This document shows, one piece after another, positions 1 to 64,000 of a stretch of 64,000 bases of DNA. Positions within the stretch are counted from its first letter, which is position 1, and every line of letters begins with the position of its first letter. Source of the DNA: Rhodoferax sp. (lineage in GTDB: Bacteria > Pseudomonadota > Gammaproteobacteria > Burkholderiales > Burkholderiaceae_C); assembly GCA_013791765.1 (NCBI GenBank), contig VMTC01000047.1, positions 1-64,000 of the forward strand. Direction: 5' to 3'. Both the position numbers and the translations under genes were made by a program. Below the pieces are notes generated by a model, which saw only the letters and a list, made by a program, of their open reading frames with translations, was not told the origin of the DNA and did not search any database.

Positions 1-1406
1 AGGACCATCTGGCGCGCTTCGTCGTTGAAGTCATCGACGGCCTTGATCTCTCCCGCCTGACACGCCAATATGCCGGTCGCGGCTCCAAAGCACACCACCC
101 AGCCACCTTGCTGGCAATTTTGGTCTACGGCTATTCAACGGGCGTGTTCTCCAGCCGCAAGCTGGAGAGGGCCACCTACGACTCGGTCGCGTTTCGCTAC
201 ATTGCGGCGGGCCGCCATCCTGACCACGACACCCTGGCCACCTTCCGGCGTCGCTTCATTGACGAACTCGCGGGCCTCTTTGTGCAAGTACTGGAGATGG
301 CCCGTGAGATGAAACTGCTCAAGATGGGCACGGTGTGTCTGGATGGCACCAAGATTCACGCCAACGCCTCACGCCACAGCGCGCTCTCGCATGGCCACAT
401 CGTCAAACTCGAAGAGCAACTCAAGGTAGAAGTCCAGGAGCTGTTGGCGCTGGCAGAGGCTGCTGACACGGCCAATACCCCCGATGGCATGAGCCTGCCC
501 AAAGAACTCCAGCTGCGCCAGGACCGCCTCGCCGCCATGGCTGCAGCCAAGAGCAAGATTGCAGCGCGTGCAGCAGAGCGCTACGCCCGTGAGAGGGCAG
601 AGTTTGACGAGAAGATGAATAAGCGCCAAGCCAAGGCGGATGAGACGGGTAAAAAGCCGCGTGGCAAAGCACCTGTGGCCCCAGAGCCTGGGGTGCGTGA
701 CAGTGATCAGATCAACCGGACAGACGAAGAGTCTCGCATCATGCCAGTCTCAGGCGGTGGCTTTGAGCAGTGCTACAACGCACAGGCTGGGGTGGATGCC
801 AACACGATGTTGGTGGTGGCCACCACCTTGACGCAAGCGCCCAATGACAAGCAACAAGTCCAGCCGATGCTCAAGGTCCTGCAAGCGCAGGAGGCAAAGC
901 TTGGCACGGCCTCAACCCTGATTGCCGATACCGGCTATTGCAGCGAGAACAATGTCAAAGCCTGTGAAGAAGCCAAGCTGGTGCCATTGATTGCAGTGGC
1001 CCGCCAGGACCACCACCCACACTGGCGCGAACGTTTTACAGAGCCTGCACCGCTGCAGACAGATGCCACGCCGATGCAGGCGATGACGCACCGCTTGGCC
1101 ACGCTGGCAGGCAGAGCCGCTTACGCTGTTCGCAAGCAAACGGTGGAGCCAGTCTTTGGCATCATCAAGTCGGTGCTGGCGTTCAGGCAGTTCTCACTGC
1201 GCGGTTTACGCAAAGTCACCGGCGAATGGAATCTGGTCTGCCTGGCCTGGAATGTCAAGCGCATGGCCGTATTGCGTCCAAAAGTTGGATGAGGGGAGAA
1301 AATACCGTGAAAAGACTCAAAAATCTGAAAAATCGAGACCGAATTGCCTATTTTTTAAGCAGATTGGGGATTTCAATTTTTGATTCTTTAAGTCCGACAG
1401 GCTGCT
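1..1406 (+). mobile_element. Partial IS1182-like insertion sequence, left end outside the window
   Basis: The transposase gene runs in from the left edge and is followed by about 110 bases of AT-richer non-coding DNA. That tail closes with AAGTCCGACAGGCTGC at 1390-1405, which looks like the terminal inverted repeat of this element type. The matching left repeat would lie outside the window, so the boundary cannot be confirmed by pairing the two ends. The element borders the exopolysaccharide locus that begins about 100 bases further on. Confidence 0.6.
3..1292 (+). CDS. IS1182-family-like DDE transposase, 5' truncated by the window
   Basis: The frame is open from base 3, upstream of the first usable start (TTG at 108), so the gene begins outside the window; 429 residues are visible. 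The N-terminal part has the DUF772-type features of these transposases (SRKLERATYDSVAFRYIAAG, then HPDHDTLATFRRRF). A charged, Ala/Lys-rich middle segment follows. The C-terminal RNase H-like part contains LIADTGYCSENN and a late Glu followed seven residues later by Lys (VEPVFGIIK), then the usual arginine-rich end. The reading frame is intact as far as it can be seen, so the enzyme may be active. Family assignment rests on recognition of these motifs, not on a search. Confidence 0.85.
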   Translation, partial: DHLARFVVEVIDGLDLSRLTRQYAGRGSKAHHPATLLAILVYGYSTGVFSSRKLERATYDSVAFRYIAAGRHPDHDTLATFRRRFIDELAGLFVQVLEMAREMKLLKMGTVCLDGTKIHANASRHSALSHGHIVKLEEQLKVEVQELLALAEAADTANTPDGMSLPKELQLRQDRLAAMAAAKSKIAARAAERYARERAEFDEKMNKRQAKADETGKKPRGKAPVAPEPGVRDSDQINRTDEESRIMPVSGGGFEQCYNAQAGVDANTMLVVATTLTQAPNDKQQVQPMLKVLQAQEAKLGTASTLIADTGYCSENNVKACEEAKLVPLIAVARQDHHPHWRERFTEPAPLQTDATPMQAMTHRLATLAGRAAYAVRKQTVEPVFGIIKSVLAFRQFSLRGLRKVTGEWNLVCLAWNVKRMAVLRPKVG

Positions 1407-1507
1407 AGAGACCGAGCGTGTGCAAGGCTGTGATGAATCACATAATCGTGAATGACATGGTTCGTGCGAATTCCAATCACGTCCATGTTTTCATGGCAAA
1501 CCGACCC

Positions 1508-3400
1508 CTACGGTGCAAAGGTGACCTGGTAGACGTGATTTCCGGGATTCAAGGAGTCGAAAACGATAGCTGCGCGGTAGTTGTCGACGAGTGACACGGC
1601 TGGTTTCATCCCGCCGATTTTTGTTGATTGAACGCTCGGGAGAATCCCCCTGTGTGGCAGCATCACCACCAGGCTGGCGCCAAGCACGGGCTTGGTCCCG
1701 GTAATCGTGATATTGAACTCAAGGCGTTTGCCGGTGTTCACCGACGAAAGCTTGAATCGCTCACGCTCGCGCCACCAGTCTGCGACCTGCCCCGCAGAAG
1801 CGACCCAAACCTGCTTGCGCTGTTGCTTCAAGTGGACCAAAAACCCTGGCAAGGCTTTAGTCAGTACGCTGTCGGGTTGAAAATTCTGGCTGTGGATGCT
1901 TAGCAGGCCCAAGGCGCCATGCTCCAGCGTCAGGTCAAAGTCACTAATCAGCGCCTGAGTGGTTTGTTCGGCGGTCAGTTTCTCCCCGTACAGATTGATG
2001 TCGTCGCGCTGCGTGCGCGGCAGCACCACCAGCGTATTTTCTCTTTCCACGCCTTCGATTTTGGCCAGCAGGGGCAGGCGCGCCTCCGTGCGGTTCGGGT
2101 CCGCGGTGTGATGACGAATGCCACTTTTTTGTAGCAGCTCTTCGGTGGTCGCGTCGTAACCTTCGGTGGGTGCCCGAAAGCCGGTGATGCCCTTGGTGTC
2201 CGGGACTACCGAGGCCATCTCGGCACGCATCGTCTGAATTCGCAACGCCTGCTGCTGGGCCGACTGGCCCTTGAAACTGTCGTGGACATCGCCGTGGTAG
2301 GCCAACTCGAATTCGCTGGCCAACCGGGCCATGACCTGCGGGAACAGTTTGCCCACCGAGGTCAAAACATAGAAGGTGGCCGGATAGTCGAGCGAATGCA
2401 TCATTGACGCAAAAGGGACTGCATTTTCAAACCCCTGTTCCGTGTCCATTTCTATCACCTGCGCTGCACGCTTGCCATTGGGCCAGGCGGCGAGTACCAC
2501 CGCAGGTTCTCGTTGCAGCCATTGGAGCGTGTCATCAATGAAATCATAGGCCGCCAGGGGCCGGGATTCCCAGACCGTCTCTGCAAAGGCAAAAAAGGCA
2601 ACCCGGCCCAATTTCTCATTGGCCTCAGAGTAAACAATGGCGCCTTCGCCGCGTCGCTCGTCATCCATGATGCGGGCCCAGTTCATGAAGCGTCCAGCGA
2701 CCATTTCGCCTTTGAAGCGCAACAGCGCTTCGGAAGTTTTGCTCAGCCCGATGCGTTGCCCGGCGGGATGCGTGTGTGATACGGGTGACTCGCCGCTAAG
2801 AACCAGATGGTGGACCTCCGCATCCGCAGGGATTTCCCCCAGCATGCGGGCCCCCAGGCGTTCCAAAAATTGCCATCCCTCCCAGTCGCCCTTGCTATTT
2901 CTGGTTCCGGTGGCCCATGTGGAAAGCACGCCCCCCCCCCTGGATTGAAATGCCAGAATTTCGGCACGTTCCTCTTCGCTCAACGACAGCGCGGAGGGCA
3001 ATACCAAGACGCCTTGCTTCAATTTGCCTAACTCAGCGGCATCCTGAATCTCCGTGAAATCGAGCTTGCGGTTTGTAAAATAATTGCGCCAGGGGAGCAG
3101 CAAGGTCTCGTAATTACCGCCAATCCCTGCCAGGTAGGTGGTGGTATGGGGCGAGGTGTAAAGAAAGAGGCTTTTTCCTGCGGGCGCGGCATAGGACAGT
3201 CCTCCTTTGACGCCCAGCACTGGCGTGCGCCATCCAATTGACTGCATGACGGCGAGGTAGATTACGACCGGAACGGCCAGACTCAAGATGATCATCGCTG
3301 GCATGTAGGGACCGATCCGCTTGAAGAAAGGACGGCGATTGCGATGATCTGGGGGCGTCGGTTTCATGGATGCGGCCTGCAGGGTCAGTGAGGGTGTCAT
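1508..3400 (-). CDS. Membrane-anchored NodB-like polysaccharide deacetylase with N-terminal glutamine-amidotransferase-like domain
   Basis: The 630-residue protein has one N-terminal membrane segment (about residues 34-54). A GATase/ThuA-like alpha/beta region follows (about 75-310), then a NodB-type domain (about 310-545) and a C-terminal beta domain. Deacetylase motifs can be seen: a single Asp in EMDTEQG (D319) where NodB enzymes usually have two, the metal-binding HxxxH in AYHGDVHDSF (H369, H373), FRAPTEGYD, and LLSIHSQ. It could remove acetyl groups from an amino-sugar polymer in the periplasm, as PgaB does. The start at 3400 overlaps the stop of the upstream gene as ATGA, which indicates translational coupling. 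A run of ten G in the coding strand (2931-2940) makes the gene a phase-variation candidate. A paralogue lies at 8723-10720. Confidence 0.75.
   Translation of the reverse strand: MTPSLTLQAASMKPTPPDHRNRRPFFKRIGPYMPAMIILSLAVPVVIYLAVMQSIGWRTPVLGVKGGLSYAAPAGKSLFLYTSPHTTTYLAGIGGNYETLLLPWRNYFTNRKLDFTEIQDAAELGKLKQGVLVLPSALSLSEEERAEILAFQSRGGGVLSTWATGTRNSKGDWEGWQFLERLGARMLGEIPADAEVHHLVLSGESPVSHTHPAGQRIGLSKTSEALLRFKGEMVAGRFMNWARIMDDERRGEGAIVYSEANEKLGRVAFFAFAETVWESRPLAAYDFIDDTLQWLQREPAVVLAAWPNGKRAAQVIEMDTEQGFENAVPFASMMHSLDYPATFYVLTSVGKLFPQVMARLASEFELAYHGDVHDSFKGQSAQQQALRIQTMRAEMASVVPDTKGITGFRAPTEGYDATTEELLQKSGIRHHTADPNRTEARLPLLAKIEGVERENTLVVLPRTQRDDINLYGEKLTAEQTTQALISDFDLTLEHGALGLLSIHSQNFQPDSVLTKALPGFLVHLKQQRKQVWVASAGQVADWWRERERFKLSSVNTGKRLEFNITITGTKPVLGASLVVMLPHRGILPSVQSTKIGGMKPAVSLVDNYRAAIVFDSLNPGNHVYQVTFAP
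2931..2940. repeat. Ten-base poly-C/poly-G tract inside the deacetylase gene
   Basis: There are ten consecutive C on the plus strand, which read as G in the coding direction and encode part of SRGGGV. Tracts of this length are prone to slipped-strand mispairing. Gain or loss of one base would shift the frame near residue 155 of 630 and inactivate the protein. The paralogue at 8723-10720 has an equivalent Gly-Gly site without such a tract. Confidence 0.9.
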
Positions 3401-3618
3401 GGCTCGTCGCCCGTGGCCTTGGCCTCTGGCTCGGGGATGTAGCGTTTCAGGAAGATGGGTTCACGTGTGCCATCGCTGTCCAGGGTGTCGTCAGCCTTTT
3501 TCTTGGCGGGCTTGCGCTTGTCGCGAAGTTTGAATGCGGCGTAAGCGCCAACACCGACGACCATGGTGCCAATGGTCGTGATGAGGATGACCGTTGCAAG
3601 GATGGAAATGAGATCCAT
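3397..3618 (-). CDS. Small single-pass membrane protein of the exopolysaccharide operon
   Basis: The 73-residue protein has one hydrophobic segment near the N terminus (about residues 5-29) and a hydrophilic tail rich in Lys, Asp and Pro. It starts one base after the stop of the glycosyltransferase gene and overlaps the start of the deacetylase gene by four bases, so the three are tightly coupled. I do not recognise the family. By position it could play the part of PgaD, the small inner-membrane partner of the PgaC synthase, but it is shorter than PgaD and there is no motif to prove this. Confidence 0.7.
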   Translation of the reverse strand: MDLISILATVILITTIGTMVVGVGAYAAFKLRDKRKPAKKKADDTLDSDGTREPIFLKRYIPEPEAKATGDEP

Positions 3619-3619
3619 G

Positions 3620-5032
3620 TTAGAGTTTTCCTTCTCTCTCCAGTTTTCCCCAGGTCATGGTATGACCTCGCCATTCTTCGATGGTCGCGAAAACTTTGGA
3701 GATATCAATGATGTTGATGTAAAAAAGCCGAAACATGATCGCGTAAAAAATCAGTGAGGGTTCTTCTTCTTCAATGACTACGCAGTACGACGCAGCGACG
3801 ACATCGAGCACGGTGAGTTGCAGCCACCAATAGAAGAGTAGGATCGCCAGACCGTATTGAATGCCGACATAGATAAAAAATAGATTGCCCAAGACCGTTG
3901 AAAAAGGCCACATGATGCCCTCAAACAGCATGTACCAGAGGATAAAACAATTGATTCCCGCCTTGCGCGGTTGCCATAGGGCATGGCTGTGCTTCGCAGT
4001 CGCTTGCAGGATGCCGCGGGTCCAGCGGTAGCGCTGCTTGAGCAGGTCAAGCAGGCCGCTGGGTGTCTCCACCCAGGCGATGGCATTGGGCTCATAGGCG
4101 ATATGCCAGCCTCGCATCAGCAACTTGAGCGTGAGATCACAGTCTTCGGCGAAGGTATCGTGGTCATAGCCGCCAACCTGCTGCAACACACTCTTGCGGA
4201 ACATGCCAAGTGGGCCAGGAATAATATTGACGGCGCGCATGAAACTTTGCGCCTTGCGCGCCATGGCCAGCCCTTCCACATACTCCAGGGCCTGGACTCT
4301 CGTCCACATGTTTTCGCGATTGATCACTTTGACGTTGCCGGCCACGGCGCCGATTTTGGGGTTTTCAAAGTGACGAATGCAGGCGCGCAAGGTGTTGCTC
4401 GAGAGTTTGGAGTCCCCGTCCATATTGAGAATGAACTCGCCCCGTGCCACGGTCATTCCGGTGTTCAGTGCCTCGGCTTTGCCGCCATTGCGTTTGGTTA
4501 CCACGCGTACCGGTATGTTGTGTCTTTCACGTGCCACGGCAATCGCCTTTTCATAGGTGTCGTCCGTCGATCCGTCATCAATCACAATGATCTCGAAGTT
4601 CGGGTAGTCCAGTAGCAACAGCGACCGAATGGCCGCCTGGATGACGAGCCCTTCGTTGTAGGCGGGAACCACCAGCGAAATCATGGGGAGGGCACTGTCT
4701 TCGCGGTACAAGTTAACCGGGCCGTTGCGTTGCTTGTACAAAGACTCCAGGTGATCCATGAAAGAGTACAGGATCAGCACCGCGTAGCGGATAATGAGAA
4801 GAACCAGGAAGATCAGCAAGTAGATCGTCACCGCCATCAGTGCGTAGTGTTCCAAAAGAACACTGAAAGAGCCTTGTTTCTCGCGAACTGATTGGTAACT
4901 GAATGCCAATAGAAAGATCAGGCCAACGATTGCGACGGTGACCCATGCATAGCGGGAAAATTTCTTTATCGCCAAAGTTTTTCCAAATCCAGAGTCGCTG
5001 ATTGCGCCCGGTAAGCTGAGTTGTCGCGCCAA
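3620..5032 (-). CDS. Processive family 2 glycosyltransferase, IcaA/PgaC-like
   Basis: The 470-residue membrane protein has two N-terminal membrane segments, a cytoplasmic GT-A domain and C-terminal membrane segments. All motifs of processive inverting transferases are present: IDDGSTDDTY (D152, D153), MDGDSK (D205, D207), AEDCDL (the ED of the catalytic base region, 296-297) and QRYRW (333-337). These are expected to bind UDP-sugar and the growing chain; similarity to IcaA/PgaC suggests an N-acetylglucosamine or related polymer. The annotated start overlaps the end of the porin gene by 67 bases. A TTG codon near 4975, preceded by GGAAAA, would shorten the overlap to a few bases and is a possible alternative. 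This is probably the catalytic synthase of the locus, because the BcsA homologue lacks equivalent motifs. Confidence 0.85.
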   Translation of the reverse strand: MARQLSLPGAISDSGFGKTLAIKKFSRYAWVTVAIVGLIFLLAFSYQSVREKQGSFSVLLEHYALMAVTIYLLIFLVLLIIRYAVLILYSFMDHLESLYKQRNGPVNLYREDSALPMISLVVPAYNEGLVIQAAIRSLLLLDYPNFEIIVIDDGSTDDTYEKAIAVARERHNIPVRVVTKRNGGKAEALNTGMTVARGEFILNMDGDSKLSSNTLRACIRHFENPKIGAVAGNVKVINRENMWTRVQALEYVEGLAMARKAQSFMRAVNIIPGPLGMFRKSVLQQVGGYDHDTFAEDCDLTLKLLMRGWHIAYEPNAIAWVETPSGLLDLLKQRYRWTRGILQATAKHSHALWQPRKAGINCFILWYMLFEGIMWPFSTVLGNLFFIYVGIQYGLAILLFYWWLQLTVLDVVAASYCVVIEEEEPSLIFYAIMFRLFYINIIDISKVFATIEEWRGHTMTWGKLEREGKL

Positions 5033-6357
5033 CTGGCCATGGACCAGAAATTCATGCTGACGGCTACGTCATTGGACAACCAGCGTTTACCGCCGCCCGA
5101 CACGCTCCAGCTCTTCCCTGCGTCACCGTACAGGCCGATGCCAGACTGGGCCGAGGCGTAAAAATTCCAGTCGGTACCTCCCCATTCGCCCAGCAACCCG
5201 GCGTACAGCGTGCCAGAACCCTGCTCAGGCGACCAGTAGCTCGGAGAGCTGAACTTGGCATCGCGGGTTTCCACGCCTACGAAGGGTTTGAAGTTGTTGC
5301 CGATTGGCCTCCAGGTCGATGCCAGGTGCAGACTACCGCTCAGTATCTGGTTGTTGTCCGAGATGTCGAAGTAATCCACACGTCCACGCAAGGTGCCAAA
5401 CGAAAACGGGTGAACCGCTGTCAAGCCAAGGTGCGAGGCAGCCAGGCGCGATGCCAGCGCGTTCGGGTTTGTCGCCATGCGGCCCCAGTTGACCCGCCCT
5501 GCGCTGAGTGAGACCTGATCCTCCAAAAGCTGGATGCGTATGCTGCCATACAAGGTGCTATCCCCCGAGGTTGGCATGCTCAGTTCGAGGCTTGGTTTGA
5601 GGGCTAGCGCCAGACCTTCATAGCGCAAAGTCACGTCTTGCTGGCTGGCTTGAATGTTGGGCAGCGAGTCCTTCACGCCGCTGGTCTCGACCTCCATGAT
5701 GTTGGTGCCGCTTTTATCGCGCCAACGGTGATTGACTGTGGCAGAGCGACGCTGAATGTCAGAAGAATCGCTGGCACCGCCCAAGCTCAGTGTGGTGCGG
5801 GGGCTCAACTCGCGCGTCGCCAGCTCCAGTCCCTCCAGTGCATCTGCGTGGTCAGGGACACTGGCCAGCACCGTACGGTAAAGCGGAGCCGCCTGCTCGT
5901 CCCGTCCGCGCCATCGGTGCACGTTCGCCAGCCCGACATTGGCCTCATTGACCAGCTTGCCCTGGGTCAAGCCTTGGTAGGTCGGGATGGCTTCCTTGAG
6001 CCGTCCAGTCCAGGCTAGGCTGTTGGCAACAATCAGCTGGAGTTCGTCGTCAGGTTTTTCCTTCGCGATCAGCGCCAACCCTTCGGTGCCGACTGCCCGA
6101 TAGTCTCCCGCCGCATTGAGGTCGATGATGCGCTGCTGTTCTGGACTGCGCGTTGGCACGGGCACGCCCGGGGTTTCGCTTGTCGCTGCACCTGCCGGGG
6201 GGATGTACCTGAATGGTGCAATCAACATGGGCCCTGCGTTGGGCGTCGTCGCGTTCTGAGGGTCAAGCGGCGCGTTGGGCAAAGAAATCGAGTCAGCCAC
6301 ACCGGCCAGGGGCAGACACAGGAAAACCGTCAAGAACACAAAGCGCCACCTGGGCAT
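4966..6357 (-). CDS. TPR/beta-barrel outer-membrane exopolysaccharide export protein, PgaA-like
   Basis: The chosen start gives a clear Sec signal peptide (MPRWRFVFLTVFL...LAGVADS) and a 463-residue protein; an in-frame ATG at 6468 would add 37 residues without a better ribosome site. After a proline-rich linker come TPR-like helical repeats (about residues 75-180, including GDYRAVGTEGLALIAKEKPD and NVHRWRGRDEQAAPLYRTVL). The rest alternates hydrophobic and polar residues as in an outer-membrane barrel. The layout (TPR in the periplasm, then barrel) matches PgaA and the end of BcsC, but the protein is much shorter than BcsC. It precedes the glycosyltransferase and overlaps it, so it probably exports that enzyme's polymer. 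Confidence 0.7.
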   Translation of the reverse strand: MPRWRFVFLTVFLCLPLAGVADSISLPNAPLDPQNATTPNAGPMLIAPFRYIPPAGAATSETPGVPVPTRSPEQQRIIDLNAAGDYRAVGTEGLALIAKEKPDDELQLIVANSLAWTGRLKEAIPTYQGLTQGKLVNEANVGLANVHRWRGRDEQAAPLYRTVLASVPDHADALEGLELATRELSPRTTLSLGGASDSSDIQRRSATVNHRWRDKSGTNIMEVETSGVKDSLPNIQASQQDVTLRYEGLALALKPSLELSMPTSGDSTLYGSIRIQLLEDQVSLSAGRVNWGRMATNPNALASRLAASHLGLTAVHPFSFGTLRGRVDYFDISDNNQILSGSLHLASTWRPIGNNFKPFVGVETRDAKFSSPSYWSPEQGSGTLYAGLLGEWGGTDWNFYASAQSGIGLYGDAGKSWSVSGGGKRWLSNDVAVSMNFWSMASWRDNSAYRAQSATLDLEKLWR

Positions 6358-6626
6358 TGTGGAATGAAGGTCTGCTGTCGATAGATAGGGGGTGGAGTGG
6401 TTTCGCGGTGTCATGTCAGTCGTGAGGGGAAATGGTTGGCGGCGAACGCGAAGATGTAACGATTTCATGCCCCAGTCGGGTCCGTAGGTATGAAAGTCTG
6501 ATCAGCCTTCGGAATTGTTGCATAGACTTTGCGAAGCCGCAATGAATCTGGAGCGCCACTTCTGTGAAGGAGTTGCGCGGTCAATCCTGCTGGCCCTGTG
6601 ATCGCATTTACGTCAGCCATTCTGGG

Positions 6627-8609
6627 TCAGTGCGCCGACTTGGCAATGGATTCACCTGTGGTATCTGAAGTAGCGGAGGGCGTGGCGCTGCGCTTCGCCC
6701 GCGGAGCTTCTTTTCGGCCGAAGAAAGGGGCAGGCAGGCTGGTGGCGTAGCCAAATTGTGGATCATCCGTGGATGCGTCTTGTGCCTTGGGTGCCCGGTC
6801 TTTCAAGGACGGCGCTTGCGGCTTGGCCATGGACGCAGGCGGGGCGGGTGGGAGCGACCGCGGTGCGATAGGCGGGGTGATTCCCTGGTTCGGCCTGCGT
6901 CGCGGCGGCTGATCGATAGACCCGGGTTTACTCGACGGCGCCGTGGCAGGGCTTGCCGGACGGTCGACCAATGCGGGAACTGTCTGCGGAAAAAACGCCA
7001 ATTCAGTCGGTGCCGGTATCGCTGCTTCTGGTTGCGGGGTGATGATCGCCGACGCATAGTCGGGCAGATCGTCCTTCTCAGCGGCGCGCGTCAGGACTGC
7101 CAACTCCAGCTCGATTTCTTCGTGCTGGACCATGAACCTGACATCGTCGAAGGCTTCATCCACGGGCATGCCGAAAATTCGCTCCAAAGTGACCAGCATG
7201 ACGGATTGCGGGCAGGCATTCAGGAACAGGTAAAAGTTCTCGTTGTCAGCCGAGATCAGGTCGCCGGGGCGCGACAAGCCAACGCGCGACAGGATGTCGG
7301 TCATGGTTCCGCCCGCTCCGGGTTTCCCGATCACCAACGCGCACGGAATGTTGAGTGTCTCCGCCTGATCGAGGATGCTCGCGACCTCACGGACAAAGCG
7401 CACCGGTAGGAGGTAGCCGCGCAATCGGGTGGGCAGGACGCTGGCGAGGGCCGCCTCAAAGTCGATGTTCACATCCCGGTTAAATATCTGTCCGTTTAAC
7501 GACTCCAGCAGCAATGGCAGGCGGCTGCTTGGCACCTCCCGGTTGACGACCAGATTGAGGCCAAGGCGCAGCAGCAATGCTTCGTTCTGGTACCGCAGCG
7601 ATGCGCCCTTTTCCTGCACCACGATCCGCGCGTGCCGCCCTAAGCTTAGCCGTAGCGTGTGAATGGCCTGGGCCAGTTGCCTCAGATTGGTGTCGCGATG
7701 GAAGCTCAAAATGGAGGTCGCAGAACGGGTGTTGCGCGTGGCGTGCATCATCCCCACCAGCGTGTCCACCCTTTGCCAGCTGCCGGGCATTTGACTGGCC
7801 AGACTGCCCAGATCGGGGTCCATGTAAAAAAAGTGGGGCGTTGTTTCCTCCTCGACCGGTCTGGGTTCATAGGTGTCGTCGTCAAAGCTTTGCTTGGGTG
7901 GCGCAAGGTTGGCGGAGGCTTCGTACATGCCAGAGTCAAGCGTCGTCAACCGGTAGTTTCTGGCTGCGATGGTGCCCTCGGGTGACTGCCAGTAGTCAAA
8001 TGTCAGCTCCAGACCGTCTTTGCCCGCACCCAGACGGGCGATCCCATTCAAGTTGTCCATGAGTGCATTGAGCGTGCGGGAATGGGCTTCGGTGGTGCGG
8101 GAAAAAACCAGCAAGGCCGTGACCCGCCGCTGTGCGAACCACTGGCTGAGTGTGTAAATCTGGTCAAGCGCGAGCGACATGTCGTGCAGGCTCAGCAACT
8201 CGTCGGCCTGATCAAAGAGAAGGTAACTGTCTTCGGGAATCTCGTATTGCGCCAATTCCTGAACAAAACTTTCGGCCCCGAAACGAAACATCTTCTTTGA
8301 GAACTCCTCTTGCAACTCGAAAAACTGGAGCGCGTTGGCGGCAATCAGTGCAGATGTATCGATGTGGCCATAGGATTCAATTCGCTGGACAAACAGTGCC
8401 GGATTTGCTGGAATAATGACCGTGCATACCAGTCCGTCGTTGACGGCACTGGCAAGACTGCTCGCCAAAATGGGGAATCGCGCCGACTGCGTCTCCGCAA
8501 TGAGGACATACAAACCACCGCCACTCATGCTGTCGGTTAAATTGGGCAGACTACGAACGCCCAGCCGCGCAACCGAGGCGGGTGAAGCAGGTACAGCGGG
8601 GTGATTCAT
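6627..8609 (-). CDS. bcsE: BcsE-like c-di-GMP-binding regulator of polymer synthesis
   Basis: The 660-residue cytoplasmic protein resembles BcsE, the c-di-GMP sensor of cellulose synthase complexes. An N-terminal RecA/ATPase-like region includes YLLFDQADELL. A degenerate receiver-like middle part follows, then a GGDEF I-site-like (GIL) region with SRPGDLIS. Its RxxD signature (bases 7260-7271) is the form of the c-di-GMP inhibitory site. The last 150 residues are Pro/Ala-rich and low in complexity. It is transcribed leftward ahead of the porin-transferase-deacetylase genes, 269 bases away, and diverges from the 8723 operon. Because the PilZ signature in this locus's BcsA is damaged, BcsE may be the main c-di-GMP input. 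Confidence 0.75.
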   Translation of the reverse strand: MNHPAVPASPASVARLGVRSLPNLTDSMSGGGLYVLIAETQSARFPILASSLASAVNDGLVCTVIIPANPALFVQRIESYGHIDTSALIAANALQFFELQEEFSKKMFRFGAESFVQELAQYEIPEDSYLLFDQADELLSLHDMSLALDQIYTLSQWFAQRRVTALLVFSRTTEAHSRTLNALMDNLNGIARLGAGKDGLELTFDYWQSPEGTIAARNYRLTTLDSGMYEASANLAPPKQSFDDDTYEPRPVEEETTPHFFYMDPDLGSLASQMPGSWQRVDTLVGMMHATRNTRSATSILSFHRDTNLRQLAQAIHTLRLSLGRHARIVVQEKGASLRYQNEALLLRLGLNLVVNREVPSSRLPLLLESLNGQIFNRDVNIDFEAALASVLPTRLRGYLLPVRFVREVASILDQAETLNIPCALVIGKPGAGGTMTDILSRVGLSRPGDLISADNENFYLFLNACPQSVMLVTLERIFGMPVDEAFDDVRFMVQHEEIELELAVLTRAAEKDDLPDYASAIITPQPEAAIPAPTELAFFPQTVPALVDRPASPATAPSSKPGSIDQPPRRRPNQGITPPIAPRSLPPAPPASMAKPQAPSLKDRAPKAQDASTDDPQFGYATSLPAPFFGRKEAPRAKRSATPSATSDTTGESIAKSAH

Positions 8610-8722
8610 ATTAAACTGTTACAGAAATAGCAAAAACTTACAAAACCAATTGCTTTTTATCATAAATGGTTCAAATTTTCTTGAGTTGGGGCTTTATCCG
8701 GCACCTTGTGGGGGGCGAAAAG

Positions 8723-10720
8723 ATGGTGAGTTCGGGCAAGGTTCACCCAGTTCCGGTCTTGAAAATGTCCCGCACGACCGCTTGGTGTTTACTGGCGATC
8801 GTCTTGGCGTGCTTGCCGGGGTGTGCCGCTTTGCAGGCCACTGCGTCCACGGGGAGCACGGGTCTGATCACAGCGATTCCCGCAGGATTTTTTGTGCCAG
8901 CCCACGTGTTCGATCAACAGGGAAGCGGCGCCGGCAAGGCGCCAGCTGGCGTTGCTGCACCCCCGGTGGGAGTTGCGGATGCCCTGACCGGGCCGCCAAA
9001 TAACCTTGTGGCCGAAGTATTGCTGTACGCGTCACCCACCACGCACGCATTCTTTTCTACCGGGGGGCTCGATGCCAGGGTCAACATCCGGCTATGGGAA
9101 GTTTTCCTTCGCAAATACAAAATCCCGTTTCGAACCCTGAAAACAGTTGAGCAGTTGGAACAAGCGCGGCCCGGGGTATTGCTGTTGCCCTCGGCGGTGG
9201 CGTTGTCCGAGCGGGAAAAGCGTGGCGTGACCGATTTTCGTGAAAAAGGCGGATCCGTCCTGGCATCCTGGCTCAGCGGGGTCCGAAACGAAAACGGGGC
9301 GTGGCAAGGATTTGGCTTTATGGAAGCTGCGCTGGATGTCAAGGTTGTTGGCAACACCGGGGCGGCTGAAGATGATAACTTCATGATGCCGCACGGTGGC
9401 GGCCCGGTGACACACAGTTTGCCGGCGGGCTTGCGAGTCTGGCTGGAGCGCTCCAAGGAGTTGCACCCATTGCGTTTGGTAGGACGCCATTCTGCAGCGC
9501 ATATCATGGACTGGTCGCGCACGGTCGTCGCTGGAAAGCCGACCGCATCCATCATTTATGACGAACGCAATCAACTGTCGGGCCGGCTATCGCGCACCGT
9601 TGTTTTGGGCTACCCAGAGCAATTGTGGCTCTCCGCCGATCCCAAAGCGCTTGAAGCCATTGCCCACAATGCGTTGATGTGGTTGCTGCGTCAGCCTGAC
9701 GCGTATGTCGTCGCGTGGCCCGCACCCTACACCAGCGCTCTTGCGATGGCTGTAGATGCTGCAGAAATTGTTCAAGATGGCGATTTGACCTTTGCCAAGG
9801 GGCTGGAAGATGCCGGTGGACGGGCGACGTTTTACGTGCTGAGCGCCAACGCCGCAAAGTCGGCGCTCACCTTGAAACAGCTGCGCGCGCGCGGCCACGA
9901 AATTGCTTACCTTGGCGACCGTTTTGAAGGTTTCGAGGATCAGTCGTCGAGCGTTCAGGCCAAACGGCTGGATGCCATGCGCAACGAAATTCGGGAGGCA
10001 GGACTTGACCTGGCGGCCGACGCCGGATTCCACGCGCCCATGGAATCGTATGACCGAGTCACGGAGAAGCTGCTCAGAGACCGTGCCTTCGGGCATTTCG
10101 TGTCCTTCATGGATGCAACGGATACGCGGCTGCCCTTTTTTGTCGACGCTGACCCAGCCGCGGGCAACCCTGCAACAATCCCCCGCATGGTGGTGTTGCC
10201 GCGCACCCAGAAGGGGCCGGAGGATGCGATGGAGGAAGGAGACCCTGAAGAAGGAATGGCCAATTTTCTGGCAGAACTTGACCTGGCGATGCAAATGGGC
10301 GGTTTGTCTGTCGTGCGCTTGCCCAATGAAAACCTGCTGACCAAGGAGCAAGTGGCGGAGATATTCAGCCATCTCAAGTCCCGCAACGACCATGTTTGGC
10401 TGGCCACTTCGGGGCAGGTGGCGCAATGGTGGCGCGAGCGTGATCGTGTGAATGCTCGACTGGACCCCGGTGAAGCGGCGCCTCAGTTGACAGTCACAAT
10501 CCGTGGCGAGGGGTCCTTGCGCCAAGCGATCACGGTCTGGGTGAACCTGCCGCAGGCAGGGGGCGGGCTGCGTCTCGTGCCCAAGGGGAGTCATACAAAA
10601 TTTCCGAAGATCGCCCGCGTTGATGGCTGGCGGTCCGCCGTGGTGCTGGAGGGCTTGGCACCCGGCGTGTATCAGTGGTCTGTGTACTTTGATCGACTTG
10701 CCGCGAGCGGCAATAATTAG
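8723..10720 (+). CDS. NodB-like deacetylase-family lipoprotein with lost catalytic residues (pseudoenzyme candidate)
   Basis: This is a 665-residue paralogue of the protein at 1508-3400, colinear over its length (shared VLLPSAVALSE, TFYVLSA, VVLPRTQ, QVAQWWRERDR). The lipoprotein signal ends in a lipobox at LACLPGC. The ATG at 8723 has GGGGGGCG upstream; an ATG at 8765 would start directly at the signal peptide. The deacetylase ligands are gone: the HxxxH site reads AYLGDRFEGF (near 9908-9937), FRAP reads FHAP (near 10028), and the late IHSQ reads VRLPNEN. It may bind sugar, or serve as a partner of the intact paralogue, without catalysis. It leads the rightward operon that contains the AlgF- and AlgX-like genes. 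Confidence 0.75.
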   Translation: MVSSGKVHPVPVLKMSRTTAWCLLAIVLACLPGCAALQATASTGSTGLITAIPAGFFVPAHVFDQQGSGAGKAPAGVAAPPVGVADALTGPPNNLVAEVLLYASPTTHAFFSTGGLDARVNIRLWEVFLRKYKIPFRTLKTVEQLEQARPGVLLLPSAVALSEREKRGVTDFREKGGSVLASWLSGVRNENGAWQGFGFMEAALDVKVVGNTGAAEDDNFMMPHGGGPVTHSLPAGLRVWLERSKELHPLRLVGRHSAAHIMDWSRTVVAGKPTASIIYDERNQLSGRLSRTVVLGYPEQLWLSADPKALEAIAHNALMWLLRQPDAYVVAWPAPYTSALAMAVDAAEIVQDGDLTFAKGLEDAGGRATFYVLSANAAKSALTLKQLRARGHEIAYLGDRFEGFEDQSSSVQAKRLDAMRNEIREAGLDLAADAGFHAPMESYDRVTEKLLRDRAFGHFVSFMDATDTRLPFFVDADPAAGNPATIPRMVVLPRTQKGPEDAMEEGDPEEGMANFLAELDLAMQMGGLSVVRLPNENLLTKEQVAEIFSHLKSRNDHVWLATSGQVAQWWRERDRVNARLDPGEAAPQLTVTIRGEGSLRQAITVWVNLPQAGGGLRLVPKGSHTKFPKIARVDGWRSAVVLEGLAPGVYQWSVYFDRLAASGNN

Positions 10721-10774
10721 GTGTCAACGAGCGCCATGTGCGCGCGTACTCATTCAACAGAATCCAAGGTCGAT

Positions 10775-11482
10775 ATGCAATTTTCTGTGTCCCGGGGCTT
10801 GCTCCCTATGATGTTGGCGGCATCGCTGACTTGCCTGGGGCTTGGCGCCAATGCGCAGCCTGCGGGTTTGCTCTACGATCCAGAGCCCCCTCTGGACTCC
10901 GCTTATGTGCGTGTTGTTCTGGCCAGTCGCGACGGCGTGGTCGACGTGCGGGTCGATGGCCGCCCCCGAATTCAAAAGCTGGGCGCCGGCGAGGCCAGTG
11001 AATACATGGTGCTTGCGGCGGGTCAGCACACCCTTTCGGTTCATCCCGCTGGCAAGCCCAAGGCGTATCTGTCGACCACGCTGGATGTGGTCCGCGGGCG
11101 GGCAATGACTGTCGCATTTCCTGCGCTGCAGGTGGATACCCTGCCGGTCGTGTTTGAGGATAAAGCCAACTCGAACAAACTCAAGGCATTGGTGGCTGTT
11201 TACCACCTTGATGCCAAGGCGGGGCCACTCGATGTGCTTACTGCCGATGGCAACACCAAAGTGTTCTCCGCAGTGACCTATGGTGTTGCGGCGTCCATTC
11301 AGGTCAATCCGATTTCAACTGAGTTGATTGCAACCAAGGCTGGGGAGAAGGCGCCGAAGGCGCGCACCACGCTAACCATGACGCAAGGGGGTACCTACAG
11401 CATACTGCTGTTGCCGGGTGACGGAAGAAAATTGAATGCACGGGCGACACAAAATAAGATTGAGCGCTACACCGGCAAGTAA
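10775..11482 (+). CDS. AlgF/WssG-like periplasmic O-acetylation adaptor
   Basis: The ATG at 10775 follows AAGG and begins a Sec signal peptide ending near GANAQ; an upstream in-frame GTG touches the previous stop but adds residues unlike a signal. The mature part starts with AGLLYDPEPPLDSAYVRVV, very close to the AlgF opening, and continues as two beta-rich domains. The total length of 235 residues fits AlgF. In alginate and Wss cellulose systems AlgF works with AlgI and AlgJ to carry acetyl groups to the polymer in the periplasm. It lies between the deacetylase-like gene and the two AlgX-like genes, all in one direction. Confidence 0.8.
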   Translation: MQFSVSRGLLPMMLAASLTCLGLGANAQPAGLLYDPEPPLDSAYVRVVLASRDGVVDVRVDGRPRIQKLGAGEASEYMVLAAGQHTLSVHPAGKPKAYLSTTLDVVRGRAMTVAFPALQVDTLPVVFEDKANSNKLKALVAVYHLDAKAGPLDVLTADGNTKVFSAVTYGVAASIQVNPISTELIATKAGEKAPKARTTLTMTQGGTYSILLLPGDGRKLNARATQNKIERYTGK

Positions 11483-11542
11483 GTCCGACGAGGTAGCTAC
11501 TGACATTTCCACAACCCAATATTTCAACTACATTGATTCATC

Positions 11543-12544
11543 ATGCATAAACGCTTATTTAAAAGAACGCTAAAGAGTGCCCTTCTCGTCTGTGCCTTGG
11601 GTGTGATGGCTGCCCATGCGGCGGACCCGGCGCCCGTGATTGTTGGAAAGAATGACTGGCTGTTCACGCCTTACGAGTTCGCCAACCCAACTGATGCCCA
11701 GGATACCCAGGCAACGGTTCAATTGCTGCAAAAGGTAAACCGGCTGTTTGAAGCCAAGGGTATTGCATTGGCACTGGTCATTGTTCCGTCCAAAATCCGT
11801 ATTTATTCTGATCAATTGCCCGACAGTCACCCGTTGGATGCCTACACGTCCGGAAAATACGAAAAAGTGTTTGCTGAACTGCGCGCAGGCGGTGTCAATG
11901 TCGTGAACCTCAACCAGCCCTTTTTGACCAGCCCGCAGCGGCTTGGCGAATCGCCTTTTTTCCTGCGTCTTGATACCCATTGGGCGCACGCGGGCGCTCT
12001 GTTGGCAGCGGAAACCGTCAAGACCACAATTGATGCCAGCCCGGTTTTGAAGTCGGCGCTGGCGGCCACTCCCGAGGAAAAGTACACCTTGAGTTGGTCC
12101 AAGCAAAAAATAAACCAGCGTGCAAGAGACCTGGTCAAACTACTGCCCAAAGACGCGCCAAGCTTTCCGGCCGAACAAGCCATGATGTTCAAGGTGAACC
12201 GGGAGAAGGCTTCGCAGGCAGGCCTGCTCAGTACGGGCGACAGTGTCGGTGTTACCGTGATCGGCAGCAGTTATACGAATAAGAATACGGGTTACCCGGA
12301 TGGTCTTCGCTATTCGTTGCAGCGTGATCTTCTTGATATTTCAATTCCGGTTGACCAAGGCCCTTGGGTCGGCATGGAGGCGTATCTGCGTGACGATGCC
12401 TTCAAGACCAATAGGCCAAAGCTGATCATTTGGGAGATACCCGAGCGTGAATTGCGTTCGCCGCCCAACTACAAATTTCGGGATGCGCGGTACATAAGCG
12501 ATAACAACGAATGGTTTCAACGTGTGACGGCACTGCTGAAATAG
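11543..12544 (+). CDS. AlgX/AlgJ-like SGNH acetyltransferase, first tandem copy
   Basis: The 333-residue protein has a cleavable signal peptide (...GVMAAHAADPA). The SGNH hydrolase-like fold is marked by IVGKNDWLF, the DxH dyad in LDTHW, and the nucleophile Ser in IGSSYT; the end contains WEIPERELR. These are the catalytic features of AlgX and AlgJ, which move acetyl groups onto polysaccharide in the periplasm. The next gene is a close paralogue with an added C-terminal domain. This copy has only the catalytic domain. Confidence 0.8.
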   Translation: MHKRLFKRTLKSALLVCALGVMAAHAADPAPVIVGKNDWLFTPYEFANPTDAQDTQATVQLLQKVNRLFEAKGIALALVIVPSKIRIYSDQLPDSHPLDAYTSGKYEKVFAELRAGGVNVVNLNQPFLTSPQRLGESPFFLRLDTHWAHAGALLAAETVKTTIDASPVLKSALAATPEEKYTLSWSKQKINQRARDLVKLLPKDAPSFPAEQAMMFKVNREKASQAGLLSTGDSVGVTVIGSSYTNKNTGYPDGLRYSLQRDLLDISIPVDQGPWVGMEAYLRDDAFKTNRPKLIIWEIPERELRSPPNYKFRDARYISDNNEWFQRVTALLK

Positions 12545-12641
12545 ACCCTGCATAGCGGGCGATCAGGCCAGCTGAATTTCCGGGGTGATGTTCCGTCTGC
12601 CCCCATATCCGTAAATTACTTGTGAATGAAGTCGACAGATT

Positions 12642-14042
12642 ATGAAAAATTATCGGGGCGGAAAGTGGGTGTGGGCTGCAGTGTTCACAAGCGTTGTGGG
12701 CGCGACGGGTGTGCATGCTGCCGATCCCGCGCCTGCCATTGTCGGCAAGAACGAGTGGCTCTTTTATCGGTACGAGTTGTCGGACGCTTCTGACCAAGCA
12801 AAGACAGGGGAGTCTCTTTCACTTATTCAGCGCTTCAATAGAGTCCTGTCCGCCAATGGCATCAACATGGCGGTCGTCATGGTGCCATTGAAGATGCGTG
12901 TTTACGCAGAGCACTTGCCCGACGAAGTCAAGATCGATGGTTTTCTTGGAAGCAACTATGACCGCATGCGCAAGGGGCTACAGACTGCGGGGGTGAACGT
13001 GATTGATCTCAACACAGCGTTCCTGAACAGCCCCAAGCGAAGTGGTGAATCGCCATTGTTCTTTCGGCTTGACACACACTGGACTCCCACTGGCGCGATG
13101 GTGGCGGCCGAAACGATAAAGGCGTCAATTGAGGTTAACGCAGCCTTAAAAACGGCCTTGGCTGCAACGCCTGAGGAAGGCTACAAGATTGTGTATGGCA
13201 AGCGCCCGCGACCGTCCAGGGGGCGGGATCTGGTCGAGCAATTGCCGCCGAACTCCCCGACTTTCGCGCCCGAACAAGTGATACAAGTCAACGTCAGCCG
13301 GTCGCAGCCGCCGAAGGAAGACCTGCTCGGCAATCGCGCTCCGGCTGGACTCACTTTGGTCGGCAGCAGTTACTCATCCGAGTGGACCGGCTTTTCGAAC
13401 GCGTTGCGCTATGTGCTCCAGCGGGATGTGTTGGGCGTTTCAGTCGGCGCTGATCAAGGTTCGTGGGTCGGAATGGAGAGCTATCTCCGCGATGACTCGT
13501 TTCAAGCCAAGGCGCCCAAGTTGTTGTTGTGGGAAATGCCCGAACGCGACATGCGTGCACCGCCGGACTACAAGTTTCGTGAGGCACGTTATGTGAGCAA
13601 CAACACCGAATGGCTGTTGCGTGCGTCAGCCTGGGTTCAGGCCAGTTGCAAGCCCTCGTCCGTCACCGCCCGGTTGGCGAACCTTGGGCTGGGCGCCAAT
13701 CCAGTCAACGTCAAGGGTGCCGATGTCGTTACCGGACCGACTGGTGACAACGATTTTGTTGAATTTGTTTTCGACAAGCCGATGGGGCAATTGGATTATC
13801 TGGCGGCCCGCACCACCACAGCGGGGTCTAAGACAGTCACCCTGGAGGGGTCGGGCCCGGGCGTGACCACGCGCCGCTTCACCATCCATGTTGCAGGTGA
13901 CGATGCGGCGCATGCCTTCAGGACACCACTGCCTTCAAATGGCAATGGGTTTACCAAAGTGCGGGTGTTTCCAGGGAAAAGCAATGGTTTTTCGATCCTT
14001 GGCCTGCAGGTGTGCCGTCAGCCAGAAGACCTCCTCCAATGA
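12642..14042 (+). CDS. AlgX-like SGNH acetyltransferase with C-terminal beta (CBM-like) domain, second tandem copy
   Basis: The 466-residue protein carries a signal peptide (...VVGATGVHAADPA). Residues up to about 330 match the preceding gene, with LDTHW and VGSSYS as catalytic motifs. A further 130 residues, rich in predicted beta strands, follow. AlgX of Pseudomonas also has a C-terminal carbohydrate-binding module after its SGNH domain, so this copy is probably the true AlgX equivalent and the first a duplicate without the module. The gene is the last of the rightward operon and converges on the AlgJ-like gene, 36 bases away. Confidence 0.8.
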   Translation: MKNYRGGKWVWAAVFTSVVGATGVHAADPAPAIVGKNEWLFYRYELSDASDQAKTGESLSLIQRFNRVLSANGINMAVVMVPLKMRVYAEHLPDEVKIDGFLGSNYDRMRKGLQTAGVNVIDLNTAFLNSPKRSGESPLFFRLDTHWTPTGAMVAAETIKASIEVNAALKTALAATPEEGYKIVYGKRPRPSRGRDLVEQLPPNSPTFAPEQVIQVNVSRSQPPKEDLLGNRAPAGLTLVGSSYSSEWTGFSNALRYVLQRDVLGVSVGADQGSWVGMESYLRDDSFQAKAPKLLLWEMPERDMRAPPDYKFREARYVSNNTEWLLRASAWVQASCKPSSVTARLANLGLGANPVNVKGADVVTGPTGDNDFVEFVFDKPMGQLDYLAARTTTAGSKTVTLEGSGPGVTTRRFTIHVAGDDAAHAFRTPLPSNGNGFTKVRVFPGKSNGFSILGLQVCRQPEDLLQ

Positions 14043-14078
14043 GGCCGTGCGTCTGTGACTGAGTTTCAATATTGATGA

Positions 14079-15188
14079 CTACAGCGATAAAGCTTGTTTC
14101 TCCGGATCACTCAACGGCGCGGAGAACACGCGTTCAGGCACCTCCCAAACGATGACCTGCGGCTTTGCGCTCTTGAACGACTCATCGGCAAAGTAGTCTT
14201 TGGCCGACTGAATGAAGCCACCGCCGTCACGTGACACATTCAGAACTTCTGCGCCAAGCGCTTGTTGAAAATGGCCATGAAAGTTGGCCCGTAGCGAGTA
14301 GGAGGTACCGATCAACACAACAGGAACGCCGACGTTGTCAAACAGCCCGGCGGGTTGGGCGGTACCGGATTTGCGTGTGTGCACTGATATCTCCATATCG
14401 GGCGTCGGACGGGCCCAGTTGGGCATGTCGCTCAGTCCCATCATGCGCAACAAATCACCCGGCCTTTGAACCAATGGCCCTGTCGGACCGGTCTCGAATG
14501 AGGTGGGGGGGAGATCAGCCGCGACGGCCTTCACTCGTTCGGCCACGGCGACTGCGGCGAGTTGGGCGCCGTGCTGATTCCAATGGGTGTCAGTGCGGTA
14601 GTAAAGCGGCGATTCTTCATTTTTCGGGGTCAATGCCGGTAGCAAGTCAGCGACCGCCACCCCTTGGGCGCGCAAGGTCTCCAGAATGAAGCCGTAGCGA
14701 TCGGCGTGCCAGTGGGGGTAGAGTCCCGTAGGCAGGTGTTGCGGGTATATTCGCGCCTTGTCTGGCACCGGCGCAACGATCAGGGTGACGCCTTGGGCTT
14801 TGAGGGCCATCGCGGCCTTGGCCAGCACGGCAATTCGGGCATTTTGATGAGTCCGCACCTCATCAAAATACTGCAACTCTTCCACCGAAAACAACCAGTC
14901 GTCCAGGCCCAATCGCACCTGGTCGCCGGCGCCATGCGTGAGGACATAGCGGCCTGCATTGGCCCAGGCGATCAACTCGTTTCTGATCGGCAGGTTTTTG
15001 TCCAATTGAGTGCTCACAGCGCCCGTGACCCGGCCTTCCCGAAAATCCGCGAGGGTGATAGGTATTTCTTGTATGGCGGGCGAACCGAGCGCGATCGCTG
15101 CCTGCCACAAGCCAGCGGCCATCACCCCCAGCATGGCGGCGCACGCCGCCCATTCTTCCGGCGCAAATTTTGTCGTGGGTTTGGTCAT
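14079..15188 (-). CDS. algJ: AlgJ/WssI-like membrane-anchored O-acetyltransferase
   Basis: The 369-residue protein has an uncleaved N-terminal membrane anchor (about residues 13-33) and a periplasmic SGNH domain with GLDDWLF, TDTHWNQHG (DxH) and IGTSYS (Ser nucleophile); it ends near VWEVPERVF. It lies eight bases after the AlgI-like gene. The AlgI-AlgJ pairing is the standard unit for periplasmic polymer O-acetylation. The signal-anchor rather than a cleavable signal separates it from the two AlgX-like proteins. Confidence 0.85.
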   Translation of the reverse strand: MTKPTTKFAPEEWAACAAMLGVMAAGLWQAAIALGSPAIQEIPITLADFREGRVTGAVSTQLDKNLPIRNELIAWANAGRYVLTHGAGDQVRLGLDDWLFSVEELQYFDEVRTHQNARIAVLAKAAMALKAQGVTLIVAPVPDKARIYPQHLPTGLYPHWHADRYGFILETLRAQGVAVADLLPALTPKNEESPLYYRTDTHWNQHGAQLAAVAVAERVKAVAADLPPTSFETGPTGPLVQRPGDLLRMMGLSDMPNWARPTPDMEISVHTRKSGTAQPAGLFDNVGVPVVLIGTSYSLRANFHGHFQQALGAEVLNVSRDGGGFIQSAKDYFADESFKSAKPQVIVWEVPERVFSAPLSDPEKQALSL

Positions 15189-15195
15189 GGGGGGC

Positions 15196-16581
15196 TCAGA
15201 ATTGGAAGTAGAGGAAAGGGGTAAAGGCCTGCGACGACAAGGTCGCCACCGCCCACAGGAACAACGGTATCAGCAGTATGCGCAGTGCGCCTTCGGCGCG
15301 TCGTCTGAGCCATGGCAACGCAAACACCAGCACCGCACCGAACAGCATTACCCACAACCTCTCGGGAGCAATCTGCCATGCCAGGGCAGGACTCACGGCC
15401 GAACCCGCCAACCCCGCCATGCCGGACAGCATTCGAAACGCAGCTCCCAAATCAGCGGCCCGGAAAAAAACCCAGCCAATCATCACCATCAGCAGCGTCC
15501 AGACGACCGCAACTGGCCGGGGTAGCCGTGGCTCGGGGTGGCGCTCACGCCAGAATCGCTCCAGCGCCAGCAAACCGCCGTGCCACGCGCCCCAGACCAG
15601 AAAGGTCCAGTTGGCCCCATGCCACAGGCCTCCCAGCACCATGGTCAATGTCAGGTTGATATAGGTCCGGCCGCGTCCAAGGCGGTTTCCTCCGAGTGGC
15701 ACATAGAGGTAAACGCGCAGCCAGGTGGACAGCGACATGTGCCAGCGCCGCCAGAACTCGGTGATGGAGGCGGAGGTGTAGGGGTCATCGAAATTTTTGG
15801 GAAAGTGGAACCCGACCATCAGGCCCAGTCCAATGGCCATGGTGCTGTAACCGCTGAAATCGAAAAATAGCTGAATGGTGTAGGCTGTCACGCCGAGCCA
15901 GGCGTCAAGCAGGGACGGCGCGTGGATGGAAAATGCAGCATCCACCAGCGGCGCCATGGGGTCGGCGACGAGCACCTTGCCACAAAAGCCGGCCATGAAG
16001 ACCAGGCAGCCCTGCGAAAATATCTTCAGGGAATGCTCGCGATGCCGAAACTGGTCTGCCAGTGGTTGGTAGCGCAGCACTGGACCGGCGACCAGCTGGG
16101 GAAAAAAGGAGATGAACGCTGCGAAGTCGAACAGATTTTCTGTCTTGGGTGCATCCCCCCGGTACACGTCCACCATGTAGCTGATCGCCTGAAAAATAAA
16201 AAATGACAAACCGATGGGCAAAATCACGCGCGTGTACTCGAACGGTGAAAAGCCGACCCAGGTCAGCATGGCATTGAAACTATCGACGCCAAAATTGAAA
16301 TACTTGAAATAGGCCAGGGCGCCGAGGTTGAGTACCACCCCCAGCGTCAACACAGAGAAGCGACGCGAGCGCCATTGGGCGGACTCCATGGTGAGCGTCA
16401 GCACGTAGGTTACGGCCGTTACGGCACCGAGCAGCAGGGCGAAGTCGGGGCGCCACCAGCCATAAAAAAAATAGCTGAAGAGGAGGATCTGGAGTGATCG
16501 AAACCGGAACGGGAGCAGATAGTAGGTTGCCAAAAAAATCGGCAAAAAGACGAAAAGAAACAGGTTGGAAGTGAAAACCAT
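15196..16581 (-). CDS. algI: AlgI/WssH-like MBOAT membrane O-acyltransferase
   Basis: The 461-residue polytopic protein has about ten hydrophobic segments. The MBOAT signature is clear: FDFSGYSTMAIGLG, TEFWRRWHMSLSTWLR, YVPLGGNR and GGLWHGANWTF with the conserved catalytic His. It is expected to move an acetyl group from a cytoplasmic donor across the inner membrane for AlgJ/AlgX-type enzymes. It is preceded by the GH18-like gene and followed at once by the AlgJ-like gene, at the end of the long leftward operon. Confidence 0.9.
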   Translation of the reverse strand: MVFTSNLFLFVFLPIFLATYYLLPFRFRSLQILLFSYFFYGWWRPDFALLLGAVTAVTYVLTLTMESAQWRSRRFSVLTLGVVLNLGALAYFKYFNFGVDSFNAMLTWVGFSPFEYTRVILPIGLSFFIFQAISYMVDVYRGDAPKTENLFDFAAFISFFPQLVAGPVLRYQPLADQFRHREHSLKIFSQGCLVFMAGFCGKVLVADPMAPLVDAAFSIHAPSLLDAWLGVTAYTIQLFFDFSGYSTMAIGLGLMVGFHFPKNFDDPYTSASITEFWRRWHMSLSTWLRVYLYVPLGGNRLGRGRTYINLTLTMVLGGLWHGANWTFLVWGAWHGGLLALERFWRERHPEPRLPRPVAVVWTLLMVMIGWVFFRAADLGAAFRMLSGMAGLAGSAVSPALAWQIAPERLWVMLFGAVLVFALPWLRRRAEGALRILLIPLFLWAVATLSSQAFTPFLYFQF

Positions 16582-16685
16582 AATACGTTCAGGTACGGAA
16601 AATTGTTGTTCTTTGCACGCACGGTCTGGGTCGGCCGAGACAGGCTGGCCGGATCCGATAGGCTCTCAAATTCATTCCAGAAATA

Positions 16686-17822
16686 CTACTGAGTCGGTGG
16701 TGTTTTGGCCTTTTCAATTTGATCAATCAAGTCTTGAAGACTTCGCGGACCACGTCGTCGAAAAAAATAGTCCACCAACTGCCCATCGTCGTAGCCCAGC
16801 GAAAAAAAAGCGATTCCACCGAGCTGCTCATTCAACAAATAATCAATTTTTCGTCCCAATGTCCACCAGTCCTCGAACCAGCCTTCCATATACTGCCCGT
16901 CCTTTCTCCTGAACTGGTAATACGAGGACCCACTGGCCGTATCGTGCGAGGCGCCATATCGCCTGACTTGGTCCTGGACGTTGAACTCAATGTCGTGTGG
17001 CCGATCGACATGGATAGGTGCGAATGATGTGGTCGATCCTTTTCCAATGGTGGCGCTGCGAAGCGTTTGCCCTTTCACCATCCATTCGTAGCCGTAAAGA
17101 GGAAAGCCCAGCAGCATGCGTGTGTTTGGCACCCCAAGCGATGCACCCAAGGCGACGGCTTTTTCCCAAGTCACCGCGTCATTGCCGGTCAGGGGCGCAA
17201 CCGGGCCAGCGGCCTTGCTCTCGAGCCAATGTGAGTCATAGCCCTGCAGTACGACATGATCGACTTGTCCCAGAGTGGCTGCGTCATAGAGTCTGGACTC
17301 GCCACCTACCGGCAAGAAGACCGACAGATTTTTGGGCGGGGATTGCAGGCGTAAACGTTTTGAAAGCGCACCGACAAACTCTCGGTAACGGTCAATGGCA
17401 TCCGGGCGCGCGTGACTGTAGATTTCGAAGTCGAGTTGCAGTCCATTGACGCCTTCACCGCCTGCCAGCGATGACGCTTCATCCAGCAAACGGACAGTCG
17501 CGTTCGTTGATGAAAAAAGGGTGTTGAAAGCCGCTGGCTCGAACAGTGTCAGGGTCAGGTCAAGTGGCGTATTGTTCTGGCGGGCCGCCAGCCGCAAATC
17601 CGCCCATTTTTCGGGCCAACCGTGCCGTTCGGCGATCTCCCCAGTGGGGCTCACCTTGAGCTCGAAAAACAACAAGCGATCTAGTTGCCCCAGTGCGACG
17701 GTGCGCCAACTCTGGGGCTGCCACCAACCAATATAACCCCAGGCCTTTGGTGTTTCTGCACTGACGCTGCCCTGAAGCAGCAGTGCCAGTAGCAGGCAGG
17801 TGCTCAGGCGACGGAAATGCAT
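16686..17822 (-). CDS. Secreted GH18-type glycoside hydrolase
   Basis: The start at 17822 gives a typical signal peptide (MHFRRLSTCLLLALLLQGSVSA) 13 bases after the BcsQ stop; longer in-frame starts would lie inside the bcsQ copy. The 378-residue protein has GH18 features: the active-site strand GVNGLQLDFE (D131, E133, with Asn instead of the first Asp of the usual DGxxxDxE), VVLQGYDSHW, LGFPLYGYEW and GGIAFFSLGYDD. GH18 enzymes cut or bind beta-linked GlcNAc polymers; PgaB also carries a hydrolase domain. Cellulose operons normally carry a GH8 cellulase (BcsZ), so a GH18 member here points to an amino-sugar polymer. Confidence 0.75.
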   Translation of the reverse strand: MHFRRLSTCLLLALLLQGSVSAETPKAWGYIGWWQPQSWRTVALGQLDRLLFFELKVSPTGEIAERHGWPEKWADLRLAARQNNTPLDLTLTLFEPAAFNTLFSSTNATVRLLDEASSLAGGEGVNGLQLDFEIYSHARPDAIDRYREFVGALSKRLRLQSPPKNLSVFLPVGGESRLYDAATLGQVDHVVLQGYDSHWLESKAAGPVAPLTGNDAVTWEKAVALGASLGVPNTRMLLGFPLYGYEWMVKGQTLRSATIGKGSTTSFAPIHVDRPHDIEFNVQDQVRRYGASHDTASGSSYYQFRRKDGQYMEGWFEDWWTLGRKIDYLLNEQLGGIAFFSLGYDDGQLVDYFFRRRGPRSLQDLIDQIEKAKTPPTQ

Positions 17823-17835
17823 TGATGAATGCCGA

Positions 17836-18585
17836 TCATTGCTGGAGGCTGTCGAGCAACCAGTCCACGACGTACTGAATATCCAGACTCGCCTTGCAGC
17901 CGGGCTCGTATTCAAGTACCGGCCGTTCAAAGGCAAGTGCCTGGGCAACCCGGGGGTCCTTATGAATGGCGACAGGAACGACCTGTTCGGCATGGTCCGC
18001 ATAGAGCGCCATTCGCACCTGATGTCCGAGTTTCCCTTGAGACGGCATCTGGTTGATCAACAGGTTCATGCCGCGAAAATCGGTCCGGCCGACGGTGTAT
18101 TGGCTGACCAGAGACTCAATCTGGGGGATGCTTGCATAGGATGCAGCATCCGCCAGTACAACCACCAGCGCGCGATGCGCCGCCCGCAAGGCCTGATGCA
18201 AGTAAACAGTCGGGCCTGGCGGTGTGTCGAGCAGGACGAAGTCGACGGCTTCTGAACGCAGCGCGTCAATGCCGTTAGCTACCCACCTCGGATTCGCCTT
18301 GAGTTCAGTTTCGAAATTCAGCAACTCGACCGGGCTAACACGTCCAAACGGAATAAATTTGATGTCAAACGGGCTATCGAACAAAGACGCGGGTGAAATG
18401 CCTTCACGAACCAGACCCGCGATTTCATCAGGGTCCATTCCAAGATGCAGTCGCTGCGCATTCTGCGGATCCAGATCAATCAGCACGACGCGCTTCTTCC
18501 GCTGCGCGAGGGCCACGGCCATGTTGGCGGCAAGGGTGGTTTTGCCGACGCCCCCTTTGCCAGAGATAAAAGCGATTACTTGCAT
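17836..18585 (-). CDS. bcsQ: BcsQ-like MinD/ParA ATPase, second copy
   Basis: The 249-residue protein begins with the deviant Walker A box SGKGGVGKTTLAAN, followed by VVLIDLDPQNAQ and LLDTPPGPTVYLHQAL. BcsQ (YhjQ) proteins place and support the cellulose synthase complex at the inner membrane. A second homologue lies at 23607-24371; the two share the PPGP switch region, SYA(S/T)IP and ALAF(E/Q)(R/Q)PVL. Having two copies in one operon suggests paired or polymer-specific ATPases that might form a heterodimer. Confidence 0.85.
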   Translation of the reverse strand: MQVIAFISGKGGVGKTTLAANMAVALAQRKKRVVLIDLDPQNAQRLHLGMDPDEIAGLVREGISPASLFDSPFDIKFIPFGRVSPVELLNFETELKANPRWVANGIDALRSEAVDFVLLDTPPGPTVYLHQALRAAHRALVVVLADAASYASIPQIESLVSQYTVGRTDFRGMNLLINQMPSQGKLGHQVRMALYADHAEQVVPVAIHKDPRVAQALAFERPVLEYEPGCKASLDIQYVVDWLLDSLQQ

Positions 18586-18622
18586 AGGTCGTTTCTAAAG
18601 AAAGGGGCCAGCCGTGACCACC

Positions 18623-19126
18623 CTAGGGAATCCGACCCAGTGAGGTCGAAAGTTTCAGAATCAGGGCATCCCCCGGTGTGTCCGGATCCGATGACGATGG
18701 ATTGATTTTGGCCGCGCTCGGCTTGGGGATTGTCAACGGTGCGCCAGGTACTGGGTGCTCCGACTTCGGCGGCGGCGATGCCTTGTTGTTTGCAGACGCT
18801 GCCGCCGTCAACGCGGCAGACAGCCTGCCCAGGCTGCGGGGCGCAGGGCTTATACGGTTGGCTCGCTCAAGTAAGGCTCGGGCTTCGCCGGGGCGATCAG
18901 CACGCACTTCAATCAGACCCAACTCGACCAGTGCCTCACCATGGATGGGGTCGGTCCGCAACAACTTGCGCCAGATTTCTGCCGCAAGATCGTCCCGATT
19001 CTTTTGTTGCCATTGACGCGCCTGGTCGACCAGTTGACTCGTCATCAGGTCGTCTGCCGGCCAGACTGGACGCATCAGTGAACCCAGCGCCAGAATGAAC
19101 AAGACCACGGCTTTCATGCTCGGCAT
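18623..19126 (-). CDS. Small periplasmic TPR protein, BcsC N-terminal-like
   Basis: The start at 19126 lies eight bases after bcsB and begins a signal peptide (MPSMKAVVLFILALGSLM...). The 167-residue protein has one or two TPR-like helical pairs (DLAAEIWRKLLRTDPIHGEALVELGLIEVR) and a Pro/Ser-rich tail. Bcs operons normally place the large TPR-barrel protein BcsC after bcsB; here only a short TPR piece is present. The barrel could be supplied by the 4966-6357 protein. Family assignment is weak and no domain beyond TPR is visible. Confidence 0.6.
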   Translation of the reverse strand: MPSMKAVVLFILALGSLMRPVWPADDLMTSQLVDQARQWQQKNRDDLAAEIWRKLLRTDPIHGEALVELGLIEVRADRPGEARALLERANRISPAPRSLGRLSAALTAAASANNKASPPPKSEHPVPGAPLTIPKPSAAKINPSSSDPDTPGDALILKLSTSLGRIP

Positions 19127-19133
19127 TGACCGT

Positions 19134-21434
19134 TCAAGAGGCTCTTTTGGTTCGCCGTGCGACCAAGCGGCGCAGGGGTCGATAAACCAAGGCTGCTGCA
19201 AGTATGATGATCAGGATGCCGAGCAGGGCAAGCAACAAGGGCTGATCTGAAAAAAACCAGCGCACCTTGCTGAGATTCGGTAGGGAGCCGACATAGTAGG
19301 TCGGACTGACTTTGGCGTGGTCGACGCTTTTGTCATCCACCACAGCAAAATCACCCTGGATCGCCGCCACACGTTCGGCATCCGTCAGCACATCAGAAAT
19401 CTTCCGCAAATCCGCCGACTTGTCGGCGAACAGAAGGACCACGCTGCGCGCTGACTGCAATGGGGATTCGAAGGCCATGACTGCGGTCAGGTTGCCGCTG
19501 CCACTCAAGTTCAAACTGCCTCTGGGCAACGGCCTCGACTGGACATCCTGTTGACCCCAGCGGTAGGTCGGCATCCAGGTGGCATCCGCCTCGCGGACGC
19601 GCCGCTCACCGTTCACTTGCACCATCGGCAGGTGATCGGTCCATTGGGTCATCAAGCTTTGATTTGTTGCCGAGCCAATCACAATGAGATCGCGGGACGC
19701 CACCTTTGCAACATCGGTTGCAGACACCACTGCATGTTGCAGCGCGGGATAGGCGGTGGACTCCCCCATCCGGCCCATAAGGGTCAGGTACAGGCCAATT
19801 TCATCTGCGTTGGGGCGCTCGGGCAAAACCACGGCGGTTTCAGAAAGATCGGCCATCCGTGTGAACGGAAATCCGATATTTCCGAAATAGGCCAGGTTGG
19901 GCAAGGCTGCATAGCGGGGAAAGCCGCTGAAATCGAGTGTTGACTCCGGGTCAATGGCCGCCTGTAGATTGTCCGGGGGTAAATTGCGGCATTCCCCCTC
20001 CTTGATCACGTCAAAAAAGTAGCTCAATTGCAGTTGATCGCGACCGCCGGTGGCATAGGGCGGAATGAACAAGGATTCCTCGCGCAGCGCCTTGTTCTCC
20101 ATGTCAATGGGATTGCGCGGGTCATTTTCTTTGGCCTTACCGTCCGGTTCATTCAATGCCAGCGTCTGAATAAAATTCGCGTTGATGTTGACGTTGAGAC
20201 TGGAGTTTTTGTGCAGCGGTAAACGGGTTGCGCGATATTTCAGTTTGACGGGCGTCCCCGGCGTGCGCCAGGTGAACAGATCGGGCGCAACACGGTAATT
20301 CAGGCGAATGACCTCCGGAAAGTAGCCCTGAACCCGCAACTCCTCAGGTCGCGCCAATTCGCCAAATCGCACCGGGCGGTCTGTGGGAATCCAGGCCGGT
20401 GCATCATAGGGCTTGCGAGGGGCGGCCGCGGTTTCGCTGGTGACCGTTACCAGTTGGCCCGTGAGCGTCGGGGCAATCAAGGCGATGGCGCGCGCGGCCC
20501 GCGCCAGTTCCTCGTCAGTGCTGCCCGTCACCAGCAACAGCTTGGCGTGCGGGTTGGTCGGATGTGGCTGGATGGAAACGGTCGACCCTGCTAGTCCCTT
20601 GACGCCATCAATGCTGTCTCCTGCTCGCATGAATACAACCGCGTTGCCCAGCGGTAATGCATTGAGCATGACAGGAAATTGGGCGCCCCGAGGGCCGGCC
20701 TGCATTCCGAACCACGATGCCACAACGCCGGCCGACTTGAGCGCGCCGAAAGTGGGTGGGCTGGCAAATACGAATGGCAACTTCAGCGGGACATTGTCAA
20801 ACCTGTCAAAAAACGGGGCGGGCAGATGCCGAAGGTCGTTGGTCACCGACAAAGGGGCCAGCGTCAACTCGATGCGACCCAGGTCACTCAAGGTGAGCCA
20901 TAGCGAGGAATGGAATGGGTCTTCGCATTGACGGGTGTAATGCCCGATCAAATTGAATCTGAGACTATTGACTTCGCCGAACAGCCTCGGATCCAGATTG
21001 ATCTCACGGGTATTGGCCAGAGCCTTGTCTTTTGGCAGCGCCTCCATCATGGCCATCCGCTCGTTCACCAGCACTTTGAGGTGGCTCAGCTCGGGAATCA
21101 GGGCGGGCGAATAATCGTAGGCGATTCTCAATTTTGCGGCGACCACCACTTCATCGGCGCGAACGGAAAAATTCAGCGTACGGGACGCGTCAACGCCGCG
21201 CAGGGTGACTGCCGACCATGCACCCATTTGTTTGAATGTGAGAGAGACCACGCGTTGCCCCGTGGGCATGTCCTTGTCGCCCACAATAAAGGACTCATTG
21301 CCTGCCTGGGCCTTGGCGGCACGTGACTTGGATTCGCCTTGGGCCGGTGTAAATATCCCCGTGACAGCCAAAGCCAGTGCGGCAACCAACGCGGTAACGG
21401 AGGGTGCTCTCCCAAATAATTGATGTTTGATCAT
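19134..21434 (-). CDS. bcsB: BcsB-like periplasmic cellulose synthase subunit
   Basis: The 766-residue protein has a signal peptide, alternating carbohydrate-binding-like and flavodoxin-like domains, and a C-terminal membrane helix (about 735-755) followed by basic residues. Typical BcsB segments include LTFKQMGAWSAVTLRGVDAS, GHYTRQCEDPFHSSLW and PPYATGGRDQLQLSYFF. BcsB guides the nascent chain through the periplasm and binds BcsA through its terminal helix. The start codon is one base after the bcsA stop (TGA-C-ATG). The length is in the usual BcsB range. Confidence 0.9.
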   Translation of the reverse strand: MIKHQLFGRAPSVTALVAALALAVTGIFTPAQGESKSRAAKAQAGNESFIVGDKDMPTGQRVVSLTFKQMGAWSAVTLRGVDASRTLNFSVRADEVVVAAKLRIAYDYSPALIPELSHLKVLVNERMAMMEALPKDKALANTREINLDPRLFGEVNSLRFNLIGHYTRQCEDPFHSSLWLTLSDLGRIELTLAPLSVTNDLRHLPAPFFDRFDNVPLKLPFVFASPPTFGALKSAGVVASWFGMQAGPRGAQFPVMLNALPLGNAVVFMRAGDSIDGVKGLAGSTVSIQPHPTNPHAKLLLVTGSTDEELARAARAIALIAPTLTGQLVTVTSETAAAPRKPYDAPAWIPTDRPVRFGELARPEELRVQGYFPEVIRLNYRVAPDLFTWRTPGTPVKLKYRATRLPLHKNSSLNVNINANFIQTLALNEPDGKAKENDPRNPIDMENKALREESLFIPPYATGGRDQLQLSYFFDVIKEGECRNLPPDNLQAAIDPESTLDFSGFPRYAALPNLAYFGNIGFPFTRMADLSETAVVLPERPNADEIGLYLTLMGRMGESTAYPALQHAVVSATDVAKVASRDLIVIGSATNQSLMTQWTDHLPMVQVNGERRVREADATWMPTYRWGQQDVQSRPLPRGSLNLSGSGNLTAVMAFESPLQSARSVVLLFADKSADLRKISDVLTDAERVAAIQGDFAVVDDKSVDHAKVSPTYYVGSLPNLSKVRWFFSDQPLLLALLGILIIILAAALVYRPLRRLVARRTKRAS

Positions 21435-21435
21435 G

Positions 21436-23610
21436 TCATCGTTTCCATTTTTGAATCCAGTGGCCCAATCGCACCAATCTCATGGCATGGGCCAGTTTTT
21501 CGATGAACGAGAGCAGCCTGACGAAGGCCGCAATCATGGGTTTTGTTAGCCACTCGGGAAGCGGCCGGTCGGCGTTTCGACCTGGAAGCCATTGTGGCCA
21601 GTTCTGATCCCGGGAGAAGGCTGCGACACCGAGCCGCTGAAAGTCGTTCTGCGCGGCATCCATGATGCCAACATGCATAAAAAGGTCCTGATTCGACACC
21701 ACGCGTGCCGGGAAGGCGAATTCCCGGTCGCCGCGAAAGATGGATAAGCCTACTGTCGCTCCCACCTCGACCCCTGCTGGCGCAGGAAGTCTCATGGCGA
21801 GAGCGGCTTGCGGGAAATTTTCAGTCACGCACGACAGCGTTCGCCCCGACGGTAATTGCAGCATGGCTGGCTGGCGCCGTTGCGTGCGTGAATGCAGACG
21901 AATTTGTCGGGATTCCTCCGCCACGGCGAGCATCGCAGCCAGAAGCATGAGGTTGCAGATCACCCAGCCGAGGTACATGGTGGTGAGCACCTGAGCGCCA
22001 CGGCCTGTTGTCATCAGTTCAGCCACACCCGCGCCCAATCCAGCCAGATTCAAGGCAAGAACAGTCGCATAGGGCCAGGCGATGATGGGATCAAATGGGT
22101 CGACCTTGTCCGTCTTGTTGGGACTGAACGCGTCCTTGAATTTGCCGAACTCGGTGCGCAGCAGCGTCAACGCAGTGGGCACAAGCAGGTACCAGGCCAG
22201 TGCAGTCTCGCGCATATCGGTCCAGAAAGTGAACCAACTCTTTCCCTGCAATCGCGCCTGGGCAAAGTGAGCGTGTACCAGGTGCGGCAAGCCGTAGGCC
22301 AATAGGTATTCGGGGGTTGTTTCAACGACGTGCACCCCGGCAAGCAGATAAGCCAGTGGTGCGGTAAAAAAAACCAGGCGTGGCACGGCGTAGTAGAACT
22401 TCAGCATGGCCTGTAAAGATGCCAGCCGCTGCTTCCAGCGCAGAGTCCGCCCCAGGAATGGGTGATCCACTCGCAATAATGTCTGGGTCGCAGTGCCGCT
22501 TGACTCTGCGCCTCGGGCCTGTTGCGCATTGTCTGGCTGGTCTTCTCCGGCGAAACCGATCCACGCGTTGCCGTAGCCCCCTTGCTGAAACTTCAGCGCC
22601 GTGTGCGCTTGAACTGTCGGGGGCCCAGGCGCGATCCCACCCACTTTGACCAACATCGAACGGCGAATCAGTGCGCAGACTCCCGCGAACTGGCTGACGG
22701 GACAGTCTTTCAGATTGACTTCTGACGCGGGTGGAGCGAGGAAGTGCGTCGGGGGCTGGATCATGCCCAGGCTCAAATGTCGGACAAACCAACCAGCAGC
22801 AACTTTCAGAAAGTTGGACGCGGGTGCCTGATCAAGGTCGAAAACTGCAATCAATTCCCCCTTGGTTTCGGGCAAGGCAGCATTGATGGCGCCCGCTTTG
22901 CCGCCCTGATTGTCTGGATGGGCCAGGTAGATTGCGCCCATGGACTCGGCAAGTTCCTTGATCTCATGCCTTGTGTCGTCATCAAGAAGATAGATATTGA
23001 TTATCTTTCTTGGCCACTCAAGTGCAAGGGCAGCCAGGGTGGCCCGCCGGATCGGGTCCTCGGATTTGCCGTGGACAGGTATAAAAACGTCGACCGTTGG
23101 CCACTCAGTGGAATCTTTTTTCAGGGGGGATGGTGGCCGCGTCAGGGGCCAAACGGATTGCGCAAATCCGAGTGCAATCAACACACAAAGAAATAGCTCC
23201 GCCATGCACAGGCCAAAGCCCCAGACAAAGTCCGCGCTGAAACCCTGCCCCAGGGTGGTACTGAAGCGCCAGGCAAGGTAACGCGTTGATGCCAGAAGCG
23301 ACATCCCCAACAGCACCAGTGTCACCATCGTACCCGCGTAGCGTCGAATATAAAGGGCGGCGCTGAAAAAACAGGCAGCGAAAAAAATTTGCGCACCGAG
23401 CGTAAAACTGACTGTGAGCATCAAGATAAAAACCGCAAGGCTGGCCATTAATGCCAGGACAGTCACGCCTGGCACCGACCACAGCCTGGCTTGTGTCAGC
23501 GCGCTGCCCCATTGGTTGAGCTTGCCCTGCACATAGGGCCGCTCGACAGCGCTGTGGGTTGGCTTGCCCCAACGCGCGCGCCAGAGAGACAGCACCAGCC
23601 TCGGGTTCAT
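21436..23610 (-). CDS. bcsA: BcsA-like cellulose synthase catalytic subunit homologue with missing catalytic motifs
   Basis: The start at 23610 overlaps the bcsQ stop as ATGA and gives 724 residues; an ATG 24 bases upstream is possible. N-terminal membrane segments, a GT-A domain, further membrane segments and a PilZ-like tail keep the BcsA plan. Present are VDVFIPVHGK, YLLDDD, DNQGGKAGAIN and the DxD in VFDLDQAP. Missing are two essential motifs. The TED site reads GGIAPGPPTVQAHTAL (22594-22641), and no QxxRW occurs in the following segment (22444-22572), where only QQARG is found. The FFCGS gate reads FAGVC. In the PilZ part arginines remain (SRTQRR), but DxSxxG reads NFPQAA. The frame is open throughout, so this is not simple decay. 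Confidence 0.85.
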   Translation of the reverse strand: MNPRLVLSLWRARWGKPTHSAVERPYVQGKLNQWGSALTQARLWSVPGVTVLALMASLAVFILMLTVSFTLGAQIFFAACFFSAALYIRRYAGTMVTLVLLGMSLLASTRYLAWRFSTTLGQGFSADFVWGFGLCMAELFLCVLIALGFAQSVWPLTRPPSPLKKDSTEWPTVDVFIPVHGKSEDPIRRATLAALALEWPRKIINIYLLDDDTRHEIKELAESMGAIYLAHPDNQGGKAGAINAALPETKGELIAVFDLDQAPASNFLKVAAGWFVRHLSLGMIQPPTHFLAPPASEVNLKDCPVSQFAGVCALIRRSMLVKVGGIAPGPPTVQAHTALKFQQGGYGNAWIGFAGEDQPDNAQQARGAESSGTATQTLLRVDHPFLGRTLRWKQRLASLQAMLKFYYAVPRLVFFTAPLAYLLAGVHVVETTPEYLLAYGLPHLVHAHFAQARLQGKSWFTFWTDMRETALAWYLLVPTALTLLRTEFGKFKDAFSPNKTDKVDPFDPIIAWPYATVLALNLAGLGAGVAELMTTGRGAQVLTTMYLGWVICNLMLLAAMLAVAEESRQIRLHSRTQRRQPAMLQLPSGRTLSCVTENFPQAALAMRLPAPAGVEVGATVGLSIFRGDREFAFPARVVSNQDLFMHVGIMDAAQNDFQRLGVAAFSRDQNWPQWLPGRNADRPLPEWLTKPMIAAFVRLLSFIEKLAHAMRLVRLGHWIQKWKR

Positions 23611-24371
23611 CGGTTCAATGTATTGATGACCCAAGACGCCAGCCGAGCCAGATCGTGACTGGCTTGTCCGTGCGGGTCGTAGACCAGGACTGGCTGTTGA
23701 AAAGCAAGCGCTTCCCCGACAGCCTCATCGCGATGAATACCAATCGGCGCCAGCCTTGCGCCCAAATGCCGTTGCAATTGTTCGGCCACGTCGCGATTCA
23801 ATGGCTCGCTCCGGTCGATTTGATTGAGGACATACAGGCTGGGGGGGCGAAAATCGGAATCCGGCACCTCGTCCAGCCACGACTCCATTGCCGGAATGGT
23901 TGCGTACGAACCGGCATCCGCCAGCAAAACGATCAAGACCAGATCGGCGCAGGCAAAAACCTGCCGCATGTAGACGGAGGGGCCTGGCGGTGTGTCGATC
24001 AGCACGACGGCATCGTTCCCGAGCCCCGCGCGTTTGACTTGGGCGCCCACCCATTGAGAGTCTGTTTCAAGCAGCAACTCAAAGGCCTCGCGGTCAGGCT
24101 CGCTGACGTTGCCGTAGGGCAGGCAGGCCACGCCGAATTCGCTGGACGCCATGGCGTCAGCCCAATCGGCACCGCGCAGGGATTGTTCACACACGCCCGC
24201 AGTGAGCGCGCTTTGAAGTCCAAAATGCCAGTGCAAGGCGTTCTGTGGGTCGAGATCCACGACGGATACGCGATTCGCGCCAAGCGTGGTTGCCATCGCG
24301 GCGGCGAGATTGGCGGTCGCAGATGTCTTTCCTACTCCGCCCTTCATCGAAACAATGCCAATGACACTCAT
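23607..24371 (-). CDS. bcsQ: BcsQ-like MinD/ParA ATPase, first copy
   Basis: The 254-residue protein opens with the Walker A variant MKGGVGKTSATANL; VVDLDPQNALHWHFG and VLIDTPPGPSVYMRQ follow. It overlaps bcsP upstream and bcsA downstream by four bases each (ATGA), so bcsP, bcsQ and bcsA are translationally coupled. BcsQ takes part in locating and activating the synthase complex. It is about as long as known BcsQ proteins and is paralogous to the copy at 17836-18585. Confidence 0.9.
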   Translation of the reverse strand: MSVIGIVSMKGGVGKTSATANLAAAMATTLGANRVSVVDLDPQNALHWHFGLQSALTAGVCEQSLRGADWADAMASSEFGVACLPYGNVSEPDREAFELLLETDSQWVGAQVKRAGLGNDAVVLIDTPPGPSVYMRQVFACADLVLIVLLADAGSYATIPAMESWLDEVPDSDFRPPSLYVLNQIDRSEPLNRDVAEQLQRHLGARLAPIGIHRDEAVGEALAFQQPVLVYDPHGQASHDLARLASWVINTLNR

Positions 24372-25018
24372 CGTCGCCCCAGCCGCCCCAAGAACGAAGA
24401 CCGTTTGGCATCGGGGCTGGCAACCACTTTTGCTTTCTCCGCGCCTTCCAATCGTTTAAAAACGCCTTTGAGCGAGTTGTCTTCGCAGGCGTCAGCCATT
24501 TCATGGGGTTCGGAAGCGATTGCGGTTGTCGCTGGAGCCTTGAACAACCCAAGGCCGGTTGGACTCTCGCGCACGACAGAAGTCACCTGCGGTGGTGATG
24601 AAGCCGAGATGCCGTGAGCTTCGGTTTGCGACGCATTCGGTGGGGGGCGAATACTGCGCACCGGGGTGGCAGGGGGATGGCTCGGCGCGGCTTGCTTGAC
24701 TGCTATCGGCGCGGGGGGCACCGGTGCCATGCGCACCGACATCTTGCCCAGACTGTTGGCCAACTTGTCGGCCAAGCCCGGAAGCGTCAAGGCGGGGGTA
24801 CCTCGGTCGTTATTCGATTGATCCCCTGCGGTCCATCGTTGCCGTTCTTCCTCGGTCAGAGCGGGGGTCGGCGCTGCCTTCGCGGGTGACATGGCCCTGA
24901 ACAGCGGCCATCGCTGTTCGAGCTCACGCGCTGAAGCGCTCCCGTCCGCCTGAAAATCAGCGTCATCAGCGCCCAGGGATCGGAATAGTTTGGGAAGGTC
25001 GTCTTTAGGATGGGCCAT
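24368..25018 (-). CDS. BcsP/BcsR-family cellulose biosynthesis protein
   Basis: The 216-residue protein starts with KDDLPKLFRSLGADDADFQ, the short acidic N-terminal motif of BcsR/BcsP proteins, and continues as a Pro/Ala-rich, probably disordered chain. It ends with a basic segment (KRSSFLGRLGRR). BcsR in enterobacteria is a small partner of BcsQ; in betaproteobacteria the longer BcsP form precedes bcsQ, as here. The gene lies 21 bases after bcsD and overlaps bcsQ by four bases. The assignment rests on the N-terminal motif and gene order. Confidence 0.75.
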   Translation of the reverse strand: MAHPKDDLPKLFRSLGADDADFQADGSASARELEQRWPLFRAMSPAKAAPTPALTEEERQRWTAGDQSNNDRGTPALTLPGLADKLANSLGKMSVRMAPVPPAPIAVKQAAPSHPPATPVRSIRPPPNASQTEAHGISASSPPQVTSVVRESPTGLGLFKAPATTAIASEPHEMADACEDNSLKGVFKRLEGAEKAKVVASPDAKRSSFLGRLGRR

Positions 25019-25039
25019 GTCTGTGCTCGTTTCGCTGTG

Positions 25040-25513
25040 TCAGTTGCTCGCGCGCCCAAAGCGCAGGCGGATATCCATGCCCTGGGACAATTCATCAATG
25101 CCACGAACGACCATCGTATCGCTTGCACCGAGCACGCTGAACACACTCTGGTAAAAGCCTTCGAGCAGGCCAATACTCCAATTCAGCGCATCATCGCCAA
25201 ACGCCTCTGCCAAGGGCGCAGTCTGGTGCGCAATGTCAATATAGCCATCAACCTCGGTGAGATCGACCCATCCCCAGTTAATTTGGTTCCAGAAATCATT
25301 AAGGCTGTCTTCAAGCTGCGTAAGGGTTTGCGCACCCTGGAATATCTCTTCTGCATCTTTGGCAAAACGCTCGCCAACTCTGAAAAAAAGTTGTCGCAAG
25401 TCCCTCACCTCTGTATGCGCAGACATTTCCGACGCCATCGCGCGCAAAACGGGCAACCATTGCAGAGATACCTGTTGCCCCCTGAAATAGCTTTGTAAAT
25501 TGTCGCTGGTCAT
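25040..25513 (-). CDS. bcsD: BcsD cellulose synthase subunit D
   Basis: The 157-residue protein matches BcsD in length and in segments such as QWLPVLRAMASEMSAH and FWNQINWGWVDLTEVDGYIDI. In Komagataeibacter, BcsD forms a cylindrical octamer that helps arrange glucan chains into ordered fibrils. It is the first gene of the long leftward operon, and the 128 bases before it should hold the promoter; no convincing -35/-10 pair could be picked by eye. A BcsD next to a degenerate BcsA is unexpected and supports a structural role for the Bcs parts. Confidence 0.85.
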   Translation of the reverse strand: MTSDNLQSYFRGQQVSLQWLPVLRAMASEMSAHTEVRDLRQLFFRVGERFAKDAEEIFQGAQTLTQLEDSLNDFWNQINWGWVDLTEVDGYIDIAHQTAPLAEAFGDDALNWSIGLLEGFYQSVFSVLGASDTMVVRGIDELSQGMDIRLRFGRASN

Positions 25514-25641
25514 CGTAATTGCCCATTAAAAAACGGTGCGTCTGGTTGCGCTCGCGCTCATTGAAGATATCTGATTTGCCGACACGAACCCCTGTTGACA
25601 TCTGCTTGCAATCAATAGATTGGGGCGCCGCTGGGTGGCAA

Positions 25642-28560
25642 TTAGTTTATCCGTTTTTTTACGGTTCTCTGCGTCCCCGCCAGTGACGCGAGCCAGTCGT
25701 AGGCGGCTGCCTCGCTGAGAGCGCGGCTGAACAGGTAGCCCTGAAAAGCGTCGCAGCCGAGCTTGTTCAGGTAGTGGCGCTGGGCCTGTGTTTCAACGCC
25801 TTCGGCGACCACCGCGAGCCCCAGATTGTGCGCCAGCCCAATGGTGGCGGCGCAGATCGCGGCGTCATTGCTGTCGGTCTCGATGTGCTGCACAAAGGCC
25901 CGGTCAAGCTTGATGTAGTCCAGCGGCAGGCGTGTGAGGTAGGCCAGCGACGAGTAGCCGGTGCCGAAATCGTCAATCGCCACGCGCACCCCCAGGTTGC
26001 GGATGGAGCCCAGCAGTTCGATCGATGCCTGAGGGTCGCGCATGGCCACCGATTCGGTGATCTCCAGCGTCAAGGCGCTGCCGGGCAGACCGCTGGCCTG
26101 CAAGACGTCGGCAATGCTCTGGGCAAGCCGGGCATTGCGCAACTGAAGGGCGCTGAGATTGACCGCCATGCTCAACTCGGGCAGCCCCTGCTGGCGCCAA
26201 CGCGCCAAGGTGTGACATGCGGTGCGCAGGGCCCAGTCGCCGATCTCATTAATCAAGCCGAGCTCTTCGGCCAAGGCAATAAATTCGCCGGGCAAGACCA
26301 GCTCGCCGCCGGGCTTTTGCCAACGAATCAAGGCCTCTACGCCGGTGGCCTGCAAACCCGTTGCATCGAGCTGCGGCTGGTAGTGCAAAACAAACTGCCG
26401 CTGACTGACGGCTTCGCGCAGGGTGCGTTCCATTTCCAGTCGGCTGCTGGCAGCGGTCATCATGGCGGCATCAAAAGAATGGAACACTCCTTTGCCCGCA
26501 TTTTTGGCGTGGTACATGGCAATGTCCGCGCTCTGCATCAGGGCGCCCCGGTCGTGCCCGTCCTGGGGGTAATAGCAAATACCGATGGAAGCGCAGGCGC
26601 GCAGTGCATGGTTGCCCAGCGCCACGGGCTGGCTCAGGGCGTCAATGATCTTGGCGGCAACGCCAGTCGCGTCCGCCAGGTCGATCAGTTCAGTCAGCAC
26701 CACCACAAATTCGTCACCGCCGAGCCGGGCCACGATGTCATTGTCACGCACGCAGGCGCGCAAGCGGTGCGCCACTTCGCACAGAAATTGATCCCCTACG
26801 CCGTGGCCCAACGTGTCGTTGATGGCCTTGAAATTGTCCATGTCCAGGAACATGACGGCCAGGCGCCGCTCGTGGCGGCGCGCGTCTGCCACCAGTTGGT
26901 CCAGCCGGGCTTCAAGCGTGTAGCGATTGGCCAGCCCGGTCAGCGTGTCGCGGTGGGCCAGGCGCTCAATCGCTTCGGCGGCGCGGTGCTGTTCGGTCAC
27001 ATCGGTGTAGATCGTGACAAAGCTGCCGTCGGCCAATGGCAGGCCGCGAATTTCAAGAATGGTGCCGTCGGGGCGCGTGCGCTGGAACTGGTGCGGCTGA
27101 TGCAGGCGCGCCCGGGCCAGCAACTGCTGCACCTGGGTCTCGGCGTCGCCCGCGCCATATTCGCCGCGCGCCGCGTTGTAGCTAAAAAAGCGCTCTAGCG
27201 TCGGTACACCGTCAAACAAATGGGCCGGGAAATCAAGCAAGCGGGCGTACTCCTTGTTGTAAGCGAGCAGCCGTTGGTCACTGCCAAACAGAGTGACGCC
27301 ACCGGGGATGTTGTCCACCAGGGTCTGGAACACCTCGCTTTGTTGCCGGAGCTCGCGCTCAATCGTTTTTTGCTCGGTGACGTCGGAATAAATGGTGACA
27401 AAGCCACCATGGGGAATGGGTGCACCGCGCAACTCGATCACTGTGCCATTGGGGCGGGTTCGCTCCATCCGGTGCGCCACCGGGTGCGCGGCCTTGTCCA
27501 TCATCGCTGCGACGACGCTCTCCACGTCAACGTCGCCATATTCGCCGCGCTCGACGTTCCAGCGCGCCAGGCCGGCGAAATTGGGGTGTTGTTGCAGCAC
27601 CTCGGGCGTGAAGCCGAGCAGGTCAATGGCCTGTTGGTTGATCAGCACCAGATCAAGATTGGCGTCAAAAATGCTCACGCCACTGGGCAAGTTATTCACC
27701 AGCGTTTGCAGCAGCGCCGTTTTTTCCGCCAGCGCGCTCTCGCGCTCCCGACTGGTGGTGATGTCGGTATAGCTGGTGACGAAACCCACGGTGCGCCCGT
27801 CCATTTGCATTGGCCGTCCTTCGACCAGGTGGGTACGGCCATTGGGCCGGGTGCGCTCAAAGCGGTGCGCCTCGAATTTCAGTGCCCTGGCGCGGTGCTG
27901 CGCCACCTGCTCGGCCGGATCACCCGGGCCATACTCGCCGCGCCTTGCGGGGTACATCATCAGTTCTTCGTAGGGGGCGTCCTGGTAGGCGCTACCGGGC
28001 GGGAATTCAAGCACGTCGAGCACGGTGGCGTTCCAGCACTTCAGGCGCAGCTGTTCGTCGAATACGGTGATGCCTTGTGGCAGGTGGTCGACCACACTGT
28101 GCAGGTACAGCGCCTGCGCGCGCAGCGTGGTCTCGATCTGCCGTTGCTCGGTGATGTCGGTGTAGATGCTGACAAAGCCGCCGTTGGGCAGCGGGACGCC
28201 GATCATTTCAAGCACCTGGCCATTGGGCCGGGTGCGTTGAAAACGGTGCGCCTCGCCGGTGCGCGCCCGGGCCATGCGCTCGCGGGTTTGCTGCTGCGCA
28301 TCGCCCGGGCCGTACTCGCCGCGCAGGGCATTGAACAGCGTCAATTCTTCCAGCGTGGGCAAGCCGCCTTCAAACATGCGCCGGGGGAAATCGAGCATCT
28401 GAACCAGTAAGCGGTTGATCGCCCGCAGCTTGAGCTCCCGGTCAAACAGGCAGATGCCCACCGGCAGGTGATTGAGCATGGCCCTGAGCATGAGCAGCTC
28501 GTCGTCATCGACAAAGGTTGAGGCGTAATGGCCGGTTTGGAACATGGGGTTTGCTGTCAA
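25642..28560 (-). CDS. Four-PAS GGDEF-EAL cyclic-di-GMP turnover protein
   Basis: The 972-residue cytoplasmic protein has four consecutive PAS units of about 125 residues. Each contains a variant of RGEYG(P/A/D)xD, HR(F/M)(E/Q)RTRP(N/D)G and a TDxT-type end. A diguanylate cyclase domain with an intact RLGGDEF site (near 26707-26721) and an EAL phosphodiesterase domain follow. The EAL domain shows VEALIRW, NLSALQL, EITES, DDFGTGYSS and AEGVET, all intact. There is no membrane segment. The gene lies 128 bases upstream of bcsD and in the same direction, so it may share control with the polysaccharide operon and supply or remove its c-di-GMP. Confidence 0.9.
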   Translation of the reverse strand: MTANPMFQTGHYASTFVDDDELLMLRAMLNHLPVGICLFDRELKLRAINRLLVQMLDFPRRMFEGGLPTLEELTLFNALRGEYGPGDAQQQTRERMARARTGEAHRFQRTRPNGQVLEMIGVPLPNGGFVSIYTDITEQRQIETTLRAQALYLHSVVDHLPQGITVFDEQLRLKCWNATVLDVLEFPPGSAYQDAPYEELMMYPARRGEYGPGDPAEQVAQHRARALKFEAHRFERTRPNGRTHLVEGRPMQMDGRTVGFVTSYTDITTSRERESALAEKTALLQTLVNNLPSGVSIFDANLDLVLINQQAIDLLGFTPEVLQQHPNFAGLARWNVERGEYGDVDVESVVAAMMDKAAHPVAHRMERTRPNGTVIELRGAPIPHGGFVTIYSDVTEQKTIERELRQQSEVFQTLVDNIPGGVTLFGSDQRLLAYNKEYARLLDFPAHLFDGVPTLERFFSYNAARGEYGAGDAETQVQQLLARARLHQPHQFQRTRPDGTILEIRGLPLADGSFVTIYTDVTEQHRAAEAIERLAHRDTLTGLANRYTLEARLDQLVADARRHERRLAVMFLDMDNFKAINDTLGHGVGDQFLCEVAHRLRACVRDNDIVARLGGDEFVVVLTELIDLADATGVAAKIIDALSQPVALGNHALRACASIGICYYPQDGHDRGALMQSADIAMYHAKNAGKGVFHSFDAAMMTAASSRLEMERTLREAVSQRQFVLHYQPQLDATGLQATGVEALIRWQKPGGELVLPGEFIALAEELGLINEIGDWALRTACHTLARWRQQGLPELSMAVNLSALQLRNARLAQSIADVLQASGLPGSALTLEITESVAMRDPQASIELLGSIRNLGVRVAIDDFGTGYSSLAYLTRLPLDYIKLDRAFVQHIETDSNDAAICAATIGLAHNLGLAVVAEGVETQAQRHYLNKLGCDAFQGYLFSRALSEAAAYDWLASLAGTQRTVKKRIN

Positions 28561-28703
28561 TGGAGAGAGTTCAAGCGGTCAAAACCAGGCATCCAATCGT
28601 AGGCTTGTCTTGGGGTACTGGCCTTGGTGTTAACCCTGTAGGGTTCCCGTCAAACGTATGATCCAGATCGTTGTCGTTCTAAAATTGAGGCGGGGTTAAC
28701 AGC

Positions 28704-29102
28704 ATGACTGAAAGTGAACAAAGCAGTTTGAAAGTGAGTGCGCCGGGGCGCGCTGCGACCGCCCCGGCCAGCCCAGAGCCGACGCAGGAGACCCGTAGAG
28801 AGCCGCGCAAGCTGGTGGCGGGGCGCATCAAGCTCGCGACCGACTCTGGCTGGCGTCAGGAGGGGCGCATGCTCGATCTGTCGATCGGCGGCCTGAGTGC
28901 CACGATGGAAGACCCGATCCGCCCCGGGGTGCTGTGCCTGCTGGACGGCGAGATTGCGCACAACGGGAAAATACACACCATTTCAATCATCGCCAAGGCC
29001 ATCGATAGCATCCTGGTGCGCGGCAAAGGCTATCGCATTGGGTTCCAGTTTCAAAAAGTCAGCGACGGCAGTGTCGCCGTGATTCGGATGCTGCTGGGTT
29101 GA
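28704..29102 (+). CDS. PilZ-domain c-di-GMP receptor protein
   Basis: The 132-residue protein has an Ala/Pro-rich N-terminal stretch and then a PilZ domain. The c-di-GMP signature is complete: RREPRK provides the arginines and DLSIGGLS the DxSxxG part. It is divergent from the four-PAS GGDEF-EAL gene (143 bases between them) and precedes another GGDEF-EAL gene. It could relay c-di-GMP to the polysaccharide machinery or to type IV pili; its partner cannot be seen from sequence. Confidence 0.85.
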   Translation: MTESEQSSLKVSAPGRAATAPASPEPTQETRREPRKLVAGRIKLATDSGWRQEGRMLDLSIGGLSATMEDPIRPGVLCLLDGEIAHNGKIHTISIIAKAIDSILVRGKGYRIGFQFQKVSDGSVAVIRMLLG

Positions 29103-29175
29103 CAATGCAAGTCAATCGCGTTCTCAGGCTCAAAATGGTGGTGGTTCATTTCTGCTGACATACGCGCTGCACATC

Positions 29176-31740
29176 ATGGCCTTTCTTAAGTCTTTGTCCC
29201 GTGCCTGGCGCCTGCGCGCGCTGCGTTACTTGCTGGCGCTGTGCGCGCTGGGGCTGGGGGCTGCCAGCTTGGCTCAGGCGCGCGAGGTGCGCGTCGGCGT
29301 CTACCAGAACGAGCCCAAGATTTTCATGGGCGCCGACGGCCAGCCCGGTGGCATCCTGGGCGACTTGCTGGTGGCGATGGCCCGGCTGGAAGGCTGGACG
29401 CTCACGTCGGTGCCCTGTGAGTGGCCGGCTTGCCTGGACGCCTTGCAGGCCGGCAACATTGACCTGATGCCCGATATAGCTTCAACCGAAGAGCGCTTGA
29501 AGCTATTTGATCTCCACCAGATACCCTCTCTCTTTAGCTGGTCACAGTTGTACAAGCACAGCAGTGTCCCGATCAGCTCGATGCTTGACCTCAAAGGTCG
29601 GCGGGTGGCAGTGCTGGCGGTCTCGGTGCAGCAGTCCTACCTGCAGAACCTGCTGAGCAGTTTTGGCGTGCGAGCCGAGCTGGTGCCGTTCCAGTCATTG
29701 GAGGAGGCCTTTGAAAAGACCGCCTCGCAGCAAGTGGATGCGGTCGCGACCAATCGTTTTTTCGGTGACCGACGTGCCGCCACCTACCAATTGGACGCGA
29801 CACCGATCTTTTTTAATCCAGCGCAACTTTTTTACGCCACTGCCAAGGGGAGCAATGCGGATTTGTTGGCAGCAATTGACAAGCATCTGGGGCAATGGCA
29901 GTCGCAATCTGATTCCGAGTATTTCAAGGTGCTCAAGCGCTGGATGGAGGTGCCGCCGCGGTTTGTAGTGCCCACCTATCTATGGTGGAGCTTGGGCGCC
30001 CTGGCGCTGCTGCTGGCGCTGGCGCTGGCCGGTGGTGCGCTGTTGCGCCGGCAAGTGGCCGAAAAAATCCGCCATCTGCGCGCCAGCGAAGACCGGCTCG
30101 CCACCATTCTCAACAGCGTGGATGCCTTTATCTACATCAAAGACGCTGCGCTGCGTTACCAGTACGCCAACCGCAAGGTGTGCGAGTTGTTTGCTCGCCC
30201 TTTGGCAGAGGTGCAGGGGTGCACGGACAGCGATTTTTTTGACGCCACCACGGCGCAGCGCCTGCGTGCCAATGATCTTCGGGTGATTGACAATGGCGAA
30301 CGGCTGGAGGCCGAGGAGACAAACCGCAGTCTGGACGGCACCCGGGAGCAGACCTACCTGTCGATCAAATTGCCGCTGCGCCAGCCTGACGGGCGCATCT
30401 ACGCCCTGTGCGGTATTTCTGCTGACATCAGCGAGCGCAAACGGTCAGAGGAGGCGATCTATCAACTCGCTTTTTATGACCCACTGACGTTGCTGCCCAA
30501 TCGCCGCTTCCTGATGGAGCGTTTGCAGCAAATCCTCAAAGCCACTGGGCGTGAGCACCACTGTGGCGCCTTGCTGTTCATTGATGTCGACAATTTCAAA
30601 GACCTCAATGACACGCTCGGGCATGCGATCGGCGACGAGCTGCTGCGCCAAATGGCCGTGCGCCTGGGTGCCTGCACCCGCGCTGGCGACACGCTCGCGC
30701 GCCAGGGCAGCGACGAGTTCGTGCTGCTGTTGTGCGATCTGAGCCCCGAACTGGATGCGGCGCTGGAGCAAGCGCAGCACGTGGCGCAAAAGATACTGCA
30801 ACAGATTGCCGAGCCCTACCTGCTGGAAAACCAGAACTACCAGAGCACGGCCAGCATTGGTATTGCCATGTTTGGCGACGCGCCGACCAGCCGCGACGAA
30901 TTGTTCAAGCAGGCCGACCTGGCGATGTACCGAGCCAAAGCAGAGGGCCGCAACACGCTGTGTTTTTTCAACCCCGCCATGCAGGCCCAGGTGAGCGCCC
31001 GCACCGCGCTCGAGGCCGATCTGCACCAGGCGCTGACGCGCGCCGAATTCGTGTTGTATTACCAGCCCCAGGTGGATGCCGCCGGGCAACAGTTCGGTGT
31101 CGAAGCCCTGGTGCGCTGGCAGCATCCGCAGCGCGGCCTGGTGCCGCCGCTGGAGTTCATCGCGGTGGCCGAATCGACCGGCCTGATCCTGCCGCTGGGG
31201 CGCTGGATATTGATGACGGCCTGCCGCCAGTTGGCGACCTGGGCAACAAACCCGGCGCAGTCGCAGTGGTGCATTGCGGTCAACGTCAGCGCACGCCAGT
31301 TTCGCCAGAGCGACTTTGTGCAGACGGTGCAACAGGCGCTGCTACAGGCCGGCGCCAACCCGCAGCGTCTGGAGCTGGAGCTGACCGAGAGCCTGCTGGT
31401 TGACGATGTGGAGGGCGTGATTGCACGCATGAGCGCGCTCAAGGCGCTGGGCGTGCGCTTCTCACTCGACGACTTTGGCACCGGCTACTCATCGCTGAGC
31501 ATGCTCAAGCGGCTGCCGCTGGACCAGCTCAAGATTGACCAGTCTTTTGTGCACGATTTCCTGGGTAATGCGCAAGACGCCAACATAGTCAAATCCATCG
31601 TCACCCTGGGTGCCAGCCTGAACCTGCAGGTGATTGCCGAAGGGGTCGAAACCGTAGCGCAGCGCGATGCGCTGCTTGAGCTGGGCTGCACCCATTTTCA
31701 GGGCTATTTTTTTGGCCGTCCGGCGCCAGTAACCGTTTAG
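29176..31740 (+). CDS. Solute-binding/PAS/GGDEF-EAL membrane c-di-GMP protein
   Basis: The 854-residue protein has a signal peptide and a periplasmic SBP family 3 domain (about 35-260, with EVRVGVYQNEPKIF, then DIASTEERLKLFD). One membrane helix lies near 275-295, followed by a PAS domain, a GGDEF domain and an EAL domain. The cyclase site reads RQGSDEF, one residue away from GGDEF; GSDEF variants can be active, but this needs testing. The EAL domain has VEALVRW, ELTES, DDFGTGYSS and AEGVET. It probably senses an amino acid or similar small molecule in the periplasm and changes c-di-GMP. Confidence 0.88.
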   Translation: MAFLKSLSRAWRLRALRYLLALCALGLGAASLAQAREVRVGVYQNEPKIFMGADGQPGGILGDLLVAMARLEGWTLTSVPCEWPACLDALQAGNIDLMPDIASTEERLKLFDLHQIPSLFSWSQLYKHSSVPISSMLDLKGRRVAVLAVSVQQSYLQNLLSSFGVRAELVPFQSLEEAFEKTASQQVDAVATNRFFGDRRAATYQLDATPIFFNPAQLFYATAKGSNADLLAAIDKHLGQWQSQSDSEYFKVLKRWMEVPPRFVVPTYLWWSLGALALLLALALAGGALLRRQVAEKIRHLRASEDRLATILNSVDAFIYIKDAALRYQYANRKVCELFARPLAEVQGCTDSDFFDATTAQRLRANDLRVIDNGERLEAEETNRSLDGTREQTYLSIKLPLRQPDGRIYALCGISADISERKRSEEAIYQLAFYDPLTLLPNRRFLMERLQQILKATGREHHCGALLFIDVDNFKDLNDTLGHAIGDELLRQMAVRLGACTRAGDTLARQGSDEFVLLLCDLSPELDAALEQAQHVAQKILQQIAEPYLLENQNYQSTASIGIAMFGDAPTSRDELFKQADLAMYRAKAEGRNTLCFFNPAMQAQVSARTALEADLHQALTRAEFVLYYQPQVDAAGQQFGVEALVRWQHPQRGLVPPLEFIAVAESTGLILPLGRWILMTACRQLATWATNPAQSQWCIAVNVSARQFRQSDFVQTVQQALLQAGANPQRLELELTESLLVDDVEGVIARMSALKALGVRFSLDDFGTGYSSLSMLKRLPLDQLKIDQSFVHDFLGNAQDANIVKSIVTLGASLNLQVIAEGVETVAQRDALLELGCTHFQGYFFGRPAPVTV

Positions 31741-31748
31741 CGCCGTTC

Positions 31749-32192
31749 TCATTCGGGCCGGTCAAGCTTGGTCGCGAGCAATAGCGTCGAGAAGGTTTCG
31801 ATCACGCCTTTGACCACGCGCATCTTGTCAATCACAGCATCGAGTTCGTGGGTTGATTCGGTCGAGATCAGTGCGCACAAGTCGTAGCGGCCACTGACCG
31901 AGTAAAGCTTGGTGATCTCGTGTCGTTTGGACAGCGCGCGCACCACCTCCGGCTCGTTCTTGGACTCGATTGAAATCAGCACCATGGCCCGGATGCCGGG
32001 CGCCGAGCGGTTGGCGCTGAGGCCGACGGTGTAACCCGTGATGACACCCGTGTCTTCCAGCGCTTTGAGCCGCAGCTGTGCGGTGCTGCGCGCGCAGCCC
32101 AGTGCCTTGGCGAGCTTGACCATCGGCAGGCGGGCATTGACCTTGAGCAGGTCAAGCAGTTGGCGGTCCAGGGTATCGAGCGAGGTGGTCAT
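31749..32192 (-). CDS. Lrp/AsnC-family regulator of the lysine cluster
   Basis: The 147-residue protein has the AsnC-type N-terminal helix-turn-helix (LDRQLLDLLKVNARLPMVKLAK...) and a C-terminal RAM ligand-binding domain (AMVLISIESKNEPEVV, GRYDLCALIST). It is divergent from kamA, with 168 bases between the starts. That arrangement is typical of an Lrp-type protein that controls the neighbouring amino-acid catabolic operon in response to that amino acid, presumably lysine here. Confidence 0.88.
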   Translation of the reverse strand: MTTSLDTLDRQLLDLLKVNARLPMVKLAKALGCARSTAQLRLKALEDTGVITGYTVGLSANRSAPGIRAMVLISIESKNEPEVVRALSKRHEITKLYSVSGRYDLCALISTESTHELDAVIDKMRVVKGVIETFSTLLLATKLDRPE

Positions 32193-32260
32193 GCGTCAAT
32201 CAATCATCTTGTAAGAAAGGCAAGCATTTTGACTGAAATAAGCGGCCAAATTCAGGCGAT

Positions 32261-32305
32261 TTGCCTATTTTGTCTGGCAGCACTGTTGCCTAAACTTTGT
32301 TGCAG
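32261..32305 (+). promoter_or_regulatory. Direct-repeat pair in the lrp-kamA divergent region
   Basis: Two 20-base segments starting at 32261 and 32286 both begin TTGCCTA and end in GCAG, with TTTGT in between. They are offset by 25 bases and lie 56-100 bases upstream of kamA. Lrp-type proteins bind repeated, weakly conserved sites, so this could be an operator. The evidence is repetition and position only. Confidence 0.35.
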
Positions 32306-32360
32306 CCTCCAAGCGATCGCGCCGGTTACTTGGGCCATTGCCACCGAACAGGAATTCCCC

Positions 32361-33542
32361 ATGCTGCAAAGAGTTGACTTCAATCCCGCCAAAAAATTGC
32401 TGACTCGCGCGGAGCTTGATGCCTATGACCCGCAGTCCGAGTCGTGGCAAAAGCAGTTTGCACGCCGCTACACGCACCACTCGGAACTCGACGGTGTGCT
32501 CAACCACATCGAGAACGTCAATGAAACGGTCTACAAGAAGTTTGCCATTGCGATCACGCCCTACATGGCGCAACTGATGGACCGGGATGACCCGAACTGT
32601 CCGATCCGTCTGCAGTACCTGCCCACGTTTCACGAAGAAACCAAAGCTGGCTTTGCCACCATGCTCGACCAGCTCGGTGAAGAGGGTGACACCATCCCCG
32701 GCACCAGCATCGTGCACCGCTACCCGCGCCGGGTGCTGTTTTTGGTCAGCAACACCTGCGCCACGCTGTGCCGTTTTTGCACCCGCAAGCGCATGGTCAG
32801 CCAGCCCAGCGGTTCGGTGCACAAGGACGAGATCGAAGCCTCTATTGACTACATTGCCAACAACAAAAACATCGACGATGTGCTGCTCTCGGGTGGCGAT
32901 CCGCTGACCTTTACCGACGAGCGTCTGGACGAAATTCTGGGCCAGATCCGCACCCGCGCGCCACATGTGCGCTTTTTGCGCATCGGCTCGCGCATGGTGG
33001 TGCAGATGCCGACGCGCGTGACGCCCGAGCTGTGCGCCGTGCTGGAGAAACACTGCGTGCAGATGGTCAACATCCACATCAACCACCCCAAGGAGATCAC
33101 CCCGTTGCTGCGTCAGCGCATCAAGCTGCTGCAAAAGGCCGGCATCATGATGGGCCTGCAGACCGTTTGCCTCAAGGGTGTCAATGACAATGTCGAGGTG
33201 ATGCGTGAGCTGTTCATGCAGAGCATCGAGATGGGCGTTCGTCCCTACTATGTGTATTCGACCGACATGGTTGAAGGCGCGCACCATTTCATCGTGCCGC
33301 ACCGGCGCATGCTCGAGCTCTACGAAGGTCTGCGCGGCTGGATCAGTGGCCCGGCGGTGCCGACCTTTATCGTTGACGGCATGGGCGGTCTGGGCAAGCT
33401 GCCCATCATTCCAAGCTATGTGCGTGAAGAGGCCTTGCCAGACGGCAGCGGCACCACGGTCAAGTGCCGCAACTATGCGGGCAAAACGGTCGAAATGCCG
33501 GGCCTGGGCCAGGACTTCCACCTGCCCAGCCGCACCCTGTGA
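32361..33542 (+). CDS. kamA: Lysine 2,3-aminomutase (radical SAM, PLP)
   Basis: The ATG at 32361 is preceded by AGGAA at a good distance; longer in-frame starts would run into the regulator's promoter. The 393-residue protein has the radical-SAM cluster motif CRFCTRKR (with the first Cys in NTCATLC), LLSGGDPLTF, and a C-terminal segment with PTFIVDGMGGLGK typical of this family. It converts L-lysine to L-beta-lysine using a [4Fe-4S] cluster, SAM and PLP, the first step of lysine fermentation. It is followed after four bases by kdd. Confidence 0.9.
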   Translation: MLQRVDFNPAKKLLTRAELDAYDPQSESWQKQFARRYTHHSELDGVLNHIENVNETVYKKFAIAITPYMAQLMDRDDPNCPIRLQYLPTFHEETKAGFATMLDQLGEEGDTIPGTSIVHRYPRRVLFLVSNTCATLCRFCTRKRMVSQPSGSVHKDEIEASIDYIANNKNIDDVLLSGGDPLTFTDERLDEILGQIRTRAPHVRFLRIGSRMVVQMPTRVTPELCAVLEKHCVQMVNIHINHPKEITPLLRQRIKLLQKAGIMMGLQTVCLKGVNDNVEVMRELFMQSIEMGVRPYYVYSTDMVEGAHHFIVPHRRMLELYEGLRGWISGPAVPTFIVDGMGGLGKLPIIPSYVREEALPDGSGTTVKCRNYAGKTVEMPGLGQDFHLPSRTL

Positions 33543-33546
33543 CACC

Positions 33547-34584
33547 ATGAAACACGGCTCCCCCTTCGGCACGCACCGTGTGCTCGACCCCATCGGCGTG
33601 CTGCCACAGCCGGCCTGGAAGCTCGACAACACGATGGCCATTTACGACAACGAAATTTTGATCGACGTGTCGGCGCTGAACATCGACTCCGCCAGCTTCA
33701 CGCAAATCAAGGCGGCGTGCGAAAACGACGAGGGCCGCATTGCCGCGATGGTGATTGGCATCGTGGCGCAGCGCGGCAAGCACCATAACCCGGTGACCGG
33801 CTCGGGCGGCATGTTGATCGGCACCGTGGCGCAGATTGGCTCGGCGTTGGCGGACAAGATCGATGTCAAGGTCGGCGACAAGATTGCCACGCTGGTGTCG
33901 CTGTCGCTCACGCCGCTGCGCATTGAGGCCATCAAGAAGATTCACCTGCACAAGGACCAGATCGAGATCAAGGGCCAGGCTATTTTGTTCGAGACCGGCC
34001 TGTACGCCAGGTTGCCTCACGACCTTGATGAAAATCTGGCGCTGGCCATTCTGGATGTGGCCGGTGCACCGGCGCAAACGGCTCGACTGGTGCAGCCGGG
34101 CCACACCGTGGTGGTCATTGGCGGTGGCGGCAAGTCGGGCACGCTGTGCATTTATGAAGCGAAGAAGCGTGCCGGAGCAACCGGTTGCGTGATCGGCGTC
34201 TCGCCCTTTGCGAAGGACTGCGAGCGCATGAAAGGCCTGGGCTGGGCGGATCACGCGCTTCAGGTCGATGCCACCGACGCTCTGGCCTTGATGGACGCGG
34301 TGGCTGCCGTGACCGAAGGCCAACTGGCCGATGTGGTGATCAACTGCGTCAACATTCCCAACACCGAGATGGGTAGCATTCTGGCCACGCGTCAGCACGG
34401 CAAAATTTACTTCTTTTCGATGGCCACCAGCTTCACCGCCGCCGCGCTGGGCGCCGAGGGCGTGGGCAAAGACGTGGAGATGATCGTCGGCAACGGCTAC
34501 GCCACCGGGCACGCCGAGTTCGCGCTCGGTTTGTTGCGCGAGAGCCCCAAGCTGCGCGCGCTGTTTGAGCAGCTTTATGTCTGA
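33547..34584 (+). CDS. kdd: L-erythro-3,5-diaminohexanoate dehydrogenase
   Basis: The ATG at 33547 gives 345 residues and lies just after the kamA stop. The protein contains SPFGTHRVLDPIGVLPQ at its start and a nucleotide-binding fold with VVVIGGGGKSGTLC. Kdd oxidatively deaminates 3,5-diaminohexanoate to 3-keto-5-aminohexanoate with NAD, the third step of the pathway. The length and N-terminal motif agree with known Kdd, and the surrounding kam, kce and kal genes support the call. Confidence 0.88.
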   Translation: MKHGSPFGTHRVLDPIGVLPQPAWKLDNTMAIYDNEILIDVSALNIDSASFTQIKAACENDEGRIAAMVIGIVAQRGKHHNPVTGSGGMLIGTVAQIGSALADKIDVKVGDKIATLVSLSLTPLRIEAIKKIHLHKDQIEIKGQAILFETGLYARLPHDLDENLALAILDVAGAPAQTARLVQPGHTVVVIGGGGKSGTLCIYEAKKRAGATGCVIGVSPFAKDCERMKGLGWADHALQVDATDALALMDAVAAVTEGQLADVVINCVNIPNTEMGSILATRQHGKIYFFSMATSFTAAALGAEGVGKDVEMIVGNGYATGHAEFALGLLRESPKLRALFEQLYV

Positions 34585-35668
34585 CACCGGTAGGGCTGCT
34601 TTAACCAGCCCGCTTTGGCAGCGCATCCAGGCCAGTGGCCTCAGCACCCTGGCGGTAATGGGCATGACCAAGAACACCGGCAAAACAGTGGCCTTGAACC
34701 ATCTGCTGGCGCAGGCTGCAGCAGCGCAGGTTGCCGTCGGCGTCACCTCGATCGGCCGCGACGGCGAAGAGCGCGATCAGGTGTTCTATGTGCCCAAGCC
34801 GCCAGTGCTGGTCTGGCCCGGCACACTGGTGGCCACCGCACGCAACACCCTCGAGCGCGCCAGGGTGCGCACCAAACTGATCGACGCCACCGGCATCGAC
34901 AGCCCGATGGGTGAGATCGTGGTGGTGAAGGTGCTCAATGAGGGCGAGATGGAGATCGCTGGGGCCTCCCGTGGCAGTGATCAGCGCCAGGTCATTGCGC
35001 GACTGCAGCAGTGCGGCGCCGCGCTGGTGTTGCTAGATGGCGCGCTCGGGCGCAGCCACCATGCCTCCCCCAGCATCGCCGACGGCGTGATTCTGGCCAC
35101 GGGTGCTGCCATCGGCGGCGGCATGGCGGATGTGCTGCGCAAGACGCGCGAGCGTCTCGCCATTTTGGGTATCGCGCAGGCCGATGCTTGCGTGCGCCAG
35201 CTGTGCGAGCCGGTCTTTGCAAGCGGTGGCGTGGGGCTGTGGGACAGCCACGGTGAGTCGTTGTTTTTGGCTAATATCTCTACATTAAATTCGGCTCCAG
35301 CCCTTATGGAATATGCGCAAGCGGCTATTCAAACAATAGCTGTCAGCGGTGCCGTCGGACGCAGCCTTTGGCACGCCTTGATGACCCTGGCAGCGGCCCG
35401 GCCGGGCCTCACCGTGGTGGTGAGCGACGGCACCAAGCTGTTTGTGCAGGCCGCCGATCTGGCGGTTTTTTCCCAGCTCGGGGGCCGCTTGCTGGCACAG
35501 CGCGCCATTCACATGACAGGCATCACACTCAACCCCTTTTCGCCCCTGGGCGGCAGCTTTGACGCCAGCGCATTCTTGGCCGCCGCACGCGCCGCTTTTG
35601 CCGGCTACGGCGTCAGTGATGTGATGCTGGAACAGACAGAAAAATACCAATTACAGGAGATAACATGA
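34577..35668 (+). CDS. KamB-like P-loop protein, putative lysine 5,6-aminomutase reactivase subunit
   Basis: The ATG at 34577 overlaps the kdd stop by eight bases; a TTG at 34565 is a less likely start. The 363-residue protein has a P-loop in GMTKNTGKTVALNHLL and otherwise no widely known domain. In clostridia and fusobacteria two genes of unproven role, kamB and kamC, lie between kdd and kamD. This gene occupies that place and is probably KamB. A MutS-like KamC is not found in the cluster. A dispersed palindromic repeat (35287-35342) lies in frame inside the coding region and supplies about 18 residues. The stop overlaps the kamD start as ATGA. Confidence 0.65.
   Translation: MSDTGRAALTSPLWQRIQASGLSTLAVMGMTKNTGKTVALNHLLAQAAAAQVAVGVTSIGRDGEERDQVFYVPKPPVLVWPGTLVATARNTLERARVRTKLIDATGIDSPMGEIVVVKVLNEGEMEIAGASRGSDQRQVIARLQQCGAALVLLDGALGRSHHASPSIADGVILATGAAIGGGMADVLRKTRERLAILGIAQADACVRQLCEPVFASGGVGLWDSHGESLFLANISTLNSAPALMEYAQAAIQTIAVSGAVGRSLWHALMTLAAARPGLTVVVSDGTKLFVQAADLAVFSQLGGRLLAQRAIHMTGITLNPFSPLGGSFDASAFLAAARAAFAGYGVSDVMLEQTEKYQLQEIT
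35287..35342. repeat. Dispersed mini-repeat, copy inside the kamB-like gene
   Basis: On the minus strand this reads ATAGCCGCTTGCGCATATTC followed by CATAAGGGCTGGAGCCGAATTT. It matches the intergenic copy at 59821-59873 at most positions. It stays in frame within the host gene and encodes the stretch around NSAPALMEYAQAAI. Confidence 0.7.
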
Positions 35669-37224
35669 GCCAGTTGCATTTGGACCAGTCGCAGATCGAC
35701 CGCGCCCGCGCCTCGGCCCAACGCATTGCGCACCAAGTCTTTGACGAGATGGCGGGTTTTACGACCACCACCGTGGAGCGCGCCACGCTGCGCCTGCTGG
35801 GTGTTGACGGTGTCGATGACAACCAGGTGCCGCTGCCCAATCGGGTGGTGGAACATTTGCAGGCGCAAAACCTGCTGCAACACGGCGCCGCGATCATTCT
35901 GGCCGGCGCCATGCAAACAACGGGCTTCACCGCCCAGCAAATCGCCGACGCGGTTGCCGCTGGCACTCTGACATTGAGCTACCCCCAGGACGAAGCCGCC
36001 GCACGCCAGGCGGCTCAAGCCCACGCGGCCATGGCGTGCCAGCACATCGCCGGGCAGCGCGCGCACCGCGCCGAGCAGATCAAGACCCTGGGCCAGGGCC
36101 AAGCCCCCTGGCTGTACCTGATCGTGGCCACCGGCAACATCCATGAAGACGTGCTGCAAGCCCGGGCCGCCGCCGAGCAGGGCGCCGACATCATTGCCGT
36201 GATCCGCTCCACCGGCCAGAGCCTGCTGGACTATGTGCCCTTCGGCGCGACCACCGAAGGTTTTGGCGGCACCTACGCCACGCAGGAGAACTTTCGCCTG
36301 ATGCGCGCTGCGCTCGATGATGTGGGCGCCAAGGTGGGCCGCTACATCCGCCTGACCAACTACTGCTCGGGCCTGTGCATGCCCGAGATCGCGGCCATGG
36401 GCGCGGTGGAGCGCCTGGACATGATGCTCAACGACTCGATGTACGGCATCATCTTTCGCGACATCAACATGCAGCGCACCTTCATCGACCAGTTTTTCTC
36501 GCGCATGGTCAATGCCTATGCCGGCATCATCATCAACACCGGCGAAGACAATTACCTCACCACGGCGGACGCGTATGAGGCAGCGCACACGGTGTTGGCC
36601 TCGCAACTGATCAACGAACAGTTTGCCTATTTGTCAGGCCTCAAGCCCGAACAAATGGGCCTGGGACACGCGTTCGAGATTCACCCGGAGATGGAAAACG
36701 GTTTCTTGTGGGAACTGGCGCACGCGCAACTGGTGCGCCAGGTGTTTCCCGACGCTTGTCTGAAGTACATGCCGCCGACCAAGCACATGACCGGCAACAT
36801 TTTCAAAGGCCAGGTGCAGGACGCGTTGTTCAACGTTGTGAGCGTGCTGACGCAGCAAAACATCCACTTGGCTGGAATGATGACCGAGGCGATCCACACA
36901 CCGTTCATCCAGGATCGTTTTCTGGCGATCCAGAACGCCAAATACGTGTTTGGCACCATGAAAGACCTGCACAGCGAGATTGAATTCAAGCGCGGCGGCC
37001 AGATCGAGTTGCGGGCGCAATCGGTGCTGGCACAGGCCGAGAGCATGCTGGCGAAGATCGAAGCCATGGGCCTGCCCGGCGCCATTGGCCAGGGCCTGTT
37101 TGCCGACATATCGCGCACGCCGACCGGCGGCAAAGGGCTGGATGGCGTGATTCCTAAGGCCGACAACTACTACAACCCGTTTCCTGAATTGATGCTGCCA
37201 ATCCAAGGAGCAAACCATGCTTGA
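35665..37224 (+). CDS. kamD: D-lysine/beta-lysine 5,6-aminomutase alpha subunit
   Basis: The start has a strong ribosome site (CAGGAGA) and overlaps the preceding stop by four bases. The 519 residues agree with KamD (about 516), which binds PLP and the adenosylcobalamin-facing active site in a TIM barrel. Conserved family stretches include FGATTEGFGGTYATQENF, RLTNYCSGLCMPEIA and NTGEDNYLTTADA. The enzyme moves the terminal amino group of beta-lysine to form 3,5-diaminohexanoate. It overlaps kamE by eight bases, as expected for the subunits of one complex. Confidence 0.93.
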   Translation: MSQLHLDQSQIDRARASAQRIAHQVFDEMAGFTTTTVERATLRLLGVDGVDDNQVPLPNRVVEHLQAQNLLQHGAAIILAGAMQTTGFTAQQIADAVAAGTLTLSYPQDEAAARQAAQAHAAMACQHIAGQRAHRAEQIKTLGQGQAPWLYLIVATGNIHEDVLQARAAAEQGADIIAVIRSTGQSLLDYVPFGATTEGFGGTYATQENFRLMRAALDDVGAKVGRYIRLTNYCSGLCMPEIAAMGAVERLDMMLNDSMYGIIFRDINMQRTFIDQFFSRMVNAYAGIIINTGEDNYLTTADAYEAAHTVLASQLINEQFAYLSGLKPEQMGLGHAFEIHPEMENGFLWELAHAQLVRQVFPDACLKYMPPTKHMTGNIFKGQVQDALFNVVSVLTQQNIHLAGMMTEAIHTPFIQDRFLAIQNAKYVFGTMKDLHSEIEFKRGGQIELRAQSVLAQAESMLAKIEAMGLPGAIGQGLFADISRTPTGGKGLDGVIPKADNYYNPFPELMLPIQGANHA

Positions 37225-37966
37225 ATCCAAACGGCCAGAACAATGGGTTAAACCCTACGGCGACACGCTCGGTGATGGCCGCGTCCAGCTGTCTTTCACC
37301 TTGCCGGTGGCGCTCAATGAGACCAGCAAAGAAGGCGCCAAGCGGCTGGCGGCGCTGATGGGCCTCGATGATCCCGCCGTGGTGCATTGCGAAGACATGG
37401 GCCAGGGCTTCAGCTTTTACGTGGTTTATGGGCAGTGCAAACATCAAGTGGATCTGGCCAGCTTCTCGGTCGTCAAACCCGAGTACGAGGTCATGGACAA
37501 AGAGGCGATCAACGCGATGATTGCCGAAAAAATGAAACGGCGCATGGTGGTGGTCGGCGCCACGATCGAGACCGACGCCCACACCGTCGGCATTGACGCC
37601 ATCATGAACATGAAGGGCTTCAACGGCCACAAGGGGCTGGAGAGTTACCACGAGATTCGCGCCATCAACCTCGGGGCGCAGGTGGACTCCGAGGTGCTGG
37701 TGGCGCGTGCGATTGAAGAAAAAGCCGATGTGATTCTGGTGTCGCAGGTGGTGACGCAAAAAAACATTCACCTGGACAACCTGACCCGGCTGGCCGACCT
37801 GCTGGAGGCCGAAGGCTTGCGTGACAAGGTCATCCTGGTGGTGGGCGGCCCGCGCATCAGCCACGAACTGGCGAAAGAACTCGGTTACGACGCCGGTTTT
37901 GGCACCAAATCGTATGCGGAAGATGTGGCCTCCTTTGCGATTCATGAGTGGGTCAAGCGGAATTGA
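37217..37966 (+). CDS. kamE: Lysine 5,6-aminomutase beta subunit (B12-binding)
   Basis: The 249-residue protein has an N-terminal dimerisation part and a C-terminal Rossmann-like cobalamin-binding domain. The base-off B12 motif DxHxxG is seen as TDAHTVG (D120, H122, G125). Lys133 in NMKGF lies eleven residues after that His, the same spacing as the cobalt-binding His133 and the PLP-linked Lys144 of the clostridial beta subunit. VVGGPRIS near the end is the usual loop of this fold. It works with KamD, whose gene overlaps it. Confidence 0.93.
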   Translation: MLESKRPEQWVKPYGDTLGDGRVQLSFTLPVALNETSKEGAKRLAALMGLDDPAVVHCEDMGQGFSFYVVYGQCKHQVDLASFSVVKPEYEVMDKEAINAMIAEKMKRRMVVVGATIETDAHTVGIDAIMNMKGFNGHKGLESYHEIRAINLGAQVDSEVLVARAIEEKADVILVSQVVTQKNIHLDNLTRLADLLEAEGLRDKVILVVGGPRISHELAKELGYDAGFGTKSYAEDVASFAIHEWVKRN

Positions 37967-38015
37967 TGTTGCTGATGCTGTCCGGTTCATGCTGAGTTGG
38001 TTCGCTGCGCGCGGC

Positions 38016-38077
38016 AACCGGCAGGGGCGGCCTCCTCATGCTGGGGTACCAGAAATCGGTGTCCGCCCCTGCCGGTT
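38016..38077. repeat. Hairpin with perfect 15-base stem
   Basis: AACCGGCAGGGGCGG at 38016-38030 is the exact reverse complement of CCGCCCCTGCCGGTT at 38063-38077, with a 32-base loop. There is no following T-run, so it does not look like a simple intrinsic terminator. It resembles a REP-type extragenic palindrome. Confidence 0.85.
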
Positions 38078-38228
38078 ACCACGCGGGATAGTGGACGCTT
38101 GAAGTTTTGTTCAAGACAGATTGAAGTGCTTTTTGAATTTTTTGATCTCTTCTCCCACCAAAAACGCCAGCGCCGTGGCTGGCTTTGGCGGCCGACGATT
38201 TCTGGTACTCCAGCATGAGGAGGCCGCC
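38026..38228. repeat. 33-base inverted repeat pair (38026-38058 / 38196-38228)
   Basis: The two arms are reverse complements at 32 of 33 positions; both contain CCTCCTCATGCTGG in one orientation. They enclose 137 bases. The arrangement looks like two copies of one REP-like element in opposite orientation, or the ends of a small non-autonomous element. Confidence 0.85.
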
Positions 38229-38338
38229 AATGACTGCCGCGGCGCGGGTTAAATTCGAAGCGTATCAGGACGCTGATGAACGGCCCATGGCAAGTCATTG
38301 GTGCAGGTCGCAAAGAATAAATTTTTAAAGGAAACAAC

Positions 38339-38752
38339 ATGGAAAACTACACCAGCCTGATCCGACTGCGCATCAGCGCGCACGACGCCCACTATGCCGG
38401 CGGTCTGGTCGATGGCGCGCGGATGCTGCACCTGTTTGGCGATGTCGCGACCGAGCTCTTGATCCGCAGCGACGGCGACGAAGGTCTGTTTGTGGCTTAC
38501 GACGCGGTTCAATTTCTGGCGCCGGTTTACGCCGGTGACTACATCGAGGCCAGCGGGCGCATCGTCGCCATGGGCAAGAGCTCGCGCAAGATGGTGTTTG
38601 AGGCGCGCAAGGTGATTGCGTCTGCGGGCATTGCCGGTCAGGCTTCCGCTGCCGACGTGCTGGCCGAGCCGATCATGGTCTGCAAAGCCAGCGGCACCTG
38701 TGTCGTGCCAATTCAATGCCAGCGTATCGCGCACGCGCCCATCAGCTGCTGA
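38339..38752 (+). CDS. kal: 3-aminobutyryl-CoA ammonia lyase
   Basis: The 137-residue protein is a short hot-dog-fold enzyme. It has the Kal-type opening [24 protein letters not shown], then [20 protein letters not shown] and [17 protein letters not shown]. Kal removes ammonia from L-3-aminobutyryl-CoA to give crotonyl-CoA. The start is set by AAAGGAAAC upstream. The stop lies two bases before the kce start. Length and context match known Kal. Confidence 0.9.
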
Positions 38753-38754
38753 GC

Positions 38755-39576
38755 ATGGACAAGCTCATCATCACCGCCGCCTTGAGCGGCGCCGAAGTCA
38801 CCCGCGAGCAGCAGCCAAAGCTGCCGATCACGCCCGAAGAGATCGGTCTCGCGGCCCAGGAATGCTTTCAAGCCGGGGCGGCCATCGTGCATGTGCATGC
38901 CAGACGCCCGGACGGCACGCCGACGCAGGACAAGGAGACCTACCGCCAGATCATCGCGGCGGTGCGCGCACGCTGCGACGTGATCGTGCAGGTGTCCACC
39001 GGCGGTGCCGTCGGCATGACGCCGGCCGAGCGCCTCGCGCCCGTCACCTTGCAGCCCGAGATGGCGACCCTGTCGATGGGTTCGGTCAACTTCGGCGGCG
39101 ACGTGTTCGTGAATCATCCGGCCGACATGGCGGTGTTTCTGCGTGCGATGCAGCAGCACGGCGTCAAACCCGAACTCGAAATCTTCGATAGCGGCATGCT
39201 CAGCACCGCGCTGCGCTGGCTCCAGAAAGGCGTGCTGAGCGGCCCGCAACACTTTGACTTTGTGCTCGGTCTTGCGGGGGGCATGGCGGGCACACCCGAG
39301 GCGCTGATGTACCTGAAATCTCAACTGCCTGCGGGCTCGACCTGGACTGTGGCCGGCATTGGCGCGGCGCAACTGCCGCTGGGTGCGCTGGCCATCGTGC
39401 TGGGCGGCCATGTGCGCGTGGGCTTTGAAGACAATGTGTACTACCGCAAGGGTGAGCTGGCCAGCAGCAACGCGCAGTTGGTAGCACGCATCGCACGCCT
39501 CAGCCGCGAGCTCGATCGGGCCGTGGCGACACCCGACGAGGCGCGTAACATCCTGGGTCTTCGCTCCAGGCGCTGA
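38755..39576 (+). CDS. kce: 3-keto-5-aminohexanoate cleavage enzyme (BKACE family)
   Basis: The ATG at 38755 follows the kal stop directly and gives 273 residues starting MDKLIITAALSGAE; a longer frame would overlap kal. The BKACE metal site IVHVHARRPDG is present, along with STGGAVGMT, LSMGSVNFG and GLAGGMAGTPEAL. Kce uses acetyl-CoA to split 3-keto-5-aminohexanoate into acetoacetate and 3-aminobutyryl-CoA, which Kal then uses. BKACE enzymes vary in substrate, but the neighbouring genes fix this one. Confidence 0.92.
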   Translation: MDKLIITAALSGAEVTREQQPKLPITPEEIGLAAQECFQAGAAIVHVHARRPDGTPTQDKETYRQIIAAVRARCDVIVQVSTGGAVGMTPAERLAPVTLQPEMATLSMGSVNFGGDVFVNHPADMAVFLRAMQQHGVKPELEIFDSGMLSTALRWLQKGVLSGPQHFDFVLGLAGGMAGTPEALMYLKSQLPAGSTWTVAGIGAAQLPLGALAIVLGGHVRVGFEDNVYYRKGELASSNAQLVARIARLSRELDRAVATPDEARNILGLRSRR

Positions 39577-39639
39577 GTTCGCTGCCTTCTTTGTATCTCG
39601 TTGGCGCGCAGGCGTCGCAAAATTATCCAGCCCCGAGCT

Positions 39640-40554
39640 ATGTCCCGTATCAATGCCAACCTGTTGTTGACCCTGGTCGCCCTGATCTGGGGTTCCGCCT
39701 TCGTGGCGCAAAGCCGGGGCATGGTGCATCTGGGGCCGATGATGTTCACCGGCGTGCGCTTTCTGATCGGGGCTCTGGTCGTCATGCCGCTGATGTGGGT
39801 CGAGTGGCGCAGTCTTGCGCGCCGGGGTAAAACCCTGCAGCGCCTGGACGGGCTCAAGATCGCCGGGCTGGGCACGCTGCTGGCGCTGGGTGCCGTTATG
39901 CAGCAGATCGGCATTGTAAGCACCAGCGTCACCCATGCGGGCTTTCTGACGGCGCTCTATGTGCCGCTGGTGACGGTGCTCGGTTGGCTGCTATGGCGCC
40001 AGTGGCCGCATTGGTCGGTCTGGCCAGGCGCGCTGGCCTGCCTGGCGGGGGCGTATTTGCTGTCGGGTGCGCAGCAGCTGTCGATTGGCGCTGGCGATCT
40101 CTGGATCATCGCCTCGACCCTGCCGTGGGCGCTTCATGTGCTGCTGATCGGTCGGGTGGCGCACCGCATGGCAGCGCCCTTTTTGGTGGCGGGCGGTCAA
40201 TTTGTGGTTTGCGGGCTGCTGGCGCTGGCCTGGGGCCTGGCGTGGGAGCCTGTCAGTTGGGCCGGCCTGCAGGCGGCGAGCGGGTCGCTGGCCTACGCCG
40301 GTGTCATGTCGGTGGGGGTGGCCTTTACCGCTCAGGTGGTGGCGCAGCGCTACGCGCAGGCGAGCGACGCCGCCATTGTGTTGTCAGCTGAAACCCTGTT
40401 TGCTGCCGCCTTTGGCTACCTGCTGATGGGCGACCGCCTGGACGCCGCTGGCCTGGCCGGTTGCGCTCTGATTCTCGTGAGCATGGTGGGGGTGCAACTG
40501 CTGCCGCTGCTGCGCCGAAGTCGCGTTCCTGTTGTGCTTGAGCAGCAGGCATGA
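39640..40554 (+). CDS. DMT/EamA-family transporter
   Basis: The ATG at 39640 gives 304 residues with about ten hydrophobic segments in two halves, the EamA repeat plan. It begins INANLLLTLVALIWGSAFVAQ and includes the typical APFLVAGGQF, and the ALSAETLF-like VLSAETLFAAAFG. EamA members export amino acids and related compounds. Its place 63 bases after kce suggests transport of lysine or a pathway product, but substrate cannot be read from sequence. Confidence 0.85.
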   Translation: MSRINANLLLTLVALIWGSAFVAQSRGMVHLGPMMFTGVRFLIGALVVMPLMWVEWRSLARRGKTLQRLDGLKIAGLGTLLALGAVMQQIGIVSTSVTHAGFLTALYVPLVTVLGWLLWRQWPHWSVWPGALACLAGAYLLSGAQQLSIGAGDLWIIASTLPWALHVLLIGRVAHRMAAPFLVAGGQFVVCGLLALAWGLAWEPVSWAGLQAASGSLAYAGVMSVGVAFTAQVVAQRYAQASDAAIVLSAETLFAAAFGYLLMGDRLDAAGLAGCALILVSMVGVQLLPLLRRSRVPVVLEQQA

Positions 40555-40761
40555 TGTGCAAAAAACAAATAAATAGGTTTACGCAACATATCGGTCGTAT
40601 ATGGCATTAGCCCACGATAATTAAACAGTATTAGCTAGATAAATACTAGCAAATATAGGCGTAATTTTCGATCATATGTGCGTTTTATGAATATCATTGC
40701 AATTCATGAGCCAACCTGGCCGACCGGGCCTGGGCCCTGCAGGCGCGCGCCATAGACGCCT
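40555..40761. other. AT-rich convergent intergenic region
   Basis: The 207 bases between two converging genes are clearly AT-rich from 40557 to about 40700, unlike the GC-rich neighbours. A short hairpin GCTAG-ATAAATA-CTAGC is present near 40635. No T-run terminator or gene is evident. It may hold weak bidirectional termination or be a scar of an inserted element. Confidence 0.5.
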
Positions 40762-41727
40762 TCAGCGTGCTGCCGGGGCGGTGCGCATCAAGGTGCTTTT
40801 GCCAAACAGGCTCTCGATCAAATCCACCGCTAGCTCGGCGGTCTGGTTGCGCACATCGAGCGCCGGGTTGAGCTCCACCACGTCGAGCGAGGCCAGGCGG
40901 CCGGTGTCGGCAATCATCTCCATGCATAACTGCGCCTCGCGGTAGGTCGGGCCGCCGCGCACGGTGGTGCCAACGCCGGGCGCAATCGCCGGGTCCAGAA
41001 AATCAACATCCAGGCTGACGTGCAGATGGGTGTTGGCATCCACCAGCGCCAGCGCCAGTTCCATGGCGTGGCGCATGCCCATCTCGTCGATGTAGCGCAT
41101 GTCGAACACTTCAATGCCGATGTCATGGACCATGCGTTTCTCTCCGGCGTCGACGCTGCGAATGCCAATCTGGCGAATTTGTTTGGGTAAGAGCGCCGGC
41201 ACATGGCCGCCGATCTCGATCAGTTCCTGCGGGCCGTGGCCGCACAGGCAGGCCACCGGCATGCCGTGGATGTTGCCGCTGGGCGTCAAGGTGGCGGTGT
41301 TGAAGTCGGCGTGCGCGTCAAACCACAAAACGCGCAGCTTCTTACCCTGATCGCGGCAGTGCCGCGCCACTGCGCTGATCGAGCCGATGGCCAGGCAGTG
41401 GTCGCCGCCGAGCATGATCGGCAGCCGCCCGGCTTGCAGTTCTGCATACATGGCCTCGTGAAGCAATTGGTTCCATTGCACCACTTCGGGCAAGTGGCGA
41501 AAGCCGTTGACCTGCTCCTGCCACGGGTTGGCCGGGCCATCAAGGTTGCCGCAGTCTTTGACTTCCAGCCCCAACTGCGTCAGCGCTTGCGCCAGCCCGG
41601 CCACGCGCAGTGCCGCCGGCCCCATGCGGGCACCTAACGTGCCCGCGCCAATGTCGGTGGGTGCGCCAATCAGGCTGATGCACTCTGGGGCGCGGTGCGC
41701 GCTGGGGGAAAGTGGGCTGGTGTTCAT
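40762..41727 (-). CDS. rocF: Arginase
   Basis: The 321-residue protein carries the three manganese-binding motifs of the ureohydrolase family: GGDHCLAIGS, WFDAHADFN and SLDVDFLDPAIAPG. It opens with ISLIGAPTDIGAGTLGARMGP, which favours arginase over agmatinase. It converts arginine to ornithine and urea. The start overlaps the ornithine cyclodeaminase stop as ATGA, so the two enzymes are coupled and take arginine to proline together. Confidence 0.9.
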   Translation of the reverse strand: MNTSPLSPSAHRAPECISLIGAPTDIGAGTLGARMGPAALRVAGLAQALTQLGLEVKDCGNLDGPANPWQEQVNGFRHLPEVVQWNQLLHEAMYAELQAGRLPIMLGGDHCLAIGSISAVARHCRDQGKKLRVLWFDAHADFNTATLTPSGNIHGMPVACLCGHGPQELIEIGGHVPALLPKQIRQIGIRSVDAGEKRMVHDIGIEVFDMRYIDEMGMRHAMELALALVDANTHLHVSLDVDFLDPAIAPGVGTTVRGGPTYREAQLCMEMIADTGRLASLDVVELNPALDVRNQTAELAVDLIESLFGKSTLMRTAPAAR

Positions 41728-42824
41728 GCGGCCAATGCTAACGCGGGTTCGGCGTTGGCACGCGCGCTGGCGTCGGGGCGAATCAGGCTGAACAGGTCTT
41801 TGGGGTTGGCCAACTCGGGTAGCAATGAGAGCTTTTGCCCCAGGCCCAGTTCCAGCGCCGCCTCACGCAGGTAGCGCAGCGCCGAGTAGTCTTCCAGCGC
41901 AAAGCCGACCGAATCAAAGAGCGTGATTTGCGCCGCCGAGGTGCGCCCCGGCGCTTGCGCGCGCAGCACCTGCCAGAGCTCGGTCACGGCAAAATCAAGA
42001 GGCATCTGCTGCAAATCGCCTTCGATCCGGGTCTGCGGCTCGTACTGCACAAACACGCTGGCCGCGCGCAGCACATCGGGGTGCAGCTCGGTCTTGCCGG
42101 GGCAGTCGCCACCGACGCCATTGATGTGCATGCCGGGTTCGATCAGCTCGGGCGTGAGAATGGTGGCGTTGCTTTTGTCGGCCGTCACCGTGGTCACGAT
42201 GTCGGCGCCGCGCACCGCCTGCGCAATGCTGTTGCAGGCGCTCAGGCGCAGCCCGGTGTGTTGCAGGTTGCGCATCAGTTTGCGCGTGGCCAGGGCGTCG
42301 GTATCGAACAGCCGGATTTCTTCAATGCCCAGCAGGTGGTGAAACGCCAGTGCCTGAAACTCAGCCTGCGCACCATTGCCGATCAGGGCCATGGTTTTGC
42401 TGTCGGGCCGGGCCAGCGCGCGCGCGGCAACGGCCGACATGGCTGCGGTGCGCAAGGCGGTGCTCAGCGTCAGTTCGCTCAGCAGCACCGGGATGCCGGT
42501 GGCCACATCGGCCAGCACGCCAAAGGCCATCACGGTGGGCAGCCCCAGGCGCGTGTTCTTGGGGTGACCGTTGACGTACTTGAAGGCGTAGGTCTGGGCG
42601 TCCGAAATCGGCATCAGCTCGATCACGCCGTCCATCGAATGACTGGCCACGCGGGCGCATTTGTCAAAGTCCGGCCAGCGCCGGTAGTCCTCCAATATGT
42701 AGTCGGCCAAGCGCGTCAAGGTGGCGGCGACGCCGGCGTGTGACACCAGAGCGGCAACGTCCTGGACGCTCAAGAATTGGGTTTGCGTTGGCGTTTGGGT
42801 TTGCGTCAGGGCGGGGTGTTTCAT
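41724..42824 (-). CDS. Ornithine cyclodeaminase
   Basis: The ATG at 42824 has GGAG upstream and gives 366 residues; a longer frame reaches into the divergent regulator. The N terminus has a short Thr-Gln repeat (TQTQTPTQTQ). The mu-crystallin/OCD fold is shown by HPKNTRLGLPTVMAFG, a dinucleotide-binding loop LIGNGAQAEFQ, and GADIVTTVTADK then HINGVGGDCPGKTEL. It turns ornithine into proline and ammonia with bound NAD. It is co-transcribed with arginase and divergent from an Lrp-type regulator. Confidence 0.9.
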   Translation of the reverse strand: MKHPALTQTQTPTQTQFLSVQDVAALVSHAGVAATLTRLADYILEDYRRWPDFDKCARVASHSMDGVIELMPISDAQTYAFKYVNGHPKNTRLGLPTVMAFGVLADVATGIPVLLSELTLSTALRTAAMSAVAARALARPDSKTMALIGNGAQAEFQALAFHHLLGIEEIRLFDTDALATRKLMRNLQHTGLRLSACNSIAQAVRGADIVTTVTADKSNATILTPELIEPGMHINGVGGDCPGKTELHPDVLRAASVFVQYEPQTRIEGDLQQMPLDFAVTELWQVLRAQAPGRTSAAQITLFDSVGFALEDYSALRYLREAALELGLGQKLSLLPELANPKDLFSLIRPDASARANAEPALALAA

Positions 42825-42942
42825 GAAGGGGCTCCGGTTCAGAGCAGTGTCTCCAATTGGCATGTCAATGTAAATCGCCAGTTGTGCCGTCTTTTTGGTA
42901 AAAAACTGCCATTTAGTCAGAGAAAATTGACATAATGACGAC

Positions 42943-43368
42943 ATGGATGCCACCGATCACCAATTGTTATCACTCCTGCGCAAGGATGCCCGCACCAGCG
43001 TGGCCACCTTGGCGAGCAAACTCGGAGTGTCGCGCGGCACCGTCAGCAACCGCATCAGCAAGCTTGAAGACGCCGGCATCATCGTCGGCTACACCGTGCG
43101 CTTGCGCCCGGATGCCGAGCCCAATGAGATCAGTGCCTGGATGAGCGTGGCCGTGGCGGGTAATGAAACCCGCGCCGTGATTGCCAGCCTGCTCGGCGAG
43201 CCGGGCGTGGCCTGCCTGCACGACACCAACGGCCGCTGGGACCTGCTGGCTGAACTGCGCGCCACCAGTCTGGCCGAACTCTCGCATGTGCTCGAGCGCA
43301 TCCGGCTGATTCGCGGCATCAGCAGCACCGAGACCAGCATCCACCTGGAAACCTACCGGCTGGCGTGA
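42943..43368 (+). CDS. Lrp/AsnC-family regulator of the arginase operon
   Basis: The 141-residue protein has the N-terminal winged helix (LLSLLRKDARTSVATLASKLGVSRGTVSNRI) and a C-terminal RAM domain. It is divergent from the ornithine cyclodeaminase-arginase pair, with 118 bases between the starts, and probably responds to arginine or ornithine. It is clearly related to the regulator at 31749-32192 in length and order of parts. Confidence 0.88.
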   Translation: MDATDHQLLSLLRKDARTSVATLASKLGVSRGTVSNRISKLEDAGIIVGYTVRLRPDAEPNEISAWMSVAVAGNETRAVIASLLGEPGVACLHDTNGRWDLLAELRATSLAELSHVLERIRLIRGISSTETSIHLETYRLA

Positions 43369-43378
43369 TTGGGCTCAA

Positions 43379-43798
43379 TTACCCCTTGGCTACAGGGCCG
43401 AATGGATCAAACACGCGCACGCCGGTAGGCTCAAAATGTTTCACGTTACGGGTCACCACGGTCAGGTGGTGGCACAGTGCGGTGGCAGCGATCAGGTTAT
43501 CGATGCCTTTGTTACCGGTCTGCACACACAGTCGCCCCCACAATTTGGCAATCGCCGGGGTCACAGGCAGGATGCAATGGGAAAACTGCAACTCTATCAA
43601 AGCCAGCCACTGGGCCAGATCGGCAGCAAACTGCGCGTTTTGACCACGCTGGCGCTCAATGCCCGCCTCAATTTCACCGATCGTCAAGGCGCTTAAAAAG
43701 ATGGCATCGGCATCCTGGCTTTTCAAATAGGCCACCACGCCCGCATTGGGCTTGGCGCGGCGCAGCTCCGACAGCACCACGGTGTCAATCAAAATCAT
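43379..43798 (-). CDS. vapC: VapC-type PIN-domain toxin
   Basis: The 139-residue protein has the PIN-domain acidic residues: Asp5 in MILIDTVVLSE, the Glu in LTIGEIEAGI, and the Asp in NKGIDNLIAATA. The usual Asn after DT is Val here (IDTVVLSE), a small deviation from LDTNV. Such toxins cleave RNA when not held by their antitoxin. The start overlaps the antitoxin stop by four bases, the normal layout. Confidence 0.88.
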   Translation of the reverse strand: MILIDTVVLSELRRAKPNAGVVAYLKSQDADAIFLSALTIGEIEAGIERQRGQNAQFAADLAQWLALIELQFSHCILPVTPAIAKLWGRLCVQTGNKGIDNLIAATALCHHLTVVTRNVKHFEPTGVRVFDPFGPVAKG

Positions 43799-44115
43799 GA
43801 GAAATCAATCTCGCGCGGATGCACATCCAAGCCGATGCCGTCAGCTGCTTGCTTGGATAGTTGATTGGGCTCTTTCGGGATGGCCAGCAAGTGCTCGATC
43901 AAGTTCGCGGCCCGAGGCGAAGGGCTGGTTGCGCTGCGCTGCAAAGCCTCAAAATCATGCTCAGACACCACCACCACCGCCTGCTTGCCGCGCCGCGTGA
44001 CATGTTGCGGCACGCCGCGCATGGCCTGATCGACCAGCGCGCTAAATTGCGACTTGGCATCTTGCAGGCGCCACGTCGGCGCCGCTGCCTGAGACTGTAG
44101 GGGTTGTCTATTCAT
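43795..44115 (-). CDS. Phd/YefM-type antitoxin
   Basis: The ATG at 44115 gives 106 residues; the codon before it is TTG. The N-terminal part WRLQDAKSQFSALVDQAM and RRGKQAVVVVSEHDFEAL is the DNA-binding fold of Phd/YefM antitoxins; the C-terminal part should wrap the toxin. A pair of ACTAGT palindromes just upstream is a likely operator for autoregulation. Confidence 0.88.
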   Translation of the reverse strand: MNRQPLQSQAAAPTWRLQDAKSQFSALVDQAMRGVPQHVTRRGKQAVVVVSEHDFEALQRSATSPSPRAANLIEHLLAIPKEPNQLSKQAADGIGLDVHPREIDFS

Positions 44116-44118
44116 CAA

Positions 44119-44137
44119 ACTAGTTTAACTGACTAGT
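44119..44137. promoter_or_regulatory. Candidate operator of the toxin-antitoxin operon
   Basis: Two copies of the palindrome ACTAGT (44119-44124 and 44132-44137) lie 13 bases apart, directly before the antitoxin start. Phd/YefM antitoxins bind paired hexameric palindromes of this kind over their own promoters. Evidence is symmetry and position only. Confidence 0.5.
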
Positions 44138-44187
44138 CTAATCTCTGAGGTACGCCGCGTGACAGCCGCAAAGAAACTATTTAATTA

Positions 44188-44241
44188 ATATCTGTACGCG
44201 CTTATATGACGAGGGCTACCGGCTGATTTGTCATAAATTTT
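44188..44241. repeat. Dispersed mini-repeat, intergenic copy
   Basis: This copy reads CTGTACGCGCTTATATGACG, then GGGCTACCGGCTGATTTG and CATAAATTTT. It aligns with the copy at 59821-59873. It lies between the antitoxin promoter and the end of the acyltransferase gene and reaches that gene's stop. Confidence 0.6.
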
Positions 44242-45068
44242 CAGAGTTCCTGGCGCGGCTGCTTGTAGCGTGCGTAGCCCCACAGGTACTGCTGCGGGCA
44301 GGCGCGAATCAGCGACTCCAGCGCGGCATTGATGGCCCGCACCGCCTGCGCGTTCTCTAGCGGCAAAGCGGCGGGCAAGGGCTGCACATGCACCCGGTAA
44401 CCCCGGCCCCAGGGCAAGCGTTCGCCCCAGGCCATCAGCACGGTCGCGCCGGTCTGCTGCGCCAACCGTGCCGACAAAGTCATGGTGTAGGCGTCCCGGC
44501 CAAAAAAGGGCGCCCACACGCCCATGCCCATCGGCGGCACCTGGTCCGGCAGCAAAGCCAGTGATTGGCTTTTTTTGAGTGCCTTGATCATCTGCTTGAC
44601 ACCGGCCAGCGTGGTCGGCGCCGTGGCCAGGCCGGGGCGCGCGCGTGCCGTGCTCACCAGTTGCCGCAGCCAGGCTTGACGCGGCGGACGAAACAGCACG
44701 GTCAACGGCTGCACCTGACCGTAGCGCTGCGCATAGGCCTGGGCGGCGACCTCAAAGCAACCCAGGTGCGGCGTCAAGAACAGCACGCCGCGCCTCAGCG
44801 CCAGCGCTTCTTCAACATGCTGCGCACCGACCCATTGCACCGGCACCGGCCGGCCCAGCCACAGGCGCGGCAGCTCGGCTACCAGCTTGCCGCTCTCTCC
44901 TACAGCGCCCCGCCATTGCCGCCACACCAGGCCCGCCTGACGCGCGTTCGCCAGAAAACGCCCGCGATAAACCCCCGAGAGCGCGAACACCAGCCAACCC
45001 AAACTCCAGCCCACGGCGTGCAATAGCCACAGCGGCAGGGTGGACAGGGTCTTGAAGAGGGTGCTCAT
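44241..45068 (-). CDS. LpxL/HtrB-family lipid A acyltransferase-like protein
   Basis: The 275-residue protein has an N-terminal hydrophobic anchor (about residues 8-33) and the HxxxxD/E catalytic motif as HLGCFE in LFLTPHLGCFEVAAQ. ALLPDQVPPMGMGVWAPFFG and WGYARYKQP near the end are typical of lysophospholipid acyltransferases of the LpxL/LpxM group. It should add a secondary acyl chain to lipid A at the inner membrane. It diverges from metK. Which acyl chain it transfers cannot be told. Confidence 0.85.
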   Translation of the reverse strand: MSTLFKTLSTLPLWLLHAVGWSLGWLVFALSGVYRGRFLANARQAGLVWRQWRGAVGESGKLVAELPRLWLGRPVPVQWVGAQHVEEALALRRGVLFLTPHLGCFEVAAQAYAQRYGQVQPLTVLFRPPRQAWLRQLVSTARARPGLATAPTTLAGVKQMIKALKKSQSLALLPDQVPPMGMGVWAPFFGRDAYTMTLSARLAQQTGATVLMAWGERLPWGRGYRVHVQPLPAALPLENAQAVRAINAALESLIRACPQQYLWGYARYKQPRQEL

Positions 45069-45259
45069 GGGTCGGATAAACTACGCCGGTCGCTGAGTTA
45101 CAGAACTACTTGCAGGGCGACACACAAAGGCGGTTTGCAAAGAGCTGCCATTGTGCCTTGTCAATCATTTGACGAATCTGCTAAAGCGTTCGCCGAAAGC
45201 CCGAAAAGCCCAAGCAACGCGAACTTTGTTGTTTTACTTTTCAATTGGAGCTTTCCACC

Positions 45260-46441
<1,182 letters not shown>

Positions 46442-46522
46442 GCCACGTAGTCGCGTCAGCGAATCCTGCGCTTTGCGCCGCAGGCACAATGCCGCAGGCG
46501 CTGCGGGCAGCGGCGAGGCGTC

Positions 46523-47227
46523 TCAGTTAACACGGGCTCGCGCGCCAAAGATGGCGCTGCCGACCCGCACCATGGTGCTGCCTGACTGGATCGCTGCCTC
46601 CATGTCGGCGCTCATGCCCATCGACAGCGTATCAAGCGCCAGACCTTGCGCGTTCAATGCATCAAATACGCCCTTTACCCTTGCAAACAGGGCGCAAGCA
46701 GCTACAAAATCAGAAGCTGGTTCTGGGATACTCATGATCCCGCGCAGGCGCAAGTTGGGCAGCGTTGCCACGCCTTGGGCCAGCGCCAGCGCCTCATCAG
46801 GCGCCACGCCCGACTTGGCTTTGCCAGCGTCCACGTTGACCTGAATACACACCTGCAACGGGGCCAGCCCAGCGGGGCGCTGCTCGCTCAGTCGCTGCGC
46901 GATCTTGAGCCGGTCGATCGTCTGCACCCAGTCAAAGTGCTCGGCCACCAGGCGTGTCTTGTTGCTCTGGATCGGGCCGATGCAGTGCCATTCAATCGGC
47001 AAATGACGCAAGCCCATAATTTTCTCCACCGCTTCCTGAATGTAGTTTTCGCCAAAGGCGCTCTGCCCGGCCTCAAAAGCCTGCGTGACGACCTCGAGGT
47101 TGACGGTCTTGGACACGGCCAGCAGCGTGACCTCGCTGGCAGCACGGCCGCAAGCGTGGCAGGCGGCCGCGATGCGCGCGCGAACAGTTTGCAGTTGGGT
47201 CGGCAGTGGGCTTTGAATCGTGGTCAT
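46523..47227 (-). CDS. yggS: YggS/PROSC-family PLP homeostasis protein
   Basis: The 234-residue protein has the PLP-binding Lys39 in LLAVSKTV, then FGENYIQEAVEKI, WHCIGPIQSNK and LSMGMSADMEAAI, all family hallmarks. It binds and buffers pyridoxal phosphate in the cytoplasm. It is divergent from pilT, 35 bases apart, an order also known from other proteobacteria. Confidence 0.93.
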   Translation of the reverse strand: MTTIQSPLPTQLQTVRARIAAACHACGRAASEVTLLAVSKTVNLEVVTQAFEAGQSAFGENYIQEAVEKIMGLRHLPIEWHCIGPIQSNKTRLVAEHFDWVQTIDRLKIAQRLSEQRPAGLAPLQVCIQVNVDAGKAKSGVAPDEALALAQGVATLPNLRLRGIMSIPEPASDFVAACALFARVKGVFDALNAQGLALDTLSMGMSADMEAAIQSGSTMVRVGSAIFGARARVN

Positions 47228-47262
47228 AATTGCCCTAAGCGTAACAAACCATCGGGAACTTA

Positions 47263-48306
47263 GTGGACATTACCCAATTACTGGCCTTCAGCGTCAAGAA
47301 CAAAGCGTCTGACCTGCACCTCTCTTCGGGCCTGCCACCGATGATCCGCGTCAATGGCGATGTGCGGCGCATCAACGTCGAGGCGCTGGACCACAAGCAG
47401 GTGCACGCCATGGTCTACGACATCATGAACGACTCGCAGCGCAAGGCCTATGAAGAGTTTCTGGAGGTCGATTTTTCCTTCGAGATTGAGGGGTTGGCGC
47501 GCTTTCGGGTCAATGCCTACAACCAGCAGCGCGGCGCCGGCGCGGTGTTTCGCACCATCCCGAGCAAAATCCTGACGCTGGAGCAGTTGAATGCGCCGAA
47601 GATCTTTGCCGACCTGGCACTGAAACCGCGTGGCCTGGTGCTGGTGACCGGACCGACCGGTTCCGGCAAGTCGACCACGCTGGCCGCCATGGTCAATTTC
47701 CTGAACGAGACCGAGTTTGGCCACATCCTGACGGTGGAAGACCCGATCGAGTTCGTGCATGAGTCCAAAAAATGCCTGGTCAACCAGCGCGAGGTCGGCA
47801 CCCACACGCTGAGCTTTGCCGCCGCGCTGCGCTCGGCCCTGCGTGAAGACCCGGACGCCATCCTGGTGGGCGAAATGCGCGACCTGGAAACCATCCGCCT
47901 GGCCATGACGGCGGCGGAAACCGGCCATCTGGTGTTTGGCACCTTGCACACCTCCAGTGCTGCCAAGACCATTGACCGCATCATTGACGTCTTTCCGGCC
48001 GAAGAAAAAGAGATGGTGCGCGCGATGTTGTCCGAATCCTTGCAGGCTGTGATCTCGCAGACCTTGTGCAAGACCAAGGACGGCCAGGGCCGCGTGGCAG
48101 CGCACGAGATCATGCTGGGCACCAGCGCGATCCGCAACCTGATCCGCGAAGCCAAGGTGGCGCAGATGTACTCGAGCATTCAGACCGGCAACAGCGTCGG
48201 GATGCAGACCTTGGACCAGAACCTGAGCGACCTGGTCAAACGCAACGTCATCAGCCCTTCAGAGGCGCGCTCTAAAGCCAAGATTCCCGAGAATTTCCCC
48301 GGCTAG
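47263..48306 (+). CDS. pilT: Type IV pilus retraction ATPase PilT
   Basis: The start is GTG at 47263 and gives 347 residues beginning MDITQLLAFSVKNKASDLHL. Walker A is GPTGSGKST (130-138); ILVGEMRDLETIRLA and TGHLVFGTLHTSSA are the Asp- and His-box regions. PilT powers pilus retraction for twitching. It is followed by its paralogue pilU after 153 bases that contain a GC-rich palindrome. Confidence 0.96.
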   Translation: MDITQLLAFSVKNKASDLHLSSGLPPMIRVNGDVRRINVEALDHKQVHAMVYDIMNDSQRKAYEEFLEVDFSFEIEGLARFRVNAYNQQRGAGAVFRTIPSKILTLEQLNAPKIFADLALKPRGLVLVTGPTGSGKSTTLAAMVNFLNETEFGHILTVEDPIEFVHESKKCLVNQREVGTHTLSFAAALRSALREDPDAILVGEMRDLETIRLAMTAAETGHLVFGTLHTSSAAKTIDRIIDVFPAEEKEMVRAMLSESLQAVISQTLCKTKDGQGRVAAHEIMLGTSAIRNLIREAKVAQMYSSIQTGNSVGMQTLDQNLSDLVKRNVISPSEARSKAKIPENFPG

Positions 48307-48344
48307 AGCATGGCCCCCACGCTTGTCGCTTCGCGTACTGCGCT

Positions 48345-48359
48345 GCCCCCCGAGGGGGC
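48345..48359. repeat. GC-rich palindrome between pilT and pilU
   Basis: GCCCCC and GGGGGC flank a CGA centre. The surrounding sequence (GCTTCGCGTACTGC before, TTCGCCTTGGGGCGG after) resembles an extragenic palindrome common in Comamonadaceae. It lacks a T-run and is more likely a REP element than a terminator. Confidence 0.6.
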
Positions 48360-48459
48360 TGTTTCGCCTTGGGGCGGCCCGGCGTCGAAACGGGTTCCCC
48401 CGCTCGTCACCGCCGGCATTGCGCTTCCCCCACGACCCCAATAACCCCGAGGTGTTCTC

Positions 48460-49596
48460 ATGGAACGCGATCAAGCCACCAAATTCATCAACGACCTGCT
48501 CAAACTGATGGTCAGCCGCAACGGCAGCGACTTGTTCATCACGGCTGATTTTCCGCCCGCCGTCAAAGTCGACGGCAAGGTCACCAAGGTGTCGCCGCAG
48601 CCGCTCACCGCATCGCACACCATGTCGTTGGCGCGCTCGATCATGAACGACAGGCAGGTGGCCGAGTTCGAGCGCACGAAAGAATGCAACTTTGCGATCG
48701 CGCCGCCCGGCGTCGGGCGCTTTCGCGTCAGCGCCTTCATTCAGCAGGGCCGCGTGGGCATGGTGCTGCGGGTGATTCCAATGAGCGTGCCCACCATTGA
48801 CGGCCTCGGTGTGCCGACGGTGCTCAAAGACGTGGCCTCTTCCAAGCGTGGCCTGTGCATATTGGTCGGCGCCACCGGCTCGGGCAAATCGACCACGCTG
48901 GCGGCGATGGTGGACTGGCGCAACGAAAACTCATTCGGTCACATCATCACCATCGAGGACCCGATCGAGTTCGTGCACCCGCACAAAAATTGCGTGGTCA
49001 CGCAGCGCGAGGTCGGCATCGACACTGACAGTTGGGGTGCGGCGCTGAAGAACACGCTGCGCCAGGCGCCCGATGTGATTTTGATGGGTGAGATTCGCGA
49101 CCGCGAGACCATGGAGCATGCCGTGGCCTTTGCCGAAACCGGGCATTTGTGTCTGGCCACCTTGCACGCCAACAGCGCCAATCAGGCGCTTGACCGGATC
49201 ATCAACTTCTTCCCTGAAGAGCGGCGCGCGCAACTGTTGATGGACCTGTCGCTCAACCTGAAAGCGCTGGTGTCGCAGCGGCTGATCCCGAAACAGGACG
49301 GGCGCGGGCGCTATGCGGTGGTCGAGATCATGCTCAACACGCCGCTGATCTCCGACATGATCTTCAAGGGCGAAGTCTCAGAGATCAAGGAGATCATGAA
49401 AAAAAGCCGCAACCTGGGCATGCAGACCTTTGACCAGGCTTTGTACGATGCCTACGAGGCCAACCTGATCACTTTTGAGGATGCGCTGCGCAACGCCGAT
49501 TCGCTCAACGACCTGCGCCTGCAGATCAAGCTCAACAGCAAGCGCGGCAAAGCCCAGGACCTGGGCGCCGGCACCGAAAACTTCTCCATCATGTAG
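48460..49596 (+). CDS. pilU: Type IV pilus ATPase PilU
   Basis: The 378-residue PilT paralogue has Walker A GATGSGKST, then ILMGEIRDRETMEHA and TGHLCLATLHANSA. The N-terminal part (FINDLLKLMVSRNGSDLFI) is typical of PilU, and it is somewhat longer than PilT at the C terminus. PilU assists PilT in retraction. The next gene, an unrelated dehydrogenase, starts 14 bases later and may be co-transcribed. Confidence 0.94.
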   Translation: MERDQATKFINDLLKLMVSRNGSDLFITADFPPAVKVDGKVTKVSPQPLTASHTMSLARSIMNDRQVAEFERTKECNFAIAPPGVGRFRVSAFIQQGRVGMVLRVIPMSVPTIDGLGVPTVLKDVASSKRGLCILVGATGSGKSTTLAAMVDWRNENSFGHIITIEDPIEFVHPHKNCVVTQREVGIDTDSWGAALKNTLRQAPDVILMGEIRDRETMEHAVAFAETGHLCLATLHANSANQALDRIINFFPEERRAQLLMDLSLNLKALVSQRLIPKQDGRGRYAVVEIMLNTPLISDMIFKGEVSEIKEIMKKSRNLGMQTFDQALYDAYEANLITFEDALRNADSLNDLRLQIKLNSKRGKAQDLGAGTENFSIM

Positions 49597-49610
49597 GAAC
49601 AAAGCGCACC

Positions 49611-50525
49611 ATGAACAGCAAACCAATCAAGGCCTATGCAGCCACGCCATCCCGCAAGGTGGCCTTCTTGGGCTTGGGCGTCATGGGTTATCCGATGGCC
49701 GGACATCTGGCGCAGGCCGGCCATCAGGTCACCGTGTACAACCGAACAACTTCTAAATCAATAGCATGGTGTGCCGAATACACGGGGGCTAGAGGCCTAA
49801 ATCATGCTGAAACACCGCGACTGGCGGTGCAGCAGGCCGAACTGGTGTTTTGCTGCGTCGGCAACGACGATGATTTGGCGCAAGTCACCCTGGGTGTCGA
49901 TGGCGCTTTTGCCGGCATGGCTCCGGGCAGCGTGTTGGTGGATCACACCACCGCATCCGCCAGCGTCGCGCGCGAGCTGTACTGCGCGGCCAAGGACCTG
50001 GGCCTGCACTTCATTGATGCGCCGGTATCGGGCGGCCAGGCCGGCGCGCAAAACGGCCAGTTGACCGTGATGTGCGGCGGTGACCAGGCCGCGTTTGACC
50101 GGGCGCAACCGGTGGCGATGGCCTATGCCAAAGCCTTCACGCGCCTGGGTGAGAGCGGTGCCGGGCAATTGGCCAAGATGGTGAACCAGATTTGCATTGC
50201 TGGTCTGGTGCAGGGCCTGTCTGAGGCGATTGCCTTTGGCCAGCAGGCCGGGCTGGACATGAATCAGGTACTCGACGTGATTGGCAAAGGGGCGGCGCAA
50301 AGCTGGCAGCTCGACAACCGTGGCAAGACCATGGTGGCTGACAAATTCGATTTCGGTTTTGCCGTCGACTGGATGCGCAAGGACCTGGCTCTGGTGCTCG
50401 ACGAGGCCAAGCGCAACGGTGCGCGCTTGCCAGTCACGGCGCTGGTGGACCAGTTCTATGCCGACGTGCAGCACATGGGCGGTCAGCGCTGGGACACCTC
50501 AAGCCTGATCAAACGGCTGCGTTAG
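49611..50525 (+). CDS. Beta-hydroxyacid dehydrogenase (3-hydroxyisobutyrate/tartronate semialdehyde reductase family)
   Basis: The 304-residue protein has the N-terminal NAD(P) loop FLGLGVMGYPMAGHLAQAGH, the substrate motif DAPVSGGQAGA and the catalytic Lys region GAGQLAKMVNQI. The exact substrate cannot be told. A copy of the dispersed mini-repeat lies in frame at 49753-49805, giving the atypical stretch SIAWCAEYTGARGLN between the first Rossmann strands. Confidence 0.88.
   Translation: MNSKPIKAYAATPSRKVAFLGLGVMGYPMAGHLAQAGHQVTVYNRTTSKSIAWCAEYTGARGLNHAETPRLAVQQAELVFCCVGNDDDLAQVTLGVDGAFAGMAPGSVLVDHTTASASVARELYCAAKDLGLHFIDAPVSGGQAGAQNGQLTVMCGGDQAAFDRAQPVAMAYAKAFTRLGESGAGQLAKMVNQICIAGLVQGLSEAIAFGQQAGLDMNQVLDVIGKGAAQSWQLDNRGKTMVADKFDFGFAVDWMRKDLALVLDEAKRNGARLPVTALVDQFYADVQHMGGQRWDTSSLIKRLR
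49753..49805. repeat. Dispersed mini-repeat, copy inside the dehydrogenase gene
   Basis: The ends AAATCAATAGC and GGGCTAGAGGCCTAAAT match the repeat family; the middle is more divergent. It lies in frame in the coding sequence between the NAD loop and the next strand. Confidence 0.6.
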
Positions 50526-50556
50526 GGCTTGTGGGGCAGCCCGCGCTGAAATTTCC

Positions 50557-51201
50557 TTATTTCTTGGCCTCAACCGGTGCTGGCTTGGGCAACTGGTTTT
50601 TCAGCTCTTCTTCGCTGATGATTTCCAGCAGGCGAACGACCTTTTGCACGCCGCCGGTGGCGCGGGTGATGTCGGTGGCTCGGTTGGCTTCGCGCTGCGT
50701 GACGCGGCCCATCAAATAGGTGGTGCCGCGCTCGGTCACCACTTTGAAGGCGTTGGCAAACAGGTCTTTGGCATCCAACAAACCGGCTTTGACCTTGCCG
50801 GTCACCAGCGCATCCGATGAGCGTTGGGTCAGGGTCGAATGCCCCAACAGCGCCAGTTCATTGACGATGCTGCGCACATTTTCAACCTGCGAGACCACCT
50901 GTTCCACCAGTTGCTTGTCCTGTGCGTTGGGTACCTCGCCCGTCAACAGCACCTGGCGGTTGTAGCTGGTCACGTTGACATGAACCCGGTCACCGAGGCT
51001 TTCGCGGATGCGACTGGACGCGCGCAGTTCAATGCCTTCGTCTTCAATTTGGGTGCCCGCCGTGCGGCGGTCGGTCGCCATCAGCGAGCCGACGACGGCT
51101 CCACCGATGATGATGGGCGCGCAAGCGCTCAGCGCGCCGCCCAGGCTGGCGCTCAGAAGCAGCAGGGGCAAAAGCTTTAGGGTCGTTAATTTCAGGGTCA
51201 T
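50557..51201 (-). CDS. dolP: DolP-like BON-domain lipoprotein
   Basis: The 214-residue protein has a lipoprotein signal with lipobox LSAC (Cys27) and two BON domains. The first begins near [27 protein letters not shown] and the second near [19 protein letters not shown], each with the Gly of the BON core. A Pro/Lys tail follows. DolP (YraP) is an outer-membrane lipoprotein that helps keep the envelope intact. It overlaps the SIS-domain gene by four bases, the yraN-diaA-yraP order of E. coli. Confidence 0.9.
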
Positions 51202-51791
51202 GTTTCCTGGTCTCCAAGGAGTTGGGAGTCGAGCGCATCACAGATGCAGTGCAACGCCAGAAGGTGCACTTCCTGGATGCGCGCGGTGCGATCGTGCGGG
51301 ACGCAAATAAGCACATCAGTATCGCGCAGGGCGTGGCTCATCTTGCCGCCGCCGTGCCCGGTCAAGCCCACCACCACCATTTCGCGCTCGTGCGCGGCCT
51401 CAATGGCGGCCAGCACATTGGCTGAATTGCCGCTGGTGGAGATGGCCAGCAATACGTCGCCAGGGTGCCCCAGCGCGCGCACCTGGCGTGAAAAAATAAC
51501 GCTGAAGTCGTAGTCGTTGGCAATGGCCGTGAGGATGGAGCTGTCGGTGGTGAGCGCAATGGCCGCCAACTCGGGGCGCTCACGCTCGTAGCGCCCGACA
51601 AATTGAGCCGAAAAATGCTGTGCATTGGCCGCTGAGCCGCCGTTGCCGCAGGCCAGCACTTTGCCACCACTGGTCACGCAGGCCAGCATTGCCTGCACGG
51701 CGGCGGCGATCGGTTTGCTCAGAAGCGGCGCGGCCTGGTACTTCAGGTCGGCGCTGTCGATAAAGTGTTGTTGAATACGTTGCTCTAGCAT
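51198..51791 (-). CDS. DiaA/GmhA-family SIS-domain protein
   Basis: The ATG at 51791 gives 197 residues starting [20 protein letters not shown]; a longer frame lacks support. SIS-fold features include [27 protein letters not shown] and [14 protein letters not shown]. The position between yraN and dolP favours DiaA, which binds DnaA and stimulates initiation, over sedoheptulose-7-phosphate isomerase (GmhA), but the two are close relatives and both names are defensible. Confidence 0.88.
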
Positions 51792-51817
51792 AGGCGTGAT
51801 GATACCCGGCCCCTCCT

Positions 51818-52186
51818 TCAATACGCCTCAAACGCAGCGGGCAACCATTCAAGGCGGCCGCTCTCCAGCAGCACTACATCAAAGCGGCAGGGCGGCGTCT
51901 CGCGCAAACGCATCAAATAGTGACGCGCCGCAAAAATGAGGCGCCGCTGCTTGGTGGCGCTGATGCTGGCCGCGGCCCCGCCGTGGCTGGCGCTGGCGCG
52001 TTGGCGCACCTCGACAAACACTGTGGTGCCATCGGGTGTGCGCATGATCAGGTCAATTTCTCCACCGCCACGCCCGGGCGTCCGATAATTGCGCTCGAGC
52101 AAGCGCAAACCCGCCTGTTGCAGATGGCGCAGCGCGGCATCTTCGGCGGCATCACCTGCTTGCTTGCTGGTGCCGATCTTGGCCAT
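51818..52186 (-). CDS. yraN: YraN-family (UPF0102) putative endonuclease-like protein
   Basis: The ATG at 52186 gives 122 residues starting [18 protein letters not shown]; an ATG six codons upstream would overlap rsmI. The nuclease-like core [22 protein letters not shown] matches the family (Asp and ExV). The function is not established. It is divergent from rsmI with 11 bases between starts, a common arrangement. Confidence 0.9.
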
Positions 52187-52197
52187 GATTTGAAGGA

Positions 52198-53151
52198 ATG
52201 CCATTGAGTTCTGTTTACGCCCACTTGTATGCCTCTGCCCTGGCTGCTGCGTCCACGGCGGCTGGTGGCCAGAATTATCCGCCCGGCGCGCTTTACGTGG
52301 TCGCCACGCCGATTGGAAACCTGGCGGACATCAGCCTGCGCGCGTTGCACGTACTGCAGTTGGCCGACACCATCGCCTGCGAGGACACGCGTCATACCCA
52401 GGCCTTACTGCGCGCTTATGGCATTGAAAAAACAAGCGCGCAACTGCTCGCGCTGCACCAGCACAATGAGTCCCAGGCGGCGCAGGTGGTGATTGAGCGG
52501 CTGCAGCAGGGGCAGCGCGTGGCCTACGCCAGTGACGCTGGCACGCCCGCTGTCAGTGACCCGGGCGCGCGCCTAGTTGCCGCGGTGCGTCAGGCGCGCC
52601 TACCCGTCGTGCCATTGCCCGGTGCCAGCAGCGTCACCGCCGCCTTGAGCGTGGCCGGAGTGAGCGGGGACGACGCCCAGCAAGGCGGCTTTGTCTTTGT
52701 TGGCTTCTTGTCATCAAAATCGGGTGAACGTGCCAGCGCAGTCGAAGCGCTGGCTGGGGAAGCGCGCGCCGTGGTGCTGCTGGAGGCGCCGCACCGCATT
52801 GAAGCGCTCGCCACCGCATTGGCCACCCTGGGCGAACGCCCGCTCACCATCGGGCGCGAGTTGACCAAGCAGTTTGAAGAAATCGCCACCCTCGCGGCGC
52901 AGGATTTCCCCGGCTGGTTGCAGATTGATCCCAACCGCAGCCGCGGCGAGTTTGTGCTGGTGCTGCATCCGGCGACCGTGGTGGCAGATGCGGGCGCCGA
53001 GCAGCGCGTCCTTGCGCTGCTGCTGGCCGAACTGCCCTTGAAGACCGCAGTCAAGCTCACAGCCGAGATCACGGGCGCCTCGCGCAACGCCTTGTACGAG
53101 GCGGCGCTGGCGTTGAAGAAAGGGCGGCCAGAGTCAGCTTGCGGCTTGTGA
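52198..53151 (+). CDS. rsmI: 16S rRNA (cytidine1402-2'-O)-methyltransferase RsmI
   Basis: The 317-residue protein has the tetrapyrrole-methylase fold with LYVVATPIGNLADIS, CEDTRHTQALL, YASDAGTPAVSDPGARLV and VPLPGASSVTAAL. It modifies C1402 in the ribosomal P site. The first 30 residues before PPGALYVV are Ala/Ser-rich and longer than usual, so a later start cannot be excluded. Confidence 0.94.
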   Translation: MPLSSVYAHLYASALAAASTAAGGQNYPPGALYVVATPIGNLADISLRALHVLQLADTIACEDTRHTQALLRAYGIEKTSAQLLALHQHNESQAAQVVIERLQQGQRVAYASDAGTPAVSDPGARLVAAVRQARLPVVPLPGASSVTAALSVAGVSGDDAQQGGFVFVGFLSSKSGERASAVEALAGEARAVVLLEAPHRIEALATALATLGERPLTIGRELTKQFEEIATLAAQDFPGWLQIDPNRSRGEFVLVLHPATVVADAGAEQRVLALLLAELPLKTAVKLTAEITGASRNALYEAALALKKGRPESACGL

Positions 53152-53372
53152 AATGAGTCTCGATGTAATTGACAATCTGTTGATGCTGACGCCGCGATGC
53201 TGTCCCTGCACTGCCATCGCGCACAGGTGGGCAGGCGTTAACGATGGCACGCGGTGAAAGACTTTTGTAACAGAAGTTTTCTCGGGCCAAAATCTTTTAT
53301 GCAGTGCCCGTGAAACATTGCTAGTATTCCTTCCCCCCCCACATCCAATTACGGGAGAAAGCGCAAAGAGCC
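53152..53372. other. Gene-free region between rsmI and the small membrane ORF
   Basis: No convincing gene is seen in these 221 bases. A run of eight C lies at 53333-53340. A possible -10 (TAGTAT, near 53322) lies upstream of the small ORF at 53373, but no clear -35 was identified. No terminator was found for rsmI. Confidence 0.5.
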
Positions 53373-53519
53373 ATGAAAAATTCTGTCCCAGCCCTGCACC
53401 AAAACCGCAGAGATTACTCAACCCGAATCCCCGCATTCCTGATGGCGGCATCGGTTGTCTTTGTGCTCCTTTCCTACTTGGGCGGCAAGGGCTTGATCGT
53501 TGACGCATCTGACGATTAG
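53373..53519 (+). CDS. Possible 48-residue single-pass membrane protein
   Basis: The ATG is preceded by AAAGAG at short distance. The predicted protein starts MKNSVPALHQNRRDY, has one hydrophobic segment (about residues 20-37, FLMAASVVFVLLSYLGG), and ends in Asp-Asp. Basic residues before and acidic residues after the helix fit a real membrane topology. I do not recognise it. It converges on the cytochrome gene 21 bases away. Short length and lack of a known family keep confidence low. Confidence 0.4.
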   Translation: MKNSVPALHQNRRDYSTRIPAFLMAASVVFVLLSYLGGKGLIVDASDD

Positions 53520-53540
53520 CGCCTGCGCCATGGCGACCGT

Positions 53541-54227
53541 TTACTTGCGCTTGGGCGCGGGCAATTGCGCCATGTAGTCGGCGACGGCCTCTAAGTCGTC
53601 CTGCGCGTAGGTCTTGAGCAGGCTGGCCATCGCCGGGTTGGAGTTGCCCCGCTCTCCATTGCGAATGAATTCGAGTTCACGCAACAGATAAGTGTAGTGT
53701 TGTGCCGCCACCATGGGCGCAAATACGACGGCATGGCCTTCGCCCGCTGCACCGTGACAGCCAGCGCAGTCCTTTGTGAATAATTTCTTGCCCCGCGCCA
53801 CGCCTGACCCAGGACCCTTGGCAATCGCGCCAGACACCGGCAGCGCTTGCAGGTAGGCGGCGATATCGGCCAAGTTTTGCAGGCTTAGTTTTTCTTCGGA
53901 AACAAGGGGCTTCATGGGCGGGTTGTTGCGCCGGCCGCTGCGAATATCGAGAACCTGCTTGACGATCACTGAGGCGTGTTGCCCAGAGAGTCGCGGCGTA
54001 TCACTGTCAGGGCGGCCCGATGCGTCCTTTCTGTGGCAGCGCGAGCACGATTGCGCCTTGAACTCGGCGCCGCCGCGTTCGGCGTCAGCCTTTAATTCAA
54101 GCGCACTTGCCAGAAGGGCCGTGGACTCGCCAGCAGGTGCTGCGGTTTGCGCCTGAGCCGACGACGCGGACACGGTCAGCAAAGCGGCCAAGAGCAGGGA
54201 CGGGATAAGGTTAGTTATTTTTCGCAT
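53541..54227 (-). CDS. Dihaem cytochrome c4-type protein
   Basis: The 228-residue protein has a signal peptide (...ASSAQAQ) and two haem-binding sites, CSRCH and CAGCH, each in a cytochrome c half-domain with later Met ligands (MKPL and MASLL regions). The two-domain plan with a central linker is that of cytochrome c4, a periplasmic electron carrier to terminal oxidases. It stands alone between convergent and divergent neighbours. Confidence 0.9.
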   Translation of the reverse strand: MRKITNLIPSLLLAALLTVSASSAQAQTAAPAGESTALLASALELKADAERGGAEFKAQSCSRCHRKDASGRPDSDTPRLSGQHASVIVKQVLDIRSGRRNNPPMKPLVSEEKLSLQNLADIAAYLQALPVSGAIAKGPGSGVARGKKLFTKDCAGCHGAAGEGHAVVFAPMVAAQHYTYLLRELEFIRNGERGNSNPAMASLLKTYAQDDLEAVADYMAQLPAPKRK

Positions 54228-54346
54228 GGCAGGGTCTTTTTTTGTTGGGCATATTTTGCATTTATAACTGAGGTCTGACTTTGCAAAACGACAAAGCCCG
54301 ACGAAGCCTGTTGTCTTAAACTTAAATTCCTCCAGAAAATATCACC

Positions 54347-54610
54347 ATGGCTTACCCTCCAGAATTTCTCAAGCTCGTCGACGAGTTCATCCATCTTGCC
54401 AACCGCTTGGCCCAGGGCGGGCAAGACGGAGAGGTCAGCGCAGCCATCTTGTTCGCCGCCGGCCGCTACAACGCCTTCAATTTTCTGTCTCACAATGGCG
54501 CCGAACAGGATCGGGCGCAGGCGCTGGAGTTCTATGTCTCGGAGTACCGCAAAGCACTGGTCTCCAACCTGGATGGCGTGGTCGGACCGGTGGTGAAGCC
54601 GCAAGCTTAA
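54347..54610 (+). CDS. DUF3144-family small protein
   Basis: The 87-residue acidic helical protein resembles DUF3144 members (FLKLVDEFIHLANRLAQ, VSAAILFAAGRYNAFNFL, EYRKALVSNLD). The function is unknown. Its stop and the stop of the converging oxidoreductase share the same TTAA (54607-54610). Confidence 0.8.
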   Translation: MAYPPEFLKLVDEFIHLANRLAQGGQDGEVSAAILFAAGRYNAFNFLSHNGAEQDRAQALEFYVSEYRKALVSNLDGVVGPVVKPQA

Positions 54611-56202
54611 ATGCCCGCAGGCGCAATCTGCGCCATCGCATGCTCGGCCAGCGCGGCAATCGTCAGCGACGGATTGACGCCCGGGTTGGCTGGCATGGCG
54701 GCACCATCACAGACCAGCAGATTTTGATAGCCAAAAACGCACAGGCGGTGATCAATCACGCCGTGCGCGGCGTTGGCGCCAATGACGGCGCCGCCCAGCA
54801 GGTGGGCGGTGGACGGCACATTGGCCACGGCCTCCAGCGTCGTGCTCTGGGCAATGCCGCCGGTGTGCTGGGCAAACCAGGCTGCGGCGGCATTCGCCGC
54901 GGCAATGAACGTGGGGTTGGGCTTGTCGGTATTTTGTTCGGTGCTCAGCGCGTAGCCGCGCCCGAACCAGCGTTTTTTGGCGCGCATGGCAATGGCGTTG
55001 TCGAGCGCCTGCATCACCAGCATGATCACCACACGCCGGCTCCAGCCGACCGGCCAGAGCGTCTTGGCCCATTGCAGCGGGCGCCGCGCCATGCTGCCCA
55101 GCCACAAGAGCGGGCGCGTCAGCCGGTTGCCATTGCCTACGAGCACGGTGTATAGCAGCGACATCAGATCGCCGTTTTTGCCGTAGTTGACAAACTCAAC
55201 GTGGGTGTCGTGATCGACGTGAATGCTGCTGCTGATGGCCACGTCATTCCAGTTGTTGATGTCCTCGGGCATGCGCACGGCCAGCAGGGATTCACTGTTG
55301 GTGCGCACCAGTTCACCAAGTCGCTCGCTGACCCGGGGCAGCGAGCCGCCGTGTTTGCAGTTGGCCAGCAGGTGGTTGGTGCCCAGCGGACCGGCGGCGA
55401 AGACCACGCCATGGGCCGTGAAGCTCTTTCGGTCCTTGAAAAACCAGGCGCCCGGGCGCTCGGTGGTCACGCGGTAGCCCGCGCTGCCGTCGGGTGCGCC
55501 CAGCGGTGCGACATCGACCACCTGATGTTCGGGCAGGATGCGCGCGCCGAGTTTTTCAGCGAACCACAGGTAGTTTTTCAGCAGCGTGTTCTTGGCGCCC
55601 ACCCGGCAGCCCACCATGCAGGCGCCGCAGCGGGTGCAACCGGTGCGGTCCGGACCGGCGCCACCGAAATAGGGGTCCTTGACGGTCTTTCCGGCTTCAC
55701 CGAAGTAGACCGCGCACGGCGTGCGCCGGAAGGTGGCTTCGGTGCCATAGTGGCGCGCCATCTCAAGAATAAGCTGTTGGTTGACGGACTCAAAGGGCAC
55801 GATCTGCACACCTAGCATGCGTTCTGCGGTGTCGTAGTGCGGCTGCAAGTCCCGCGCCCAGTCGCCGGTCTCACACCACTGCGGGTTGCGGAAGAACTCG
55901 GGCTTGGCCCGGTACAGCGTGTTCGCGTAGACCAGGCTGCCGCCGCCCACGCCCGAGCCACTGCCGACAAAAATGTCTTTGAATGGACTCAAGCGCAGGA
56001 CGCCCTTCAGGCCCAGGGCGGGCGCCCAAAGGTAGCGTCCCAGCTGCCAGGTTGACGCGGCCATGTCGTCGTCGCTAAAACGGCGCCCGCATTCGAGCAC
56101 GCCCACCGTGTAGCCCTTCTCGGATAAGCGCAGCGCCGAGACGCTGCCGCCAAAGCCAGAGCCGATCACAAGCCAGTCAAAATCAAATTTTTCAGCGGTC
56201 AT
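54607..56202 (-). CDS. GMC-type FAD oxidoreductase, cholesterol-oxidase-like, with Cys cluster
   Basis: The ATG at 56202 gives 531 residues and puts the FAD loop VIGSGFGGSVSALRLSEKG near the N terminus. FVGSGSGVGGGSLVYANTL is the second flavin motif. HLLGGAVIG and NPGVNPSLTIAALAEHAM close the GMC fold. A Cys-rich segment CTRCGACMVGC (C-x2-C-x2-C-x3-C) is unusual for GMC enzymes but occurs in this subgroup. The substrate is probably an alcohol or steroid-like compound; it cannot be fixed. The start overlaps the TetR-type regulator gene by 11 bases. Confidence 0.83.
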   Translation of the reverse strand: MTAEKFDFDWLVIGSGFGGSVSALRLSEKGYTVGVLECGRRFSDDDMAASTWQLGRYLWAPALGLKGVLRLSPFKDIFVGSGSGVGGGSLVYANTLYRAKPEFFRNPQWCETGDWARDLQPHYDTAERMLGVQIVPFESVNQQLILEMARHYGTEATFRRTPCAVYFGEAGKTVKDPYFGGAGPDRTGCTRCGACMVGCRVGAKNTLLKNYLWFAEKLGARILPEHQVVDVAPLGAPDGSAGYRVTTERPGAWFFKDRKSFTAHGVVFAAGPLGTNHLLANCKHGGSLPRVSERLGELVRTNSESLLAVRMPEDINNWNDVAISSSIHVDHDTHVEFVNYGKNGDLMSLLYTVLVGNGNRLTRPLLWLGSMARRPLQWAKTLWPVGWSRRVVIMLVMQALDNAIAMRAKKRWFGRGYALSTEQNTDKPNPTFIAAANAAAAWFAQHTGGIAQSTTLEAVANVPSTAHLLGGAVIGANAAHGVIDHRLCVFGYQNLLVCDGAAMPANPGVNPSLTIAALAEHAMAQIAPAGI

Positions 56203-56887
56203 GTTGTCTTTCAGGTTGGGGTTGGCGCTGAGCCCGATCTTTCCAGCAGTCTGCGCCCAAAAGTACGATTTGCAGTTGTTGCACAAAGTTCTCCAGGGTT
56301 TCTGCCTCCAGCAAAGGCTGGCCGGGCGGCAGGTCCAGGATTTCAGGGGCGGCTGCCAGCATGGTGTTGACGATCAGGCCGCACACCATTTGCAGCGTGG
56401 CGGTTGGCATCTCGTTGTACAGCGCCAGGCGCCGAAAGTCCTGCGCCATTTCAATGCTGAAGTGCACCATGTCATTTCGAACCGCCAGACGCAAATTCTT
56501 GCTGCCGCCCGAGCGCTCGCTTGAGATGAAGAGAAACTGCAGGCGATTTTGCTTGACGTATTCGAAGTACACCTGCACCGAACGGCGCAGCATCTTGTTT
56601 TTTGCATCCCCCACCTGGCGCGCCTCGCGCAGCAGGCGCCGCAGCGTGATGCCGGACTCCTCCACCAGGGCCAGCCCCAGTGCGTCGGTGCTGCGGAAAT
56701 GGCGGTAAAACGCATTCGGAACAACACCGGCCTGACGGGCAATTTCGCGTATGCCCAGACTGGCAAAACTGCGGCCCTCGCCAATCAGTTGCAGTGCTGC
56801 CTGCAACAAGATGGCGCGGGTCTGGTCCTTGCGCTCACTGCGGCTCAGGCTGTCTTGGCGTTTAGGTGCGGGCGATAGGGCTGGCAT
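56192..56887 (-). CDS. TetR/FabR-like transcriptional regulator
   Basis: The 231-residue protein has an N-terminal TetR helix-turn-helix (FASLGIREIARQAGVVPNAFYRHF). The following region (ALGLALVEESGITLRRLLREAR) resembles FabR, a repressor of unsaturated fatty-acid genes. It is co-transcribed with the GMC oxidoreductase and divergent from a small gene at 57119. Two similar TGTACG-containing sites in the divergent region may be its operators. Confidence 0.85.
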   Translation of the reverse strand: MPALSPAPKRQDSLSRSERKDQTRAILLQAALQLIGEGRSFASLGIREIARQAGVVPNAFYRHFRSTDALGLALVEESGITLRRLLREARQVGDAKNKMLRRSVQVYFEYVKQNRLQFLFISSERSGGSKNLRLAVRNDMVHFSIEMAQDFRRLALYNEMPTATLQMVCGLIVNTMLAAAPEILDLPPGQPLLEAETLENFVQQLQIVLLGADCWKDRAQRQPQPERQHDR

Positions 56888-56938
56888 CGGGCTGGCCCAA
56901 ACTCAAAGCGCGTTGCGGCATGGGAGTAATCATAGGTG

Positions 56939-57066
56939 TGTACGTTTGTATCTTAACAAGCCATGGCCGTCTTCTCTTCATTTAAAACCAAGAAGAGCGA
57001 CGAACAAATTGGGTGTCTTACTCTAAATCTAAAAATAAATATGGACTTTGAGTGTACGACTGTACA
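56939..57066. promoter_or_regulatory. Two candidate operator sites for the TetR-type regulator
   Basis: TGTACGTTTGTA at 56939-56950 and TGTACGACTGTACA at 57053-57066 share ten of twelve positions, and the second is a near-palindrome. One lies close to each of the two divergent genes, as expected for a regulator that controls both sides. Confidence 0.4.
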
Positions 57067-57118
57067 CAATAGGACCAGTCGCTGGCCAAGCGCGACGCAA
57101 CAAATTAAAGGAGAAGCC

Positions 57119-57592
57119 ATGGTTAGCACAGCAAAAGTCCCGGCAAAGGCCCCCGCCAAAGTTTCAGCCAAGCCAGCCGCCAAACGGCCCGCCGGGGCGT
57201 TGGTCAAGCCCGCGCGCGCCACCCCATCGAGCAAGGAGCCAGCGCTGGCGCCGTCGGTTGAGCCGTCCTTGCGCTTTTACCATTCGAAGGCGCTGCGCAC
57301 CAGGACCAACAGTGTGCTCGATGGGCTGCAAGCCAGGCCGGAGCACCCCAAGCACGGCGAGGCATTGGCCGACCTCGTAGCCGAGTTGATCGAAGCGGGC
57401 ATGGACTATTATTTTTTGAAGGCCCTCAAGCAGGCCAAGGTCGGCTTTGTCGCCGAGCAATCTGCCCGGCTGGGCATGTCTGGTGCGGTCAGGCTCATCA
57501 ATTCGGTGAGTCGCAATTTCATTGTCCGCATGGACCAGGCGCAGCTGCTGGTGGTGGCGAGCCATATTCGCAGCCTCGCCGCCACGGTCTAA
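57119..57592 (+). CDS. Hypothetical protein with Lys/Ala/Pro-rich N terminus
   Basis: The ATG at 57119 follows AAAGGAGA, a strong ribosome site, and gives 157 residues. The first 50 residues are Lys/Ala/Pro repeats (KVPAKAPAKVSAKPAAKRPA), like histone H1-type or PhaF-type tails. The rest is helical with no motif I know. It might bind DNA or polyhydroxybutyrate granules, but this is only suggested by composition. It is divergent from the TetR-type gene and followed after a gap by a lipase-like gene. Confidence 0.75.
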   Translation: MVSTAKVPAKAPAKVSAKPAAKRPAGALVKPARATPSSKEPALAPSVEPSLRFYHSKALRTRTNSVLDGLQARPEHPKHGEALADLVAELIEAGMDYYFLKALKQAKVGFVAEQSARLGMSGAVRLINSVSRNFIVRMDQAQLLVVASHIRSLAATV

Positions 57593-57802
57593 GTGTTTCT
57601 TGACCAGAAAGCGCAGCAGCATGAACACCTTCACAAAGAGCCACCCGGCCCTGATGCCCAATAGGTGCAACAGATGTACACCGAAATCGAGAGTCGCATC
57701 CAGGCCGGCATGGACAAGCTGGCCGGGTAGCGCAAATTCCCAAATTTTGGCTGATGCTTGGCAGCGCCGACCAAGCGATCAAAGCGCCCACGGAGACAAC
57801 CC

Positions 57803-59074
57803 ATGAAGACAACACACGTTCACCTCGCTGACATTCAGGGCTGCAGCCAGCTCGTCGTGCAGGCAACCCTGGGCGTCACCGATCTGGTGCAAGCCATGCA
57901 CCAGACCATTTTGCGCCAGCCCTTGCCCTTGGGTAAGGGCAGCACCCAGGCGCCAAAGGGACTGCACGGAGTGATTTACCGGGTCTTGGCGGGCACCAGT
58001 GGCTTCGTTTATGACGCTGTTCGCGGGATCACGAAACGGGTCGGCAGCGGGATAGACACGGCACTGACGCATTTGCAGCCCGAGCTGATCGAGCTGGAGT
58101 CCTCGCGCCGGCGCGATGCGCTGATTTCCGTTTTGAACGGCGTTCTGGGCGACCACATGAAGGCGCACCACAACCCGTTGACGATCCCGATGAGCTTGCG
58201 CCACGGCGACCAGGTGCTCGAACTCAGCCGGGATTCGCTCGCAGAGGCCATCGCCCAGCCTTCTGGCAAAGTGTTGTTGCTGCTCCATGGCCACTGTATG
58301 AATGAATTGCAGTGGTGTCGCCATGGGCACGACCACGGCGAAGAGTTGGCAGCTGCCAACGGCTTTACCCCGGTTTATCTGCGCTACAACAGCGGCCTGC
58401 ATATTTCAGAAAATGGCCGTGCCCTGGCGGATGTGCTGGAACAGCTGGTGCATGAATGGCCGGTGCCGGTGCAGGAGCTGTGCATCGTGGGCTACAGCAT
58501 GGGGGGGCTGGTGGCGCGCAGCGCCTTTCATTACGGCGCCAAGGCCAGGCACGGTTGGTTGGGGCGAGTTAACAAGCTGTTTTTCCTGGGCACGCCGCAC
58601 CATGGCTCGATGCTGGAGCAGGCCGGCAACCTGGTGGACAAAGCGCTTGAGATCAGCCCTTATTCGCATGCGCTGTCGCGCCTGGGCAAGATTCGCAGCG
58701 CCGGCACCACGGACCTGCGCCACGGCAACCTGGTGCAAGAGGATTGGTCTGGCCGCAACCGCTTTGCGCACTTTGCCGATCAAAGGGCGATTTCGCAGCT
58801 GCCCCAAGGCGTCAAGTGTTACGCCATTGCGGCCATGATCTCCAGCAAGCCCAGTGAGCTTCGTGGGAAATTGGTGGGGGACGGTCTGGTTCCGGTGAAG
58901 AGCGCCCTGGGTCAACACCGCAACAGCGCCCGCGCGCTCAACATCCCGCCCGAACGCCAGCACGTGTTTTACGGCATGAATCACTTGGGGCTGCTCGACA
59001 GCCAGGCGGTCTACGCCCAGCTGCAGCAGTGGATGACGCCGCCGTCCGTGCCGCGCCTTGCCCTGGCGCCCTGA
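57803..59074 (+). CDS. Alpha/beta-hydrolase, lipase/PGAP1-like
   Basis: The ATG at 57803 has GGAG upstream and gives 423 residues. The oxyanion region LLLLHGHCMNE, the nucleophile elbow VGYSMGGLVAR (Ser), LGTPHHGSML and a late GMNHLGLL (His) form the lipase pattern. There is no signal peptide. The first 130 residues are an extra helical part. An esterase or lipase role is likely; the substrate is unknown. Confidence 0.85.
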   Translation: MKTTHVHLADIQGCSQLVVQATLGVTDLVQAMHQTILRQPLPLGKGSTQAPKGLHGVIYRVLAGTSGFVYDAVRGITKRVGSGIDTALTHLQPELIELESSRRRDALISVLNGVLGDHMKAHHNPLTIPMSLRHGDQVLELSRDSLAEAIAQPSGKVLLLLHGHCMNELQWCRHGHDHGEELAAANGFTPVYLRYNSGLHISENGRALADVLEQLVHEWPVPVQELCIVGYSMGGLVARSAFHYGAKARHGWLGRVNKLFFLGTPHHGSMLEQAGNLVDKALEISPYSHALSRLGKIRSAGTTDLRHGNLVQEDWSGRNRFAHFADQRAISQLPQGVKCYAIAAMISSKPSELRGKLVGDGLVPVKSALGQHRNSARALNIPPERQHVFYGMNHLGLLDSQAVYAQLQQWMTPPSVPRLALAP

Positions 59075-59133
59075 AAGGTCTCAGGCAAATGGCTAAGCTG
59101 GCGCAATCTCAACACGAGCAAAGGGTGCCAGCT

Positions 59134-59736
59134 ATGATTTTCTTGAACCCCGCACTGCGCCACACCGCCCTGGTGGCGGCACTTTTTGCCAGCCCCTTCG
59201 TCCAGGCGGCGCCCGCCGTGCCGGCACCGCGCCCGGCACCTGTCGCCGCCTCCAGTGCCGCTTGCCCGCCCATTTTGAAGCACAGCTTCAAGCGTCTGCA
59301 AGACGAGGCGCCGCAAGACCTGTGTCAGTACGCCGGCAAGGTCGTTCTGGTGGTCAACACCGCCAGCTACTGCGGCTTTACCGGCCAGTACGAAGGGTTG
59401 GAGGCGCTGTATGCGACTTACCAGAGCAAAGGCCTGGTGGTGCTGGGCTTTCCGTCCAATGACTTTGGCAAACAGGAGCCCGGCAGCGACAAGGAAATTG
59501 CCGACTTTTGCTACAACACCTACGCCGTCAAATTCCCGATGTTCTCCAAGACCGCCGTGTCCGGCTCCGGCCGCAACCCGCTGTACGCGGCTCTGGCCCA
59601 AGCCACCGGCCAGTCGCCGCGGTGGAACTTTCACAAATACCTGATTGACCGCTCGGGCAAAGTGGTTGCGAACTTTGCCAGCCAAGTGGAACCGCAAGCG
59701 AAGCCCCTGCTGGCGGCGATCGACAAAGCGCTCTGA
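59134..59736 (+). CDS. Exported glutathione peroxidase-family protein
   Basis: The ATG at 59134 starts a signal peptide (ALVAALFASPFVQAAPA), so the enzyme is periplasmic, unlike most bacterial GPx. The 200 residues include the catalytic Cys in NTASYCGFTGQYEGL, the FPSNDFGKQEPG motif and WNFHKYLID. It reduces peroxides with a thiol donor. A Pro/Ala-rich linker follows the signal. Confidence 0.9.
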   Translation: MIFLNPALRHTALVAALFASPFVQAAPAVPAPRPAPVAASSAACPPILKHSFKRLQDEAPQDLCQYAGKVVLVVNTASYCGFTGQYEGLEALYATYQSKGLVVLGFPSNDFGKQEPGSDKEIADFCYNTYAVKFPMFSKTAVSGSGRNPLYAALAQATGQSPRWNFHKYLIDRSGKVVANFASQVEPQAKPLLAAIDKAL

Positions 59737-59820
59737 CGCGCACCCGGGCGGCGCATGCGCTGTGGCCCTCAGTGGGCCGCCCAGCAGGACTTGGATGAGG
59801 AATAAGTTGCTTCACTAAGA

Positions 59821-59873
59821 ATAGCTGCTTACGCATATTTCAAGCGGGCTGCAGCCTGATTTGCTATAAATTT
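59821..59873. repeat. Dispersed mini-repeat, intergenic reference copy
   Basis: Starts ATAGCTGCTTACGCATATTT and continues with CAAGCGGGCTGCAGCCTGAT and TTGCTATAAATTT. A stem AGCCTGA/TCAGGCT overlaps its right end. Related copies lie at 35287-35342, 44188-44241 and 49753-49805. Confidence 0.7.
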
Positions 59874-59979
59874 CAGGCTAAACGGACTTGTCTGCGGGAG
59901 ACGCCTACACTCTGTCGTAGAGCCTTCAAGATTTGACGACACGGCAGGGCCACTGCCGGCACGCAGGAGACAAAGCACC

Positions 59980-62900
59980 ATGAACGCCCCACTGCCCGAA
60001 TCCATTCGTCAGGCGCTCAACGCCGTCACGTTGGACGACAAATACGAACTGGCGCACGGCCGGGCCTTCATGAGCGGCGTGCAAGCGCTGGTGCGGCTGC
60101 CGATGTTGCAGCAGGCGCGTGACCAGTTGCTTGGCAAAAACACTGCAGGCTTCATCAGCGGCTACCGTGGCTCGCCGTTGGGCAATTACGATCAGGCGCT
60201 GGTCAAGGCCGAGAAGTACCTCAAGGCGCAGCACATCGTGTTTCAGCCCGGCGTCAATGAAGAGCTGGCCGCTACCGCCTTGTGGGGTACGCAGCAGCTC
60301 GGCTTTGCACCGCCCGGCTCGAACAAGTTTGACGGCGTGTTCGGCATCTGGTACGGCAAAGGGCCGGGCGTGGACCGTTGTGGCGATGTCTTCAAGCACG
60401 CCAACATGGCCGGCACCACGCCCTGGGGTGGCGTGATCGCGGTGGCGGGCGACGACCACATCTCGAAAAGCTCGACCGCCGCGCACCAGAGCGACCATAT
60501 TTTCAAAGCCTGCGGCACGCCGGTGTTCTTTCCGGCCAGCGTGCAGGAGATTTTGGATCTGGGGCTGCACGCCTTTGCCCTGAGCCGCTTTTCCGGGGTC
60601 TGGGCCGGCATGAAGACGATTCAGGAAATCGTGGAGTCCAGCGCCACCGTGAGTCTGGATCTGGAGCGGGTGCAGATCAAGCGCCCGACTGACTTCGAAA
60701 TGCCCCCCGGTGGCGTGCACATTCGCTGGCCCGATGCCGCGCTGGCGCAGGAGGCGCGCCTGTTTGACACCAAATGGTACGCGGCGCTGGCCTACATTCG
60801 CGCGAACCGCCTCAACTACAACGTCATCGAAGGCCCGCATGACCGTTTTGGCCTGATTGCCAGCGGCAAGGCCTTCAACGACACGCGCCAAGCCTTGCTG
60901 GACCTGGGGCTCGATGACGCCGCCTGCCAGCGCATCGGCATCCGGCTGCACAAGGTGGGCGTGGTGTGGCCACTGGAGGCCCAGTTGACGCGCGAATTTG
61001 CCACTGGATTGCAGGAAATTCTGGTGGTGGAAGAAAAGCGCCAGGTTATTGAGTACCAGCTCAAAGAAGAGCTGTACAACTGGCGCGCCGACGTGCGCCC
61101 CACCGTGCTGGGCAAGTTCAACGAGGTCGCACGCGATGCGACCAGCTCCCGCTACGGCAGCGGTGGCGAATGGTCGATGCCGAACCCGAGCGCCAACACG
61201 CTATTGCGCGCCAATGCTGACTTGTCGCCCGCGCTGATTGCCCGGGCCATCGCCCAGCGCTTGAAGAAGATCGGCGTGGATGCCGACACGACAGCGCGCA
61301 TCGACGCCCATCTGGCGATTCTTGACGCCAAGGAGCGCGCCCTGCAGGTGCTTGAGGTGGGCGGCGCCAAGGGCGTTGATCGCCAGCCCTGGTTTTGCTC
61401 GGGTTGCCCGCACAACACCTCGACCAAGGTGCCCGAAGGCTCGCGCGCCATGGCCGGCATTGGCTGCCACTTCATGGCGATCTGGATGGACCGCGCCACC
61501 GTGGGTTTTACCCAGATGGGCGGCGAGGGTGTGCCCTGGGTCGGGCAGCAGCCTTTCAGCCACGAGCAGCACGTGTTCGCCAACCTGGGCGATGGCACCT
61601 ACTTTCACAGCGGGCTGATGGCTATTCGCCAGGCGATTGCGGCGGGCGTGAACATCACTTACAAGATTTTGTACAACGATGCCGTGGCCATGACCGGTGG
61701 CCAACAGATTGGCGAGCGCCCCGAAGGGCATTCGGTGGTGCAGGTCGCCCAGAGCATGCAGGCCGAAGGCGCTGCAAGAATAGTCGTGGTGACCGACGAA
61801 CCCGAAAAGTACCAAAACATCAGCGGCTTGCCCGAAGGTATTGCGATTGAACACCGCGACGAACTCGACCGCATCCAGCGTGAGTTCCGAGAGATCAAGG
61901 GCACGACCGTCATCATCTACGACCAGACCTGCGCGACCGAGAAACGGCGCCGGCGCAAGCGCGGCAGTCTGGTGGACCCGGCCAAACGCGTCTTGATCAA
62001 CGAACTGGTGTGTGAGGGCTGTGGCGACTGCGGCGTGCAGAGCAACTGCCTGAGCGTGGAGCCGCTGGAGACCGAGTTTGGCCGCAAGCGCCAGATCAAC
62101 CAAAGCACTTGCAACAAGGACTATTCGTGCGTCAAGGGTTTTTGCCCGAGCTTTGTCACGGTCGAGGGCGGCCAGCTCCGAAAGAAAGCCAAGGGCCAGG
62201 GACCGTCGCCGTTTGATGCGGTCTGGGGCGCGTTGCCCGAGCCGGTATTGCCTGCAATCGCCGCATCAGCCGGTCAGCAAGACCCGGTATGGGGCATCGT
62301 GGTCGCCGGTGTCGGCGGTACCGGCGTCATCACCATCGGCCAGTTGCTGGGGATGGCGGCGCACCTGGAAGGCAAAGGCATCGTGACGCAAGATGCAGGC
62401 GGCCTGGCGCAAAAAGGCGGCGCCACCTGGAGCCATGTTCTGATTGGCAGCTCCCAAGAGGCCATTCGCACCACGCGCGTCGGCATGGCGGGGGCTGATC
62501 TGATTATCGGCTGCGACCCGGTGGTGACGGCTAGCGCGGAAACCCTTCTGCGCATGCGCAAGGGACGTACGCATGTGGCACTGAACGCGCATGCCACACC
62601 TACGGCTGCTTTTGTCAAGAACGCCAATTGGCAAGACCCGGCCGAGGCTTGCGTCAGCGACATCCAGAGCACGGTGGGCTTGGAGGCAGTGGCGGCCTTC
62701 AACGCCGAGGCTGCGGCCACCCGCCTGATGGGTGACAGCATCTATACCAACCCGATGCTGCTCGGTTTTGCCTGGCAAAAGGGCTGGATTCCGCTGCAGT
62801 TGGCCTCAATCTTGCGCGCCATCGAACTCAATGCGGTGGCGCTCGAGCAGAACAAGGCGGCATTTGCCTGGGGCCGCCGCGCGGCGCATGAGCCGGTCGC

Positions 62901-63636
62901 CTTTGACAAGCTGCGGAGCCCGGGGCAGGTGGTGGCTTTTGCCAAGCGCAGTTCACTCGACGAGTTGATCGCCAAGCGCGTGGCGTTTCTGACGGACTAC
63001 CAGAATGCTGCCTACGCCGATAACTATCAAGGCTTCGTACAAAAGGTGAGAAGCGTGGACCAGGCGTTCGGCGCCGGCAAGTTGGCATTGACCGAGGCGG
63101 TGGCCCGTTATCTGTTCAAGTTGATGGCCTACAAGGATGAGTATGAGGTCGCGCGCTTGCACAGCCACCCTGACTTCAGCGCCCGCGTCAACACCCTGTT
63201 TGAAGGTGATTTCAAGATTCACTACCACCTCGCGCCCCCGCTGCTGGCAAAACGCAATGCGCGCGGCGAGCTGCAAAAGCGCTCTTACGGTCCTGGCACG
63301 TTGCTGGCCTTCAGGCTGCTGGCCCGGCTCAAGGGGCTGCGCGGCAGCGCGCTCGATATTTTTGGCAAAACACAGGAGCGCCAGCAGGAGCGGGCGCTGA
63401 TCACCGAGTACCGGGCCAGCGTAGACGAGTTGCTCCATGCGTTGGGCGCCTGTCAGTCCGTCGGTGCAAGCGACGCAGCGCTTTACGCCTTGGCGCTGGA
63501 AATTGCCCGTATTCCAGAGCAAATCCGGGGCTTTGGCCACGTCAAGGCGCGTCATCTGAGCGTTGCGCGTCAGAATTGGCAAGCGCAGATGAGCCGGTTT
63601 AGAGGGCTCGTGGCGCCGCATACAATGCCCGGTTAG
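59980..63636 (+). CDS. Fused indolepyruvate:ferredoxin oxidoreductase
   Basis: The 1218-residue protein joins the alpha and beta (IorA and IorB) parts in one chain, as in many proteobacteria. A pyrimidine-binding part at the start (SGYRGSPLGNYDQAL) is followed by a TPP-binding region (GIGCHFMAIWMDRAT, NLGDGTYFHSG). An iron-sulphur segment follows (CEGCGDCGVQSNC), then a C-terminal gamma-type domain (GVGGTGVITIGQLLG). It decarboxylates aryl-pyruvates to acyl-CoA and reduces ferredoxin. The start has an AGGAG site. It probably serves aromatic amino-acid breakdown. Confidence 0.93.
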   Translation: MNAPLPESIRQALNAVTLDDKYELAHGRAFMSGVQALVRLPMLQQARDQLLGKNTAGFISGYRGSPLGNYDQALVKAEKYLKAQHIVFQPGVNEELAATALWGTQQLGFAPPGSNKFDGVFGIWYGKGPGVDRCGDVFKHANMAGTTPWGGVIAVAGDDHISKSSTAAHQSDHIFKACGTPVFFPASVQEILDLGLHAFALSRFSGVWAGMKTIQEIVESSATVSLDLERVQIKRPTDFEMPPGGVHIRWPDAALAQEARLFDTKWYAALAYIRANRLNYNVIEGPHDRFGLIASGKAFNDTRQALLDLGLDDAACQRIGIRLHKVGVVWPLEAQLTREFATGLQEILVVEEKRQVIEYQLKEELYNWRADVRPTVLGKFNEVARDATSSRYGSGGEWSMPNPSANTLLRANADLSPALIARAIAQRLKKIGVDADTTARIDAHLAILDAKERALQVLEVGGAKGVDRQPWFCSGCPHNTSTKVPEGSRAMAGIGCHFMAIWMDRATVGFTQMGGEGVPWVGQQPFSHEQHVFANLGDGTYFHSGLMAIRQAIAAGVNITYKILYNDAVAMTGGQQIGERPEGHSVVQVAQSMQAEGAARIVVVTDEPEKYQNISGLPEGIAIEHRDELDRIQREFREIKGTTVIIYDQTCATEKRRRRKRGSLVDPAKRVLINELVCEGCGDCGVQSNCLSVEPLETEFGRKRQINQSTCNKDYSCVKGFCPSFVTVEGGQLRKKAKGQGPSPFDAVWGALPEPVLPAIAASAGQQDPVWGIVVAGVGGTGVITIGQLLGMAAHLEGKGIVTQDAGGLAQKGGATWSHVLIGSSQEAIRTTRVGMAGADLIIGCDPVVTASAETLLRMRKGRTHVALNAHATPTAAFVKNANWQDPAEACVSDIQSTVGLEAVAAFNAEAAATRLMGDSIYTNPMLLGFAWQKGWIPLQLASILRAIELNAVALEQNKAAFAWGRRAAHEPVAFDKLRSPGQVVAFAKRSSLDELIAKRVAFLTDYQNAAYADNYQGFVQKVRSVDQAFGAGKLALTEAVARYLFKLMAYKDEYEVARLHSHPDFSARVNTLFEGDFKIHYHLAPPLLAKRNARGELQKRSYGPGTLLAFRLLARLKGLRGSALDIFGKTQERQQERALITEYRASVDELLHALGACQSVGASDAALYALALEIARIPEQIRGFGHVKARHLSVARQNWQAQMSRFRGLVAPHTMPG

Positions 63637-63644
63637 CCCTTTTT

Positions 63645-63687
63645 CGCACCAGTCCATGTGAAAAACTGTGGTGCGTCTTGTTTTTTT
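63645..63687 (+). terminator. Intrinsic terminator after the oxidoreductase gene
   Basis: CGCACCA (63645-63651) pairs with TGGTGCG (63669-63675) and is followed by TCTTGTTTTTTT. The stem and T-run fit a rho-independent terminator that separates this gene from yajC. Confidence 0.75.
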
Positions 63688-63710
63688 GACAACTTGTTTT
63701 GGAGTTACAC

Positions 63711-64000
63711 GTGTTTATTTCCTCTGCCTTCGCTCAAACCGCCCCAGCAGCTGCTGGCGGCGACATGCAATCATCCCTCATGAGCATGCTGCCATTGGTG
63801 CTGATGTTTGTGGTTTTGTATTTCGTCATGATCCGCCCGCAGATGAGAAAACAAAAAGAACATCGCGCCATGATCGAGGCCCTTGCCAAGGGCGATGAAG
63901 TCGCCACGGTCGGCGGCATGCTGGGCAAGGTCACCAAGCTGGGCGAGGGTTATTTGACCCTGGAAGTGGCGCCCAACGTCGAGGTACAAATTCAACGCAG
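63711..64000 (+). CDS. yajC: Preprotein translocase subunit YajC, 3' cut by the window
   Basis: The start is GTG at 63711 with GGAG nine bases upstream; 96 residues are visible. It begins with a short segment ISSAFAQTAPAAAGG, then one membrane helix (LMSMLPLVLMFVVLYFVMI), RPQMRKQKEHR and GDEVATVGGMLGKV, the YajC signature. YajC associates with SecDF. secD is expected next, outside the window. Confidence 0.93.
   Translation, partial: MFISSAFAQTAPAAAGGDMQSSLMSMLPLVLMFVVLYFVMIRPQMRKQKEHRAMIEALAKGDEVATVGGMLGKVTKLGEGYLTLEVAPNVEVQIQR

Follow-up and report, generated by a model that had tools for sequence, protein, structure and literature searches.

Background

Bacterial bcs clusters usually encode a GH8 hydrolase, BcsZ, and the Wss operon for acetylated cellulose carries Alg-type acetylation genes together with two BcsQ-type genes. 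For E. coli, the available portions of PMC11470070 describe the BcsR plug and BcsQ as bound to the GT-PilZ face of the cellulose synthase BcsA; they also attribute a BcsR-like end to BcsP. According to the accessible text of PMC7439463, BcsE of E. coli is able to keep activation going when BcsA carries no c-di-GMP, and the part of PMC11379886 at hand places TPR#1 of E. coli BcsC on the BcsB crown. BcsA-like orphan proteins are the topic of PMC10237404. Here we describe a bcs operon, found in a window of 64,000 nucleotides (the whole stretch of Rhodoferax sp. DNA that was analysed), in which the bcsA-derived gene has lost motifs typical of the synthase. We call its product pseudo-BcsA.

An intact frame with lost synthase motifs

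The pseudo-bcsA gene (21436..23610, minus strand) encodes 724 amino acids. Its ATG start codon and the stop of bcsQ share the tetranucleotide ATGA (23610-23607), its own stop lies 1 nt from the start of bcsB, and the intact 724-codon frame joined to bcsQ that the first-pass annotation had described was thus borne out. The same holds for the motif changes it had listed. TED is replaced by GPPTVQ (22609..22626, minus strand; amino acids 329-334), and the former QxxRW stretch now reads NAQQARG (22510..22530, minus strand; amino acids 361-367), with no RW after the Q. The gate motif is changed as well: the FNVTxKGG gating loop, whose key columns are at least 95% conserved in 28 catalytic BcsA, is not kept. 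Further losses came to light beyond that annotation, namely a 21-residue deletion before the position of FFCGS, whose loop is lost, and the replacement of the PilZ motif DxSxxG by NFPxxx (21805..21819, minus strand), NFP being present in 22 of 22 pseudo-BcsA compared. The UDP-site motifs DDD (in LLDDD) and DxD (in FDLD) are still present in the window copy and gone from most of its relatives, and the two arginine columns of PilZ RxxxR hold R in only 50% and 32% of pseudo members.

Descent from BcsA is supported by full-length homology and by the bcs gene context. The NCBIfam scores are under cut-off, at 410 against 699 for TIGR03030 and 468 against 992 for NF008558. Foldseek and VIA-align rank BcsA chains first for the structure model, with an rmsd near 38-42, the model itself being only moderate (pLDDT 70.7, pTM 0.52); because its domains are misplaced relative to each other, we make no statement on a membrane path. 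Judged by its motifs, pseudo-BcsA is almost certainly without catalysis.

Some residues do not vary at all among pseudo-BcsA, among them those of WRxRW, RYxxWR and TxNFP, and R666 (an alignment number counted from the second codon, the true residue number being one higher). By a count made by eye, R666 aligns with the E. coli hinge residue R792, which speaks for a scaffold reading of the protein. E. coli R367, a residue that likewise touches BcsR, is by eye not retained, which counts against that reading.

A single group of proteins in 23 genomes

Pseudo-BcsA was found in 23 genomes, as 21 complete frames, one frame cut by a contig end and one split over two contigs; the hosts are some freshwater and soil bacteria. 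A three-protein profile detected it in 17 of 89 genomes of the window's genus, 2 further genomes having catalytic BcsA only. Searches of 299 genomes of the same family and of a named genome collection added the rest, that is G130, G083 (the split copy), Noviherbaspirillum galbum, and MAGs named Hydrogenophaga, Polaromonas and Burkholderiaceae (the last cut by the contig end). The G083 copy (L168, 11129-12727) is a very degenerate pseudo-BcsA in which NFP is still there.

We sought the same substitutions in the orthologues, and TED and QxxRW are absent from all pseudo members read. In the main motif comparison, 18 of 18 pseudo rows (L050 being counted as pseudo by motif) have no TED, QxxRW or FFCGS, against intact TED and QxxRW in 49 of 49 other BcsA rows (46 genes, three of which give two rows each); four pseudo members read later likewise have neither TED nor QxxRW at the site, so that the loss extends to 22 of 22 compared. 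Orthologues with intact motifs were looked for and none was found, intact BcsA being a separate gene outside the pseudo clade. Among 369 genomes of the class, 14 besides the window's gave matches at E 1e-40, and all 19 matches keep TED and QxxRW. A homologue search matched 36 genomes, motifs being read in the retrieved subset, with weaker matches excluded. By similarity, 505 plasmid records match, all of them below 60% identity. In a tree of 50 proteins, which is unrooted and has L050 on a long branch and five rows of odd composition, a branch with 100/100 support sets the 22 pseudo-BcsA apart on one side. A search of the window's own genome for another BcsA, catalytic included, found none.

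A sequencing or assembly error is ruled out, since the losses recur in 23 genomes. A compensated frameshift was considered too, and the overlapping frame of 22322-22792, read by eye, contains neither TED nor QxxRW. The only QxxRW string in a pseudo member (L155) is located near the N-terminus and not at the site. In Noviherbaspirillum galbum, a BcsA-like frame of 620 amino acids (L190) proved to be another GT2 with partial BcsA similarity and no TED or QxxRW strings.

Constraint shifted away from the catalytic domain

Whole-gene dN/dS is 0.20-0.33 for pseudo-BcsA (seven pairs) versus 0.08-0.20 for catalytic BcsA (four pairs, same genus), and for the GT domain 0.12-0.25 versus 0.03-0.04 (four pairs each); it is at most 0.35 across all pseudo-BcsA pairs and regions computed, with the caveat that some methods failed on saturated pairs. 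Pseudo-bcsA evolves faster than bcsB, bcsQ and the GT2 gene described below, in a comparison where BcsB and BcsQ pairs may mix paralogues.

Regional identities sharpen this picture. Pairwise identity in the GT core is 0.33 among pseudo-BcsA versus 0.68 among catalytic BcsA, and the stretch from TED to QxxRW, at 0.27 versus 0.78, has passed from most to least conserved region. TM5-8 fall to 0.31 from 0.60, whereas TM1-4 stand at 0.38 versus 0.41, PilZ at 0.40 versus 0.34, and the C-terminus is conserved at the level of catalytic BcsA. The N-terminus reaches 0.65 versus 0.17, the N-termini of the mixed catalytic set being heterogeneous. Constraint is thus gone from the catalytic domain and kept in TM1-4, PilZ and the N-terminus. 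The dN/dS values show that purifying selection maintains the protein. Together with the regional shift in identity and the invariant residues, they suggest that a folded protein has been retained from which neither catalysis nor c-di-GMP binding through the known motifs is still required.

The earlier suggestion of a non-catalytic job for the retained gene is supported, at the level of sequence, by the 21 complete frames, the whole-gene dN/dS, the single clade and the conserved non-catalytic residues. That job had been put as scaffold or channel. The scaffold would fit better, because TM1-4, PilZ and the N-terminus are constrained; the channel fares poorly, because the identity of TM5-8 is halved and the gating loop lost.

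The operon around pseudo-bcsA

The operon runs BcsD-BcsP-BcsQ-pseudoBcsA-BcsB-short TPR-BcsQ2-GH18-AlgI-AlgJ, all on the minus strand. BcsD (25040..25513) matches PF03500. The N-terminus of the BcsP-like protein (24368..25018) matches NF040718 at E 2.6e-5, below cut-off, and BcsQ (23607..24371) is above the cut-off of TIGR03371. Downstream lie a full-length BcsB (19134..21434; PF03170, 693 bits), a short TPR protein of 192 amino acids (18623..19201), a second BcsQ paralogue, BcsQ2 (17836..18585), also above cut-off for TIGR03371, a GH18 hydrolase with its catalytic D and E kept (16686..18002), an AlgI-like MBOAT acyltransferase (15196..16581) and an AlgJ/AlgX-like protein (14079..15188; PF16822). 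The type I/hybrid set of BcsD, BcsP, BcsQ and BcsB is therefore present, BcsP below its cut-off. Two large frames at 25642-31740, GGDEF-EAL-like by eye, adjoin the bcsD end, near which a small PilZ protein is also encoded (28704-29102).

A full-length BcsC was sought in the window operon and is absent; the 192-residue TPR protein is all there is, and it matches weakly (E 7.5e-4) positions 6-98 of the 1157 of BcsC. GH8 (BcsZ) was not found among the cluster proteins scanned, in which GH18 is present. Over the 23 pseudo stretches, some of them short, we count BcsD in 20, BcsP in 19, BcsQ in 22, BcsB in 22, BcsQ2 in 19, the TPR protein in 11, GH18 in 16 (13 clear, three weak), AlgI in 13 and AlgJ in 13, so that neither GH18 nor AlgI is universal; the corresponding figures for 8 catalytic stretches are 0 for GH18 and 2 for AlgI. 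The D and E of GH18 are kept in 14 of 14 rows. In 18 of the 19 pseudo operons showing both BcsB and BcsQ2, the gap between them is at most 892 nt, and therefore too small for a full-length BcsC; in Noviherbaspirillum galbum it is 3059 nt and holds a frame of 901 amino acids. Catalytic operons have a gap of 4889-5832 nt in 7 of 8 cases (2273 nt in the distant G012) and BcsC-like frames of 1260-1442 amino acids in 8 of 8. G347 has a BcsC-like frame of 213 amino acids in one operon and of 1350 in the other.

A second module with a PgaC-like glycosyltransferase

A second module, with the gene order BcsE-TPR protein-GT2-deacetylase, is found on the far side of a divergent set of AlgX, AlgF and deacetylase-like genes. 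The divergent genes, on the plus strand, encode two AlgX-like proteins (12642..14042 and 11543..12544; both PF16822), an AlgF-like protein (10721..11482; PF11182) and a degenerate deacetylase paralogue (8666..10720). The module itself, on the minus strand, comprises BcsE with an RPGD I-site (6627..8609), a TPR protein (4966..6468), a PgaC-like GT2 synthase with DDG, DxD, AED and QxxRW intact (3620..5032) and a polysaccharide deacetylase (1508..3400). At the cluster edge, a transposase at 108-1292 adjoins this deacetylase gene. The O-acetylation set is enlarged: between 11543 and 15188 there are three proteins of AlgX/AlgJ type (PF16822), next to a single AlgI and a single AlgF.

Rows were taken from a bit score of 500 upwards (GT2, deacetylase 1), or from 450 (deacetylase 2), 400 (BcsE), 220 (BcsQ) and 200 (GH18). 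The catalytic motifs of GT2 do not vary in any of 26 rows, which come from 24 genomes (L122 and L163 being repeats of two); its score is 222 bits, against 422 for the PgaC equivalog cut-off. The c-di-GMP I-site RxGD of BcsE is kept in 15 of 15 rows; a split copy in G376 and a weak one in G083 are among those left out below cut-off. In the deacetylase at 1508-3400, D, T and E occur in 23 of 23 rows and both His in 21 of 23; these five residues we take to be metal ligands. Its paralogue at 8666-10720 is 31% identical to it, retains few of the residues presumed to bind metal, and looks like a second pseudoenzyme in the same cluster. In the TPR protein at 4966-6468 only TPR is recognised; an outer-membrane barrel is guessed from sequence pattern, and the structure model has a pLDDT of 31.7. 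With its PgaC-like synthase, this module, which the first-pass annotation had not noticed, offers a plausible purpose for the dead protein.

Pseudo-BcsA and GT2 occur together. Among 89 genomes of the window's genus, 15 have both, 2 pseudo-BcsA only (G345, G374), 2 GT2 only (G372, G373) and 70 neither (Fisher p 5e-13); for the 50 good genomes, with a completeness of 90% or more and a contamination of 5% or less, the corresponding numbers are 7, 0, 0 and 43 (Fisher p 1e-8), both p values ignoring shared ancestry. The GT2 orthologues, in 17 of these 89 genomes, share 73-88% identity (the window's own aside); matches in G350 (33% identity) and two extra matches in G368 (30-31%) were not scored as such. 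Overall, GT2 is present in 20 of the 23 pseudo-BcsA genomes, and was not found in G345 (86% complete), G374 (75% complete) and G852 (1.8 Mb). Among 399 genomes of the same family GT2 occurs in six: G000, G121, G130 and G083 with pseudo-BcsA, G012 with catalytic BcsA, and G291 (58% complete), in which neither pseudo- nor catalytic BcsA was found.

Linkage is variable. The two modules are found close together in the window, G328, G305, G376, G130 and Noviherbaspirillum galbum, an isolate (17J57-3) that has both within 27 kb and no Alg-type gene in 38.6 kb, and in which a canonical BcsA was looked for at E 1e-5 and not found; the distance between them is 63 kb in G121 and about 1.35 Mb in G303. 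In G130 the order is unidirectional, TPR-GT2-deacetylase-BcsD-BcsP-BcsQ-pseudoA-BcsB, and BcsE was not found within 40 kb around. Six genomes of the genus carry pseudo-BcsA, catalytic BcsA and GT2. Against a swap of synthases speak G372, G373 and G012, which have GT2 and catalytic BcsA without pseudo-BcsA, and also the position of the catalytic operon, which adjoins the GT2 module in 4 of the 6 genomes with two BcsA (G347, G361, G315 and G364); G366 is probably a fifth, on split contigs, and in G348 the catalytic operon is on another contig. Further points against it are G291, the three pseudo-BcsA genomes without GT2, the wide spacing of the modules in G121 and G303, the missing BcsE around G130, the patchy occurrence of GH18, AlgI and the Alg-type genes, and the moderate quality of the structure model.

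Possible roles of pseudo-BcsA

Pseudo-BcsA might have a rearranged active site and still work as a transferase. The window copy does retain DDD and DLD, and purifying selection continues to act on the GT domain, but pseudo members do not conserve the motifs of the base, the acceptor site and the UDP site, and the extra constraint on the GT domain is lost; we regard such activity as extremely improbable. It is hardly credible, too, that the gene is a decaying relic, in frame by chance: the low dN/dS in every pair and region, the number of complete frames and the invariant residues of NFP, RYxxWR and WRxRW all argue against it, even if faster evolution than bcsB, bcsQ and GT2 is what a relic would show. 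A regulatory decoy, or a partner of catalytic BcsA where both exist, would suit the six same-genus genomes that have both BcsA types. However, catalytic BcsA was not found (E 1e-10) in nine genomes of the genus that have both pseudo-BcsA and GT2, the window's included (four of them less than 90% complete), and the common partner is GT2, so that this role is very unlikely.

A closer rival, which we consider unlikely nevertheless, is that pseudo-BcsA does more than anchor Bcs parts and belongs to the PgaC-like synthase itself as a direct, obligate subunit, forming a heteromeric export path or acting as an activator. PgaD is a comparable partner of PgaC, and the tight co-occurrence with GT2 and the one-direction gene order in G130 point this way; GT2 without pseudo-BcsA in G372, G373 and G012, and the poor conservation of TM5-8 and of the gating loop, do not.

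We favour, as reasonably probable, a Bcs machine whose synthase has been swapped, pseudo-BcsA being the non-catalytic membrane core or scaffold for a PgaC-like polymerase. This is suggested because the scaffold genes are kept, because catalysis, PilZ sensing and the outer-membrane exporter are lost or altered, and because the second module offers a candidate replacement for each of these. In this system the other GT2 probably does the polymerising, and the dead BcsA would help to hold the machine together. The membrane part of pseudo-BcsA would anchor the BcsB crown. BcsQ and the BcsR-like end of BcsP, and with it the BcsD scaffold, would attach to its PilZ domain and N-terminus, c-di-GMP sensing passing to BcsE. 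The PgaC-like GT2 would make the chain, probably of N-acetylhexosamine. The chain would then be deacetylated, and in many members GH18 would trim it and Alg-type enzymes would add O-acetyl groups. The TPR protein may export the polymer, and the BcsC-like remnant, reduced to the part that in E. coli binds BcsB, may be an adaptor. That the polymer is of hexosamine type is a guess, made because of the PgaC-like GT2, the deacetylase and GH18.

A natural, selected, dead BcsA separates the structural role of cellulose synthase from catalysis, and surfaces still conserved after the loss of catalysis are a way to find the contacts of BcsA with BcsB, BcsQ and BcsP. If the swap of synthases is true, Bcs scaffolds can serve other polymers, bcsA and bcsB genes are no proof of cellulose, and automatic annotation may misname such proteins.

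Comparison with known systems

We found no account of the system in the literature on pseudo-BcsA and mixed Bcs-Pga clusters, which is weak evidence of novelty, subscription journals being little covered; the available portions of PMC8250860, PMC11379886, PMC11470070, PMC7439463 and PMC7112194 contain no pseudo-BcsA of this kind. We give even chances to a new architecture of synthase-dependent polysaccharide secretion, in which a Bcs scaffold (BcsB, BcsD, BcsP, BcsQ and BcsE) would be uncoupled from cellulose. Its own synthase, now dead, would have been retained as the structural core, with NFP as a new conserved surface, and would have been replaced as polymerase by a PgaC-like enzyme that makes a deacetylated, often O-acetylated hexosamine polymer.

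Compared with BcsA, the UDP-forming cellulose synthase (PDB 4hg6, 9fmv, 9fp0), the window protein has lost TED, QxxRW, FFCGS, the gating loop and DxSxxG, and scores far under the NCBIfam cut-offs. The PgaC-like GT2, the deacetylase and the TPR protein recall the Pga system of PNAG; unlike there, GT2 stays at 222 against the PgaC cut-off of 422 and stands among Bcs and Alg-type acetylation genes. With the Wss operon of acetylated cellulose the locus shares Alg-type acetylation genes and two BcsQ-type genes, whereas the window's genome has no active BcsA and the cluster proteins scanned include no GH8. It departs from type I/hybrid Bcs clusters in that the synthase is dead, the BcsC-like gene is shortened and GH18 stands where GH8 BcsZ is usual. 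What it shares with the betaproteobacterial clusters of that type, as given in the accessible text of PMC11470070, is the gene series BcsD-BcsP-BcsQ-BcsA-BcsB together with BcsE. Finally, the sfz stalk cluster of Zetaproteobacteria, for which the available portions of PMC8250860 mention no pseudo-BcsA, resembles the window system in pairing a BcsB-like subunit with a GT2 other than BcsA.
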